Positions 1 to 64,000 of a stretch of 64,000 nt of DNA are shown here, in pieces (position 1 is the stretch's first letter; each line of letters opens with the position of its first letter). Origin of the DNA: Zygnema cylindricum (lineage: Eukaryota; Streptophyta; Zygnematophyceae; Zygnematales; Zygnemataceae); contig JBBHKE010002380.1 of the NCBI GenBank assembly GCA_037447655.1, positions 391,332-455,331 on the forward strand, given 5' to 3'. The translations under genes were made by a program, and so were the position numbers. The notes beneath the pieces were generated by a model. It saw only the letters and a program-made list of their open reading frames with translations. It did not search any database and was not told the DNA's origin.

Positions 1-440
1 AGAATGACGTGATTACTTTTGCAAAGATTTTGTGTGTGTGCAAAACTCCCAATCTAAGTTGTACAAACTAACTGTTGTTGGAACTTAAGATTTTACCAGT
101 CTTTTTTTAACATCTAAAGTTTTGTGCGGTACTCCCTTCTGCCGTTCTTTTCCTCGCATTGCTTTTGTCAAACTTTCACAATTTCTATTTTGTGGGCTCC
201 AGCATTTGTGGCAAGGTTCATGAGCATCTACAAGAAATTTCTTATCGCTAATTTTGGCTAAAGCCTCGTTGTTTTTTAAGGTACAGACATTTAACCACTT
301 GATGTCGTGTCCTGACACTTTCTTGTGCCAAAGCTGTGATAATTGAATCATCATGTACACCAAGTACATCAAAATCCACTATTCTTGCGTGCCTCAAGTT
401 TTCTTTGTTGGACATGAGCTTTAAGTACTTATTTGGTTTC

Positions 441-770
441 TGCCAGGCTGTAAACCTTAGGGATGAGGAAGTGCATGTGTGCTTCAAACAGCCTTGTTAA
501 CAAAACCTTATATGGCCTGAGTTCAAATACGTGCGAAATTGTAACCTGATTTTTTTTTTTGTCATTTGATTTTTGTTAAAATGTCTTTTTCTCATGTCAT
601 ACAAGGACTTCAATTTTTGTTTGTTATTTACCAGGCTGTAAACCTCAGAGGTGACTAAATGTACATTTGCTTTCAACAACCTTTTTAACAAAAGTGTATG
701 GCCTGAGTTCAAACGCGGGCTGAACTATAATCTCAAATAGCATTTTGTTATTTGGTTTTTGTATAACTGT
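441..770. repeat. Diverged tandem duplication, ~190-bp period
   Basis: Two copies start near 441 and 630. They share the block ccaggctgtaaacct, then a ttgttaacaaaa-like block, then atggcctgagttcaaa, in the same order and spacing, with many point differences. The copies are old; I see no coding role. Confidence 0.65.
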
Positions 771-2253
771 GTATATAAGCTGGTGTTTAACCACGGTATC
801 CTTGGGAGGCTGGAATGTTTTCTGCAGTTTTGTACCTCCAAAGAATCTCTGCAAGCAATGACAGGATTATTGAAGACAGTTATAGCCCCTTATGGGACAA
901 CAGACGAAGAACTGGATCTGTGTTAGGACTAATCCCGTGAACGTTTAGAATATGTGTATAAAACCGTTAAATGGAACTTCATAGCAAGTTTGATAGAAAC
1001 GCGCCGTCCTTCAAGCTTTTGTAGTAATTCACAAAAAAACCCAATACCATTAAGTGGGAGCCCCAGTATTTAGGCCACAGAAACGCATGTGGATAGTTAA
1101 CAAACTAAATTGTATTGGTTACTACTGCCAAACATGTAGCTATTTTCCAGCCTAGCAAATCCTTGTCATGGCACATGGATGATCCATAAAACCATTTTAT
1201 GTGAAATTCATCTTAGGTGAGGCATGAAATGGCAATTTCAAAGCATAGTTGTGAATCGTGTAAAGTGCACTGGAATCGCTACAAGCGTTCATACCATCAA
1301 TCCTGTCACTGTATTTTTTTGCCATTTGAACGCACAATAGTGTTAGTATACTGATTGTTTGTTTTATTAATACCAATTCTTTCTACGGTTCACAATTGTC
1401 GTCATTCAAACCAGATATGGAATTATGAGCACTGGAACAGTCCATATACTAATTATTTCTTAACGTTGATACTATTCACGGTGTGGTTGTGAGAATGTAC
1501 AGTTGAAACAAATGTTGGGACAACAGCTTCAATGCGATCTTTATGACGTGCCTGACTTTGTAAACCCGTTTCATTAATCTTCACTTGTTGCAAGCATGTG
1601 CTTAAGCATGAAGTTCTTTGGAAAAACTCGATGAGACGGGGTTTATTTTAAGCTCCACTTGTTACAGTATGGCAGAACATCATGTCATTGAGTTGCTTAT
1701 GTGACTTTTGTTTAACCTCTTATCGTTGTTGTTCACGGAAATGGGATGTGTATTTGGAGTGAAGTGTATTCAGCTTAAATTTAGGAGCAATGCATTCACC
1801 TTTGTCTGACGGCATTTTATCATACTAAATCATTGATGATCTATAGAAGAAGAAGCGCAAATTCAAAACTAGATTGGACTGAATTGCACTCCACCTGCAA
1901 CGCTCGACTGTGAACTATTCAACGAGGAAAATTCGAGATTATCCAAATAACGCTCACACTATAGGTGGTAGACAAATAGAAATGGTTAATTAAGCTGGGC
2001 GACTCTTGAAGGACCACGTTGCCAAGATGGCAAAGGACACAAGATAGCAGGAGAGCACATGGTTTGATATGGAAACGTGAGACCTTGGGATTTGACTTCG
2101 TAGACTCTACACCGACGTTTTTTGACGACCGCAACAGACGGACGTTCGAATAATAAGACGGATTTCCATGCACCGACAAATGGTTTTCGGAAATTTCGTC
2201 ACAACAACTTTTTGAAAAAATTGTCCAAAGTAAAAGTACTTACCTGAATAGTA

Positions 2254-2476
2254 CACCGTGTTTCGCTATGTGTTAATAACTTAATAATTTTTCCGCCACG
2301 TAAAACATTTTTTATCCGTACACAATTGTCGGATTTTCAATTTGAAACCTCCAACAAGAAGCTGAGAATTTTACCTTTCAATCGCAACCGTCAGATCCAC
2401 AATCTGACACGTGTGTATGGAGAAAAGATGTTTTAAGCGGCTAAAAAAACATTGACACTATAAGCGATTCACGGTG
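2254..2476. mobile_element. Short TA-flanked inverted-repeat element, family 1 (MITE)
   Basis: The element begins CACCGTG, ends CACGGTG, and has TA on both sides. Inside is the family-1 signature: a cgccac(g/t)taaaacat block near the left end mirrored by atgttttaag(t/c)ggc near the right, and tccgtacacaattgtcggatt mirrored by tctgacacgtgtgtatgga. So the element folds back over most of its length. There is no coding capacity. TA flanks and terminal inverted repeats fit a Tc1/mariner-type non-autonomous element; that assignment is inference. Confidence 0.75.
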
Positions 2477-2483
2477 TACTGTA

Positions 2484-3035
2484 CACCGTCAATCGCTATT
2501 AGAGTAAAGAAATAAATAGCGCAAAAAAATAATTAGTGTTATTAACACTAATCGGGAATTTTTTTTTTTTGAAAAATATATATATACTAATTAATCCCTA
2601 ACTGTAATTTGGGTTGTCCTGAATAGTAAATACCCGCCCTTTCGATGTCTACAGTAATAAATGTATTCGTACAAAATCTGACAATTCGTACGCCGTCGCG
2701 CTGTTCACACGGTCGACGGACGAACACATGAGAACGTGATTTTTTTCGACGAGTTTGCGTCTCTTTCTTCCAGTGCATATTCACATGCGTGCGCAATAAT
2801 GTTAAGTGTCTTTTTATGCCTTTGTAATTCAAAATGTACCATTTCATACGGAAATATCCTGTCCGTACGCCACACTATTTCCATAGCAGTGTACTTCCAT
2901 TATTAACGCTAATTGAAAAAAAACCTAATAATAATGAATCATGGAAAAAATAGAATTATGGATTGTATTTCGGTTTTTTTTTTTGAAAAAAGGGCACCGA
3001 ATTGGCGTTATATACTCTAATAGCGATTGACGGTG
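2484..3035. mobile_element. 552-bp TA-flanked inverted-repeat element (long family)
   Basis: It starts TA|CACCGTCAATCG at 2484, five bases after the previous element's TA, and ends CGATTGACGGTG|TA at 3035. The interior shares blocks with the element at 36599-37215, including cgacggacga, a purine-poor cgatgcga-like block, a cacgtgcg-gcgc block and ccgta-cccacactattt. It has no transposase frame, so it is probably a non-autonomous member of a longer family that uses the same ends as the short elements. A further right end of the same type (cgattcacggtg|TA) lies at 3328 without a matching left end. Confidence 0.7.
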
Positions 3036-4009
3036 TACTGTACTGTAATTTGTAGTCGCGCTAACATGTAATTGCGTAAATATTTTCCGGCATACGCGGA
3101 TGTCAAAAAAAAGCGACGGCGTACGATTTGAACAATTTCGTAAATGCACATATTTTAGTGTGGATATATTATGCGCCGAAAATTTTTACAAGCAGCTTAC
3201 AAATTAGAGTTAATGATAAATTAGAATAAAAGTTTTTTTGGAAAAAACTGAAATTCCCAATTAGCGTAAATAACGCTAATTGTTTCATTGCGCTATCTAT
3301 TTCATTACGCTAATAGCGATTCACGGTGTACTAATTAAGCTTCGCGCCTAAAATGACGACGTCATTATGTACAACATCGCGTAGACTCTATGAAGTCGGA
3401 AAAGTCCGGTGAAACCTCGGTGTGCACGGTCTACTTGTTCCGACGTTTTCACGAAAATTTTCTGGAACAGAAAAAAAGTTTTCCTCGATGTGAACAACCT
3501 ATTAGAGTCAAGACTTCAGACTCGTTTTCTGACATCCTCGGACAAGGAAGAGTACAGTGGGACAATATCTTATGCCACGTGACAGATTCTGGATGCATAA
3601 CCTGATGTATTTGTCGGCGGCTGAGAAATAAGAATCTTCTGCAAAATACCACGACGCTGCGCCGCTTCTAGTTAATGAATGACCACGTGATCACACGTGT
3701 GATATTTCAACTCACATTTTGATCGTCAGATTCGGGAATCGAAGTTTTCATCCTTCCGATTTGCCACATCAGTATCCAAGATTTGTCATTGTGATGACTC
3801 ATCGTATCACGTGGATTCTCTCCTATTGTTTTCCTCAGAGTTCAGACAGCAATAGTGTGCATCGTCGGGGCTTGTACTGTGTACGACTGTACGGCATTTA
3901 CAAGAACAAATTTGTCAAATCGACTCTGCGTGAGAAAGTTAATTTCCAGTAGAGGCGACTTTTGGAGCATTGAGGCGAGGAAAACAGCAGGCTGCGAGCA
4001 GCCATAGCC

Positions 4010-7000
4010 ATGGCGTCTTTACGCCTGTCCTTGCCAAGGTCTAAACTATTGGCCTTCAGGAAACTTTTACTTTTTTTTAAATAATTATATCGCCTGCATG
4101 AGACAATTTTCTGTTCTAGTTAGTCGACAAAACTAGCTCGATCTAGTCTTGATGGAGTGAGACTCTTTGGTTTCCGCCTTCATTTTATCAGAAAACCTAG
4201 CTAACATCTTGATGGTTTGTTTTTTCAGGTTCTCTCTTGCGTCTGGAGTACAAGAAAACTGTCAGCACGAGCCTGTGCAAGTGAGATCCTCCTACTGCCA
4301 TAATTATTAAGATTATTTCAGCTTACTCTAGCTAGGCCCTGGCTCTATTTCAATCTTTTTTCATTTGCCTGAGTATTTGTCTGTTCACTACGTCCATATA
4401 AATCATAGTTCTCACTTGCTATCTTCTAGTACTGTGCGCACTTTTGGACGTAGTCATTCAGTTTTATCTATTCTGCACAATTATTCTTTTGTCTTGTTCC
4501 TACGTCTTAGCAATACAGCTGTTCCTTGCTAGTCAGGATGTTTCTTTTAAGAACGGAGCTAATATTTCCTTGTCCATTTTGTTTTATTGAATGCAGGCAA
4601 ACTTGAGAAAAGTCACTGTGGGAAGAAGCACATGGCTTGCGGGAGAGCTTCTCACAGTCCATGGCATCAGGGGAGCACCAAAAACTTGCAGGTGATATTT
4701 TGTGTGGTTTGATGAAGTAGTGATTTTTATTTGCTCTATGCTTGTCTTCTGTACTGGAATAAACCATTGGCACATCATACTTTGACGGATTATGATGCCG
4801 ATGCATTTGAACAATCGTGTTTTCCATGCATTGTTTCTCTAAAGACAGACTCTTGCCAGCTGCATTTTACTCTTATCTAGGTTATCGATTATCAGATAAG
4901 GTTATCAATAAGATTTTCCGATAAGGTTATCGATAAAGTTGTCCAATAAGGTTATCGATTATTTGAGAAGGTCATCGATGAGATTGCCGATAACATTATT
5001 CTATAAGGTTTTTGACAGCATTTGTCACTGAAGCTTGTCTTACTGCCCTGTGCTCGGGAGAAAACTGCAGAAAAGTCAGAGGAGTGGAGGTCACAGCAGA
5101 GGTGGATGGTTCGCTTGGACAAAGTGCTCCTTCTACCGATGGATCTGTACTTTTTGCATCTCCAGGCAAAGCTACTAAGCCTACATCCAACGGGTCGGAC
5201 AAGCAGTCAGCAAGCACTGCTCTTTCAACTGAAAAATCAGATTTTTCAGTTCGTGTTGACAACGAGAGTAGTCCAGGATGTACAGTGGTGGAGTTGCAGG
5301 GAGTTCATCAAGAAGACCTCTTGGTCGATGTCACGAGCGTTTTCAGCAGTTTCAATATCAGGTTGGATTATGAGAGTAGCAATGAACACAATATCATGTG
5401 TTTTACAAAGGGCAAGCTACTTAAGGCAAGAAGGCCAATTTTAAACACAGCCAGATAGATGCCGTTTATGCAGACTTACAGAGAAATTGAACTGATTATG
5501 CATCGTAACCACGTGCTGTCTTTTGCTGGGATTAGCTCATTAGTTTTCCTGTGTTGCAATTTGCTTTACTTGTTTTTTTGGCACGTTCATGTCATGGATG
5601 TCTCTGTCCATTCTGCGAGTCCAGATTCTGAAAGTTCACTGAAGCTTGTTCTTATTTTTATTGATACTTCTTTAAAAGTCTTCCCTGCTTCCACGGTTTC
5701 CTAGTATAATGTGTCTTAAATTCGGAGTCTAGAGATTGAGTTATTTCTTTCCCCATAAAAGCTAAAACTTTTTTGAGACACGGTGTTACAGTCAGTCAGT
5801 AGACACCCTAAATGGGTCGAAAGATATATTTTGAAATAACGACTTTGGTTGTCATCGTTGTGACAAACAGTGTGAAGGAGGCACGCATCATGACTCAAGA
5901 CCAGCGAGTACTTGACGTTTTCCTTGTAGTCGATGCTGAAACACAGACGGCGATATCTATGGAGCGCAGTGTGGAGGTACAAAAAGCAATATTGAAAAAG
6001 CTTGAGAACCGCAAGCGTATCCAGACCTCCCTGGATGACCCTAAGCTGGCAGAGCAGGTAAGAACACTCATTCATATGAAACATTTATCCATTTATTCAA
6101 TTTGATAGAGCTGTCTCTGAAGCCATTTGAGGGTATGAAATTTATATGATAATGCTGTTGTAGAAGTTGGAGAGTGGTGTTGGAAGGAGGGAGAGCGCAT
6201 AAGTGGTGGAAGACATATGGGCTCTTTCTATGTATGTGTGTGGAGGCTACTGAGTCTGCTAGTCTGGAGTACGCATTCATTTTTTGCACAATAACAGAAT
6301 CTGCTTATAAAACTTTTTGTTTTCCAACTCACGTGAACTTGGAAACTGAAACATGGGTCAATGTCAGATAAGACATTGCGCTTCTGATTTTCATGGCAGG
6401 AGAAGGTAGTTTTCCATCATCTATCTTTTTGAAGTATGTATTTGCACTTATTGACCTCTCATATGTGGCCTGTCAAACCCTTCAGCCTCTGGTTAATTCA
6501 CATGCTCTCAAACTCTCAGGAGTTCTGGTACCGAGTTAGAGAATAAATGCGCATACTACAGAGTTATGATAGTAAATGCTAAATCTATGCATGATGTATC
6601 ATTGTATCGTTCTCTATAAAACAGTTCTCTAAAATTTCTATAAAATTAGTGGCGAGACTAAGTCCAGGCAGACACCTCATTTCTAGTTTGTGATGGTCTT
6701 GTAGTGTATTTTTCTCCTCAGTCTTTTGCAGCCATCATTGTCATCTTTATCGTCCTCATGTGTCAAAATCAACATCGTAATTACTTCGGCATTCTTGACA
6801 TTAAAAATCTTGATGCTGTCAATCACTTAAGCCAGGAGAATTTTGCTACACGGTGCAAAAATTCGTTAGTAATATAAAGAAATTATTAGGGTGGGGTTTA
6901 AGCTAATTTTATTAGTTCTAATTTAGTTCCGAATGACGTGGCTGATTCTGAATCGTTTAAGGAATTAGTGTCAAGAAAAAAAATTCGAGTCATTGATACT

Positions 7001-10000
7001 ATTATAGGTTGGAGGTGTAAAATTTAGGGGCACCGATATTGTGTCATCGACGCTAATATCGATAGGTGGTGTACATTGCTATGCTAATAGTGAGCCAGGC
7101 AAGAGTCTGTAATGTAAAAACGGGGCTGAATGGTTGAGTGTACTGTAATATAGTTCATACCATGTGATTCACGGCATACAGTAAATCATGTGAATAAGGA
7201 GTCACCACGAATTGTCGCACTTCTTTCTGATGGTGGTCAGCCATTTATTATAATTTAGTTAAACACCGAAAAAATTGATGGATATAGAATATAGGTGCTT
7301 TTTATAGGTGTGTAATAAAATTGTCTCCTAATAAAATTAGACAATTGTTGTCGGCAATTGTTTAAGTATAATGTAGAAGAATTGTATCAGAACAGGATAT
7401 TCCTATGTCATCCTTTTTTGATTAGCAGCTTTGACTCTAGAAACTGTTGCGGACATGTTCTAATTATTGAGTAGTAGAGCTTCCAGTTTGAATATTTGTA
7501 GCTCAAGGCATGTTTGTAGCACATTGCAATCCTTGAAATTTTTGAAGTAACTTGGAGGTCACGAGGGGTTCCTCCCGGAAGTGGGCTATGGACCGCTTAC
7601 CAATTAGTTTACACTTCCACAATGGAATTAGGCAATGTTCAACTCTACATGTTGTATATCTTAGTTTTTCTCAAGTTCCTTAAGAAGTTGATGTTGCTCG
7701 GTAAAGTTGAGGCAACGCCAAAGTTTTAACCGTTTTATGGTGATAGGCATTTCGTTTAATTTTCTCACTGAATCAGTGCATTCACTGGGGTTAAAACCCC
7801 TTGGCTTGTGAAAGTGCCAACCTACAGTGTGATTGCCATCATGGTATTTGCTTCATTAACTGTTTTCTATCTCCACTTTTCTGACTTTTTGTGAATCCTA
7901 CCATCTGTTCTCACCAGGAAACTTTTCTTTTGGAGCTTATGGAGAAGGTCGTTGCTGCATATGGTGACTCAGCTGTGGTAGAGTCGGTAAGTATGATGTT
8001 TCAATTAGGTATTCATAAATTATAGCAAGCACCTTGGGGACAACCTTGTCTGTGCTGGTTACCAAGAAGGTGCTCATAAGAAGTACAAGTACGGACTCTT
8101 GTTTTGTGTGTTTGGCTCTGTTGTAGTGGGCTCGATGAGAAATCTTTTCCACATTCGAACAATTTTTTTACAGATGTTCTAATGTATGGTGACAGGCCAA
8201 ATTCTTGCAAAAAGGCTTCAAGGCACTTAGAGACAAAGAAAACCCGAGGAAGCGTGCAGAGCTCTTGCGTTACATTGAGAAAATGGATGTTTCCACTGTG
8301 AGGCCCACTTACCCATGCAGGACCTCTGTCTGTGATTGATATACTTGCTCATTGGCGATATTTTTGGATGTTTTGTGCAAAGTAGGAAGTTTTTCCTGAT
8401 TCGTTTAGACTGATTGGAGTCACTACAATTCCTACGATGGTTTCCTACTGGTAAATCATCGATTGTTGTTCGTTTTTGCCACTTTTCGACACTTCTGTCT
8501 ACTCTCTCTTCAATCACACTGTTTTCCCTCTGATCCATTGTGGTTCTGGCTCTCTCCCCTCACACACGGACGTACGCTTTCTCCCTTTGCACATGGCTGT
8601 ACCCTCTCCCCTCCCACATGGCCATACTCTCTCTCACCTCACACATAGTGTACTCTCTCTCCCCCCTCACACTTGGCCGTACTTTCTCTGGTTGATTGCA
8701 GACCACAGGTGTGGTTCGCTTGTACTATCTCTACTCCTCTCTTCTCAATGTTGTCGATGAGGCCCATGCCCATCGTAAAAGGAGAGAACAAGTTTGGGCC
8801 TCTCGAAGCGCGACACCTCTGTGGTATGCTTCCTTTGATCACACATTCCGTATGTTCCGGAAGGCAGACGTGGGTCCCAAGGAGCTTCAAAAGTTGCTTG
8901 ATAAAATAGAGGTGTGTTTATCGCCTGCCTACATTTGTAAAAGTCTGGGTTCAGACCAATTTGATATTTCTTGTAAAACTAATGGTTGTGACTGATACAC
9001 TTGTGTTTCACGGTTCACTAATGAAGTGCTTTCCGTAGGACCGACGGTTAACAAGAGTGTCAGGTAATGGTAGTGGCTGAAAAACTTAATTAGGCTAGAA
9101 TTTTGGACTAGACACTTACACTGGTCATTACAAGTGTGATTTTGTGGATCAAGTGAAAGTACACAACTAGGAAACATGCATGATTTTTACCAAGGCACTT
9201 GAAATAGCATATTATGCGAATCCATGGTTTTGTGAGTTATTGGAAACTATTTCAATGTAGTTTTGCTTACAGTTGATACATGTGTGTTCTAGTTATGGGA
9301 GTCTTCACTGTTTTCAATCAAACATGCATGCTCACTTTACATTGTAGATCTTCTTTTGGTCATGCCTGGTGAAGGAGGAACTGCCCGTGGTTCCCTAACA
9401 GTGCTTTAATCTTTATGTTGGTCTGCAGTATACTCCTGTCTTTACAGCACACCCCACAGAAGCACGACGCCGTGAAGTGCTCAAGTGCCTCCATCGAATC
9501 TTCCTTCTATGTTCAGAACGAGAGGTAGGCTAGGGAATTTTGGCAGTTGGTGTGTAAAACTACAGGAAATGATGGAAGCCGTCTGGTTTTACTTTTCTTG
9601 CAGCAATCTTCATTTCTACCATATGCAGATTTGCAAGATACACCGTGAATTGTTATTAGCATTTATAAAACTTTTGTTTGCTCTTGAACATGAAACAGAG
9701 CTAAAAATACTAGTTTTTTTCTTAACAATAAACCGGTAAACGGTCCAAGGTCGTCTACGTTGCTTGGAACTAAATTTGAAATAATAACACAACTCTTCCT
9801 ACACTGTAAATTTTTTAATGCTAAAACGATTGACGGTGTACTGGCAGAGCAAAACTGTGCATTTCAGAGATATTTTGGAAAACACATTTGAGTTGTATTT
9901 GCAGGGTGCAACTACGATTGAATCGTATACCCAGAATTTTGAACTTCAAATCACTTAGAAACACGATGATGTTCATGAACAAAATGTTAAATCTATATTT

Positions 10001-13000
10001 CAATGTACGAAAAGTTACATCACAACAGTACAAATGGCCAGCAACTAGTTTCAACTCTCATAAGGAATGCAAAGCATTAAAATTTTGTCAATGTAGTAGA
10101 ATATACGTGTTCTGCTATAGTGTTTGTTCTCATGCTCATACGGCACAAATGGACATAACCGTCAGAAAAACAAAATTAAGCTATCAAAATTTCTTCTGAA
10201 CTGCCTGGAATTGTAGACGCCAATGTTAGTGTCGTTGACGACATGTGCGTGGAACGCAGTACCATACTTTCAAGTCAACCTATATATATTCCCAACTATT
10301 GTAGTTCAACCTTCAGAATAATTTAACTGTGAAAATTCAAATCCTAAACAAAAAAGGATAAAAATGTTGAACCATGAGGTCTTATTCAATTTCTGGATAA
10401 TGCGGCTTTTTTAAAAGAAAATTGAGGCACCTGTAGAGTTTTCCTGCTTGGAATATGAATTCGTGGAGGTGTACATTGTCCTTCTGCAGGATCCCCGACT
10501 GAGTTTCGCCCAGCGTGCAGAACTTAATTCTGAAGTGGAAGCTGAGGTGAGACTATGTTTTTTGCTGTAGTTACTTACTTTTCATATCCACATGACTTCT
10601 TTATGTGGTAAGACTTTCTTAACTAATATATATTTTTGGTCGCACTTTCACTTGGACGTCATTGCCTGCATCTGGCGTTACTTTTATGATTTTTCCATCA
10701 AGAGCTAGATTTCTTGAATCTGTAAGTTGTGTTTGTTGTCCAAGAGTGTTTATTTCTGTAAAAAATTGTTTTGTTCTTGTGCTCAAGAGTGGTTTAAGGA
10801 GGCTTGATGTGTCAGATTGAGGTCCTCTGGCGTACTGATGAAATGCGGGTTCGTAAGCCTTCAGTCCTCGAGGAGGTTTTAACCGGGCTCGATTATTTTC
10901 GACTATCTCTATTTGATGCTGTTTGTACCACTTATCGCTATGCAGAAAACTCTCTTTTGGTGAGACTTTTCCTTAAAGATATTTGTTTATGTTTTTATTG
11001 AATAAACTGTGTAGCACAGAAGCCAAAAACAGCATGAAAAGCAACCACACGTATTCTGCATCAGGATTATTTTTCTTCTGTGGTTTGGAGCAATTGTCGA
11101 TTCAAAACTTTCTAACTGAAATTTTGTGATCTATGACTTGCAGCATGTTTATCCCAGTGCGGGATTGAAATTACCTAGCTTTATTAAATTTGGTTCCTGG
11201 ATTGGTGGTGATCGCGACGGTAATCCTTTTGGTGAGCTGCCGATGACTATTTTTTTGCAATAACCTACTTGATCATCATTTATTAAAATTTCCTTTCATC
11301 AGCCACGATTCGATCCCGTCCAAGAATAATATTTAATCTGCCTTGCTATTGGCCGATGTCATTCTCATTTTCTATTTTTCGCTTATTCAACTAAATCTCA
11401 GAGCCTCTGATTTGTGCGGTTTGCCATGACTAAATGGTAAAACAAGCGTCCAATTTTTTGTCTCGTGTAGTCAGCAAGTTTTCATCCTTAGCAAAGTTTC
11501 TTTTTAGCAAATAAGTTTGTTTTACACTTTCGCCATATTGTGACACCCGAGTTCTGCTTTTATACTTGCCTGGCAATTCTGTACAGTGCTTCCGGAAACT
11601 ACAGAAATGGCAGCCCTGGTCTCAAGTCGCCTCATTCTAGCGGAATATATCGGGCGTTGCAAAAAATGCGAGGTAAATTTGAACTTCGCCGAAAACAGTG
11701 TTAAAACAGCAGTGGTAACAGTGTTAAACGCAACAGCAACAATACACAACACAAAACACAGCTACAACAACAACTACTACAACAGTGAATAGAGTCAGGC
11801 TTCAGTAAATTGTGTGTTTATGTGAGGAAAAACCAGCTAGTCCTACTTAAAAGTCAACTTTTCCACAAAATTTGTGTTTATTTCTTCTGTTTCTTTATAT
11901 GCCGGAAGAGGAAGGTCTCTGAGGATGTGGCTTGGTTCAGAAAGTCAGAATATGTCATTGACGAAATTGTGTAATTGCTGAGATAATACTTGTTGGTATT
12001 AACTACCAGCACAGGAACCCTTCCCTTCTGGTTTTTGTTGGGATGACAGGAAACTCTCACACATTCACTGCTTATTTGTAATGTCAGCCCTGAGCTCCTT
12101 GATTCTTTGAAAAAGGACAAAGAGATGCTCGAAAAAGTTCCAGCGGCTCGACCAGAGCTTATGCTGTTTGAGCATGTAAGTGAACAAGAAAACTGAAGTA
12201 CAACCTATCCACTTAGAGGTGGATGTTGCCCAGGAAGAGTTTGAAGTTCCGATTTTATCTAGAAGAAATGACTGTCAATTGTCCCAGTTGTTAATCGGTA
12301 GTTTTTTTCATGGAAGCTTGTATGATGCTGTTATCTCAACTTAAAGCACTATCGCTGTTAGAGTTAATCACACTAGTTCGAGGGGGTGTTTTTTGACCGA
12401 AAATCATAAACTAGTCAAAAAAATAAACTATTTAGTTAAGTGACCTGTATCGAGCCATGTTGCAAAATAGAGTTTACTGTCGGTAATTCTAATCAAGTGT
12501 TAATGCCAATAATTCACTAACTCAAATGGCTATAGAGGGTGTAGTCTCGCATTAAGGTGCCTTTGTTATGAAGGTGCCTTTGTCTTGATTGCTTAAGTAA
12601 TCCTGAATTAGAAGCAGTGGCTAAAAGTTAATTAGTGTCGGCGGATTGTCTTCGAGCAGGAGCCCTACCGCCTGAAGTTGCGAGCAATGAGGCATCGCCT
12701 CGAACAGAATATCCGTAGAGTAAATTCATATCTGCGAAGTTTCAGCGATTTTGCATTGGAGGTTAGTGTCCTTCTCTCTCAGCATCCCTACTTTTGAGAC
12801 GTTGTTGGATGTCTTCTTCATTCATTGACCACATTTTTTCTTTTGTATCCGGCCAGTATATTTATGTTGTTTTCAACAAACCCATACAAGGTCTGTGGTG
12901 ATGAAGCAGCATGATGGTGTAGCTCGCTATGTTTACAAGCTGAATTTATTGTCAAAAATTAGTTAGTCTTCCTTCAACCTTACGTTTTTTTTTACGCCTC

Positions 13001-16000
13001 CTATTACGGAGTACTTCTGTGCCTGAAATGTTTCAAGTAGATGAGTTCCATTTTACGGGATTTAGAGTTGATGGGACTCATGGGAGTTTATTCCTTCTAT
13101 CAGGATACCAATTGGTTAGTCGACATGGAATTCAATATGGAGGAGCATCCTGGTCTGGAGACTCAAGCAAATGCTTACCCGTCAGAAGAGGACTTCCTGA
13201 CAGATCTCAGACTTATCGATGTGAGTGTAATAACTCGATATTACCTTAGATTACTTCCATAGCCATGTTAGTTTGACATGTTCAAACTTTTACATTACAG
13301 TGGCATATCTGCAGGCTTTTTATTGGAGGATTTGCTTATTTTGCTTGACTTGTGGGAAGTGGGAAGGGAGGATGTGATGATTTTAGGCATCACTACGGGC
13401 TCATGGAGATGCACGATTAGCGAATTCGAAGCTCAAAGACCTTATTCGACTTGCAGAGACTTTTGGCTTTTATCTTTGTGCCCTCGATGTTCGTCAGGAA
13501 TCAATGGTGCATGCTGAGGTAAGGTTGCTGAACTGAGGTGCTGTTATTTCTGGAGGAGAGAATAACCAAAGAGTAATATCTCCAGTGGACTTACACTCTG
13601 AGCTCTTGTGGTGGTTTTAAAACAGGCAGTGGAGGAGTGCCTCCGCTTATTAGGCTGTGAGCAAGACTATAAGGCCCTTGACAATTTGGGACGTGTGGAG
13701 CTCCTCACACAGTATTTACGATCACCGCCTCCCACAGATAAAGTAAGTTATGAACCTAATACAAAGTTCACTTTTAACAAAGGTCTCTAAGAGGAGAAGT
13801 CATGATCAATTTGTCCCTTGCTGTCAAATTGGGAAATATGGAAAATGTCCTATGTGACGATGATTTTGTGCTTACTATTATTACTGTGTTTCTGGGCTCA
13901 TGCTGTTAATCACTCTTAACTGGGAAATTATGGTAAGTGTTCTGCACGGTGATGATTGTAGGCTTCCCACTATTGGTATGCTTTGGTTCCGGCTAAGCCC
14001 GCTATACTTGAAAAATATGAAATTTCCCTCGCAGTGATGATTGTGCGTTTATTACAATTGTTTTGCTTCAGGTTTCGATGCGGTTAAGCACATTAAACTA
14101 GAATATATGGAAAATGTCCCCGACTGTCATGATTTTGTGCTTAACTAAAGCTGCACTGCGATTGGTCTGCAGGGCCTGTTTGAGCGCATGACGGAGAGCA
14201 CAAGACAGGTAGTGAAGGTGTTAGATGCAGTTGCTAACATCAAAGAAAGAGTATCACCGAAAGCCGTTGCATCATATGTGATTTCTATGACTCGCCAGTC
14301 GTGTAACGTACTCGAGGTGAGTTATGTCATCAAGAAGTTGAGCCAGTTAGTAATATGTTTCATGTCAATGCTGCAGTTGTGTAATAGACTTTTGTTTGAT
14401 CAAATGTGAATACAGCATGCAGGAGCCTGGAGCTTTTTGTTGGTGATCACCATCTCAAAAGCTCAGCATTATTGATTTTTATTCAGAATTTGTAGAGAGG
14501 TTAGGCAATGGCAAAGGAATAATAGGTAGTCCATTGATCTTTACATCTGAGCTATTGCAGGTCCTTTTCCTCGGGTGGATTGTGAACCGCGACTTACTGA
14601 AATTGCATGAGAATGGCGAGTGGTCCGCAAAACTTGTTGTCTCTCCCCTTTTTGAAACCATTCCGGATCTGGAGGTTAGTTGATTGAACAAAGCCACAGC
14701 AACGTTTTTGTTGCTTTTATGTGCGTCTTTAAATGCTCTCTTGTTTTGTGCATGTTTTCACTTCTTTTGCGCCCTTGATGATTCAAAATGTCTGGGGTGT
14801 GAAGTTCCATAACACTGATGATGTCTGTTGGAACAGTTTGTAAGCAGCTATTGGTATTGCATGGTAGCTACTATATATATGTGTGTGTGTGTGTGTATAT
14901 ATATATCTTTGCTGCAATATATACGTACATTTTCATGATTAAGCATGCATAAATAGAAACTTTGGCAATATTTGGTAGCTAATATGTATTCATCGATAAG
15001 AAATCGATGAGAAATTCCCTATAACTGGCTACGTTTCAATACTTTGGTGGTGGATGGTGAGCAGCACATGCCATCAGCTCTTCAGCAGCTTATGGAGAGT
15101 GCAACATACAAAGAAATTTTAGCTGCTTCCGGAGGCGTGCAGGTTCACTCTACCTACTTTTCCTTTATGTTTCTGCATATGTTTCTTTGCGCCAAAGCCA
15201 ATACAAATTTATCAAAGCATGTCAATCTAATTTCTCTGCTGCAAGAAAAGCCTCTGTCGGCAATCCTCTAACCCAGTTCATTTTGCCGAGGCTTTTGCAG
15301 GAAGTTATGCTGGGATATTCGGACTCATGTAAGGATGGAGGAATCACTGCCAGTGCCTTTAACTTATACAAGGCTCAGGAAGTGATTCGAAATATCACTA
15401 CTGCTGCAGGAGTGAGGTCACGTATCTTTCACGGCCGAGGAGGGACCGTGGGAAGAGGGGCCGGTCCAACCCACGAGAGTGTGTTGTCACAAGTGAGCAA
15501 ATCCATTTTAAAATGTGATTTTTGTCTTGTTTCGCGTGCATTTTTTTGATTTTTTTTTTTTTATGTTTTTGTAAAATTCGGATTGCTTTTGGCATTTAGG
15601 GACCAAATCTTTTTTTAAGTTTTGAACTTCTCATGGGTGTATCTAGTGACGTCTATTTGTACAAAGAGACTGGAGTTTATCAACATGCTATACACACAGA
15701 ATCATACATTCACAACTAGTGCCATTTGTGACCACAATATAGTTCTTTTATGCACAAAGTTATCACATACAAAGTTTGCCCTCTTCTGACTGCCTACGAT
15801 TGTACTTATGTCCGTATTCCTTTTCACAAAGATAGTGGTATTTCTGAATACATTGGTCTATTTTGGCCGAGTGTTGAGTATCTTTTTCTTTCAAATCCTA
15901 ATGCACTGTATGTTGTTTATGTAACATCCAGGGTTGAGTCTTATGTACAGTCCAATGCATGCCTTAACCAGCCAATCGATGTTACTAACGGCAAAGACTA

Positions 16001-19000
16001 ATATGAGTTTAATTGGTTGATATGGCAATTGTTGCAGCCCCCAGGATCAGTAAATGGACAGATCAAGTTCACAGAACAGGGTGAAGTGATAACATACCGA
16101 TACGGAAACAGTGAAACCGCAACCTATGAGCTTTCGGTATGTGGTTTGGGATGATAGCACGAAGAGGATTGTTATATGGAATTGATCATCCACAGTCTTT
16201 GTTTACCCTTTTGATGTTGGACGGTGACGTTGGTGGTCTTTCTCGTGTCCCATTTGGGTAACCAATTCTTGCAGTTTCCATATCTCACCTGATTATATGT
16301 GAGCCTTGCTAAAAAGCACATGTAAGTGTGCTTAGTTTGTAGATTTGTCTGCAACTAATTTGACAATGTTTTTTTTTAAGGAGTGGCTTATCTACCTGGA
16401 ATGAACATTTTTTTGACGAGGAACATCTTTTTGGCAACAGGTGGGTGTTACTGCAGTGATGAAGGCAAGCCATCCTGCGACGCGACATGAGCAAGATTTT
16501 CCTCCAGAGGTGTGAATGAAAGAAGTTTAAATGACAACACTTTAATGAAGCGATTTGGATTTGGCAGTAGAAGACTGGTTCTCCTTATTTTAATGCCGCA
16601 AGTCTTTTCACGGCTTTTTGGTTCCCAAGTTAATGCAGAATGTGTATGTAACAAATTTACTTTTTGCTTATGTTTTGCAGTATTTTGATGTGATGGAGGA
16701 AGTAATGGCTGGAGCGGAGAAATCTTACCGTGAACTTACAGAGGAAACAGAGGGTTTCTATGATTACTTTTATGATGGGACTGTGGTAAATGAGATCAGT
16801 TTGATGAACATTGGTAGTAGACCTGCTCGCCGCAAAGCTGCTGTGAGAGACAAGTCAAGCCTTCGTGCGATTCCCTGGGTCTTTGGTTGGTCGCAGGTGA
16901 GCTTTTAAGTTCTGAAAAATAATGCTTTAATGGTCTCGTTACATTATCGTAGTTTGCTTACTTTTCATGAGTAAACCTTGCTTAAGTAAAAACTCTTCAG
17001 ACTGAAATTCTCTAGCAAAGTCTTTTACCGCTGCTGACAAGGGTCTTTTTCTGGTTCAGTCACGTCACACACTACCTGGCTGGTATGGAGTTGGTTCCGG
17101 TTTACTTGCATACAGTGGGAACCGTCTGGACCGCATAAGACAACTGCAACAAATGTATCGAGACTGGCCCTTCTTCCGGACCTTCCTTTCAAATGTCCAG
17201 GTGAGAATTCTTTTGGGACTGCACGTATCATGTCATCCACTCATTTTGCTCCACTAAAAATATAAGCATCTACATTGTGAACCATATAGGCGTTTTGATA
17301 TTAATTCCACATCATTAAAGGTGATAAATAGAAAACTAGTGTGGATTGTGGCAGTATTAGTGGGTCTTGAAATGTGAACAGATAATTTTTCTCCTTTCGC
17401 TGAATTCATTAGCTTCGCAAAAGGGGGAGGCAATGTTATGTGGTCATGTGAAAATTTTATTTTTTTTACAAACTATTTGGGGTTCTTGTTTGTGGTTATG
17501 CTAACACCAAATTTTGTTGGTTGAGGCCAGATGTCTTTGTTTAAAGCGTCCATGGAAATTGCCCAGGAGTACTCTCGATTATGCCAGTAAGTTTGACGTG
17601 CCTTTTTCCCTGTTAAGTTTCTATTGTTGTTTGAATTTTTTACAGTTTGGCTCATTTAAAAGTAGAAGATAGAAAGAAAAATGAAGCAAATTTTTGAGAC
17701 GATTATGCAAACGAGTTGTGTACTGCCTGGATGGGGTGGAGCCTCCACCTTACGTGCCAAAAATGGGCATATCGTGTAGATACCAATGCCTATCTCTATT
17801 AAGTGTAAAGGAATTACTAGCGTGAAAGCGAAACTAGCATTAATAGCGATGTTGCAGTTGTAGTTCGCTCTCTTAAATAGCGTAATTTACATTACTTCAT
17901 TGTTTTGGGCCAGAAAAACTGCGATTGAATTAGTGTTGCTAAAACATATGGTGATGGGCAATATAGTGGCATAAACATGTTCAGTTATAATCTCTGTTTT
18001 TGTGGTCAGCCAATCCGATGTACAGTTATACAATTTGAGATGTGCATGTAAGATGCCCATTTGTGCATAAATCATAAATATTTCAATCTGTAAGCGTGTT
18101 TGAAATGTGTTTGCATTGCAGTATTCTTATCCTTCACAGAAAAATTGTGAGGAGATAATATTTTCTTACAGGCCATTATGGAAATGGAGTGATTGGTTAT
18201 CGTACAGTCAATTGCATGTATTGCGACAGAGTACCTTTACACATATTAACAGATTCGCTGTAAAAAATCAACAGACCACAGTAACTCATGTGTGTAAACA
18301 TTGTATATGCACATGGTTTTTTGCCATTAGAATTAAACTGCATGTACCGTTAAAATCTATTATTTTATTTCTGGGATAGAGAGTATGACAGCATCAGAAA
18401 CCACTACCAGAAGATGTAAAAAACAAGCTCAACCAAGTAATAAACCATAGGTGATTGGTGATAAGTACTTAAAGGAGTCAGTTCTCCACTTGAAAAGGTG
18501 TAAGGATGTACCGTCCTTTCTCTTTTCCACTTAGTTTCAGTAGATTTGCTTGGCTGGAAATGTCAAGTACTCATAAATCCTTCCTTGGAAATTTGATTAA
18601 CTCCAGAAACCGTATCACCCAGCGTTTGGTATATGAGCTCGTTCAAAGCGAGTACGAGTTGACTAAATCACAGGTATGTCTCTCTTCAATTTCAAATAAT
18701 TTAGGACTATATTCAGTCAATTATTGATTGAAAGCCGCTAAGCTGGAAATGCTTTGTCATTTCTGCTGTAAATGGTATGATCTATAACGGTATTGAATGC
18801 CATATAACCGCCTGCTTAACACATTTTACACCCGTTTGTATACATTTTTATCTGAAGTTTACTTAAATACCCAGTGCGCTTAAATGAGCCCTGGCTAGTT
18901 GAAAGCTTTGTCAAAAACGACAAAGCAAAAAGAAGTCTGTGTCTTATGGCAAAGGGAAGGTTGTAGAGACGTTAATTGAATCTGGTCAATAGTTGTTCTA

Positions 19001-19498
19001 GGGATTTCTGTAGAGATTTTCGTTAACTCTTTTTTTTCCTTTTTTTGCTTTCATGCAGATTCTCATGGTTGCTCAGTTGAACTCACTTCAAGAAGATAAC
19101 AGCATTTTGAAACGATCATTCGGAACTAGACGTGACTACCTTGACCCGCTGAACCATATTCAGGTTTGCCATATTGTCTCCTCCGTCTCCCAGCCTAATA
19201 TGGATATAATATAATATCCCTTTTATATAATATACCCTTTTATTTTAACTGTGTCTCACTGCTCGTTGTAAAGACTTTGTTAAGATTTGCCTATGCGTTA
19301 TGCGTTATTGTTTGAATTCACGTGTAGTAAAAGAAATCCTTAAGTTTTGAGAATTTTTTATTATTCTTTGTTGTTCAGATTATTTTATTGGGGAGGAGAA
19401 GAGATCCACAAGTGACGGCGGAGGATATGGAGTTATGGGAAAAGCCATTGTTGCGTACCATCAAAGCCATTGCCAGTAATATGAGGAATACCGGCTAA
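4010..19498 (+). CDS. ACT-domain / phosphoenolpyruvate carboxylase fusion, 30 exons
   Basis: PEP carboxylase makes oxaloacetate from PEP and bicarbonate. Exons: 4010-4038, 4229-4280, 4597-4691, 5071-5361, 5871-6057, 7918-7986, 8196-8297, 8702-8911, 9429-9524, 10490-10546, 10816-10959, 11144-11231, 11587-11672, 12050-12175, 12660-12761, 13104-13220, 13387-13518, 13626-13742, 14173-14316, 14561-14674, 15065-15142, 15301-15492, 16038-16136, 16441-16509, 16681-16896, 17060-17200, 17531-17586, 18541-18673, 19059-19163, 19379-19498. They sum to 3567 nt (1188 aa) with matching phases. Residues 1-58 are basic and Ser-rich, like a transit peptide; the start context is gccATGG. Residues 128-203 are an ACT domain (TVVELQG, then FSSFNISVKEAR, then [17 protein letters not shown]). 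PEPC follows from about 219: TAHPTE (His353), GGDRDGNPF (465-473), [10 protein letters not shown] (817-826), [11 protein letters not shown] (855-865), C-terminal RNTG. The RNTG end is bacterial-type; no plant-type N-terminal phosphorylation motif is seen. PEPC is certain. The ACT linkage rests on splice phase. Alternatives are an ACT-only transcript stopping at 6105 or a PEPC start at Met226 (7939). Confidence 0.85.
4878..5008. repeat. Tandem ATAAGGTTATCGAT-type repeat
   Basis: About five to six imperfect copies of a roughly 24-bp unit built on ataaggttatcgat lie in intron 3 of the ACT-PEPC gene, just before the exon that opens the ACT region. The atcgat core is itself palindromic. Confidence 0.7.
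6849..7071. mobile_element. TA-flanked element, family 3, in ACT-PEPC intron 5
   Basis: The left end is TA|CACGGTGC and the right end is ataggtggtg|TA. It carries the block aatgacgtggctgattctg and then taaaatttaggggcaccgat. Copies with the same blocks occur at 20934-21143 (inverted) and 51292-51496. It lies in the long intron that separates the ACT exons from the PEPC exons. No coding capacity. Confidence 0.65.
8545..8695. repeat. Minisatellite, ctctctcccctcacacatggc-like unit
   Basis: Four to five imperfect copies of a roughly 30-bp unit combine a pyrimidine run, a cacaca(t/c)gg block and a gta(c/t)t block. They sit directly upstream of the acceptor at 8701 in intron 7 of the ACT-PEPC gene, so the repeat supplies a very long pyrimidine tract for that splice site. 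Confidence 0.7.
9802..9838. mobile_element. Possible deletion derivative of a TA-flanked element
   Basis: TA|CACTGTAAA at the left and CGATTGACGGTG|TA at the right are separated by only about 37 bases, inside intron 9 of the ACT-PEPC gene. The right end matches the family ends well and the left end only loosely. It may be an internally deleted copy or a lone right end. Confidence 0.35.
12347..12541. mobile_element. TA-flanked element, family 2, degraded copy
   Basis: This 195-bp stretch in intron 14 of the ACT-PEPC gene shares ordered blocks with 32791-32989: gaccgaaaatcataaa versus agccgaaaatcacaaa, tatttagttaagtg versus tatttaaggaagtg, and gtaattctaat versus ttaattctaat. The ends are eroded (left cactatcgctgtta, right gagggtg|TA). 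Confidence 0.5.
13825..14160. repeat. Four tandem ~90-bp repeats filling ACT-PEPC intron 18
   Basis: Copies start near 13829, 13919, 14010 and 14100, so the period is 90-91 bp. Each has a gggaaatatgg-like block, then aatgtcc- or gtgttc-like bases, then gatgatt(tt)gtgc. The copies have diverged, so the array is not recent. It occupies most of the intron between 13742 and 14173. Confidence 0.7.
14871..14908. repeat. (TA)n(TG)n(TA)n microsatellite
   Basis: A compound dinucleotide run (tatatata, then tgtgtgtgtgtg, then tatatata) in intron 20 of the ACT-PEPC gene. Confidence 0.9.
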
Positions 19499-20226
19499 GA
19501 AAAAGTTTCGACATAAAGGTTAAATCACACAGTCACACAATCGAAATCCTCCTTTTGGTCCGTTTTCGTGTCATTAATGGGCAAAGGGACGGGGATGTAC
19601 TCTCATTAATAAAACACATATGTCAGTGAGTATATGAGCATTTAGGATAGTAGTAAGCTGGGCGTTTGTCAAACCACTCACAAGTATTAGTTGTGGTTAC
19701 TAATGATAGCTACTGATGATCCCGGTATGTTTTTTTTTATATATGTTAGGTTGTCTTTTGTTGAATAAACGTTTCTTAGTGCTCTACACGCATTAGGATT
19801 GTGAGCATTATTCAGCTTTCTCTCATAATAGCTTTCTTATGTCCTCTAGTTTTCCTATATTTTAGACGGCTATCTCGGGATCCTCTATGGAAAACAGCCC
19901 AGCTTTGTAAGGTACTAAAAAAAATTCTCCTATGTTTTCCTTTTCAAATGTCACTTATGCATTTTTTACATTTAACGGATTTTTCCCCATTATGGACTTT
20001 TGCCCGTTCTGGTGTTTGCTTGTTACTTCAGCGACCACTTCAGGTTGGAGCTTAGAAACCGGAAGCACAAAAGTAAACAATAGCGATGTTGGAAGCTGTC
20101 GAGGCCCTCAGGTATCGATGTGGTGAAACAAACTACTGTGACAGGACTACTATTTGTGTTACTAGAGAAAGCGACTAAATTACTCTGATTGCTAAAGTCC
20201 TGTGAATATCGGTGGAAGCCATTTGG
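19499..20226. other. 3' flank of the ACT-PEPC gene
   Basis: No gene is recognised here. An AATAAA hexamer at 19764-19769, about 270 bases after the stop codon, is a possible polyadenylation signal. Short plus-strand frames around 19800-20130 have no family features. Confidence 0.45.
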
Positions 20227-20410
20227 TTAAACCTTCTCAGCAATCATGGGAAACATGGCATCAAAGCAGTATATAATATCTTTGTCGTCGCCGTAGTAGA
20301 AAGTTAAACACATCTGGCCAAAAGTCTGCACCTTGTCATGTTTCCAGTTTCGAGTGTTGGGGTCCCTAAGATTCTCCAAAATATGCCGGGCGTGGAAAAG
20401 AATGATATTG
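20227..20410 (-). CDS. Unrecognised minus-strand terminal exon
   Basis: Read leftwards from an acceptor near 20411, this exon gives about 61 residues ending at a TAA at 20227-20229. The peptide is strongly protein-like: charged and aromatic, with stretches such as HARHILENLRDPNT, QTFGQMCLTFYYGDD and CFDAMFPMIAEKV. I do not recognise the family. The incoming phase is 2, so at least one upstream exon is expected; an open minus frame at 20419-20802 is the nearest candidate, but no clean splice joins it. Treat this as the 3' end of an unresolved gene. Confidence 0.4.
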
Positions 20411-20933
20411 CTTCACTGTTACCGAGCAAGATATAATAAGATCTCGTGATAAGCAAAGCACCTCAAACAATGAGTCATAATATGTGCCGAAATTGTATCG
20501 CCCTCATGGGCGCAAGGAAGCAAATGGATGATGTTGGACTGAAGAAGACGCTTGGGAAGACTAGTTGGTTCAAGAATGCAGGAAAGGGGTATCACTACTT
20601 GTGACACGAGGGGTGATTGGGGCATGAACACGAATGTCAACATACAAGAAACCCTAAAGATACAAGAGGAATTGAGGGAGCTGAAGTGTGTGTGAGATAA
20701 GGACATCATTAGATAAAGATCACCTCCTCGAAAGAGCACATGCCACCTGAGAGTATGTCTGCACAGGAAAAGGTTTTCCACGTGAGACATGCTGTCGGTC
20801 AATATCGAGAAAGGAATAAATGAATAATGAGACTAGAAGGTCACCAAACAACAAACTCAACTGAAAATGTGGGCACCTTCACACACTCCTCGAACAAACC
20901 TGAGACATCTACCCGTGTTTAGCGACCCCACTA

Positions 20934-21143
20934 TACCGTGTATTGTTATTAGCATCAACGACACTAAATCGGTGCCCCTAAATTTTACCCCTTGATCCTA
21001 AAATGATATCAACGATAAAAAATGTTTTTTTCTTTGGGCTAATTCTCTAAACTGTTCCCAATTAGCCCCGTCATTCAGAACTGAAATAAAAATATATATA
21101 AGCCCTATGCTAATAATTTATTCATTCAAAAAACAATTCAGTG
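20934..21143. mobile_element. TA-flanked element, family 3, inverted copy
   Basis: On the minus strand it shares with 6849-7071 the blocks tgaatgacg(g/t)ggct, taaaatttaggggcaccgat and a terminal cgtgtattgttattag. The left end is TA|TACCGTG and the right end is attcagtg|TA. Non-coding. Confidence 0.6.
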
Positions 21144-21772
21144 TAGCATTTCGAGTCCTTGTGCGCGACTTGCAGGGTTTTCCAACTCCCTCACAAAAAC
21201 CTCTCAATATCGAGCAATGGTTTGTGACCACAGTCCCCCCTCAGGATGGTAGGGCAACCATCAAGGGAGAAAACACGAGATGTTAGAGAGATACGACACA
21301 ACAATGGGATGATGTGTGAGGGAAGTTGAAGGCGTGATGTGTGAGGGCGTCTTGTACCAATTGTCGCAGTGTGAAGGGAATATACGCATGTATAAACAGA
21401 CAAAAAAGCCCAAGCTGTAACATCGAAATCTCAAACAAATTGTTAACAACTGTTAATATGTTATTCTTAACAAACCACATTTGGAAAAGGGGTCTTATTT
21501 CTTCAAATATGTTATAGTATATACATCTATATAAAAACTTGTTGCCTCGAAAAGTGATTAGGTTTTAAGGTGAGAGATTTTGGCTGAGGCGGGCAAGAGG
21601 AAGTGGCCGAAATAATTTAATAAAATATTATCCTGACATTACTTCACTGGAACTGGCAATACCTCCAATATTTTCGTAACGTACGATGACCCTAATAGCA
21701 GGGTTCTTAGCTGGACCCCTGGTGCCTGAGAGGGGCTCATGGGGGCGACAAATCCTCAAGAGACTAGAAGGA
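21144..21772. other. Spacer with no recognised gene
   Basis: A minus-strand frame ending near 21628 (containing SGTRGPAKNPAIRVIVRYEN) looks somewhat protein-like, but I can give it neither a family nor a splice structure. Nothing else stands out. Confidence 0.35.
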
Positions 21773-21895
21773 TTATGATGCATATGGAGTGTCTTCTTCT
21801 GTTTTACTGCTCGGCTTTTCATAATGTTCATGATCAAATTTTGACACATTTGGAAGAGCTGGTAATGATGACCAAATTCGACGGTCCTTCAACAT
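21773..21895 (-). CDS. Possible terminal exon or small ORF, unrecognised
   Basis: A 40-codon minus frame starts MLKDRRIWSSLPALPNVSKF and ends DTPYAS at a TAA (21773-21775). Composition and charge pattern look like real protein. An AG precedes the ATG by one base, so it may be a last exon rather than a complete gene. Short upstream segments near 22100-22240 could be earlier exons, but I could not build a consistent frame. No family is recognised. Confidence 0.3.
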   Translation of the reverse strand: MLKDRRIWSSLPALPNVSKFDHEHYEKPSSKTEEDTPYAS

Positions 21896-22290
21896 GCTAT
21901 CAAATCAATAACCTGAAAATGCAACATATCCTTGCTTCGCCTCATCGCATGATCTTTACCTTCAGTAACCATCAGTAGACACAAAAATCCTAATAAGGCT
22001 TTAAGTAACAATAAAAAACAAATGACATTAGAACCTGGTAGGCTCTAAATAGGTATAACTGTATCACCATGTTTGGCACTAGTACCGAAACAGAGGATAT
22101 TAGTTTATAAGAGGGCAATCCGTATTTCTGACATAGAATTTAATTTAAAAAAGTAAAAGAACCTCAGCTACGATGTACATCAAAGTATCAAGCAGTTTTC
22201 AGTATCCAAGAACTGTCACGTCACCTACCTGCATCAGTTTGCTACTCATGGACAGAAACCATTTTCATCAGGAACCAAAAACTCTCTCCA

Positions 22291-22548
22291 TTTTTATTCG
22301 AAGATACTTCTATATCCTAGTTTCCAAATGACATCGAATCGGAAACCTTGGGAGAAAGTTAGATTTTTGGTTTTGTTGCAAAAGAACTACAATTAGACTT
22401 TACAGCAGTTTCTGTATCATTTTAATTCGAAGATACTTCTGTATTGTGATTTCCAACAGAGTCCAAATCAGAACACTTGGGAGAAGGTTCTCTTTTTGAC
22501 TTCGTTGCAAAAGATTTACGACTAGACTTTGTATCAGTTACATCACGA
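22291..22548. repeat. Tandem duplication covering the SEN2 3' end, ~129-bp period
   Basis: Copy 1 is about 22291-22419 and copy 2 about 22420-22548. Both contain attcgaagatacttct, a tttccaa block, cttgggagaa, gttgcaaaaga and tagactt. Copy 2 carries the last coding codons and the stop of the SEN2 gene; copy 1 lies just beyond the stop. Confidence 0.8.
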
Positions 22549-25500
22549 TTCTTTTCAGGTAACCAGCGCTTGACTGCAACAGTTTCCACAGAAAACTCGT
22601 CCAAACATTGCAGAGAGTCCAGCGAGCTATTTCCACGGTCTTGATTCACATAGACAAGTAGTAAAGTCTACCCACAACCCTCCCGAAAAAAAAGGGATAA
22701 GACAACATAAACATTTTTTGTCAACAAGCGTCCATCAGAAAAGACACTATGGAATTAACAAAAGATGCCCTCACAACCTTTGCTGTGTCTATCCAACTAG
22801 CAATTTTTTATCCTAGGCTCCTTTATTTACCTGTCAAGCTAAATAAAGCAAACGACTAAATAACTAATGCATCGCAACATCACAATGTGGTTTTTCTGAA
22901 CTTGCAACCTGAACTTTCATAAAACTTCCCAGTTCCACAGCAATACATATACTTCTACTTTTGACAGCAATACATATACTTTTGACCACAATACATATAA
23001 TTTTGTCAGCAATACTATACTTTTGAATGGAGAGCAGGATTAAAGAAGTAGCAACTCACCTTGCGAACTGTTCCACAGAGGCGAGTGATGGTATGAATAT
23101 CTGTCCACGATGCCACCCTCATTGAGGCTCCTGCCCTAATCACGAGTGCTGCAAAGCTGTCAAGAAAAACAGTTTTGTAAGCTTCATTAGAGCATATAAA
23201 AGAGAGGAAATCAGTCTGGTGGTACAAAATAAAAGAGCCTCATTTTCTAACATCAGACAAACAAATATGGACAGTACATTTTCACATACTCTCCGACACA
23301 TTCTAACAAAGATGTGCTTAATGCTTACTGAATATCACCAAGTAACAAACAACGTCACCTTAATCATCATATCAATTTCTATCTGATGAACCAAATTATG
23401 AACGGTGACCAAGTGCACCTGCTATAACCACCATAGACTCTTCTGAACGAAAACAAAATGAAATTTGAAGAACAGACCTAAACCATTTACGCAACCCCTA
23501 ACTGGCTGGCCCTAAATGTTCTGACAATACAAGGCTTTACAAACACATTGGGTCTGGCCCGGAAAGAGTATGGCGAAGGTAATGTATACTCTGAATGCAC
23601 AAAGGACGGGTGATGACGATACACAGTGATATCGGCACCATACTGCAATCCTGGACGCACTACCCATCGCTTGTTTCTGAGATGAGCATATGCAATGTAA
23701 GCCTCCACAAAGCCCTCTCGATGCTTTCGAAACAAACACCACATCGCCTCATTATCTAATAACTGTCTCCCAGTATTCTGCACATGAACTCCAGTGAATG
23801 TTACTCTCTCACCTCTAAAAACACTGTAAGACTTTGGACCATCATCCATGAGAAATGTATAATTGTGAAGGAGCAAGATTATTACGTCGTTATTTTACAT
23901 TTGTGATTAACCATCTTGATGTATGTATACTGAAGTTTCAGATGCACTATAAATAGATAGAAGACAAGGAAGGGAACTGACGTCATACTTAGCTTTGTGT
24001 CACCATGAGGGAACAAACCTAGAAAATACCAAATTAATTGGCTTTCATATTAAACTGACAAAGGTCTGCGCAGCAAAACCACTATTTTTTTGAAATATGA
24101 AAACTAGGCAGAAAAACTAGAACTCTTACAGATGCTTCACCTCCTCTTCAGGATTTCCCCCTGAAACCTACTGCTATTTGATTTCAACAAGGGAAAACAG
24201 CAATAGACGTTGCAAACCTGGTCAGACAAGGATAAATGTACACGCAAAGATTCAAGCACATAGCTCAGGAAGAAAGCTTCTTCCAATGTAAACTGGTACA
24301 CATGTGAATCCATCCGGACAACGGAACTTCCCTCCCCTTCTGGTATGGCACCTTCTGCTGCATCTACACTTCTTGACAAAACATGCCACAATCTGCCAAA
24401 GTATTAAAATTGAGAGAAAAAAAAAGGAGTAAGCATAGGAAGTTGAGCAAGTTGAGAATGAGTCTTTAAGCAATCGTTTAAAATGACCATGTGGGAGCAG
24501 GGTAGGTTTTGCCACTTGAAAAGGAATATAGTGTGACCAAAACCTAGTATGACAACGACCCTTGATATAGCAATTGTACAACACACTTCTAACCTGCAAA
24601 ATTAGGCCACTGCTATACACAACCAAAGAAAACCTTGTAATATTCTGTCTAGACATATAATTGAGATATGAAGCACAACAAAGATCTGTGTCACGTTGTT
24701 TCAAGCTGAAATCACAAACAGTGCACTCTATTACTCGGGATTTTTTTACCTCTGATTACATTCAAAAGATAAAATGTGCTAGGTATCAAAACATTTGTTC
24801 AAAAACAACCGAATGTTATTCCATTTACAAAGAATGTATGCCTTATTGAATAGCCCGGTTCTCAGAAATAATGTACAACCACAGGTCCAAGTTATAAATA
24901 GACATTGTCTCTGTCATGCTTACAAAGGAAGAAATGCATTGTAAAAAGTAAATATATTCATTTTAATTTAAAACCGGTAAACAACCATGGGAATCACAAA
25001 AAAATTGACGATACAACACCTTCTCGAGTTCTAAATTCAATCTTTGGAATCATGCCTGTAATAAAAAGAGTTATATAATACCTGTATTGTTCAAGGCACA
25101 CAAGCTTCCTAGAATAGCTTTCCTTCTATATGTTCATGCCAAACGTGGCTGAATACATCCGAGTACGAGACATGCTTAGCAAGTTGGTAAACCATCTTTG
25201 CAATTAATCTGCACTTTCTGAACTAACCATGTGTAAACGTCTTATTCGAAATTACGAAAATATTACAATGACAAAGAAGTAATGGGGGCCGTGGCGGCTC
25301 TGTAAACATTAACTAAAGCATCACACGTGAAACATTATGGACTGGCATTACAAACTTGCAAATAAACTATTAACACACAATTTCGGCTAGCAGTGTAACT
25401 CCATCCATTAGAAAAAAAATTAAAGTCATCTTGTTGTTAGGCTTCTTATTCATACTACTCTGGTCGCACAGCCATAAATTTATGATAAATAAAACGGCCA

Positions 25501-25846
25501 CACTTTTTATCGCACAAAATATGAGTAAACTATAATTGAGAGCTGCAATAGTAAGAAAACGGAAGAGCTATCTACCTTGGAATGAGCTTGTTTTTGAAAT
25601 TTCTGAAGAGAGTCCTAAAAGAGAAGCTGGTAAGTTTCCTGGAATGAGCCGGCCAAAGCCGGCCCGGTCCAGAAGGGCCGCTTGTTCAGGTGCCACGTCA
25701 GCAAGAACTGCAGATTCACAAAAGACGCCATCCATAGCTGAGCAAGAACGGAGTTTTGCTTCCAAGGTTCCCATGCCTTCCTTTACAGCTGCCTTTGCTG
25801 AACCTTTTTGCTTCCATTTTGGATTTCCATATGAAGAAGGCCTCAT
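22422..25846 (-). CDS. SEN2: tRNA-splicing endonuclease catalytic subunit SEN2
   Basis: SEN2 cuts the 5' splice site of intron-containing pre-tRNAs. Exons, minus strand: 25846-25576, about 24357 (or 24392)-24218, 23777-23590, 23156-23060, 22667-22422. Exon 1 carries AALLDRAGFGRLIPG, matching the plant SEN2 N-terminal block. Exon 2 has FTLEEAFFLSYVLESL. Exon 3 has the endonuclease core: AYAHLRNKRWVVRPGLQYGAD (Tyr) then HHPSFVHS (catalytic His). Exon 4 opens DFAALVIRAGASMRVASW and ends TRLCGTVRK (catalytic Lys), and exon 5 continues TLLLVYVNQD and VAVKRWLPE. All three catalytic residues are present. With the acceptor at 24357 the frame is continuous at about 313 aa; with 24392 it needs an extra small exon. 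Met at 25846 is chosen because homology begins just after it; an upstream in-frame Met exists at 25924. The last 40 residues are charged and low in complexity. Confidence 0.85.
22937..23024. repeat. Tandem ~21-27-bp repeat in SEN2 intron 4
   Basis: Four imperfect copies of (a/c)agcaatacatatacttttg, alternating with short linkers, lie in the last intron of SEN2. Confidence 0.75.
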
Positions 25847-27415
25847 GACTGGACCCTCTGAGCCTATTCCAAACAAATTACAACACAGAAAAGCTCTATT
25901 GCTAAAATTCTTTCGGTTGATCAATTATGAACACTTAAACAACTTCAATACGGTTGTCTCTGCAATGCTGCTACACAGCCTCATCAACAAGGCTCGCTTT
26001 TCTAAGAATTTCACTTTATAAATTTATACAAAACCTAACCCTAATTTTTTCGCGCCGAAGGTACGGAACGGCCCAAGTATTAAATTTTGAACCATAGTTC
26101 AAAAGTAGGCGTTTTTATGGTAGGCCTTTGGTCGGCGCCTTTATCGTAAGTTGTGTTATGGGCTTTTCATGGGATCTTCTTGGATCGCTACATTGATCAG
26201 CAACCGTCCGATCGTCTGAATCTGACGGTGTAAAAAAAACTTTTTGGACCGAATGTTTTAATTGGTCCAATTTTTGGTCCGAATGTTTTGATTGGTCCGA
26301 AAAGGTACAAATACAATATGGGTCTTAAGGTCATATTGTATGTTTTTCATACAATATGCATATTATATGGGCCTACTTTAACCTACTTTTGAACCATAGT
26401 TGTTCACGGCCTTTAGTGCGAACGATTTAATCACAACGAATTATACGTAACAAACGCAATGAACCTTTTGAAAAATTCGTAAAAATCGTAAATGAATTTT
26501 TCCGTACTATTCCGTACATGTAAACAAAAATAAATTTTACATATCCCGCAGTTTGTATGTTTTCCGTACAGTTCCCGTCTTTTTTCGTCATAGCCCGTAC
26601 AATGTTGGTACAATTTCGTACGTTTCCCGTTAAATTTCTGTTCAGTTAACCGGACAGCAAGTACTACGAAGTGCAACGTATCTTTTAGTCAAATTCCGTA
26701 CTTTTTGGGTACAAAAACGTACAGTTACTGTACATACCGTACAGTTCCCGTAAATTCTCCGTTCAGTTTACCGGACAGAAAGTACATCGCGTTTTTTTAC
26801 GATTTATTCAAAAATCACGAATTATACGTTTTAATCGGAAAAAAGGAAAAAAACGAGCGATTTGAACAACAATGTTTTGAACTATGTTTTGACTTTTGAA
26901 CCATAACTCAAAAATGCGAAAACAATACGAAACGCTTCATCCTGTTCACTGTTCACTGTTCAGCCGTAAACTATGCGTATTAAACCAGAATAAATTACGA
27001 TTAGAAAGGATATAGCGTGTGAGTTTGATTTCGCATATCTGAAGTACGCTTGGAGGTCTGAACTGCGCGATTGGTCGCGTGTGTTTGACTGACAGGAAAC
27101 GAAAGTACGAAAACGGGCTGTCAACATCGTACGGCCGATGATGCGGCACAGTGGCGGAACAGTACTGTACAGTACTGTACTTTGGCTTTGTCACGAGGCG
27201 TTTCTTGAATTCGTGTCTCCGGCCACTTTCCCCCTCAATCGCTTCGCACAATTGTGTGCTCTCTCTCCTCGGCTTTCCTGCACCCGGCAGGGATATCGCC
27301 TGCTGCAAGGACTAAGGAGCAGCGAGCCTGCATTTCTCTGCAGGCGATTGGCCTCTGGACCCACCAGCCGTGGCTGCCACCAACTATACCGGGACGTGAG
27401 CAGGTCAGGATCAGG
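25847..27415. other. Spacer between the divergent SEN2 and UBC27 genes, with repeats
   Basis: No gene is recognised. The phrase ttttgaaccata recurs near 26090, 26387 and 26889. A block containing ttcagtt(a/t)accggacag(c/a)aagtac occurs twice, near 26640 and 26762, among many cgtacagttcccgt words, so 26480-26800 is a diverged tandem array. A plus frame opens at 27138 and runs into the pyrimidine tract; I treat it as spurious. Confidence 0.5.
26480..26800. repeat. Diverged array of ccgtacagttcccgt / ttcagtttaccggacag blocks
   Basis: Two ordered copies (near 26565-26665 and 26725-26790) each run cgtacagttcccgt, aaatt(t)ctcc/gttcagtt, accggacag, aagtac. The spacing is about 120 bp. It could be the remains of a transposon or a tandem satellite. 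Confidence 0.5.
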
Positions 27416-28808
27416 ATCTCCTGTTCTCTCTCTCTCCATCTCTCTCTCTCTCTCTCTCTCCCTCTCCCTCCCCCTCCCCCTCCTCTCCCTTCCCCTTCCC
27501 TGCCCCCTCCTCCTCCCCCTCCCCATCTCGTCCGCCTTCCCTCTCTCTATCCCTTTCCCACTTTCTCTCTCTTTCCATCTCCCACTCCCTCTCCCTCTCC
27601 CTCTCCCTCTTCCCCTCCTCCCCTCCCCTTCTCCCTCTCCCTCTCCCTCTCCCTCTCCCTCTCCCTCTCCCTCTCCCTCTCCCTCTTCCCCTCCCCTCCC
27701 CTTCTCCCTCTCCCTCTCCCTCTTCCCCTCCCCTCCCCTCCTCCCTCTCCCTCTCCCTCTCCCTCTTCCCCTCCCCTCCCCTCCTCCCTCTCCCTCTCCC
27801 TCTCCCTTTCCCTCCTCCCTCTCCCTCTCCCTCTCCCTCTTCCCCTCCTCCCCTGCCCTTCTCCCTCTCCCTCTCCCTCTCCCTCTCTCTCTCCCTCTCC
27901 CTCTCCCTCTTCCCCTCCTCCCCTCCCCTTCTCCCTCTCCCACTCCTTTTCCCTCTCCCTCTCCCTCTTCCCCTCCTCTCCTCCCCTTCTCCCTATCCCT
28001 CTCCCTTTCCCTCTCCCTCTCCCTCTCCCTCTTCCCCTCCTCCCCTGCCCTTCTCCCTCTCCCTCTCCCTCTCCCTCTCCCTCTCCCTCTCCCTCTCTCT
28101 CTCACTCTCCCTCTCCCTCGTCCCCTCCTCCCCTCCCCTTCTCCCTCTCCCTCTCCCTCTCCCTCTCTCTCTATCCCTCTCCCTCTCCCTCTCCCTCTTC
28201 CCCTCCTCCCCTGCCCTTCTCCCTCTCCCTCTCCCTCTCCCTCTCCCTCTCCCTCTCTCTCTCACTCTCCCTCTCCCTCGTCCCCTCCTCCCCTCCCCTT
28301 CTCCCTCTCCCTCTCCCTCTCCCTCTCTCTCTATCCCTCTCCCTCTCCCTCTTCCCCTCCTCCCCTGCCCTTCTCCCTCTCCCTCTCCCTCTCCCTCTCC
28401 CTCTCCCTCTCCCTCTCCCTCTCCCTCTCCCTCTCCCACTCCCTCTCCCTCTCCCTCTCCCTCTCCCTCTCCCTCTCCCTCTCTCTCTCCCTCTCCCTCT
28501 TCCTCTTCCCCTCCTCCCCTCCCCTTCTCCCTCTCCCTCTCCCTCTCCCTTTCCCTCTCCCTCTCCCTCTCCCTCTTCCCCTCCTCCCCTGCCCTTCTCC
28601 CTCTCCCTCTCCCTCTCCCTCTCCCTCTCTCTCTCCCTCTCCCTCTTCCCCTCCTCCCTGCCCTTCTCCCTATCCCTCTCCTTCTCCTTCTCTCCTCCCC
28701 TTCTCCCTCTCCCTCTCCTTCTCCCCCTCCCCCTCCCCTTCCCTCTCCCCTCTCCCTCTCCCTCTCCCCCTCCCCCTCCCCCATTCCCTCCCCCTCCCTT
28801 CCCCTCTG
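27416..28808. repeat. 1.4-kb pyrimidine tract with higher-order (CCCTCT)n repeats
   Basis: The plus strand is almost pure C and T. The base unit is ccctct. Every 60-100 bases it is broken by a ttcccctcctcccct(c/g)ccctt module, giving at least ten modules. A longer unit of about 160 bp that includes ctctctcactctcc and ctctctatccctc occurs twice (near 28096 and 28258). It lies upstream of the UBC27-like gene. Large open frames across it encode only Pro-Ser-Leu or Arg-Glu-Gly repeats and are artefacts. Confidence 0.95.
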
Positions 28809-28942
28809 ACAAAATCCATAAATTGTTGTTGGGGGGAGGGGGTGAGCGTAAAAAAGACGAGAGAGGTAGAGGGAGAGAGGCCAGAACATAAATTCTGCTT
28901 TGAGTAGTGAGAGTGAGGAGAAGCAAGAGAACAAATCTGTTT

Positions 28943-29090
28943 GAAAAGAAAGAGGGAGAGAGAGGGAGAGAGGGAGAGAGGGAGAGAGGGATAGAGGGAG
29001 AGAGGGATAGAGAGAGAGAGAGAGAAAGAGAGAGAAAAATGGAGAGAGGGAGAGGGAAAAAAAGAGATGCAAAGAATGAGAGGAAAATTG
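28943..29090. repeat. Purine (GA)n tract
   Basis: Nearly pure purine on the plus strand (gagagaggga units), about 130 bases after the pyrimidine tract. Because one is polypyrimidine and the other polypurine on the same strand, the two could pair intramolecularly. Confidence 0.9.
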
Positions 29091-29287
29091 TGCCCCATTC
29101 CCTCCCATCGGCTTCGTTCTCCTCCGCTGCCCTCGTCTTTCCCCTCCTCTCCACTGCCCTATCCTCCTCTCCTTCTCCTCTCACTGTCCTTTCCTATCCT
29201 CTCTATTGCCCTCTTCTCCTTTGCTAACTCCTCTCTCTTCTTCCCTCTTGTTCCTTTTCGGCCGCCACCTCCTTTTTCTTTCCTCTC

Positions 29288-29450
29288 TTGTTCTTCCCTC
29301 TCCTCTTTCTTCTCTTTCCTCTTTCTTCCCTTTCCTCTTTCTTCCCTCTCCTCTTTCTTCCCTCTCCTCTTTCTTCCCTCTCCTCTTTCTTCCCTCTCCT
29401 CTTTCTTCCCTCTTCTCTTTCTTCCCTCTCTGCTTTCTTCCCTCTCCTCC
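29288..29450. repeat. ttccctctcctctttc tandem repeat
   Basis: About nine copies of a 16-17-bp pyrimidine unit, ending about 400 bases before the UBC27 start codon and probably inside or near its promoter or 5' UTR. Confidence 0.85.
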
Positions 29451-29605
29451 TCTCTCTGCTGCCCTTTCTTCCTGGGCTACCTAATCCCTTCTTGCTGCCC
29501 TCTCCATCATTTCCCTAATTTTGTCAGTTTTGACCCATGGTTCAGTTTTTGTGCAGTTTTTTTGTTTTTATTTTTGTTTCTTCTTTTGCTTTTCTTTCTC
29601 TGTGG

Positions 29606-29755
29606 GTAAGTTTACATATTATTATGTCTGGATTTATATCAAGTTTCTTTTTTTCTTTATTCATACGTACCTTTTTTCCCTTCTCCTCTTATTTCTTATC
29701 TTTTGCAGGAACTTAAGTTTTCTTTCCTTCTCCTCTCGATTCTTATCTTTTGCAG
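29606..29755 (+). other. Candidate 5' UTR intron of UBC27 with two acceptors
   Basis: A good donor (tgtgg|gtaagt) is at 29606. Two near-identical acceptors, each ending ttcttatcttttgcag, lie at 29708 and 29755. They look duplicated together with the surrounding pyrimidine tract. Splicing here would remove a leader intron about 90-140 bases before the ATG. Confidence 0.45.
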
Positions 29756-29843
29756 AAATATGAAGCTATTGATGTAGCGTTGTGAGTCGGAAAAGTCTCG
29801 GTCTCGTTTCTATTCTCTTTTATTAAGAGAGAAAAAAGGCATC

Positions 29844-33363
<3,520 letters not shown>

Positions 33364-34831
33364 GACTTGTTACGAGAGTGGTCGACGACATATTTGGTAA
33401 ATCGAAATATGTTTACGAGTATGGAAGACAAACGTATTTGGTAATTCAAATTATGTTCACGGGTTCTATGTTAAGCGGTTTACAACATATTTGTAAGTTG
33501 TCAGAAATAATGATGTGATGAGCTTTTTGTCAATACCTTCGGTACATGCAATATAATCTAATACCTTCGATATAATCTAGTAGTAGGAATATATTCAGTG
33601 AATCTGTTTTGCGGCACAAGTAGGTGTCATTTCTCTGTCGCTGTCAGGGTTTGCTTGAAAATGCAAATGTGGTCATGGTTTGCCATTCAATCCATAGGTT
33701 GTTCCACATTTGCAGGAGATAAAAACTGGTTTGGTTTAGCAAGTCTTCGAGTAAAGAGCTGTAGCTTTTTTACAATTCTCATGATCAAAGAAATCAGTGG
33801 TCATGTAAGTTACAATTGTTATGATGACAGAAGTCGGCCATAATATAAGCTTCTTGGACTTACGTGTTTGGCTCATTAATTGGTGGGGATCGTTTGTGTA
33901 ATTGCATCATGTTACAAATGGGCGTATTACTTTGCATGGAAAAAAAAAATAACATGGCAAATGACTTTGTTGTTTATGTATCACTGATCATCTTCTTTCA
34001 ATGTCATCAAATTTTGCTATTAATATATGTGGCTGTGTTTGGAAAACATCCACACAACCCAGAACAAAATTAGATATTACACTAGAAAGGTAAAATGCGT
34101 TAACCCAGACAACAATAATAATAATTGTAAGTTTTTTGGAACTTAACTGCTCATCCATCTCTACTCCTATGTTGATCTAGTAATTCGTCGCTCCAGTAAC
34201 AATCCAGGGTTGGTGAAATAGCTCAGTTTCTGAACAATTGCGACTCGGAGGGGGGCAACTTGCTGAACAAAAGTGCAGGAACTCTGCAAAATTTTAGTGA
34301 TTCCTACCTTGGTCTCAGTGTCTTCAGTTTTGAGATACCTACTAAGTGGTCGACAAGAGTTTCACAAAAAAAATCGGCTACAGGACTCCAAACTGGAGCA
34401 CGGAGCTTTCTTTATGTGCTCAGAACTTCCCTTCTTTACCATCGAGTGATTTTATTATAGCTTACTATACTATTGTTTTCGATTTGAGTTTTAATGGACA
34501 CGCTAGGAATGGGAGCCTGAAAATGGCAAATGGCTGCACTCTTCTCAGATACGTTATTATAGGCTAAGCTTCCTAGTATTGAAGGTTGAAGGCAGTCCAT
34601 TCCTTTGAGAACCGGCAACTGGCTCAAAACGTGACAGTTGTAACTTGTTTATTGCACGTGAATCGCATCTAACTGGGTTGTCAACCTAGAAAAGCTGTAA
34701 CGTGCGGCTGAGAAAGTTGTAAAAGAAAATGACTTTATTTTCCGTGCGCTTGTTTTCTACCACCAATCGTTATCTGCTCAGTTTATTCAAAATGGTAGGA
34801 CAAACCCTATTCAAGATGTTCATATAAACTA

Positions 34832-35044
34832 CACCGTGCATCGCTATTAGTGTTAATAGATTTTTTGCCACTTAAAAGTTAAAACATTTTTTTTCCGTAC
34901 ACACTTGTCCGATTTTCACATGGAGACCGTCAATCAGAAGCTGAGAGTCTTACCTTTCAATCGCAACTGTCGGATTGAGAATCAGACAAGTGTGTAAAGA
35001 GAAGGATGTTTTAAGTGGCGAAAAAAACATTAACACTAACGGTG
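34832..35044. mobile_element. Family-1 TA-flanked element
   Basis: TA|CACCGTGCATCGC at the left. The right end, aacactaacggtg|TA, has lost the last bases of the repeat arm. The interior has ccgtacacacttgtccgatt and its mirror block. Confidence 0.75.
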
Positions 35045-35274
35045 TATAGTACCATGGGAGACGGTTGCAAGGATTCATATATCCTATGTTTATAATAGGG
35101 TGGATTTGACTTTTTTTACTCCCGCGTCAATGAGTGATTTAAACTCGTGCGGAGTTAAAACGCGGGAAAATTGAGTCAATCTTTTAGCTGGGGTTAAAAC
35201 CAGGTTTCAACTTCAAACGTCTAAACAGTAAAAACGTTTGCCCACAACACCGCAATAAGTCAACAGGGACAGTA

Positions 35275-35480
35275 CACCGTGAATCGCTATTAGCGTTAAT
35301 GTTTTTTCTTCTCTTAAAACATTTTTTCTCCGAACACTAATGTCCGATTGTGGATCTGACGGTTGTGATTGAAAGGTAAAATTCTCAGCGTCCGATTGGC
35401 GATCTCAAATTGAAAATTGGATAAGAGTGTACAGAGAAAAGATGTTTTAAGTTGCAAAAAAAACATTAACACTAATAGCT
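35275..35480. mobile_element. Family-1 element truncated at its right end
   Basis: TA|CACCGTGAATCGC at the left and a full interior, but it stops at cactaatag without the terminal cgattcacggtg. The next bases (tagtgttgggtatcgg) begin unrelated sequence. The duplicate copy at 36377-36591 keeps an intact right end, which locates the truncation. Confidence 0.7.
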
Positions 35481-36141
35481 AGTGTTGGGTATCGGGTAGT
35501 TTCATATCGCGATAATTTTTCGGGGAAAGTCCTCGATATATCGTACCGCGACCAACATAAATTATCGCGATATATATCGCGATATATTGTATTTTATAAA
35601 ATAAAATTTGTATTAAAAATGTTGTTTTAGCGATAACGGCAATATTAATGAAACGCGACGTAAGACGTGATTTTCATTCCGCAACTTAAAAGGTAACGCT
35701 GCAAAATGTAACCAACGAAAAAGAACTAATACTGTAATACTAATTCATATAGTTACTTATTTAGTACAAACTACGGTACATAACTTCACATATGAAAACT
35801 TGAAACCCACACTAATTAAGTCAAAGTATGATATGAAAAAAAAAATTTAGACTCTTCGTTTCAGGCAAGAAGGAAACAATACCTACCAATTTGCAATCTG
35901 CAGGCAAATTGGTAGCGATTAGTACATTAGTACTTATCCACTTCCAGCGATTAATATTGTGTAAAGGTTACATTATTTGTTTTCTCCATGGATTCCCATG
36001 GGATGGGAGGCAACATGGGAGGGGAAGAGGATAATGACACTGAACTGCTTCCGTATATGGAAGCAGCAGAGTTAGAAAAATTATCGGAAATTGCAGATCG
36101 GTTTAGGGAAGCAATAAAGGTTGTTCCCAAACGAGTAAATT
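35481..36141. mobile_element. Possible hAT-like insertion
   Basis: The stretch opens tagtgttgggtatcgggtag and continues with several tatcgcgata palindromes, reminiscent of hAT element ends (C/TAGTGTTG...). It carries an 11-bp perfect hairpin, taccaatttgc ... gcaaattggta (35884-35914), and the small frame at 35988. I could not find the matching right terminus or an 8-bp target duplication, so the class is a guess. Confidence 0.3.
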
Positions 36142-36376
36142 CAAAAGTTTGAACACTAACGGTGTACAGTACCATGGGAGACGGTTGCAAGGATTCATAT
36201 ATCCTAAGTTTATAATAGGGTGGATTTGACTCTTTTTTACTCCCGCGTCGATGAGTGATTTAAACTCGTGCGGAGTTAAAACGCCGGAAGTTTGAGTCAA
36301 TCTTTTAGCTGGGGTTAAAACCAGGTTTCAACTCCAAGCGACTAAACAGTAAAAACGTTTACCCTCAACACCAGTA

Positions 36377-36591
36377 CCCGTGAATCGCTATTAGCGTTAA
36401 TGTTTTTTCTTCTCTTAAAACATTTTTTCTCTGTACACTAATGTCCGATTGTGGATCTGACGGTTGCGATTGAAAGGTAAGATTCTCAGCTTCCGATTGG
36501 CGGTCTCAAATTGAACATTACTCAAAGAGTGTACGGAGAAAAGATGTTTTAAGTGGCGAAATAAAATCAGCACTAATAATGATACACGGTG
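36377..36591. mobile_element. Family-1 element, complete duplicate copy
   Basis: Left TA|CCCGTGAATCGC (one base lost from CACCG), right gatacacggtg|TA. The interior matches 35275-35480 almost base for base. Confidence 0.75.
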
Positions 36592-36598
36592 TACTGTG

Positions 36599-37215
36599 CA
36601 CCGCGAATCGTAATTAGAGTAATGAAAAAATTAGAGTAAAAAAACAAAAAAAAACAATTAGAGTAATTGACGCTAATTTATGTGATAGAGCTTTTTCAAC
36701 TATGAAGTTTACTCTAATTTATTTAGTTATTCTATATTGGGCTATGTCGGCGATAATTATGTGCGTGATAATTATGAACACTAAATTACGTAGAAGTACA
36801 AAATGTGTCAGTCCGGTATAACATGGACGTCATTATGACGCTAATAACATTTGTCGCATTCAATGTCAGTTAATGTTCACACTGACGACGATGCTGTCGA
36901 CGGACGAGAGTTATGCGAACGGCTTTTTTTCGATGCGATAGATTTTTTGTTTAGTGCGATTTCACGTGCGAGCGCGATTCTATTAACTCATTTTTTGTAC
37001 CTTTTTACTTATAAAAGTACAATTTTGCACGGTCAGACGTTTTCCGTACTCCACACTATTTAAAAATAACCTATATTAGAATTTTTTACGCTAATTAAAC
37101 CTCACCTAAATTAGAATAATGAAAAAATTAGAATCGATTACTCTATTTGATGTGATAGAGTCGAAATTTCGAGCGACCGAATTAGAGTAATTTACTCTAA
37201 TTACGATTCGCGGTG
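36599..37215. mobile_element. 617-bp long-family element
   Basis: Left TG|CACCGCGAATCGTAATTAGAG, right CTCTAATTACGATTCGCGGTG|TA: about 21 bases of perfect terminal inverted repeat, with one flanking TA mutated to TG. Subterminal regions are full of gagtaat/attactc words. The interior shares ordered blocks with 2484-3035. The only frame of note (36851-37063) does not resemble a transposase. Confidence 0.75.
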
Positions 37216-38115
37216 TACTGTAGTAAATACCGGACGTTCGGCGATTTGAGCTATTTCTGGGGATACGCTAAATATTCGAACTTTCGAAGCCTTCAAAAAC
37301 TCCGACAAATCTGTATGGTTGATTTTTTTACTGTACGGCTGTACGAAATTGGTAGAGCCCGTCCTCTAAGGACATATGCGCCTCTGCAAAGGAGATGAAA
37401 ACAATGCATGCAGTCTGTTCCAAATTTTTTTCCTTACGGGTCGTAGGGAATCCGCAAGGTTTCTGCTAATCACGGCTGGCAAATCAAAGTCGATTTTGGA
37501 CCAACCTGCTGTTGATTTGGAAGATCGCAGAAAACCAGCCAGTCACGGTCCACCTCAATTGTAGCGACTCTAGATTCGCTATCTCTCACGTGGCATTCAA
37601 TGAATCGTAAAGATATTTCATCGGTCACGCTACAACCAATCAGGTGCGATTTAGCTACCATGACCTGTTGCATGACATTTGCCGATTTCTGCGGAAATCT
37701 TTCCGGCGAAATATCTACAAAAGCTCAAAAACTCAAAAAGACATTCCAAAAATAGATTTTTGTATTACGGAATTTGTACTTTTTGCGACCTTTCCGTTTA
37801 GCGTTCATTATTCAACACAAAACCCTGCGGACTTTTCCTTTACAAGGCTTGAACCCTCCCATTCGCAAAAAACAAAAAGTGTCTCATTTCTTAAATTCTT
37901 TCGCTTTGAAAAAGTGGTCACTCATCCGTTAAAAGTTTTCTTTCGATTACCGTACACTAATTTCGTACGGCAACACCACAAAATTATTAATGCCACAGTC
38001 TGCTTTTTATTACTCGCCAAGTAACTTTTCCTTTAGCAGCATCAAGGAGCTTGGGAGAATTTACCAAGTCCTACTTTCTCTTACTTCTTGTGGACTTTCC
38101 AGCTGTTTATTTTCT

Positions 38116-39228
38116 ATGGCTGCCATTGCTTCCCTTCCCTCTCTCTTCAAACCTCTTTGCCGCCATGGTCAACCACAGCCTCATCTTCCAATACTGAAGA
38201 GTAGTCAATTTGTCCGACTTACCTCTCGCTGCTCCTCCCAACGCTCTCGTCATTTTATCTCACGTGCGGCTGTCTCTTCCGCATCTTTTCCGCCAGCTGG
38301 CAGCTCTGACTCAGTCACTGAGCTCAAAAGTCCCGAACCTTCGCTTGGTGGAGGTGGTTTTGACGGAAATAATAATTCTGACGGAAACGGTAACTCTAAT
38401 GGTGGAAGTGGTGGTAATGGAGGATGGCAAGGCGACAGTAGTGGTAGCTCTTCTAATGGCGCCAAAAACAATTCTCTCCTTGCTTTACTTGCAAAAGGAT
38501 GGTCCGATCGTGTGGAAGCTGATCCTCAGTTTATTTTCAAAGTTCTTACTGAGCAGATCATCGGTGTGAGTGCTTGTGTAATAGGAGACATGGCTACCCG
38601 CCCTAACTTCGGTCTCAACGAGCTTGACTTCGTGTTTTGCACTCTCGTTGTCGGTTCTATTGTCAATTTTGCTCTCATGTATCTTCTTGCTCCAACTACA
38701 GCCGCAGGAGTCACTGCTAAGGCTCTCCCTTCTATATTCTCGGGATGCCCTCCGGCACATATGTTTGAAGGAGGATCTTATTCTGTTTTGTCAAGAGCGG
38801 GAACTTTTGTTTACAAAGGAACTCAGTTTGCAGCAGTAGGGTTTTTGGCAGGGCTTGCTGGAACAGCTATTTCTACTCTTCTTCTGGAAGTAAGGAAAGC
38901 TTTGCAACCAGACTTCGTTTTACAGAATAAACCACCTCCTCCTCTTCTTAATGCAGCAACTTGGGCGATTCATATGGGACTGAGCAGTAATTTCCGGTAT
39001 CAATGTCTCAATGGATTAGATCAAGTGCTTCTTCCTGTGTTGAATCCAGCTCTTTTCCTACCACTGGCTTTCTTTATTCGAGGATCAAATAATATAATTG
39101 GAGGATCAACTTTCGTCATGCTCGCAAAAGTTACCGGATCACAAAAAGCAGTGGAATCACCAGTCGAAGAAGCGAAAGAGGGAGGAGCAGTGAAAGGAGA
39201 GGTTGGAGAGACTGTACCGGCAGTTTAG
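38116..39228 (+). CDS. RETICULATA-related (DUF3411) plastid envelope protein, intronless
   Basis: RETICULATA-family proteins are integral proteins of the chloroplast inner envelope, linked to leaf mesophyll and plastid development; their biochemical role is unsettled. The single-exon frame gives 370 aa. Residues 1-55 are Ser/Arg-rich with few acidic residues, as in a transit peptide. Residues 75-115 are a Gly/Asn/Ser-rich linker. The conserved part starts near 120: ADPQFIFKVLTEQIIGVSA, GDMATRPNFGLNELDFVF, a hydrophobic stretch to MYLLAPT, CPPAHMFEGG, TFVYKGTQFAAVGFLAGLAG, NPALFLPLAFFIRGSNN. At least three or four segments could span the membrane. The start at 38116 is preferred over an in-frame Met at 37990 because it opens a typical transit peptide. 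No intron is seen, unlike every other gene here. Its 3' half is duplicated just downstream. Confidence 0.9.
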   Translation: MAAIASLPSLFKPLCRHGQPQPHLPILKSSQFVRLTSRCSSQRSRHFISRAAVSSASFPPAGSSDSVTELKSPEPSLGGGGFDGNNNSDGNGNSNGGSGGNGGWQGDSSGSSSNGAKNNSLLALLAKGWSDRVEADPQFIFKVLTEQIIGVSACVIGDMATRPNFGLNELDFVFCTLVVGSIVNFALMYLLAPTTAAGVTAKALPSIFSGCPPAHMFEGGSYSVLSRAGTFVYKGTQFAAVGFLAGLAGTAISTLLLEVRKALQPDFVLQNKPPPPLLNAATWAIHMGLSSNFRYQCLNGLDQVLLPVLNPALFLPLAFFIRGSNNIIGGSTFVMLAKVTGSQKAVESPVEEAKEGGAVKGEVGETVPAV

Positions 39229-39250
39229 GAAGGTGTCCATGCTGCTTCGC

Positions 39251-39757
39251 CCTTCTATATTCTCCCTTCTATATTTGGGATGCCCTCCGGCACATGTTTG
39301 AACGAGGATCTTATTCTGTTTTGTCAAGAGCTTGGACTTTCGTTTACAAAGGAACTCATTTTGCAGCAGTAGGGTTTCTGGCAGGGCTTGCTGGAATAGC
39401 TATTTCTACTCTTCTTCTGGAAGTAAGGAAATCTTTGCAACCAGACTTCGTTTTACAGAATAAGCCACCTCCTCCTTTTCTCAATGCAGCGACATGGGCT
39501 ATCCATATGGGATTGAGCAGTTATTTCCGGTATCAATGTCTTAATGGATTAGATAAGTGCTTCTTCCTGGGTTGAATCCAGCTCTTTTCCGACCACTGGC
39601 TTTCCTTATTCGAGGAACAAATAATATAATTGGAGGATCAACTTTCATCATGCTTGCAAAAGTTACCGGATTACAGAAAGCAGTGGAATCACCAGTCGAA
39701 GAAACGAAAGAGAGAGGAGCAGTGAAGAGAGAGGTTGGAGAGACACTATCAGTTTAG
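39251..39757 (+). pseudogene. Truncated tandem copy of the RETICULATA-related gene
   Basis: This matches about 38726-39228 of the upstream gene, from CPPAHMFE through the stop, with high identity by eye. It lacks the N-terminal half and any start context. A one-base deletion (gatcaag to gataag, near 39554) shifts the frame and brings a stop at 39573; the downstream frame (NPALFRPLAFLIRG ... ETLSV) would otherwise continue. The copy also carries the parent's 3' flank (tttaggaaggtgtcca), which places the duplication junction just after the parent's stop. Confidence 0.9.
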
Positions 39758-41541
39758 GAAGGTGTCCAAGTGCAAACAAGGAAGTTTCCTTTGTTTGTGT
39801 TTCTGGCATGCTGCTTCACCCCTTCACTGGTCCTGTACCTAATGCATTAATGTAGTCAAATATACCATCGGCCAATTACATTTTTCCTATTTACTGTCGA
39901 AGAAGTGTTTTTTCGCTTACTCTTATATGCAGTGTTCATTGGGCCCAACAACATTGTGCTGATTTATATGGGTGTGTGTCACATGGAAATGCCAGATGAA
40001 AGTGATATATGTAGTGTAACAGATAGTTGACCATTGCCATATCTGTGCCAGGTGCGCTGCCGGAACTGGTCGATCAGCTTGTAGTGGACGATCAAACTGT
40101 CAATCATATTTGACTCTTGTTCTGGATGATCTATTTGTGGATGATCTATTTGTGGGACATACTCGCAATAGAGTTTATCATCTAACATGTTACATATTCT
40201 GTCTGTTATTTGGCATCGGGTAATCTCCACATGCAGATACGCATTTCATTTCTTCAGAGGTCAGCTCTCTCACTTCTTCGACGTCGGGCCATTATTGACT
40301 TAATATCCCTAGAAAAGTATCCCTCATTATAATTTTCAGTGGCCGAAGGTTTATATGCCCAAACACTGGTTTTTGAACACTACCGAAGGCAAGGTCTGGA
40401 CATATTAGATAAGTCGAATGAGGTATATGAGACTCAGAATAATGTACAAGAAACATATTCTATGTCTAGAGTTGTAGGCTCATGGGAGAATCCAACGTGG
40501 GCAAACATTTCGGCAACCTCTTGCTCTGGAAAGCAGCTCAAAACTATACAACCAATCTGGCGTCATGCTGGAAATTGAATCCTACAATGTTTCAGTTTCC
40601 ATTCTCACATTTGAACGTTGACTTGCCGGAAATACTAGCATCTAGTAGTATATAGTCCATAAACTGTGTACTCACAATGCTAAAAAATATCAGTTAGTGA
40701 GGAATACATATACTATTGATTACAGGAATTTGGTTCAGCAGCAAGTTGTCAGACTTCATTACAGATGAAACAATTATTTCATGAAGTAGCTTCGCAAGCA
40801 CCAAAACTTGCTCCTGTTACTCTCTAGTGCACCTCTAGTGCACCTCTAGACAATGAGCCTCCAATCTGACGTATAGCACTGGTACTTCTTAAAAATGTCA
40901 CTTTGTGTTAACTGCATTCACACAATCACATCCTCAACTTCGAATGATTTTTGAAACAGATCTGAGCCAACATTTATGTTCATGTTAACCTAATGCTCAC
41001 AACTAGCGGGTTTAAAACTTGGCTACATGATAGATGTACATATTATGGTTGACATGAATCCAAGGCCCTTTCTGGAAAACAAACAATTCCCCGGTTGAAC
41101 CAGGATTGCAAACAAAGTAACAGGACTAGATACCGCTTCCACAGTCTTGACAAAAGAACACATAAGCGTTGAACTGTCTCCCAATAATTTGCTCTCAATG
41201 AGATAGCCACAGAACTACTGATCTCAATGGCAAACCGGCGACATACCAACGGCGGAGTTGGAATCAAGGGCAATAACATTCTCAAACCAAATGCTGAAAG
41301 AACAGAGGAACACGATTTTTTTTACTGTCTTGCGACAGGGCTCTTATCTTAATATGGCTTGAAAATTTTCCATGATGGCTTAACTTCATCCCTCCTAACA
41401 AAAGTTTCCAAAGTGGTAAAAAGTGTTGTCAATACTATAACTTCACTTCTCTTTACAATGCCTCTACCATGCAGGATATCACAAAATTGTTTCATGGTGG
41501 GACATTGCGATCCAAAGCATGCGATTCAATTTCCACGCTAA
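39758..41541. other. Spacer with no recognised gene
   Basis: Short frames on both strands (such as 40339-40578 plus and 41043-41285 minus) have no family features. A small direct repeat, gatgatctatttgtg, occurs twice in a row near 40125-40155. Confidence 0.5.
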
Positions 41542-44500
41542 CTATGTTATCATTTGAGAAGCATCCCCGCCTTCTACAGCTTCACCATCATCTCCTTCTG
41601 GTTCTCCTGGCTTCTTCGCTGCACACCGACACAAGACAAAATAAATTAAAAAAATTGCCATCTATCCAGCATATAGTAGACCAGTCGCAAGTTTAACAGT
41701 TCATAAGAAAGACAGAAATCATAAAACTTTTTGAATTGAATCGAAGCTATAAAGAGTATTCAATCAATGAGGCGTTTGGTCGAGGACAAATTTGATACTG
41801 GCATGGAACATAATGTGGGTCGTATACATGCATTCAAGTTACATAACAGCACAAATGTTAACAGCAGTGATGTAACAACCAGCTTTCGACTTGGTATATG
41901 GAAATGCTCAGATAAACCCATGTGGTGACAAAAGTGAAAGCTGAAGAGGAATATGGACAAGCACCTTTTTTCTTCTTGCCTCCACCCTTCTTCTTGGACT
42001 TGAGTCCAAGTGCCAAATATGCCTTCACATCAGCATCTTCAACAGTCTTGGAAGACTGCACAGGTTGTACAGGAGCACCAGTTATTCGATCGGAACCATT
42101 TGGCATGAGAAGGACCGTAAACTTGAAATGCGCCACAAGATCACCTGCACACGGAAAGAGCTGTGTCAGCCTCCATGTACCAGAACCTTCCATGATAAAC
42201 TTAGTTTTAATTTCAAATTCAAGTACTTTGAAAATATAAATGATTGAATTTTATCAATGCCAACGAAGAATTTTCCAAAAACGTGTATGTCTAAAGAAAG
42301 ATGAGGAAGGAGTGATTTGTGATTAAATTAGCAGAGTCAGAATTAGGAAACGACTTTGTTAGATTATTAAGAAAAGGTTGTCAAATAGTAAGAGCTAATA
42401 TTGGCTTTCAGCAAAAGATGCGTTAATGTACTTGCACAGGTTGCGACTCAATCAATCCCTTGATACCTGGTTTTTCATGTAAAACTGGATAAGGTTGAAG
42501 AAGCTCATGATTAACACATTCAACCAATCCCAAACGAGCACCTCTTTTCTCCTCCAGAGACCTGAACAGATAAGACCAGTATGAAGGAGATAAGTCAGCA
42601 AAGATCCACATTTCACACAAAGAACAAAGAATTCTGCGAGTAAACTGATTACAACTTAAGAAAAAGAAAACAAAATAGAAAACCCTTAAATCAAGGAAAG
42701 GTTTGAATTCCCACCTAGCAGTAAACGGCATGACAGCAAACTTTGTATTTATCTCACTAAATATGGCCCGAGATGCTTTCATTTTCAGCGAATAGCTCCT
42801 GTCAATTGCACGCTTGTAAATTGTTGTCTCCCGTTCATCCAGTAACCTTGGCTGGCAAACAAAAATTGCAATGCCAATAACATTCGAAGTGAGGCACACC
42901 AAAGACAAGTGAGGAGAAAATATCCCTGTTCATCAGACATATTCATTTATTTGTATGTCAAACGACTTCATTATTTGACATTCTAGAAGTGTACTATGCT
43001 CCTGAAATGCAGCTGTTGATATGTCGCTGTAAAGACTAGTACAAAGACTTGCCAAGTCTCAGCGCTTGTCTGCATACTCTTCAGCTAATCCAGCTTTAGA
43101 TCCCCATAGCCGGGTTTCAGCAAACCGTCTAGATTATACAGCAAATCGAATTGGGGCATGCTTACCTTGCCTTCGCCTGTGCTCATCACCACATCAATGG
43201 AGTAAACCTCATTCTCTTCAAATTCAAACTCATCCACCCGGGTCTCTGCGTTTGAAACGCTCAAAACCACTTTGTTCGCATCAATTACAAACTGCTTCAT
43301 CTGGTGGCTAAGTACTCCTTCCACTACTTTGCAATCATAGATTGCGGCTACCTTTTGCAAAGCTTCGGTCACCTCCTTGTTCTGCAATGAAGAAAAGGAA
43401 AATAACAACAATTCAATACACGCTAATTTGTTCAAACAACACATACAAAAAAAACGAAGTTAATTACCAATCATGCGACTAGATTCAGAGAAAGATATGC
43501 ATCCTGCAAGCAAAGATGTACACTGTCGTTTAAATTATCCACTATAGGTGATTCTCAATTTTGTGAAAAACCAAAACTTGGCAGCCGGGCTTGAATGTAA
43601 GGTTGCTACAATTGTTCACTAATAAATCATGGCTTTTCTGAAATATCCAGCCAATCACAGTAGGGCTCCCAGCATGACACAAAATAAACTCCGAAAATTT
43701 TCTCATCAACTTTACTTGCAAACTTAATTGCAAGAATAATGGAGAAGAGTGCCAGGTAGTGAGAAAAAAAAATGTCAAGAAATTTGCGTTACGAATGCTT
43801 TACCTTCTTTCCTGGTCTGACTAGTCGAATTGCGACTTCAGCTGCAGTATTGGCTGCAGCTAGAACATCGGCTACCCTTCCAGTAATAGGTTTGTCAGGA
43901 GCTTGCAAAACTATTGTGTGTGCTACTACTGCTATAAAGCCGTCAATGTGAACTCCCAAATCACTGCACAGAGTACGGTGCAAATACGTTGGTGAAAGTA
44001 CTTTCGCAAATCCTATGTCCAGTTTGACGATAATACGATAACTAGCAAAGCTGCTCAAAAAAACATTCAGCGACAAATGGACATCCAAAGCCAAGAAGGT
44101 CTACTACGGCTAATGGTTTGGTCAATGCCAATGACCTTATTGACACCGCCAGTGTGACATTTATAAGTAGTCCATAACTTTGATGCAAAATCCTAAAGGA
44201 CGGTGCAAGAGAGAGGTTACATTTTAACCATGTCGCCATCTGCAAGCACTGTTTCATCTCCTTGCAAAGGAGAGAAATGGCATACTGTGTTGTTCACTGA
44301 TATACAAGTTGGAAAAGCAACGCCTCGCTCAATTTTCTTCTTCGCATTTTTGAATACATTCCCGCATAACCTGCCAGTAGGAACAAAAAACAGAGTTGAT
44401 ACATAGTCTATGTGCAGAAATTACTGTGAATTCCTGCTATCCAGCAAGGTGCAAATTAGGAACTTAAAATGAAGAGGGCTTTGTAGTTTTACTCGGTGAT

Positions 44501-44831
44501 CAAGTTGTCGCCCTTCTCACACAAGTCAACGATTTTAGCACCAGGAATAGCCAGAGGTATCACAGCAGCAAGCGCCTCTGTCCAACACCCCAAGAGATTC
44601 AACTAGTAAGACGTCATGTAATGGCTTGTTATTGGTCATATAATTTGAGAGATAACTAACGAGCATACGTTTTCTGTAGCGGAAGCTATCTTTTGAGTTC
44701 GGCAGAAATATAATTAAACGGGAAACAGGCTTACTATTTGCAATTTCAGCTGCATTTTTGTACTTAGTTACAACATCCGCATTGCTCAAGTCAAGCTCCT
44801 TCTTCTCATCAGTATCCATGTCGTCTGACAT
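41542..44831 (-). CDS. EBP1: Proliferation-associated protein 2G4 / EBP1
   Basis: EBP1 has a methionine-aminopeptidase fold without peptidase activity. It binds RNA and ribosomes, and in plants it promotes cell growth. Exons, minus strand: 44831-44735, 44577-44493, 44370-44221, 43963-43804, 43381-43166, 42851-42715, 42561-42467, 42144-41965, 41618-41542; 1197 nt, 398 aa, all phases fit. Landmarks: [16 protein letters not shown] near the N-terminus, [134 protein letters not shown]. The C-terminus has the usual Lys-rich patch ([15 protein letters not shown]), expected to bind RNA and localise the protein, then an acidic tail. Length matches the family (about 394). Confidence 0.95.
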
Positions 44832-46926
44832 CTTTCTTGAACAGGCAACAATTTTTTAACCAAATGTCTTTTTGTCAATCAATTCTTGACTAAAAACGGC
44901 AATTCAAGTATTAGCTAACACAAAAAAAAACGATTTGAATGATAACAAATGACTTGTGATCAAACCAAGTTTTTATTCACTTTGACAGCAAGGAGAAACG
45001 GTGTGATGAAAAAAGAATATATTGAAGACATAAGATAAGCCGCTATATTTCTTTGCAAAATTGAGAATAGGGCTCTGAACAGGGTTTACAACTAAGAACT
45101 CAGATGGGTGACCCTAACTTTCCGTATCCGCACACGCCTATGGCCCATGACTCATAAGTAAAGTACAGTACGGTATTGCAGTACACCGTCAATCATTAAT
45201 AGCGATTAAGATATAATGAAATAACGAAGCATGTCCTGTACTGTACAGTACTGTAGCGTGATGTATACTTTTGTTGCATCAATTCTAGTTTGTATTCAGT
45301 TAGTGGCACTCAGCTCTCGGCCTCGCCGAACCAAACCGAAGTAAACAGGTTCTTCAGCAGTTTGGTTCCTAACCGAAGGTCAGGTTCCTTAGCCGTTCGT
45401 TTCCGCTGATTAACTCTCCGTGGAACGTGAATGCGAGACAGTATTACAAGTCTCCTTGAAACCATGAGAGCTATTATGGCAAATCGTGGAACGCAAAACT
45501 GCTTTACGAATTTCGTTTTACATACCAGTACTATTACCTGCGAAATGTTGTCAGCTAAAAAATGGAAATCGAATCAGTATACGACACGTTTGGAGGAATA
45601 TCTTTCATGTCTGGATGACGGCCGCCCTTGGCGTCACTACTCGCTGTCAGATACATTCAAAAGTACAGTACCGTGTTTGTACAGTTCAGAGGCTTCCATG
45701 TACGGAAATGTTTGAAACTCCGAACAGCGGAACAAAAGCACGATAAAACTGTACGTCTCAGTACGATCTCTGTACCTGCCAAACGGAAACGCTTCGGTTC
45801 TCCACCGCGCAAACCAACAAGCGCAGAAATATTGCGCGCAAGCGTCTTCAGTCTAGAAAGTGAACGACTTCCCTCTTACATCAATTCTCAACAGTTGCTG
45901 CCACACTCTTCCCTCCGTTTGCCTCTCTCATCCTTTATTCCATACACCATCACAACTTCCAACATATTTTCATCTTCACCAGTCGACGTTTGCCACTTAA
46001 ATCCATTTCAAATGTCGCACTTTCTTCCCTTCTGTCCCTTCTCCACACCAAACTATGCACAAAATTGGTACAAACAGAGGCAAACAATATCAACTCCATT
46101 CACCTTTGCCAGACTGGCCTGACTTTTGTCTCACACCTGGTTACCATTTTGCCTGGGTGAATAAGACGACCACTGGAACTGAAACATAGAACCAAATACT
46201 TCTGACGCATGTTGCCATGATGAGTCACCAATCCTCCAACAATTCTATGCGACAAAAAAAATAACTCCCAGTTGTTTTAGTACAGGAAATAATCAGAGCT
46301 TCCCTTCACCTATAGATAATTTGCACCAAGTACCATGGGTACTCGAAAACGACAAGTAAAGATTCAAAACCCAGAGAAAAACATTCAAATGATAGGGATA
46401 GCTTTTACTTCATATCCTGTATATAATGTACAGAAAAACGGCTTGTAAAAAAACAATCGGCAAACATTGAAAAATAAAATCAATATTTCCACTTACAGAA
46501 ACCCCACTCTTCACAAAATCGGAAATTTTACACCTCGATCACAAACAAATTCCGGATATTTGACAAAAATAGTAAAAAAAAATAAAAAAAATTAACATAT
46601 GCTCACTACCTGTTACAACGGTACAAAACCCAACACTACAATAATTGAAAAGCAAAAAAAAATTATATCACATTGTACCCAAAATGTCACGAAGTATTTT
46701 TCCAGACATACTCCCCTTTCCTACATTAAAGTACAAAATAGACAAAAGGAAAAGCACACAAAAAAAAAAATGATACATAATCCACACTATTTACGGTGCC
46801 TTCGTTGGATCCAAACCTGTGACATAATACCTCGTCCCACTTTGTATACTATAGTACAAAATAGACAAAAAGACACAACCAAAAGAAACAAAAAACAACA
46901 AAAAAGCGATACAAAATCCACGCTAT
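44832..46926. other. Spacer between EBP1 and the aldo-keto reductase
   Basis: No gene is recognised. A lone transposon left end, TA|CACCGTCAATCATTAATAGCG, starts near 45185 without a right end. Words like gaaccaaaccgaa near 45320-45400 recall ttcggttcgg near 63290-63330. The plus frame 45628-46122 has no family features. The stretch next to the reductase (46731-46926) is part of a 3' duplication. Confidence 0.45.
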
Positions 46927-46975
46927 TTACGGTGCCACGGTGGGATCCCATCCGGTGACAAAATTTTCGTCAAGT
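46731..46975. repeat. Tandem duplication of the aldo-keto reductase 3' end
   Basis: The gene's last codons read [10 protein letters not shown] then TAA. About 130 bases further along the sense strand, at about 46790-46846, a second diverged copy reads VTGLDPTKAP then TAA. Both are followed by atagtgtgg or atagcgtgg and by agtacaaaatagacaaaa (near 46730 and 46855). So the end of the coding region and the 3' UTR were duplicated in tandem. Confidence 0.8.
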
Positions 46976-49049
46976 GAATCCAAAAGATTCATGTCCTCCT
47001 CCAAAATGTGGAAATCGTAAACCTTTACAAAACAAAACGGGCGTCAAATTATTACCAGAAAAGGAGGGAGAAAAAGAAAGACAAGGCATAGAGAATGCGG
47101 GTACTTGCGTTCCTCTCTCTCTCTCATTCCCACTCCCCCCAAAACAAAAAGAGTAGGAAGAGTGATCCACACTATTTCTTGTGGCCAGTCTCCGTCAACT
47201 ACCTCGTTTCTCTATATTCTATGATAAGCTATAAACATAATCGCTCTATATTCTAGAAAAAAAGGGGTGGGGGAGGGAGAGGGAGGCCGCAAAGTTTCAC
47301 CTGCCCGTTGGAGGAAATACGAGAGGGAGTGACTGACTTGGGCAGCACTACAAAGTTATTTTGCAGCCCCCAACGAATCATAATTTGGTTGTATAAACTG
47401 ACAATCGATCTTCCGTCAAGGAGACTGGATCAAATTTCCGGATCAAAAATGAAAAATATCTTTTTTCAAAATCTTCATCTTAGGGGGTGGGGGAGGGAGG
47501 GAGGGAGGGAGAGAGAGACTAATTAAAACAGAAGAAAGAATAAAACCTCGACAAGGAGAGAGTCGTTGAGCCGATATCCTTTTGCGAGAGGAGAGTACGC
47601 CTCCAAAACGATGTTTTCTTTTTCGCAAAAACTTACAAGTTCTTTTCGGGTACAAAAGGGGTGTAACTCAATCTGCAGTTTTCACGCACAAAAGAAGAGA
47701 GAAAAATACAAACAAATAAATAATGTACAACAAATAAATGGAAAAAGACAAAAACGACAAAAGGTTGTTGTGTGTCGAGCACAATTTATCGAAAATAAAT
47801 CTCCTTTTTTTAAGGCTCTCCATATTGAGAGAGAGAGAGAGATTGAGAGAGAGAGAGAGATTGAGAGAGAGAGAGAGATTGAGAGAGAGAGAGAGATTGA
47901 GAGAGAGAGAGAGATTGAGAGAGAGAGAGAGATTGAGAGAGAGAGAGAGATTGAGAGAGAGAGAGAGATTGAGAGAGAGAGAGAGAGAGAGAGAGAGCGA
48001 AAGAGACAAAGAGAGAGAGAGAGAGAGAAACACTCGCCTGATTCACTGATGGTCGAATCCTCGAATTTTTGAACAATTCTTTCAAATGGTGCACTCCATA
48101 GTTCGAAACTCCGATCGATTTTGTTTTCCCGGAGTCCAGAAGATCCTCCAGAGCTCGCCAGCTGGCAGAGCGGAGGGAGAGAGGGAGAGGGGAGTGGATG
48201 AGGTACAGGTCCACTGGGGGAAAAGAGAGAGGGAAAGAGGGAGAGAAAGTGAGGGAGAGTGGGAGGGGGATGGAAAGAAACAAATTTGAACTGAGAAAGT
48301 CGGGGATTAAAGAGGGACAAGAGGGAGGTTGTGTGCCAGCAAATATGACACACAGACACACAGAGAGGGAGAGGAAGGGAGGGAGAGAGAGGGGGGGAGA
48401 GAGAGGGGGGGAAAGAGGGAGAGAGAAAGAGCAAGTGAGCGAGAGAGAGAGCCAGAGAGAGAGAGAGAGAGAGACTGACCATATTCCAGCCCCAATCTCG
48501 CCAAACTTCTGTCAAAAGCTTTCAGAGTGCTTTCATATCCTTGGTCCGAATTCCACAGTTTTGTGGTCACAAATATTTCTTCGCGCGGAATATTTGACGC
48601 TTTTATGGTCCGACCTGCCATTCAAAACCGGAATTTGATGAAACACATCAAATAAATAAAAATATGGACAAGTAAAAAAAAAACAAAAAGAATAAAAAGA
48701 ACAAGGACAAGACAGCAACAATAACAATTACAACAACAGCAATAACAATAACAATCACAACGGTAATAACAATAACATTAACTTAGCAATAACAAGAACA
48801 AACGCAATAACTGAAACAAAACAAGAACAATAGTGATAACAAAACAAAGCATTTACAAGGACGATGAGAATGACAACAACAATAATAACAATAACAAAAA
48901 CAATAACAATAGCAATAACAATAAAAATAACAATGATAATGACAACAACAATAACAACAACAACAACAACAAAAAGAAAATAATGATAACAACGACAACA
49001 ACAGCAACAATAACTACAACAAGAACAAAAACGATAACAAAAACGATAA

Positions 49050-49081
<32 letters not shown>

Positions 49082-49462
49082 CCGACACCAATAATAAAGA
49101 AGCAAACAAGAAGTACTAACCGACAGCTCCTTCGTTCTGGTAGAGTGACGCGGTGTCGATGTGGCGGTAGCCGTCTTTCAGCGCAAAAGAAACAGCCTCC
49201 TCGGTTTCCGCGGGAGAAGCCTTCAACAGACAAAAAAAAATACGAAAAAAAAGATAAGTATGGGAGGCAATTTGAACATATAAAAACGATTTGCTTTTCT
49301 TTGGAAAAAAATAAAGATAAAAGAGTAAGTAAATTACATTACCTGAAAAACTCCCAACCCGATTCGAGGAATTTTTACGCCTTTCGGATCCGGAGAATTA
49401 AAAATTTCGATAAAATCTGTAGAAATGTCCAAATTCTGTAAACGACTTTCCGCAGACGTCAT
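46927..49462 (-). CDS. Aldo-keto reductase, 2,5-diketogluconate-reductase-like
   Basis: NADPH-dependent carbonyl reductase with a TIM barrel; the substrate cannot be told from sequence. Exons, minus strand: 49462-49343, 49220-49121, 48614-48480, 48213-48038, 47672-47547, about 47424-47301, 47022-46927, giving about 290 aa. Catalytic residues are visible: Asp in [10 protein letters not shown], Tyr in LYQNEGAVG, Lys in FVTTKLW, His in YLIHSP. Other landmarks: [18 protein letters not shown] then [45 protein letters not shown] (cofactor-binding loop), DFHILEEDM and VTGWDPT. Exon 4 ends CAG|gcgagt, a GC donor. Exon 5 ends in phase 0 but exon 6 as read needs phase 2, and about 8-10 residues before QIMIRW are missing, so a micro-exon, frame error or deletion lies around 47424-47547. 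Introns are filled with microsatellites. Confidence 0.85.
47826..48033. repeat. 18-bp (GA)-rich tandem repeat in an AKR intron
   Basis: Repeats of attgagagagagagagag (plus strand), about nine near-perfect copies followed by plain (GA)n, lie in the GC-AG intron 4 of the aldo-keto reductase. On the sense strand the tract is CT-rich. Open frames made of Arg-Glu-Ile or Ser-Leu repeats across it are artefacts. Confidence 0.95.
48355..48476. repeat. (GA)n-rich tract in AKR intron 3
   Basis: Irregular gagaggga/gagaga purine run directly after the exon 3 donor. On the gene's sense strand it is a pyrimidine tract. Confidence 0.9.
48663..49103. repeat. 440-bp (AAC/AAT)-rich microsatellite in AKR intron 2
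   Basis: Nearly T-free on the plus strand, built from aacaac, aataac and aacgat words, with a cleaner (aac)n run at 49050-49080. It fills most of intron 2. The sense strand is a GTT/ATT repeat. Confidence 0.95.
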
Positions 49463-50156
49463 TTTTTGGCGTAAAAACCCCTTTTTTGGTAAAAAATTGG
49501 TCCAGAAAAAGTTTTTATTTTGGGAAAATTTTGAAACCCAGCCGACCTTTTGAGGAATCTGAAAAGCTCTGCCACAAAGTAAAAAAGAAGGAAAAAAAAA
49601 TTATGATAATTATGAATAAAAAATTGCATTGAGGAACAAAAAAGGAGTTCAATTTTGCAGAATCTCGGAATGTATTCTTCAAGATGGCAAAAGAGAGAAG
49701 GGTGGAGAGAGCGTGAGAGGGGAAAGTGCGGAGCGAGAGGGGAGGAGGGAGAGAGGAGGGAGGCGAAGGTGGAGAGAGGGAAGGAAGGAGGCAGCGAGAA
49801 AGAAAGATAGAAAGAAAGAAAGAGAGAAAGAAAAAAAGAAAGAAAGAGAGAAATAAAAGTTTGAATACTTACAAATTAGGGTTAACAAGCGCCAGCTTTG
49901 CAGTGATTGCGAGAATTCAAAGTGTGAGTGCGTCAGATAGCGACAAGAAGAATGGCAGACAGAGAGCGTGGAACGCGGTAACCATATAAATAGAAGACTA
50001 GGGATGTGGCAGTGTTTCTTATTTTTCCTTCTACTTAGTTTTTTCGGAATTTACTGTAGTTTCTTGTTGTTCTTCATTTTTAATATGTATATCGAGCACG
50101 ATACAATTTCCCGATATTTCATACGGGACACAAGTCGGTATTCGTATCGCCTACTA

Positions 50157-50373
50157 CACCGTGTATCGCTATTAGGGTTAACAATTTTTTCGCCACTTAA
50201 AACATCTTTTCTCCGTACACACTTGTCCAATTTTCACATAGAGACCGCCAATCGGAAGGTGAGAATCTTGGCTTTCACTCGCAACCGTCAAATCCATAAT
50301 CCGACCATTGTGTACGGAGAAAAAATGGTTTAAGTGGCAAAAAATACATTAACACTAATAGCGATTCACGATG
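50157..50373. mobile_element. Family-1 TA-flanked element
   Basis: TA|CACCGTGTATCGC at the left, GCGATTCACGATG|TA at the right. The interior has cgccacttaaaacatctttt and ccgtacacacttgtccaatt, mirrored near the other end. Confidence 0.8.
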
Positions 50374-51291
50374 TAGCGGAACCGATTGGCAATCCACATC
50401 TGCCCGAATTAATCGGTAGCCGACGCGTGGCAGCCAACGTGGCAGGTACAGTAATGTGAAGGTGTGCAAATCGCTGAAGGAAACGGCAGCATTTACTTGT
50501 ACGTGACTACGTGGCATTCGTCATCGTTCCTAGTTTCCGGCAGGCTAATCAGTCAACCTTCTGCGTTGAAATTTTAAATATGAGAGAAAACATGCCTGGA
50601 TTTGCCTTATTTCAAGTTGTCATTTGGTTTGTACTGATTGTGTGTGAGTTTAGCACTTTCGTACGGTTGTTACATTATAATATTTTGAATAGCAAATTGT
50701 ATGTTGCGATCTTATTTTCAACACTTACTAAAACTAGAGAGTCAGATCTAGGTTGATATCCAGACATTTCTACGGGTCCTTAGCTATATTCTGGACCTTT
50801 AATTGGAAAGTATTTAGAATCTCCATTGAGTAGTTCTCCTTTGGTCGTATGGGCAAATATCCACACTTAAGAAATAGCAATGTTTAGGTGGATGATAACC
50901 AGCCAAAAAACTACAAGAATTTCCATTTTCTTATGCTACAGTAACAGCTTAATGGAAATTTTTGTTTGTGTCTCCAAACAATGCTGTAATTCTGCTTTGG
51001 AAATTTTTCTGGCTTTGAGAAGACTCTGATCTGCTGGAGCTTGTCCCTGAAACCAGCATTGTTTGCTTATCTATGTGCAATGCCAGGCAATGAGAATTTT
51101 AGACTGATCTAGTCTAGGAGGATAGTCTTAAGGTCTGAACATTATGTTGCCAATATGTGTCATGTGTGACAAACTCGAGCCAAACTTGTCATATATAATC
51201 CAGGATAGACATAGTTTTTATTTCAGCATCATCCAAGATAGACAGCACACAATTTCAATTGTCCAAGACAAACAGCAGAGGATCAACACAG

Positions 51292-51496
51292 CACCGTGAA
51301 TCATTGCTGGTAGGAAAATTATTATTTTTTTAATTATTTACACCGGTGATACTAATACTAGTTCAGCTCCAAATGACGTGGCTGATCCTGAATCATCTAA
51401 TGAATTGGCAATAAGAAAAAAAAAGTATTGTTGGTTCAAGGACTGGTACTTAATTCATTATTTTAGAGTTGTTAACACTGGTAACAATACACGGTA
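51292..51496. mobile_element. Family-3 TA-flanked element, degraded
   Basis: Left caccgtgaatcattgctgg, right gtaacaatacacggta|TA. It carries aatgacgtggctgatcctgaatc, the signature shared with 6849-7071. Confidence 0.65.
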
Positions 51497-52222
51497 TAGT
51501 TTCGAATTCGTCACAAGGACCACCAGGTCCAAAGTCGACAACATGACAAAATACGTACAGCTCAAGTCACACAATGTTTCAAACTGGCCAATTTTGACGG
51601 AAGTGATTTGCCTTTTCTTTGCCCACACCATATGCAAAAAAACAATTAATAACCACACATCAGAAGCAATGACGATTTGTCTAAGACATGTTAATGAATG
51701 ATTGAAAGAAAAAACAGGTACTTTGATCGAGAAAAACAAACCTAGCTTTTAAGTCAATTATGAAATAAATCCGAACCCACATTCCTCGAATATGTACAAA
51801 ATTCTAAACCTCAACGTTCTTCAGCACCGAGATCTATCTGACACTTGATCATTCATTTTGTAACAACCAAGGCTCCTTTAATTTGTTATCGTGTGTAACA
51901 AAGCCCTAACCAGATCCTTATCTGATGAAGCAAAATTGCGTTATGCTGCATCTGGTTTGACCAGAAGCATCAAAGGGTGGGTTCCACTCAAAAACGGGAT
52001 AACTCGGAAAACAACCGTCACCACTACACTCTAAAAGGAAGAGTAGTTCTTTCCGATCAGAGTAGTTCATGATGGCACGTAATTTGAACCTTCCGACTCA
52101 CCATCTACAAGACTGTTGCCTGATTGCCCTTTGCGAGAGGACAAAGTATCTGCCTACATTCTACGAGAATTTCCGTCTAGTACAAAAACTTCCATTTCAC
52201 CGTTACATCACTAACACCGCAC

Positions 52223-55200
52223 TCAAATGTCTTCTACCCGTTGGATTTCGCCAATCATAATGCGATTGCTTGTAACACTGAATCCAAGGAGAGAAGGATC
52301 AACAACCTTTTTCGGCTTTTTCCCCTTCTTCTTCGCTGCAGCAGCAGCTGCAGTAGTATCCACTTTCTTCCCAGAAGATGCCTCAAATTCCCCATCTTCT
52401 CGACTCTCCACCGCTCTGCTCCTCGTCTCCTCTTTCTCTTTCTCTTTCTTCAGACTCGTCTCTACCTTCCCTACAAAATTGCTACTAGACCTTACCGGAG
52501 TCATACCGGGTGTATCCTGAATGACAGCCTCACTTACAGGAAATGCAGCCCTTGCCACCGAGGGAGCCAATAAAGCCTTTCGACGAAGAAATTCAGTTTT
52601 GAAGGCTTCCACCGAGGGTGTAGGGCCTAAGTACTGGGATAAGTATTCACCTGCTTCAGCTGCAGTGGACAGTGTCATACAGAACTCCAGCAAAGTCATA
52701 TCTGCAAAACAAAAACCACACAGGGTCAGAAAGAATGTTTCTGAATTGCACGAGTTACAAAAAAAAAAAAAAACCACGAAAAAACATTATTCCACATTGT
52801 GAACAGTGCAGGGTATCAAACTCCAAATGACTCCGCGAGACAGGAAACAGAACCGCGTTTTGCAACATTAGCGGATATGAACAAAAATGTTGCACAAGAG
52901 CTGCATACTCAACATGAGGAAATTCTCTCAATTTTAGCTACAGCCTTCCAGCTTTGCACCGCTGATATTTGAAATTCCCAAACACCTAAACCATTTGGAT
53001 TACTGAAATTATTACATGGTTGCTAACAAAACAATGCTGCCTGAAGTCCCACAACCGCAAAGTGAAAACTATAATTCAATTAGCAAAAAGAGAGTGATTC
53101 TGCGAAAATGGTACATATGAAGTTAGTAATAAGGACGTGGGAATCTCACCTTCATTTCCTGTTAGCTTCTTCATGCTCGACTCACACCACAACCGGAAAG
53201 ATCGTGCCTCTGTGCTTTGCCCTGAAGTCGCCTCTGTAAAACCCAAAGAAATCTTATTAATGCGCGTGTGAGACTCAAAACAGGTATTGATAAATAACTT
53301 TTTGCCAGAATCGAGTAAAAAGTAATGCAAATTTCCTGAAAACAAAGTAACCAGTGAGCTGTTTCTGAAAACTATCAGGTCTAAGCTCACAGACTCTTTT
53401 CTCCCTGCAAGTTTAGCAAGCCACACACTGGTTTCAGTCTAAACTTCAAATAATCACCTTGCTCACAGAACTTCCCTCTCCCGCTCCCTCCCTTCCCCTC
53501 ACACTCTTTCCCTCTCCCCCTTCTCCCTCTCCCTCACCAAGCAAGTCCAGCCACCCATCCATTCAACACATTAGTTCCATATCACCAGTTTATCGTTTAA
53601 AAAAATACCTTGTTTCCCTGTAACTGCTGTCGGTTTCTTCCCCTTTGAGGCACTCTTTGCTGTGCTTCCTGTCGCCGCAAGAGATGGAAAATCGGAGGTG
53701 CTTCGTGACGCAGAAACAGCAGGAGGCCTCAAAAGTGCCGCAGTGGGAGAAGGAGAAGGGGAAGGCTTAACAGGAGAGGCAGTTGGGGCGGATCGTGGAG
53801 GGGGGACAGAAGACACACTTCCACCTTTCTTGGTAACAGTGGCCCCCAGGGAAGGATACTCCTGCCTGCAAATGATGAAGAAACAGGAGCAATGTTTACC
53901 AAAAGTATGAAATACACGGGAAGCAAGAATGATGACTTGGTCTGTCATCAAACCTTCCGAGTAAGAAATACAGTGCAGTTGGACACTTCAAGATGACACA
54001 GCACGTGAAGTGAGGGCGCTATCCCTCCCGTTCATGTCACAAAAAAAGGCACAGTGTTTACCAGTAAAGCATTGGTGTTTGACGTATGTAAGCAAGTTTC
54101 CATTGAACAAGGGACAAACAACAGCTACAAGATAAAGGAGACTTGGGTCTTGTCCTATGCACAATTGCTGCATAACAACACCGACAACTCACCTCTCAGG
54201 TGCCACGAGGGTCTTTTTTGTTCCAATTGTCATTACAACATCCTCCGACTGCTTGTAATCCCAAAATAGCTCGTCGTCATCTTCATGGACACTCTTCGAT
54301 GCTACTGCTCCACCTCTCCCTGCTGCTGGTGCAGAAGAAGGAGAAGATTTTACTGCTGCCACAGGGAAATTGGTTACAGGGGCTGGGGTTGGAGAAGGAG
54401 CATTTGGTCGAGTCCATGACCCTCCTGTCACTGGAGCTGCCCTGGCACGTCCCAAAGATTGCTGTTGTTCCTGAACTAATTGGTTCTTTGCGAGTTCTTC
54501 CATAGCTTTCTGCTCAGCTTGCTGGATTTCCTTTAAAGAGAGAGCTGCTCCCTTTGCAGGTCTAACAGCATTAGAAGCCCAAGCCGGGGGTGGAGTGGGC
54601 AGGACAGGAGCTGGTTCTTGAGGAAGGAAGTCAGCGAGAGAGGCAGGAGGAGGGGATGGAAGTTCAGGATCTGCTGGTTTTTCCTTTCCAGAAGAGGTGC
54701 GAGTAACAACCGGCTCTGGTGAGACAACCGCAGCAGATGCTGTCTTACTGGATTTTGTAGAAGAGCCACTCTTGCTTTTTGTGGCACGTTTTTTGCTCTT
54801 TTTGCTTTCTTTGGCTTCAACAAAGTCGCTTTCTTCTACTATAGGGGCTTGAGGTCCTTCGGTCAAAATAGGTGTTGATGGAGCCTCAGGGACAATTTGG
54901 CTAGGAACTGTGGCTGTTATGACCTCTGCGACCTTACTGAGCACTTCTTCTGCTATGACATCACGCAAACCTACTTTTTGTTCGACTAAATGTGTGGATA
55001 GTCCACCCCCACTTCCCCAAGGAATTCCTGAAGAATCCACCTTGTTCTGACTAGATAACCTAGAGACTCTTGCCTCCTCCTCCTGAATAGCTTTCAAAGA
55101 CTTTGGCTGTCCAGACATGTCTGGAGCTTTCCAAGGGCCGTATCCAGACGAACCTGGTCCCCCGGTACTTGCCAATGGCCCTTCTGCTTGTAAACGCTCC

Positions 55201-58200
55201 ATTTCGAGTCTCCGTTGTTCTGCTTCTTCCTGTTGAATTTGCATCAGAGACTTCTGAGGAAGAGGGGCCGCTGGTCTCCATTTTGGAGCAACAGGGGCTG
55301 CCGCACTAGGAGCTGTACTAGGTGGTGGAGCTGATGAAACAGAGGACACAGATGGAAAATCCCAACCTTGACCGGACGAGACTCCATGATTGTAATCCAG
55401 CCCTCCCTCTGATCCGTATGGGAGGTTCATGGACGGCTCCTTTGAGTCTGAATCATCATGAGTCCATCCACGCCTCAAATCTTGGTTTGCATTTGCTTCC
55501 CGCGAGTTTGGTTCCAAACTTGCACTTGTGTAACCCCCTCTCCCTTCTTCCTTCCTGTTTCGAGAAGCCTCGTTTACTGCCTTACTCCCACGAGCTTGAC
55601 TGTGAGAATCCACAGGTAGCTCTCCCCGAGAAACTCCTTTCCAGTTATTCTCTTGAACTTCTGACCCATCCGCATTTTGAGAGACACTCCTGTTACTGAG
55701 ACGCCCTTCTCTTGTCTGAGACAGTAAAGAAGAACCATCCCCCCTAGAACGTTCCAAAACTTGCTGAGCCACATCTGCAGGCAGAGCCTCAAGCAAGGGA
55801 GCATCAAGCTCATTCGTTGTACGCATTGACATATGAACATCGGACTGTCTTTCACCTCCCACTAATCCAGTTTTCTCTGCGGCGAAACCACTGCTTGAGC
55901 CGGTAGAACTTGCTCCAGTGGGAATTTGCAATTGAGCAAGAAGATTTTGTAAGGACTGTTGCTCAGTGGCCTGGCGAACTGCAGGAGGAGGAGGCTGGTT
56001 CATTGCATGGAGTTGAGCCAAATGGTGAGGCTCTTGTTGCACCTGGTTATGAATTTGCTCGAGAGGAAGCAAAGACTGTAGAGGTAAAGGAACATGTTCT
56101 CTGTTCTCAGATCGTCCAGAAGGAGCTGCTTCTTTCTGTACAAAACGGCCAAGCTCATCGACTTCCCAGACTCCAAGCATACGCATTTCCTGAGAGGGAT
56201 TAGACCCACCTTGACCCTCGATGGGTCGAGGTCTTACTCCACTGCTCAGAAGTTGACCCGTACTCTGCAAATGCTTTAGATGCTCTTCTTGACGCTGCCT
56301 GAGTAGGAGTTGTTCATGTGCTACTGTTCCATACAGCTGATGTTCTCCCAAGGGTGGTGGGTCAACCCTTGCTCGAGATAGAGGAGGATTATTATTCTCT
56401 TGCCTACCAGGATGCTGGTGAAGTAACAACTGATCGGCCAAGGAGGGTGGTGGTTGAGAAATGTGATCGAACATGGCACCAAGTTGAGGCCGGGGAGGGA
56501 GTGGTAAATGGCTGTTCTGCTGTGACTGTTGCTGAAAATGCTGTTGTTGGTGCTGCAAACGGAGGAGATGCTCCAAAGCGGGTCCATGCTGCTGCAACAC
56601 TTGCTCCAGTGGGACATCCGGTGGTATTCCAGCACGCAAAAGCAAGTCCAGCACTTGTGCTTGGATCAAAGGCGGGGATATTTGAGCCTGTCCTGTTTGT
56701 GTTTGTGCCTGTTGCTGAGGGTGAGAAAGAAGTCGTTGTTGGAGCTCTTGTTGTTGTTGCTGTTGTTGTTGCTGCTGTTGCTGTTGCTGTAAATGCAGGA
56801 GTCTTGGGTCTGCTGGAGGCTGAAGATGGCTTGCCCCATAACGCTCAAGAGGATCAGGAATCCTTGCAGGGGGACCAAGTGGTCTCAAAAATGGGGGAGC
56901 CTGAGTACCCTCGACAACGCTTGACCATGGTGGTGCTTGCATTGAAGGTCGCTGTTGCTGTATAAGGTTTTCAGGTACTGAAAATGGAGGGCGGAAAGCA
57001 CCAGGAAGGCTCGATTCATTCCCTGCGGATTCAACTCTACCCTGCATAGCATGAAGCTGGCCCATATGGTGTTCTTTCTCCTGCTGGTGAATCTGCTGAC
57101 CAGGAAAAAGTTCCCTTTGAAGAAATTCTTGCTGGAGTCGAACCTCCTGGATTTTCTCACTGTGTTCTGACTGATGCTGCTGTGAAGGCATTGTGCCCAA
57201 AGCATTATGGAACCCTTGGCCACTAGCAAGATGAGTTTCAAAGCCAGTGCTTTGTGGAGCAGCTGACAATCCAGAAGAACCAGGTACAAGAAGAGAAGAG
57301 CCACTGTGTGCAGAAGAAGGTTCATGCCAGGATGGAGGCGCTGTGACATGTGTAGATGCCATACTTGAAGCAGGTGGGACAGGTTCATCAGCTTCGACTC
57401 GAGGGAAGGCAGACATTCGGCGTCTTGACCTCTCTGGCAAAGCACCAGAAGGTGAATTGGCGAGACCTAAAAGCACAGGGTCATCGGCACCAAATAACTT
57501 GTCCACAGGCAAAACCCCACCTGCCAGAAACCAAAGAGTAACACATGGTTTGACAACTGTCACTTACTGCAAAAACTAAGCCTCAGAGCATGCTTAGTAT
57601 CTTGGTTTAAGAATTCTAGACATGATGCATGACAGAGAACAGCAAATCCTCATTGGTCAGATCATCCCCATAAACATTGTAGCTTTAGATGAATAATACA
57701 TGACATTTAAAAAACATTTGATGCACAGAGATGAGCCAGAAGTGGAGCTTGAAGTACCAGGAAGATCTGATGTCCTTGTTTGCTGCTCCTCAACATCCCG
57801 CGGCCTCACGGATAACTCTTCCGCTATTGAAGTTGCTTGCCCAGTTTTAGTGGTGCTCTCACCATCCTTATGATCTGCAGAAGATGTCATCTCCTTTGCC
57901 TTCTCAATATCGGGTGAGTCACCTCCTGCTTCCAGGCTCTCCTCACTCTGACTAGGTGCAACAAATCCAGGTGGTACAAGAGCCCTCCTTTTTAAATGTG
58001 GCATCACATTTCCTAAAGATTCAAATGGAGTACCAGCCGGCGCATCAGCTACTCTTACAGGTAAATCGATTCCAAAAAAATTGCCTTCAAACCAGCTAAT
58101 AATGTCCGCTCCCAAAAATGGTCCCTGGATATCACCCTGTGGATCCTTATAATACAGTGAAAGTTGCTCAGGGGCAACAGGGGCCAACCCTGGTGGAGAC

Positions 58201-61200
58201 CGACCTGCTAGTCCATCACTGTCAGATACAGCAATTTGTGAACCTCTATTTGAATCAATTCCATTTCTGTCTTCCGCCACGTGACGGATATCACTTTTTT
58301 GTAAATCCTCGTTAACATCACGTCTCGACTTTTCAAGATCCCCATCGTCCCGACCAGCTCCTCTCCATCCTTTGTCTTCTCGGCCTGCCGCTGAATCATC
58401 GCCGGATTTCCCATCTCGGTTTCGCCAGCTATCACTGCGATCATCATTTCCCCACCTCCTTTCTCCATCGCTGGTTCTCCGCCTCCACACCCCATCCTTT
58501 GCAGGACCCTCTTTATCATCTGCCCTTGACCAAGCACGGTCTTCCTTCGGGCCTGGGTCATCACTACCCTTCCCACGCCTCCATGGCTCTGTTCGACCAC
58601 CTGGTAGATAGATATCAATTCAGCTTTTAAGAAAACTACACACTGTGAAATCAGGTTTTTAGCTGTAATTTGTGCATCAAGAAATGGATAAGATTCATTC
58701 ATAAATATTAATATAACCTCCCTGTCCATACTTGAAAATATAGACAAAATCCAGGTAGAGTACAACGGGAGAGTTTCAAGCTTGTATTAAACTGAAATTG
58801 AGCTTGTAAGCATTTATTCCCACCTTCTAATTCGGCTACTGACTCTCCTCGTGATCGATCCCAGCTATCACCACGATCAGAGCCTTGAAAGCGTGCATCT
58901 GCAAGGCGGTCAAATGCACCTCCATCTCCTCCTTGAACATCACCAAAGCCTGGTGCATCAAAGAAATCCTCTTCTCGGTGGCTATCAAATGCAGCCTCGT
59001 CTTTTCCTGCGCGCCCAAAAAAATACAATTGATGCACAAAATTTAAAACGGCACTGAAAGAAAGATTTTTTTTTTTCATTCAAGTAAAAAGTTATGAAAT
59101 AATAGAGGACTATTTGCTTTGCACAAGTAAAAAAAATCAGCGACTTCCAGGGAATTGTACCACTATGCCTCACAAAACCTTCCAGAATAAAACATAAGAC
59201 AATGTTTCCTTCTACCCATCTGCTTCTAGACAAGCTTGAGATAACAAAAAAAAAGTTAAGCTACAAGACCAATAAACACTTTATGCAAGCAAAAACCAAC
59301 AATAAATGTTGATAATTTCAAACCAGGTAATTCACAGGGGAAAAAGGAGGACTGATGAGACATAACCTGATGAGACAGTATTGAAAGCAAAAGAAAGTAT
59401 TGAAAGTCGACTGTTGAGGAAGTGCTGTCCTATGCCACTTACCAGACTTCGAACGATTGCGCCCCCCCACCAATGTCCCCTGTGTTTCTTCTCGCTGTTT
59501 GGATTGTGCCGCGTCTCTCGGAGGCCCATGCACAACATTACTACCGGTCAACTCTCCCTTTCTTATGGCATCAATCAATGCCTGCTCATCAAACAGAAGG
59601 ATATTTACTGTCAGCAGCAACTCCCCATACAGCTGTTACGAAACCAGCAACCATCAAACAACACATGGCAGGTTTACATACAGCAGGAAAAACAAGGAGA
59701 TATTTCCCTGCACGTTTCTCAACAAGATCTTTCTGTTCAGCAAGCTGCAGGAAGAATTCTAAACAGCAGCCACAAAAACTACAAAACCATCAACCGCCTT
59801 AAAACAGGATCCTAAAGGGCCTAACCACTGCCACACAAAAACCTTCAACGAACTCCTGAATAATGCCAAAAACACCCCTATAACTTACAATTGGCCAGGA
59901 TCAGCATTTTACGTGCCAAAACAAGATGAGGACACATGTTTCAAGAAACCAATTTCAGACAGTTTTCGAGGTATTGACTGACAGTTGGCAAATGGCCTTC
60001 TGACATATAAATGATCAAAATTTAACTTTACATGGGGCAGTAGCCAGATGTCAGTCAAACCCGGTTCCTTCCAGCATGAATTTCTAATATCTCACCAGGT
60101 ATTAAATGCCAACTAAACCATTATCTGTCAAGATCATCAAAGCCAGGAAGTAGACCTACACACAAACAACGCTGGTGCCGTTCTATTTGCCAGAGATTTG
60201 GTGAAGAATAAGAACGTTCTATTCAGTGCTAAAGCTTACAATTGAAAGATTTTGAGGAGTAAAAGTACTGCAGTAATGGAACCTAGATGTGCCTCATAAA
60301 GCCAGAGTTGAGTGACTTTCTTAAAAGTACTACCCCATTCAGGATAACAACAAAATTTGAGAGAAAAAAAACTGGCCCCACCTCTTCTTCGGCCGTTGGT
60401 GCAATTAAAGCCAGAGGCTCAACAGGCTCCTCTTGTGTAAGCTGCGGCACATCTACAAATCCCTCTGGGTACTTCGTAAAATCAGCGGCTGTGCTGCATT
60501 GATGGAAAATCTCAAGGAGCTTTCCTTTTGCATATTGAAACGTCCCACTCGATAAAGAAGATAGTACAGCGCTAGATGGAGGCTCTCCTAACCGTAGACT
60601 TGACCGAGCCGGTCCAACTTCCCATCTGTCTCCCCTATCAGGAGTTGCTCCAATTATAGAGCCAGGTGCTGTACCTGTACTGCCCCGACCTCGCCCTACA
60701 GAAAAGCCTGGACTATGAGCCTCCCCTCTCCCTCTACCAGAAGCTGGTACAAATTTTCCTGGCGGGGCTGGTGGAGCCTCTCCACGGCCTCTTCCTTGCG
60801 GACGCCAAACTCCAGGCCGCTGTTCCTTAACTACTTCAACTTCCTTTTCTGTGTCTCCCTTATTATTAACCTTTTCCTTCGAGTTCTCATTGTCTTTCTC
60901 CCTTTCATTATCAACCCATTTGCTGCTGCGAATAATAGGCTCCTTCTCTTTCTCTTCGTTAGCACCCCCCCACCTATTCACTGTCCATTTGGACTCCCGT
61001 TTCTGTTCTGTACTCCTAGGAAATGAGTCTCTAGTATTGCTTTCACTCCACCGTTCCCCACGAGACCGAAATTCCCCAGGATCTCCCCGAGGAGCATCCT
61101 GCCATCGATCCCCCGATCTTCTCGGAGCATCAGAATCCCTATCTCCATCCTTAGTCCAGCGGTCAGCTCCTCTAGTCCTTCCACCAATTGGTACAGTATC

Positions 61201-62406
61201 GCGCTCATCTTCTCCCCAGCGATCGGAACCCATACGGCGCGTCCCTTCTCCAGTGTCTTTATCTGTATTGCTATTGTTGGGCCGCCACCTGTCACCAGGT
61301 CGACCAACATCTCGCCACTTCTCTCGGCCGGTGTTCTCTATACTGGAGCTTCGAGACAGTTCCTGCGGGAAAAGACAGATTTTACAGTTCTCAAACCGAG
61401 ACATAGGAAGCATAGGATGTCACAAATTCCGCTACAGAATCCTGATGGTAACCGCAACTGGTGGAGCATACAGAGCTGCCATTGAGGAAGGCTATGTTGT
61501 TTTTGAGAAACCGGGGTTTATAATAGTATGCTAATAAAAATGTGAAAACAGGTAAAAGTAGGAAGTGGAGAGAAGAGGCTTACAGAGCCAGAAGCTGCAG
61601 AAGGTTTTGCATCCCCAGGCTTTGAAAAAAGCCATTGTGGAGACAAAGGGATAATGCAGTCTGTGCTCCCGGATGGATCTGAAGTGCAAACGTAAGATGG
61701 TTAAAAAATCTCAGCCATTTTTAACAGAGGATGTTATATTTCATAGACTTTTCCAGCCCGCCAATTGTTTTAGGACTGTGATAAAACAGAAAATTTGGTC
61801 AATAATACATCCTTGAAGATGTAAGCTTGAAAAACACCGAAGTAATATTTGAATGGGTAAATCAGCATGACATAAAAAACACCTGGGTAAAAAGAAACCT
61901 CACCTTTTTGCTCACCCTCGGAATAATTCTTTGGAGGCCCATTCGTTTCATCTGTTCCACTCACCAAAAAGCAGAGCTAAGAATTCATTATTTTCGCTAA
62001 AAACTTCCCCTGAATAAAACCTTGTCGGGTGAACAAAAAGAATACACCAGGCAGCGAACACAAAACAACATAGGTAAACCAAATTTCTGCCTCACAGAAA
62101 TATGTAAGAAACATGACTTGCTATGAGTGTGAAAAAGCGATTATAAGTGTAGACTGTTTTAGAATTGTGAAATAACTAACATGAAAAGTATTGTAGGATA
62201 AATTTGCAATGAAGAATGAGAAGTTAGAATGTATCAGTCAAGAATATCAACACTACTCGATTAAACTTGAAACTAGAGCGCACACATAAGGTTTGTGAAG
62301 GTAATCCAATTAAAGAAAGCTATATAAGATTCGCACCTCGATTACGCCAAGCATCTTGAGGTCGAAGAATGTGTCCACCAGATGGCTCAAGTTTATTATC
62401 AGCCAT
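52223..62406 (-). CDS. EXA1: EXA1-like GYF-domain protein, ~2168 aa
   Basis: In plants EXA1 is a GYF protein that binds eIF4E-family factors, represses translation of some mRNAs and is a host factor for potexviruses. Exons, minus strand: 62406-62337, 61951-61904, 61678-61584, 61362-60382, 59581-59443, 59006-58824, 58600-57758, 57520-54193, 53865-53609, 53233-53150, 52701-52223; 6507 nt, phases consistent throughout. The start [20 protein letters not shown] is clean. Landmarks: [14 protein letters not shown] (exon 3); a long Arg/Asp/Gly-rich disordered region with DRW repeats; [12 protein letters not shown] near residue 348, a canonical eIF4E-binding YxxxxLL motif; [15 protein letters not shown]; the GYF domain near 650-708 ([31 protein letters not shown]); a Gln-rich half with a polyQ run near 56760; a C-terminal [17 protein letters not shown] then [12 protein letters not shown], as in plant EXA1. 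The 3.3-kb exon 8 is unusually long. Cytoplasmic mRNA regulation is inferred from the family. Confidence 0.92.
53465..53540. repeat. CT-rich low-complexity tract in an EXA1-like intron
   Basis: A short ccctctcccctt-type run in the intron between exons 9 and 10. Here the sense strand of the gene is purine-rich, unlike the tracts in the aldo-keto reductase gene. Confidence 0.7.
56735..56800 (-). repeat. CAA/CAG trinucleotide run coding polyglutamine
   Basis: A mixed CAA/CAG run in exon 8 of the EXA1-like gene encodes about 14 consecutive Gln, followed by more Gln-rich sequence ([18 protein letters not shown]). Interruption by synonymous codons makes it less prone to expansion than a pure run. 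Confidence 0.9.
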
Positions 62407-64000
62407 TACGGAAGCAAAGTGGTAGGAAGAAACCTAACAAAGGACCAAAATACAGTGGTTTACACACGAGTTAGGGCAAAGCAGACAAGGCAGAACACTC
62501 GGAAACAAATGTCCTCGTCTGATTTTGCTGGTTTTGCAGGCAAGAAAAGTAAATGGTTTCAGGAACAGATATATACGTTTCGGAAAATGATGATTGCAGA
62601 TGTGACTGGGTTCAGTGCGGATATTTCATTCTGGTTCAATTCTTGTTTTCGTTCTTGTACGGAAGGGGTTCAAGGTGCGGTGTGCAACTGTGCATAGATT
62701 CAAAAGATTTGTTTGAGCAAGCCGCGGCTAATGTGACAATAATAGTACATATGTCACGAACTTCAATTGGAATGGAAACTATCATATTTTTTGGTAAATC
62801 CATCCTGTCGGTGTGCCTATTCACTCTATCAGTTTGACAGTCTATCTAGTATCTACCGTAACTGCAGGCTTCGAATCTGGTCACGTGTATGCCGTACTTT
62901 TCCATAACAGATTTTCTCCTTCCAATGAACGAAAATTGTACGCATGTCGTCCTCTTAGGTTTTTTCTTGCAATCTCATTTGTCCGCGTTCAAAAGTACAG
63001 GATTCAAAATCATTCACTGTGTATCCTGTCAATTCATGACTTAGCATTGTCAACTAGGATTTTGCTCGACTTGCACATGGAGCGCCAGTGGGGATTGACT
63101 TGTAATTTCCACGCTGGCAGTGGATCCTGGCATGGATGACATGGACGCCACGTCGCAAAGTGTACAATATCTAGTGGCTGTGTATCACTGTATCTCGGCT
63201 ACAGTCTTTCGATGCAGTCGGCCCTATTTCGGGACGACCAAATTTTTTAATGGTTCAGTTTGGTAAATTCGTTAAGGGTTTGAAACGTTATAGTTCGGTT
63301 CGGGCAACTTAGAAACCGATTGGTTCGGTTCGGCGCATCTAAATCCTGGTAAGACCGATGTACCAACACACGCCTGTACGGATGTATGGTTATCTACTTT
63401 TCGTTATAAAGTCTGATGCCCTAAAAAAGAAATGACTTTATTGCAAAAATTGCGATGGTAAAACAATCTAAAACTGAGAAAAAAACACCCTGAAAAACCC
63501 CATTGCGACGTTGCTTCAGGGTTGTTCTGTTCGTCGAGTCGTCAAGAGGTTTCACATATTATTCCTTCTAGGTAGATTGATATTGCGTTGCTCGATGTAC
63601 CCAGTGTATTTTTGGTGATATTGTGTTTGCAAACCCTACCTTGGTTACAGTCGTTGTCAGCCAGGTGGGTCAACAGTGGAGTGGTCTCGCTTCACATTGC
63701 TTGGAAGGAGGGTGGTTATGCACACACTTTTAGCACAAGGCATCAGGTTCCTAATTTTACAACCTTTTTTGCTTTGCATTCATATGCCCAAATATTTGCT
63801 GAAGATTGTGTGACGGATTAGTGAATAGAGCTTCTAGTCAATGAGTTAACAAAGTCGGTAGCTCTGGATACATCCCAAGGGGTTTAGTGAGGTTCAGTAA
63901 AGCAAACCATAGACCACACAAAAACAGTAAGACAATCTCTATAGAAAAACACCTGATGCAAAGTCATCTTAACAAAAGAGTGACGTGTGAAGCAAAGTGA
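62407..64000. other. 5' flank of the EXA1-like gene; no gene recognised
   Basis: This should include the promoter of the minus-strand EXA1-like gene. Short frames on either strand have no family features. Around 63290-63335, ttcggttcgg words recur. Confidence 0.45.

Follow-up and report, generated by a model that had tools for sequence, protein, structure and literature searches.

Can the enzyme that admits carbon into aspartate and glutamate synthesis, phosphoenolpyruvate carboxylase (PEPC), carry a regulatory ACT domain in the same polypeptide? The question is raised by one locus in the window, the 64,000-nt stretch of DNA analysed here. We know of no sensor site described for the response of green-algal PEPC to nitrogen compounds. 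Such a response, to glutamine and glutamate, has been reported (PMC7046716, partial text). If a fusion of this kind is real, it could wire nitrogen status directly into anaplerotic carbon entry in an alga, and would exemplify an enzyme of bacterial affinity that has received an additional regulatory domain in a eukaryote. Joining PEPC to a domain from a family of bacterial glutamine sensors would also make the sensing question testable with one expressed protein.

Rebuilt from the sequence, the forward strand between 4010 and 19498 holds one gene of 30 exons (Table 1). Its spliced frame of 3504 nt runs from ATG to TAA, encodes 1167 residues plus the stop, and contains no internal stop; all 29 introns have GT-AG borders. 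The predicted protein consists of a leader, an ACT domain (about residues 115-205) and a complete PEPC (216-1167). The exon count of the original prediction is thus retained, but not its length of 1188 residues. The junctions it named recur in the rebuilt model, namely 5361/5871 in phase 2, and 6057/7918 and 7986/8196, both in phase 0. Earlier models of exons 4 and 14 broke the frame and were rejected; starts at 5071 and 12050 restore it.

Table 1. Exons of the predicted ACT-PEPC gene, and the intron at the domain junction (positions in the window).
Feature	Position	Strand	Basis or remark
Exon 1, ATG start, possible targeting leader	4010..4038	+	weak donor, start uncertain
Exon 2, leader	4229..4280	+	no clear frame preference
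Exon 3, leader	4597..4691	+	no clear frame preference
Exon 4, linker and first half of ACT domain, residues 59-155	5071..5361	+	profiles, coding signal
Exon 5, second half of ACT, short linker, first 8 PEPC residues (DDPKLAEQ, 211-218)	5871..6057	+	profiles, alignment, coding signal
Intron 5, 1860 bp, critical ACT/PEPC junction	6058..7917	+	donor rank 5/1066, acceptor rank 90/947
Exon 6, PEPC N-terminus, residues 219-241	7918..7986	+	gene model, alignment
Exon 7, PEPC	8196..8297	+	gene model
Exon 8, PEPC	8702..8911	+	gene model
Exon 9, 15-residue motif with catalytic His (E. coli H138)	9429..9524	+	gene model, alignment
Exon 10, PEPC	10490..10546	+	gene model
Exon 11, PEPC	10816..10959	+	gene model
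Exon 12, PEPC, 17-residue stretch	11144..11231	+	gene model
Exon 13, PEPC	11587..11672	+	gene model
Exon 14, PEPC	12050..12175	+	gene model
Exon 15, PEPC	12660..12761	+	gene model
Exon 16, PEPC	13104..13220	+	gene model
Exon 17, PEPC	13387..13518	+	gene model
Exon 18, PEPC	13626..13742	+	gene model
Exon 19, PEPC	14173..14316	+	gene model
Exon 20, PEPC	14561..14674	+	gene model
Exon 21, PEPC	15062..15142	+	gene model
Exon 22, 14-residue stretch and 11-residue active-site loop	15301..15492	+	gene model, alignment
Exon 23, PEPC	16038..16136	+	gene model
Exon 24, PEPC	16441..16509	+	gene model
Exon 25, PEPC, equivalents of E. coli R699 and R713	16681..16896	+	gene model, alignment
Exon 26, PEPC	17060..17200	+	gene model
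Exon 27, PEPC, inhibitor-site Lys (E. coli K773)	17531..17586	+	gene model, alignment
Exon 28, PEPC	18607..18673	+	gene model
Exon 29, PEPC, inhibitor-site Arg (E. coli R832)	19059..19163	+	gene model, alignment
Exon 30, C-terminus MRNTG, stop TAA, inhibitor-site Asn (E. coli N881)	19379..19498	+	gene model, alignment

Confidence in the model varies along its length. Exons 4 and 5 have a coding signal of 0.24 and 0.49 bits per codon, a level reached in neither case by any of 2000 length-matched random intron windows (maxima 0.09 and 0.15). The control is lenient, since the background was trained on the very introns that supplied these windows. Exons 1-3 score 0.18, 0.05 and 0.21 in frame, with no clear frame preference; another frame does equally well or better in exons 2 and 3, and the antisense of exon 1 reaches 0.64. 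The donor of intron 1 ranks 423rd among 1066 GTs; of 947 AGs, those that close introns 3 and 4 come 199th and 303rd. The weak acceptor of intron 4 lies inside the ACT domain, though introns 6-29, with 24 acceptors, include four that score still lower. Since frame signal, donor and acceptors are all weak here, the first 58 or so residues are much less sure than the remainder. The composition of the leader (no Asp, three Glu, six Arg and three Lys in the first 60 residues) would fit import into an organelle.

The PEPC half matches Pfam PEPcase (PF00311) over residues 216-1167, with an E-value of 1.9e-266 and coverage of profile positions 2-919 of 919. Seventeen of 20 compared E. coli positions are identical, including H138, R396, E506, D543, K546, H579, R581, R587, R699 and R713, which we take to be ten active-site residues, and K773, R832 and N881 of the aspartate-inhibitor site. 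The three differences, one of them K to R at 620 and the others at 438 and 647, fall at positions that also vary in 39 gammaproteobacterial rows. Phylogenetically, the enzyme nests among gammaproteobacterial PEPCs, with a best identity of 47% (47.4% in the MAFFT alignment). This was seen in quick-search trees, the first built from 87 of 116 PEPC-like ORFs (aligned length >740) and four named rows, the second from 29 of these 91 rows picked to span groups. Plant-type PEPC (PTPC) rows, namely maize 5vyj and Arabidopsis PPC3 5fdn, sit with E. coli in the trees, and grouping the enzyme with these two was rejected (AU p 2.6e-07). SIDAQLR, the N-terminal phosphorylation motif of plant-type PEPC, was not seen by eye in the 1167-residue model. 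PEPCs end in QNTG when plant-type and in (R/K)NTG when bacterial-type (BTPC); the MRNTG terminus fits the latter, an ending common with bacterial PEPC (that of E. coli ends in NTG). The match to PRK00009 (813.8 bits) falls marginally short of the cutoff of 815; this model has been used as a BTPC marker (PMC8784020, partial text).

The original claim of an ACT-like domain was borne out by profile comparison, which identified it as GlnD-type. Seven GlnD models match the same stretch of the full protein, the best being NCBIfam PRK05092 (E 1e-12, improving to 2.3e-14 for the piece cut alone), with PRK00275 at 4.3e-11 and TIGR01693 at 5.7e-11. Six of the seven match at their C-terminal end, i.e. 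with their last ACT domain; PRK01759 matches further in (665-764 of 862). Among Pfam models, PF24931 (ACR9_3rd) covers residues 118-187 with 31.7 bits in the cut piece (cutoff 27) and 25.9, just below cutoff, in the full protein, while the cut piece scores 27.3 bits with PF22754 (cutoff 27.6) and 16.1 with PF01842, ACT (cutoff 27). With E limited to 1, a tblastn search of 72,556 plasmid records with the ACT piece matched 14 of them (E 4e-3 to 0.2); the seven that are annotated there are all glnD, and the other seven carry no annotation at that place. The piece alone matched no solved structure up to E 10, and the Pfam scan of the protein found neither the nucleotidyltransferase nor the HD domain of GlnD. 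In the alignment, the β1-α1 ligand loop reads H-Q-E-D, compared with D-(R/Q)-P-G in two GlnD ACT2 domains (D-Q-P-G in E. coli), so that Asp stands in place of a near-invariant glycine. This glycine is described as lying at the Ser-binding site of PGDH (PMC3173338, partial text).

Taken together, these features probably reflect one predicted gene in which a PEPC of gammaproteobacterial, Chromatiales-like affinity carries an N-terminal ACT domain of GlnD/ACR type as a tethered regulator. The frame is open, homology to ACT and to PEPC is present, and the catalytic and inhibitor residues are intact; the regulatory role is inferred. PEPC forms oligomers and ACT domains have a tendency to pair, and in plant PEPC phosphorylation at the N-terminus relieves malate inhibition; for these reasons, pairing of ACT domains could shift inhibition here. 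The linker between ACT and PEPC is short (about 10 residues). Most likely, the ACT domain would act on the PEPC N-terminus through pairing or through an altered ligand: ACT domains would pair across PEPC subunits, and the resulting pull on the first helix of PEPC would shift sensitivity to aspartate and malate.

The altered loop implies either that the ligand has changed or that the ACT domain is mainly a pairing module. By descent, and in view of the reported activation of green-algal PEPC by glutamine, this amino acid is the most natural candidate ligand, though no more than a candidate. A real possibility, if somewhat short of probable, is that the fusion is genuine and the ACT domain serves in pairing, as a scaffold or in binding a partner, with no small-molecule ligand at all. 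An argument for this is that the D-(R/Q)-P-G loop is gone, and with it a glycine described as nearly invariant (PMC3173338, partial text). The first ACT domains of both aligned GlnD proteins likewise have no glycine at this position. On the other side, the remaining GlnD ACT pattern is well kept, and ligand binding by ACT domains can take other forms. Of the original proposal, the domain order is supported; built-in amino-acid sensing is a putative role, and the altered ligand loop speaks against its simple form. Tentatively, an ACT domain with a re-shaped pocket may sense glutamine or another nitrogen signal on PEPC itself, perhaps in the plastid, and so tune the aspartate/malate site with neither PII nor a kinase.

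A narrower version, which we regard as unlikely, is direct sensing: glutamine would bind the ACT domain and activate PEPC, giving a physical basis for glutamine activation in green algae. GlnD, whose ACT domains are regarded as glutamine sensors (PMC3173338, partial text), is the closest match to this domain, and glutamine is reported to activate the PEPC of Chlamydomonas and one Selenastrum isoform (PMC7046716, partial text). Against direct sensing, the loop is altered, and the Chlamydomonas and Selenastrum enzymes come with no evidence of an ACT domain. Moreover, glutamine activates the cyanobacterial enzyme of S. vulcanus and inhibits that of Synechococcus 7002 (PMC7046716, partial text), so the effect may need no ACT domain.

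Profile matches, splice sites, coding signal and an exon common to both halves all speak for the order ACT-PEPC in one predicted frame, in agreement with the original prediction. The common exon is exon 5, which encodes the second half of the ACT domain together with the start of the PEPC homology. Two neighbouring genes might nevertheless have been misread as one, i.e. a small ACT protein ending at 6105 and a PEPC starting at Met226, the first in-frame Met of exon 6, or from an upstream non-coding exon. Reading through exon 5 does reach the in-intron stop ending at 6105, as originally noted; intron 5 is the longest of the 29; and if translation began at Met226, the N-terminal PEPC homology would be shortened by only about 15 residues. 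Yet the donor at 6058 is strong and lies exactly at the end of the ACT exon, and the frame before exon 6 contains a stop with no ATG after it. Of 267 GTs in 3951-7917, this donor also gives the best N-terminal PEPC profile score, 31.5 bits, albeit by a small margin (31.0 for the next donor, 30.8 for exon 6 alone), so that exon 5 adds less than 1 bit, a gain small enough to count for the two-gene reading. PEPC homology does extend into the residues encoded by the end of exon 5: opposite a 14-residue stretch at the junction, gammaproteobacterial PEPCs start DK-LR-RVKLLG or similar, in an N-terminal alignment of 39 of 116 PEPC-like ORFs (>650 bits, query start <60). On balance, two genes are quite improbable. 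A pseudogene or assembly chimera, with no positive point in its favour, is hardly credible, as the window contains no N, the gene model no frame break, and the PEPC catalytic residues are retained.

The predicted fusion is a new architecture of known parts. Among 119 bacterial loci, a sample selected by PEPC motif among the matches listed, there is no ACT-PEPC fusion, and a fused bacterial ORF as source was rejected within that sample. A phmmer search with the ACT piece gave no match at E up to 1 among the 4762 ORFs that these loci contain at a length of 80 residues or more; its reach is limited, because it missed a two-ACT ORF and had no positive control. That ORF, of 189 residues, lies directly downstream of PEPC in locus L046, unfused, and was the one match of a five-row ACT model. 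A pattern scan of genome contigs with the whole protein gave 17 matches and a scan of viral contigs three, with no relative among either. In keeping with the original remark that no described PEPC with an ACT domain was known, literature pairing PEPC with 'ACT domain', in which few subscription journals are covered, gave no such enzyme by title or abstract start. The PEPC review PMC8100219, in its main text, and PMC10853006 never use the term 'ACT domain', nor does the word 'ACT' appear in PMC12301720.

Each half has recognisable counterparts. PEPCs of the Chromatiales/Thiohalomonas type share 39-46% BLAST identity over the PEPC part (39 rows), a common FTAHPTEA(K/R)RR-type motif and the same start of homology, but are single-domain: across the 119 sampled loci, no PEPC ORF contained an ACT domain. 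Plant-type PEPC belongs to the same enzyme family and is regulated through its N-terminal end, as proposed here, but ends in QNTG, rather than RNTG as here, and has its phosphorylation motif at the end that the ACT domain occupies here. BTPC, the class-2 PEPC subunit of plants and green algae, is a candidate counterpart by its RNTG terminus, the PRK00009 score just short of the cutoff being borderline. The C-terminal ACT2 of GlnD, whose models are the best profile matches, shares the lead-in strand, the TVVE strand and the VDVF-V-D core, as seen in Methylobacterium GlnD; it differs in its loop and in its company, the ACT domain here being fused to PEPC rather than to nucleotidyltransferase and HD domains. 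Plant ACR proteins (ACR9-ACR12), to our knowledge, have no catalytic domain; the third-ACT model of ACR9 is the best Pfam ACT match here. They consist of two to four ACT domains (PMC3173338, partial text). As a model of how the fusion may work, the metabolic enzyme phenylalanine hydroxylase offers a comparison. Its catalytic domain is unrelated and its ligand is Phe. As in the predicted protein, its ACT domain is N-terminal, and it pairs. That domain has a regulatory function (PMC3828330).

The gene was rebuilt by hand from positions 3900–20000, guided by homology to phosphoenolpyruvate carboxylase (PEPC), and then checked by script. The final model runs from an ATG at 4010 to a TAA at 19498 and comprises 30 exons encoding 1167 residues; all 29 introns start with GT and end with AG. 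The exon borders named in the original prediction agree with this model, but the protein proposed there was 21 residues longer. Exons 1–3 are the least certain part. The first 60 residues contain six Arg, three Lys, three Glu and no Asp, a composition that would fit an import leader.

The join between ACT domain and PEPC, made by splicing exon 5 to exon 6, is very probably real, because its donor at 6058 ranks fifth among 1066 GTs, reading back from exon 6 the frame meets a stop without any intervening ATG, and the coding signals of exon 4 and of exon 5 each exceed those of 2000 intron windows. In addition to the last stretch of the ACT domain, exon 5 codes for DDPKLAEQ, and this peptide aligns with the start of gammaproteobacterial PEPCs. 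A profile built from these PEPC N-termini favours the same donor over 266 other GTs, by a small margin (0.5 bit to the next), and over exon 6 alone by 0.7 bit. PEPC may instead begin at Met226, the first in-frame Met of exon 6; against the join stand the length of the intervening intron (1860 bp, the gene's longest) and the weak acceptor of intron 4.

In the joined protein, residues ~115–205 match GlnD models (E-value 1e-12 within the whole protein, 2.3e-14 when cut out alone), and the matched region is the last ACT domain in six of the seven models found with the whole protein. The Pfam model for the third ACT domain of ACR9 (cutoff 27) scores 31.7 for the piece alone and 25.9 in the full protein, so that only the isolated piece exceeds the cutoff; the general Pfam ACT model stays below its own (16.1 vs 27). 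A tblastn search of plasmid records with the ACT piece yields 14 matching records at weak E-values (4e-3 to 0.2); seven have an annotated feature at the match, in every case glnD.

The PEPC part is spanned by PF00311 (residues 216–1167) and scores slightly below the cutoff for NCBIfam PRK00009 (813.8 vs 815). Among solved structures, the top phmmer matches are plant PEPCs (~350 bits) and the E. coli enzyme (339 bits; 29% identity in the alignment). Bacterial PEPCs were sampled with a DNA pattern for the motif FTAHPTEA(K/R/Q)R, giving at least 119 loci. Among the BLAST matches listed, scores reach 820 bits with 46% identity, and the closest are gammaproteobacteria, e.g. Thiohalomonas and Chromatiales-like genomes (47.4% identity in the alignment); of 124 matching plasmid records, the 20 listed show 34.7–37.1% identity. 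The gene is nested within the gammaproteobacterial PEPCs sampled from the matches listed (branch supports 100, 96 and 92), and again in a tree of a smaller set (99, 82, 83, 86 and 97). Its exact sister is unsure, since its branch is long and both trees were quick searches. Plant-type PEPC clusters with E. coli; constrained groupings of the gene with both (p 0.004) or with plant-type PEPC alone (p 2.6e-07) are rejected. According to one study, both plant PEPC types derive from gammaproteobacterial PEPCs (PMC3521007).

In a sampled Thiorhodovibrio genome, the PEPC ORF is followed directly by an ORF of 189 residues (minus strand, L046|-0|2417) that carries two ACT-like stretches; among 4762 ORFs from at least 119 loci, this downstream ORF alone matches an ACT model made from five rows.

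Two of eight neighbouring pieces scanned are the RETICULATA-like and GYF ORFs; the other six gave no Pfam match. RETICULATA proteins form a family found in plants and algae, and the 29 introns of the PEPC gene mark its host as a eukaryote, most probably an alga. The RETICULATA-like ORF and its partial copy look like a tandem partial duplication. The GYF and Gln-rich ORFs, by eye, perhaps form one large gene extending to ~61.4 kb. Long mechanical ORFs within the C/T-rich arrays are low-complexity.

Features within and beside the gene
Feature	Position	Strand	Description
Intron 3 repeats	~4879–4990	+	short, imperfect, of AAGGTTATCGAT kind; spotted by eye
C/T-rich arrays	27426–28807; 29269–29449		long, strong strand skew; units CTCTCC (~1.4 kb) and a 16-base unit
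RETICULATA-like ORF, neighbour of the gene	38113–39225	+	PF11891, E 1.3e-59
Second RETICULATA-like copy	39093–39575	+	diverged, partial (C-terminal half), other frame; ORF translations
Aldo/keto reductase-like fragment	within 47810–48511	-	by eye; beside (GA)n-type repeats
GYF-domain ORF	57660–58619	-	PF02213
GYF-domain ORF with adjoining ORF	54189–58619	-	adjoining ORF long, Gln-rich

Because active-site and aspartate/malate inhibitor residues are conserved in the alignment, the enzyme should, judging from sequence, carboxylate PEP and retain classical feedback. Most likely, the ACT domain would act as a pair, separated from the first PEPC helix by a single short linker, and alter the enzyme's oligomeric state or its sensitivity to inhibitors. 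In plants, PEPC is switched by phosphorylation at this same N-terminal end. Both parts are already known, and their combination appears new: among the papers listed for PEPC together with 'ACT domain', none concerns such an enzyme by its title or the opening of its abstract.

The ACT piece resembles the second ACT domain of GlnD (E. coli, Methylobacterium) in its lead-in strand, first strand and VDVF-V-D core, but in the alignment the D-(R/Q)-P-G loop has become H-Q-E-D. The loop glycine, nearly invariant and located at the PGDH ligand site according to the ACR11 paper (PMC3173338), is also absent from the first ACT domains of both GlnDs. As read from the alignment, the altered loop is the chief result against plain amino-acid sensing. 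This loop, and the glutamine effects reported for cyanobacterial PEPCs too (PMC7046716), lower the odds of glutamine, which is an unlikely ligand yet a natural candidate, because, in the same paper, it is reported to activate PEPC of Chlamydomonas and one Selenastrum isoform, and GlnD ACT domains are considered glutamine sensors (PMC3173338).
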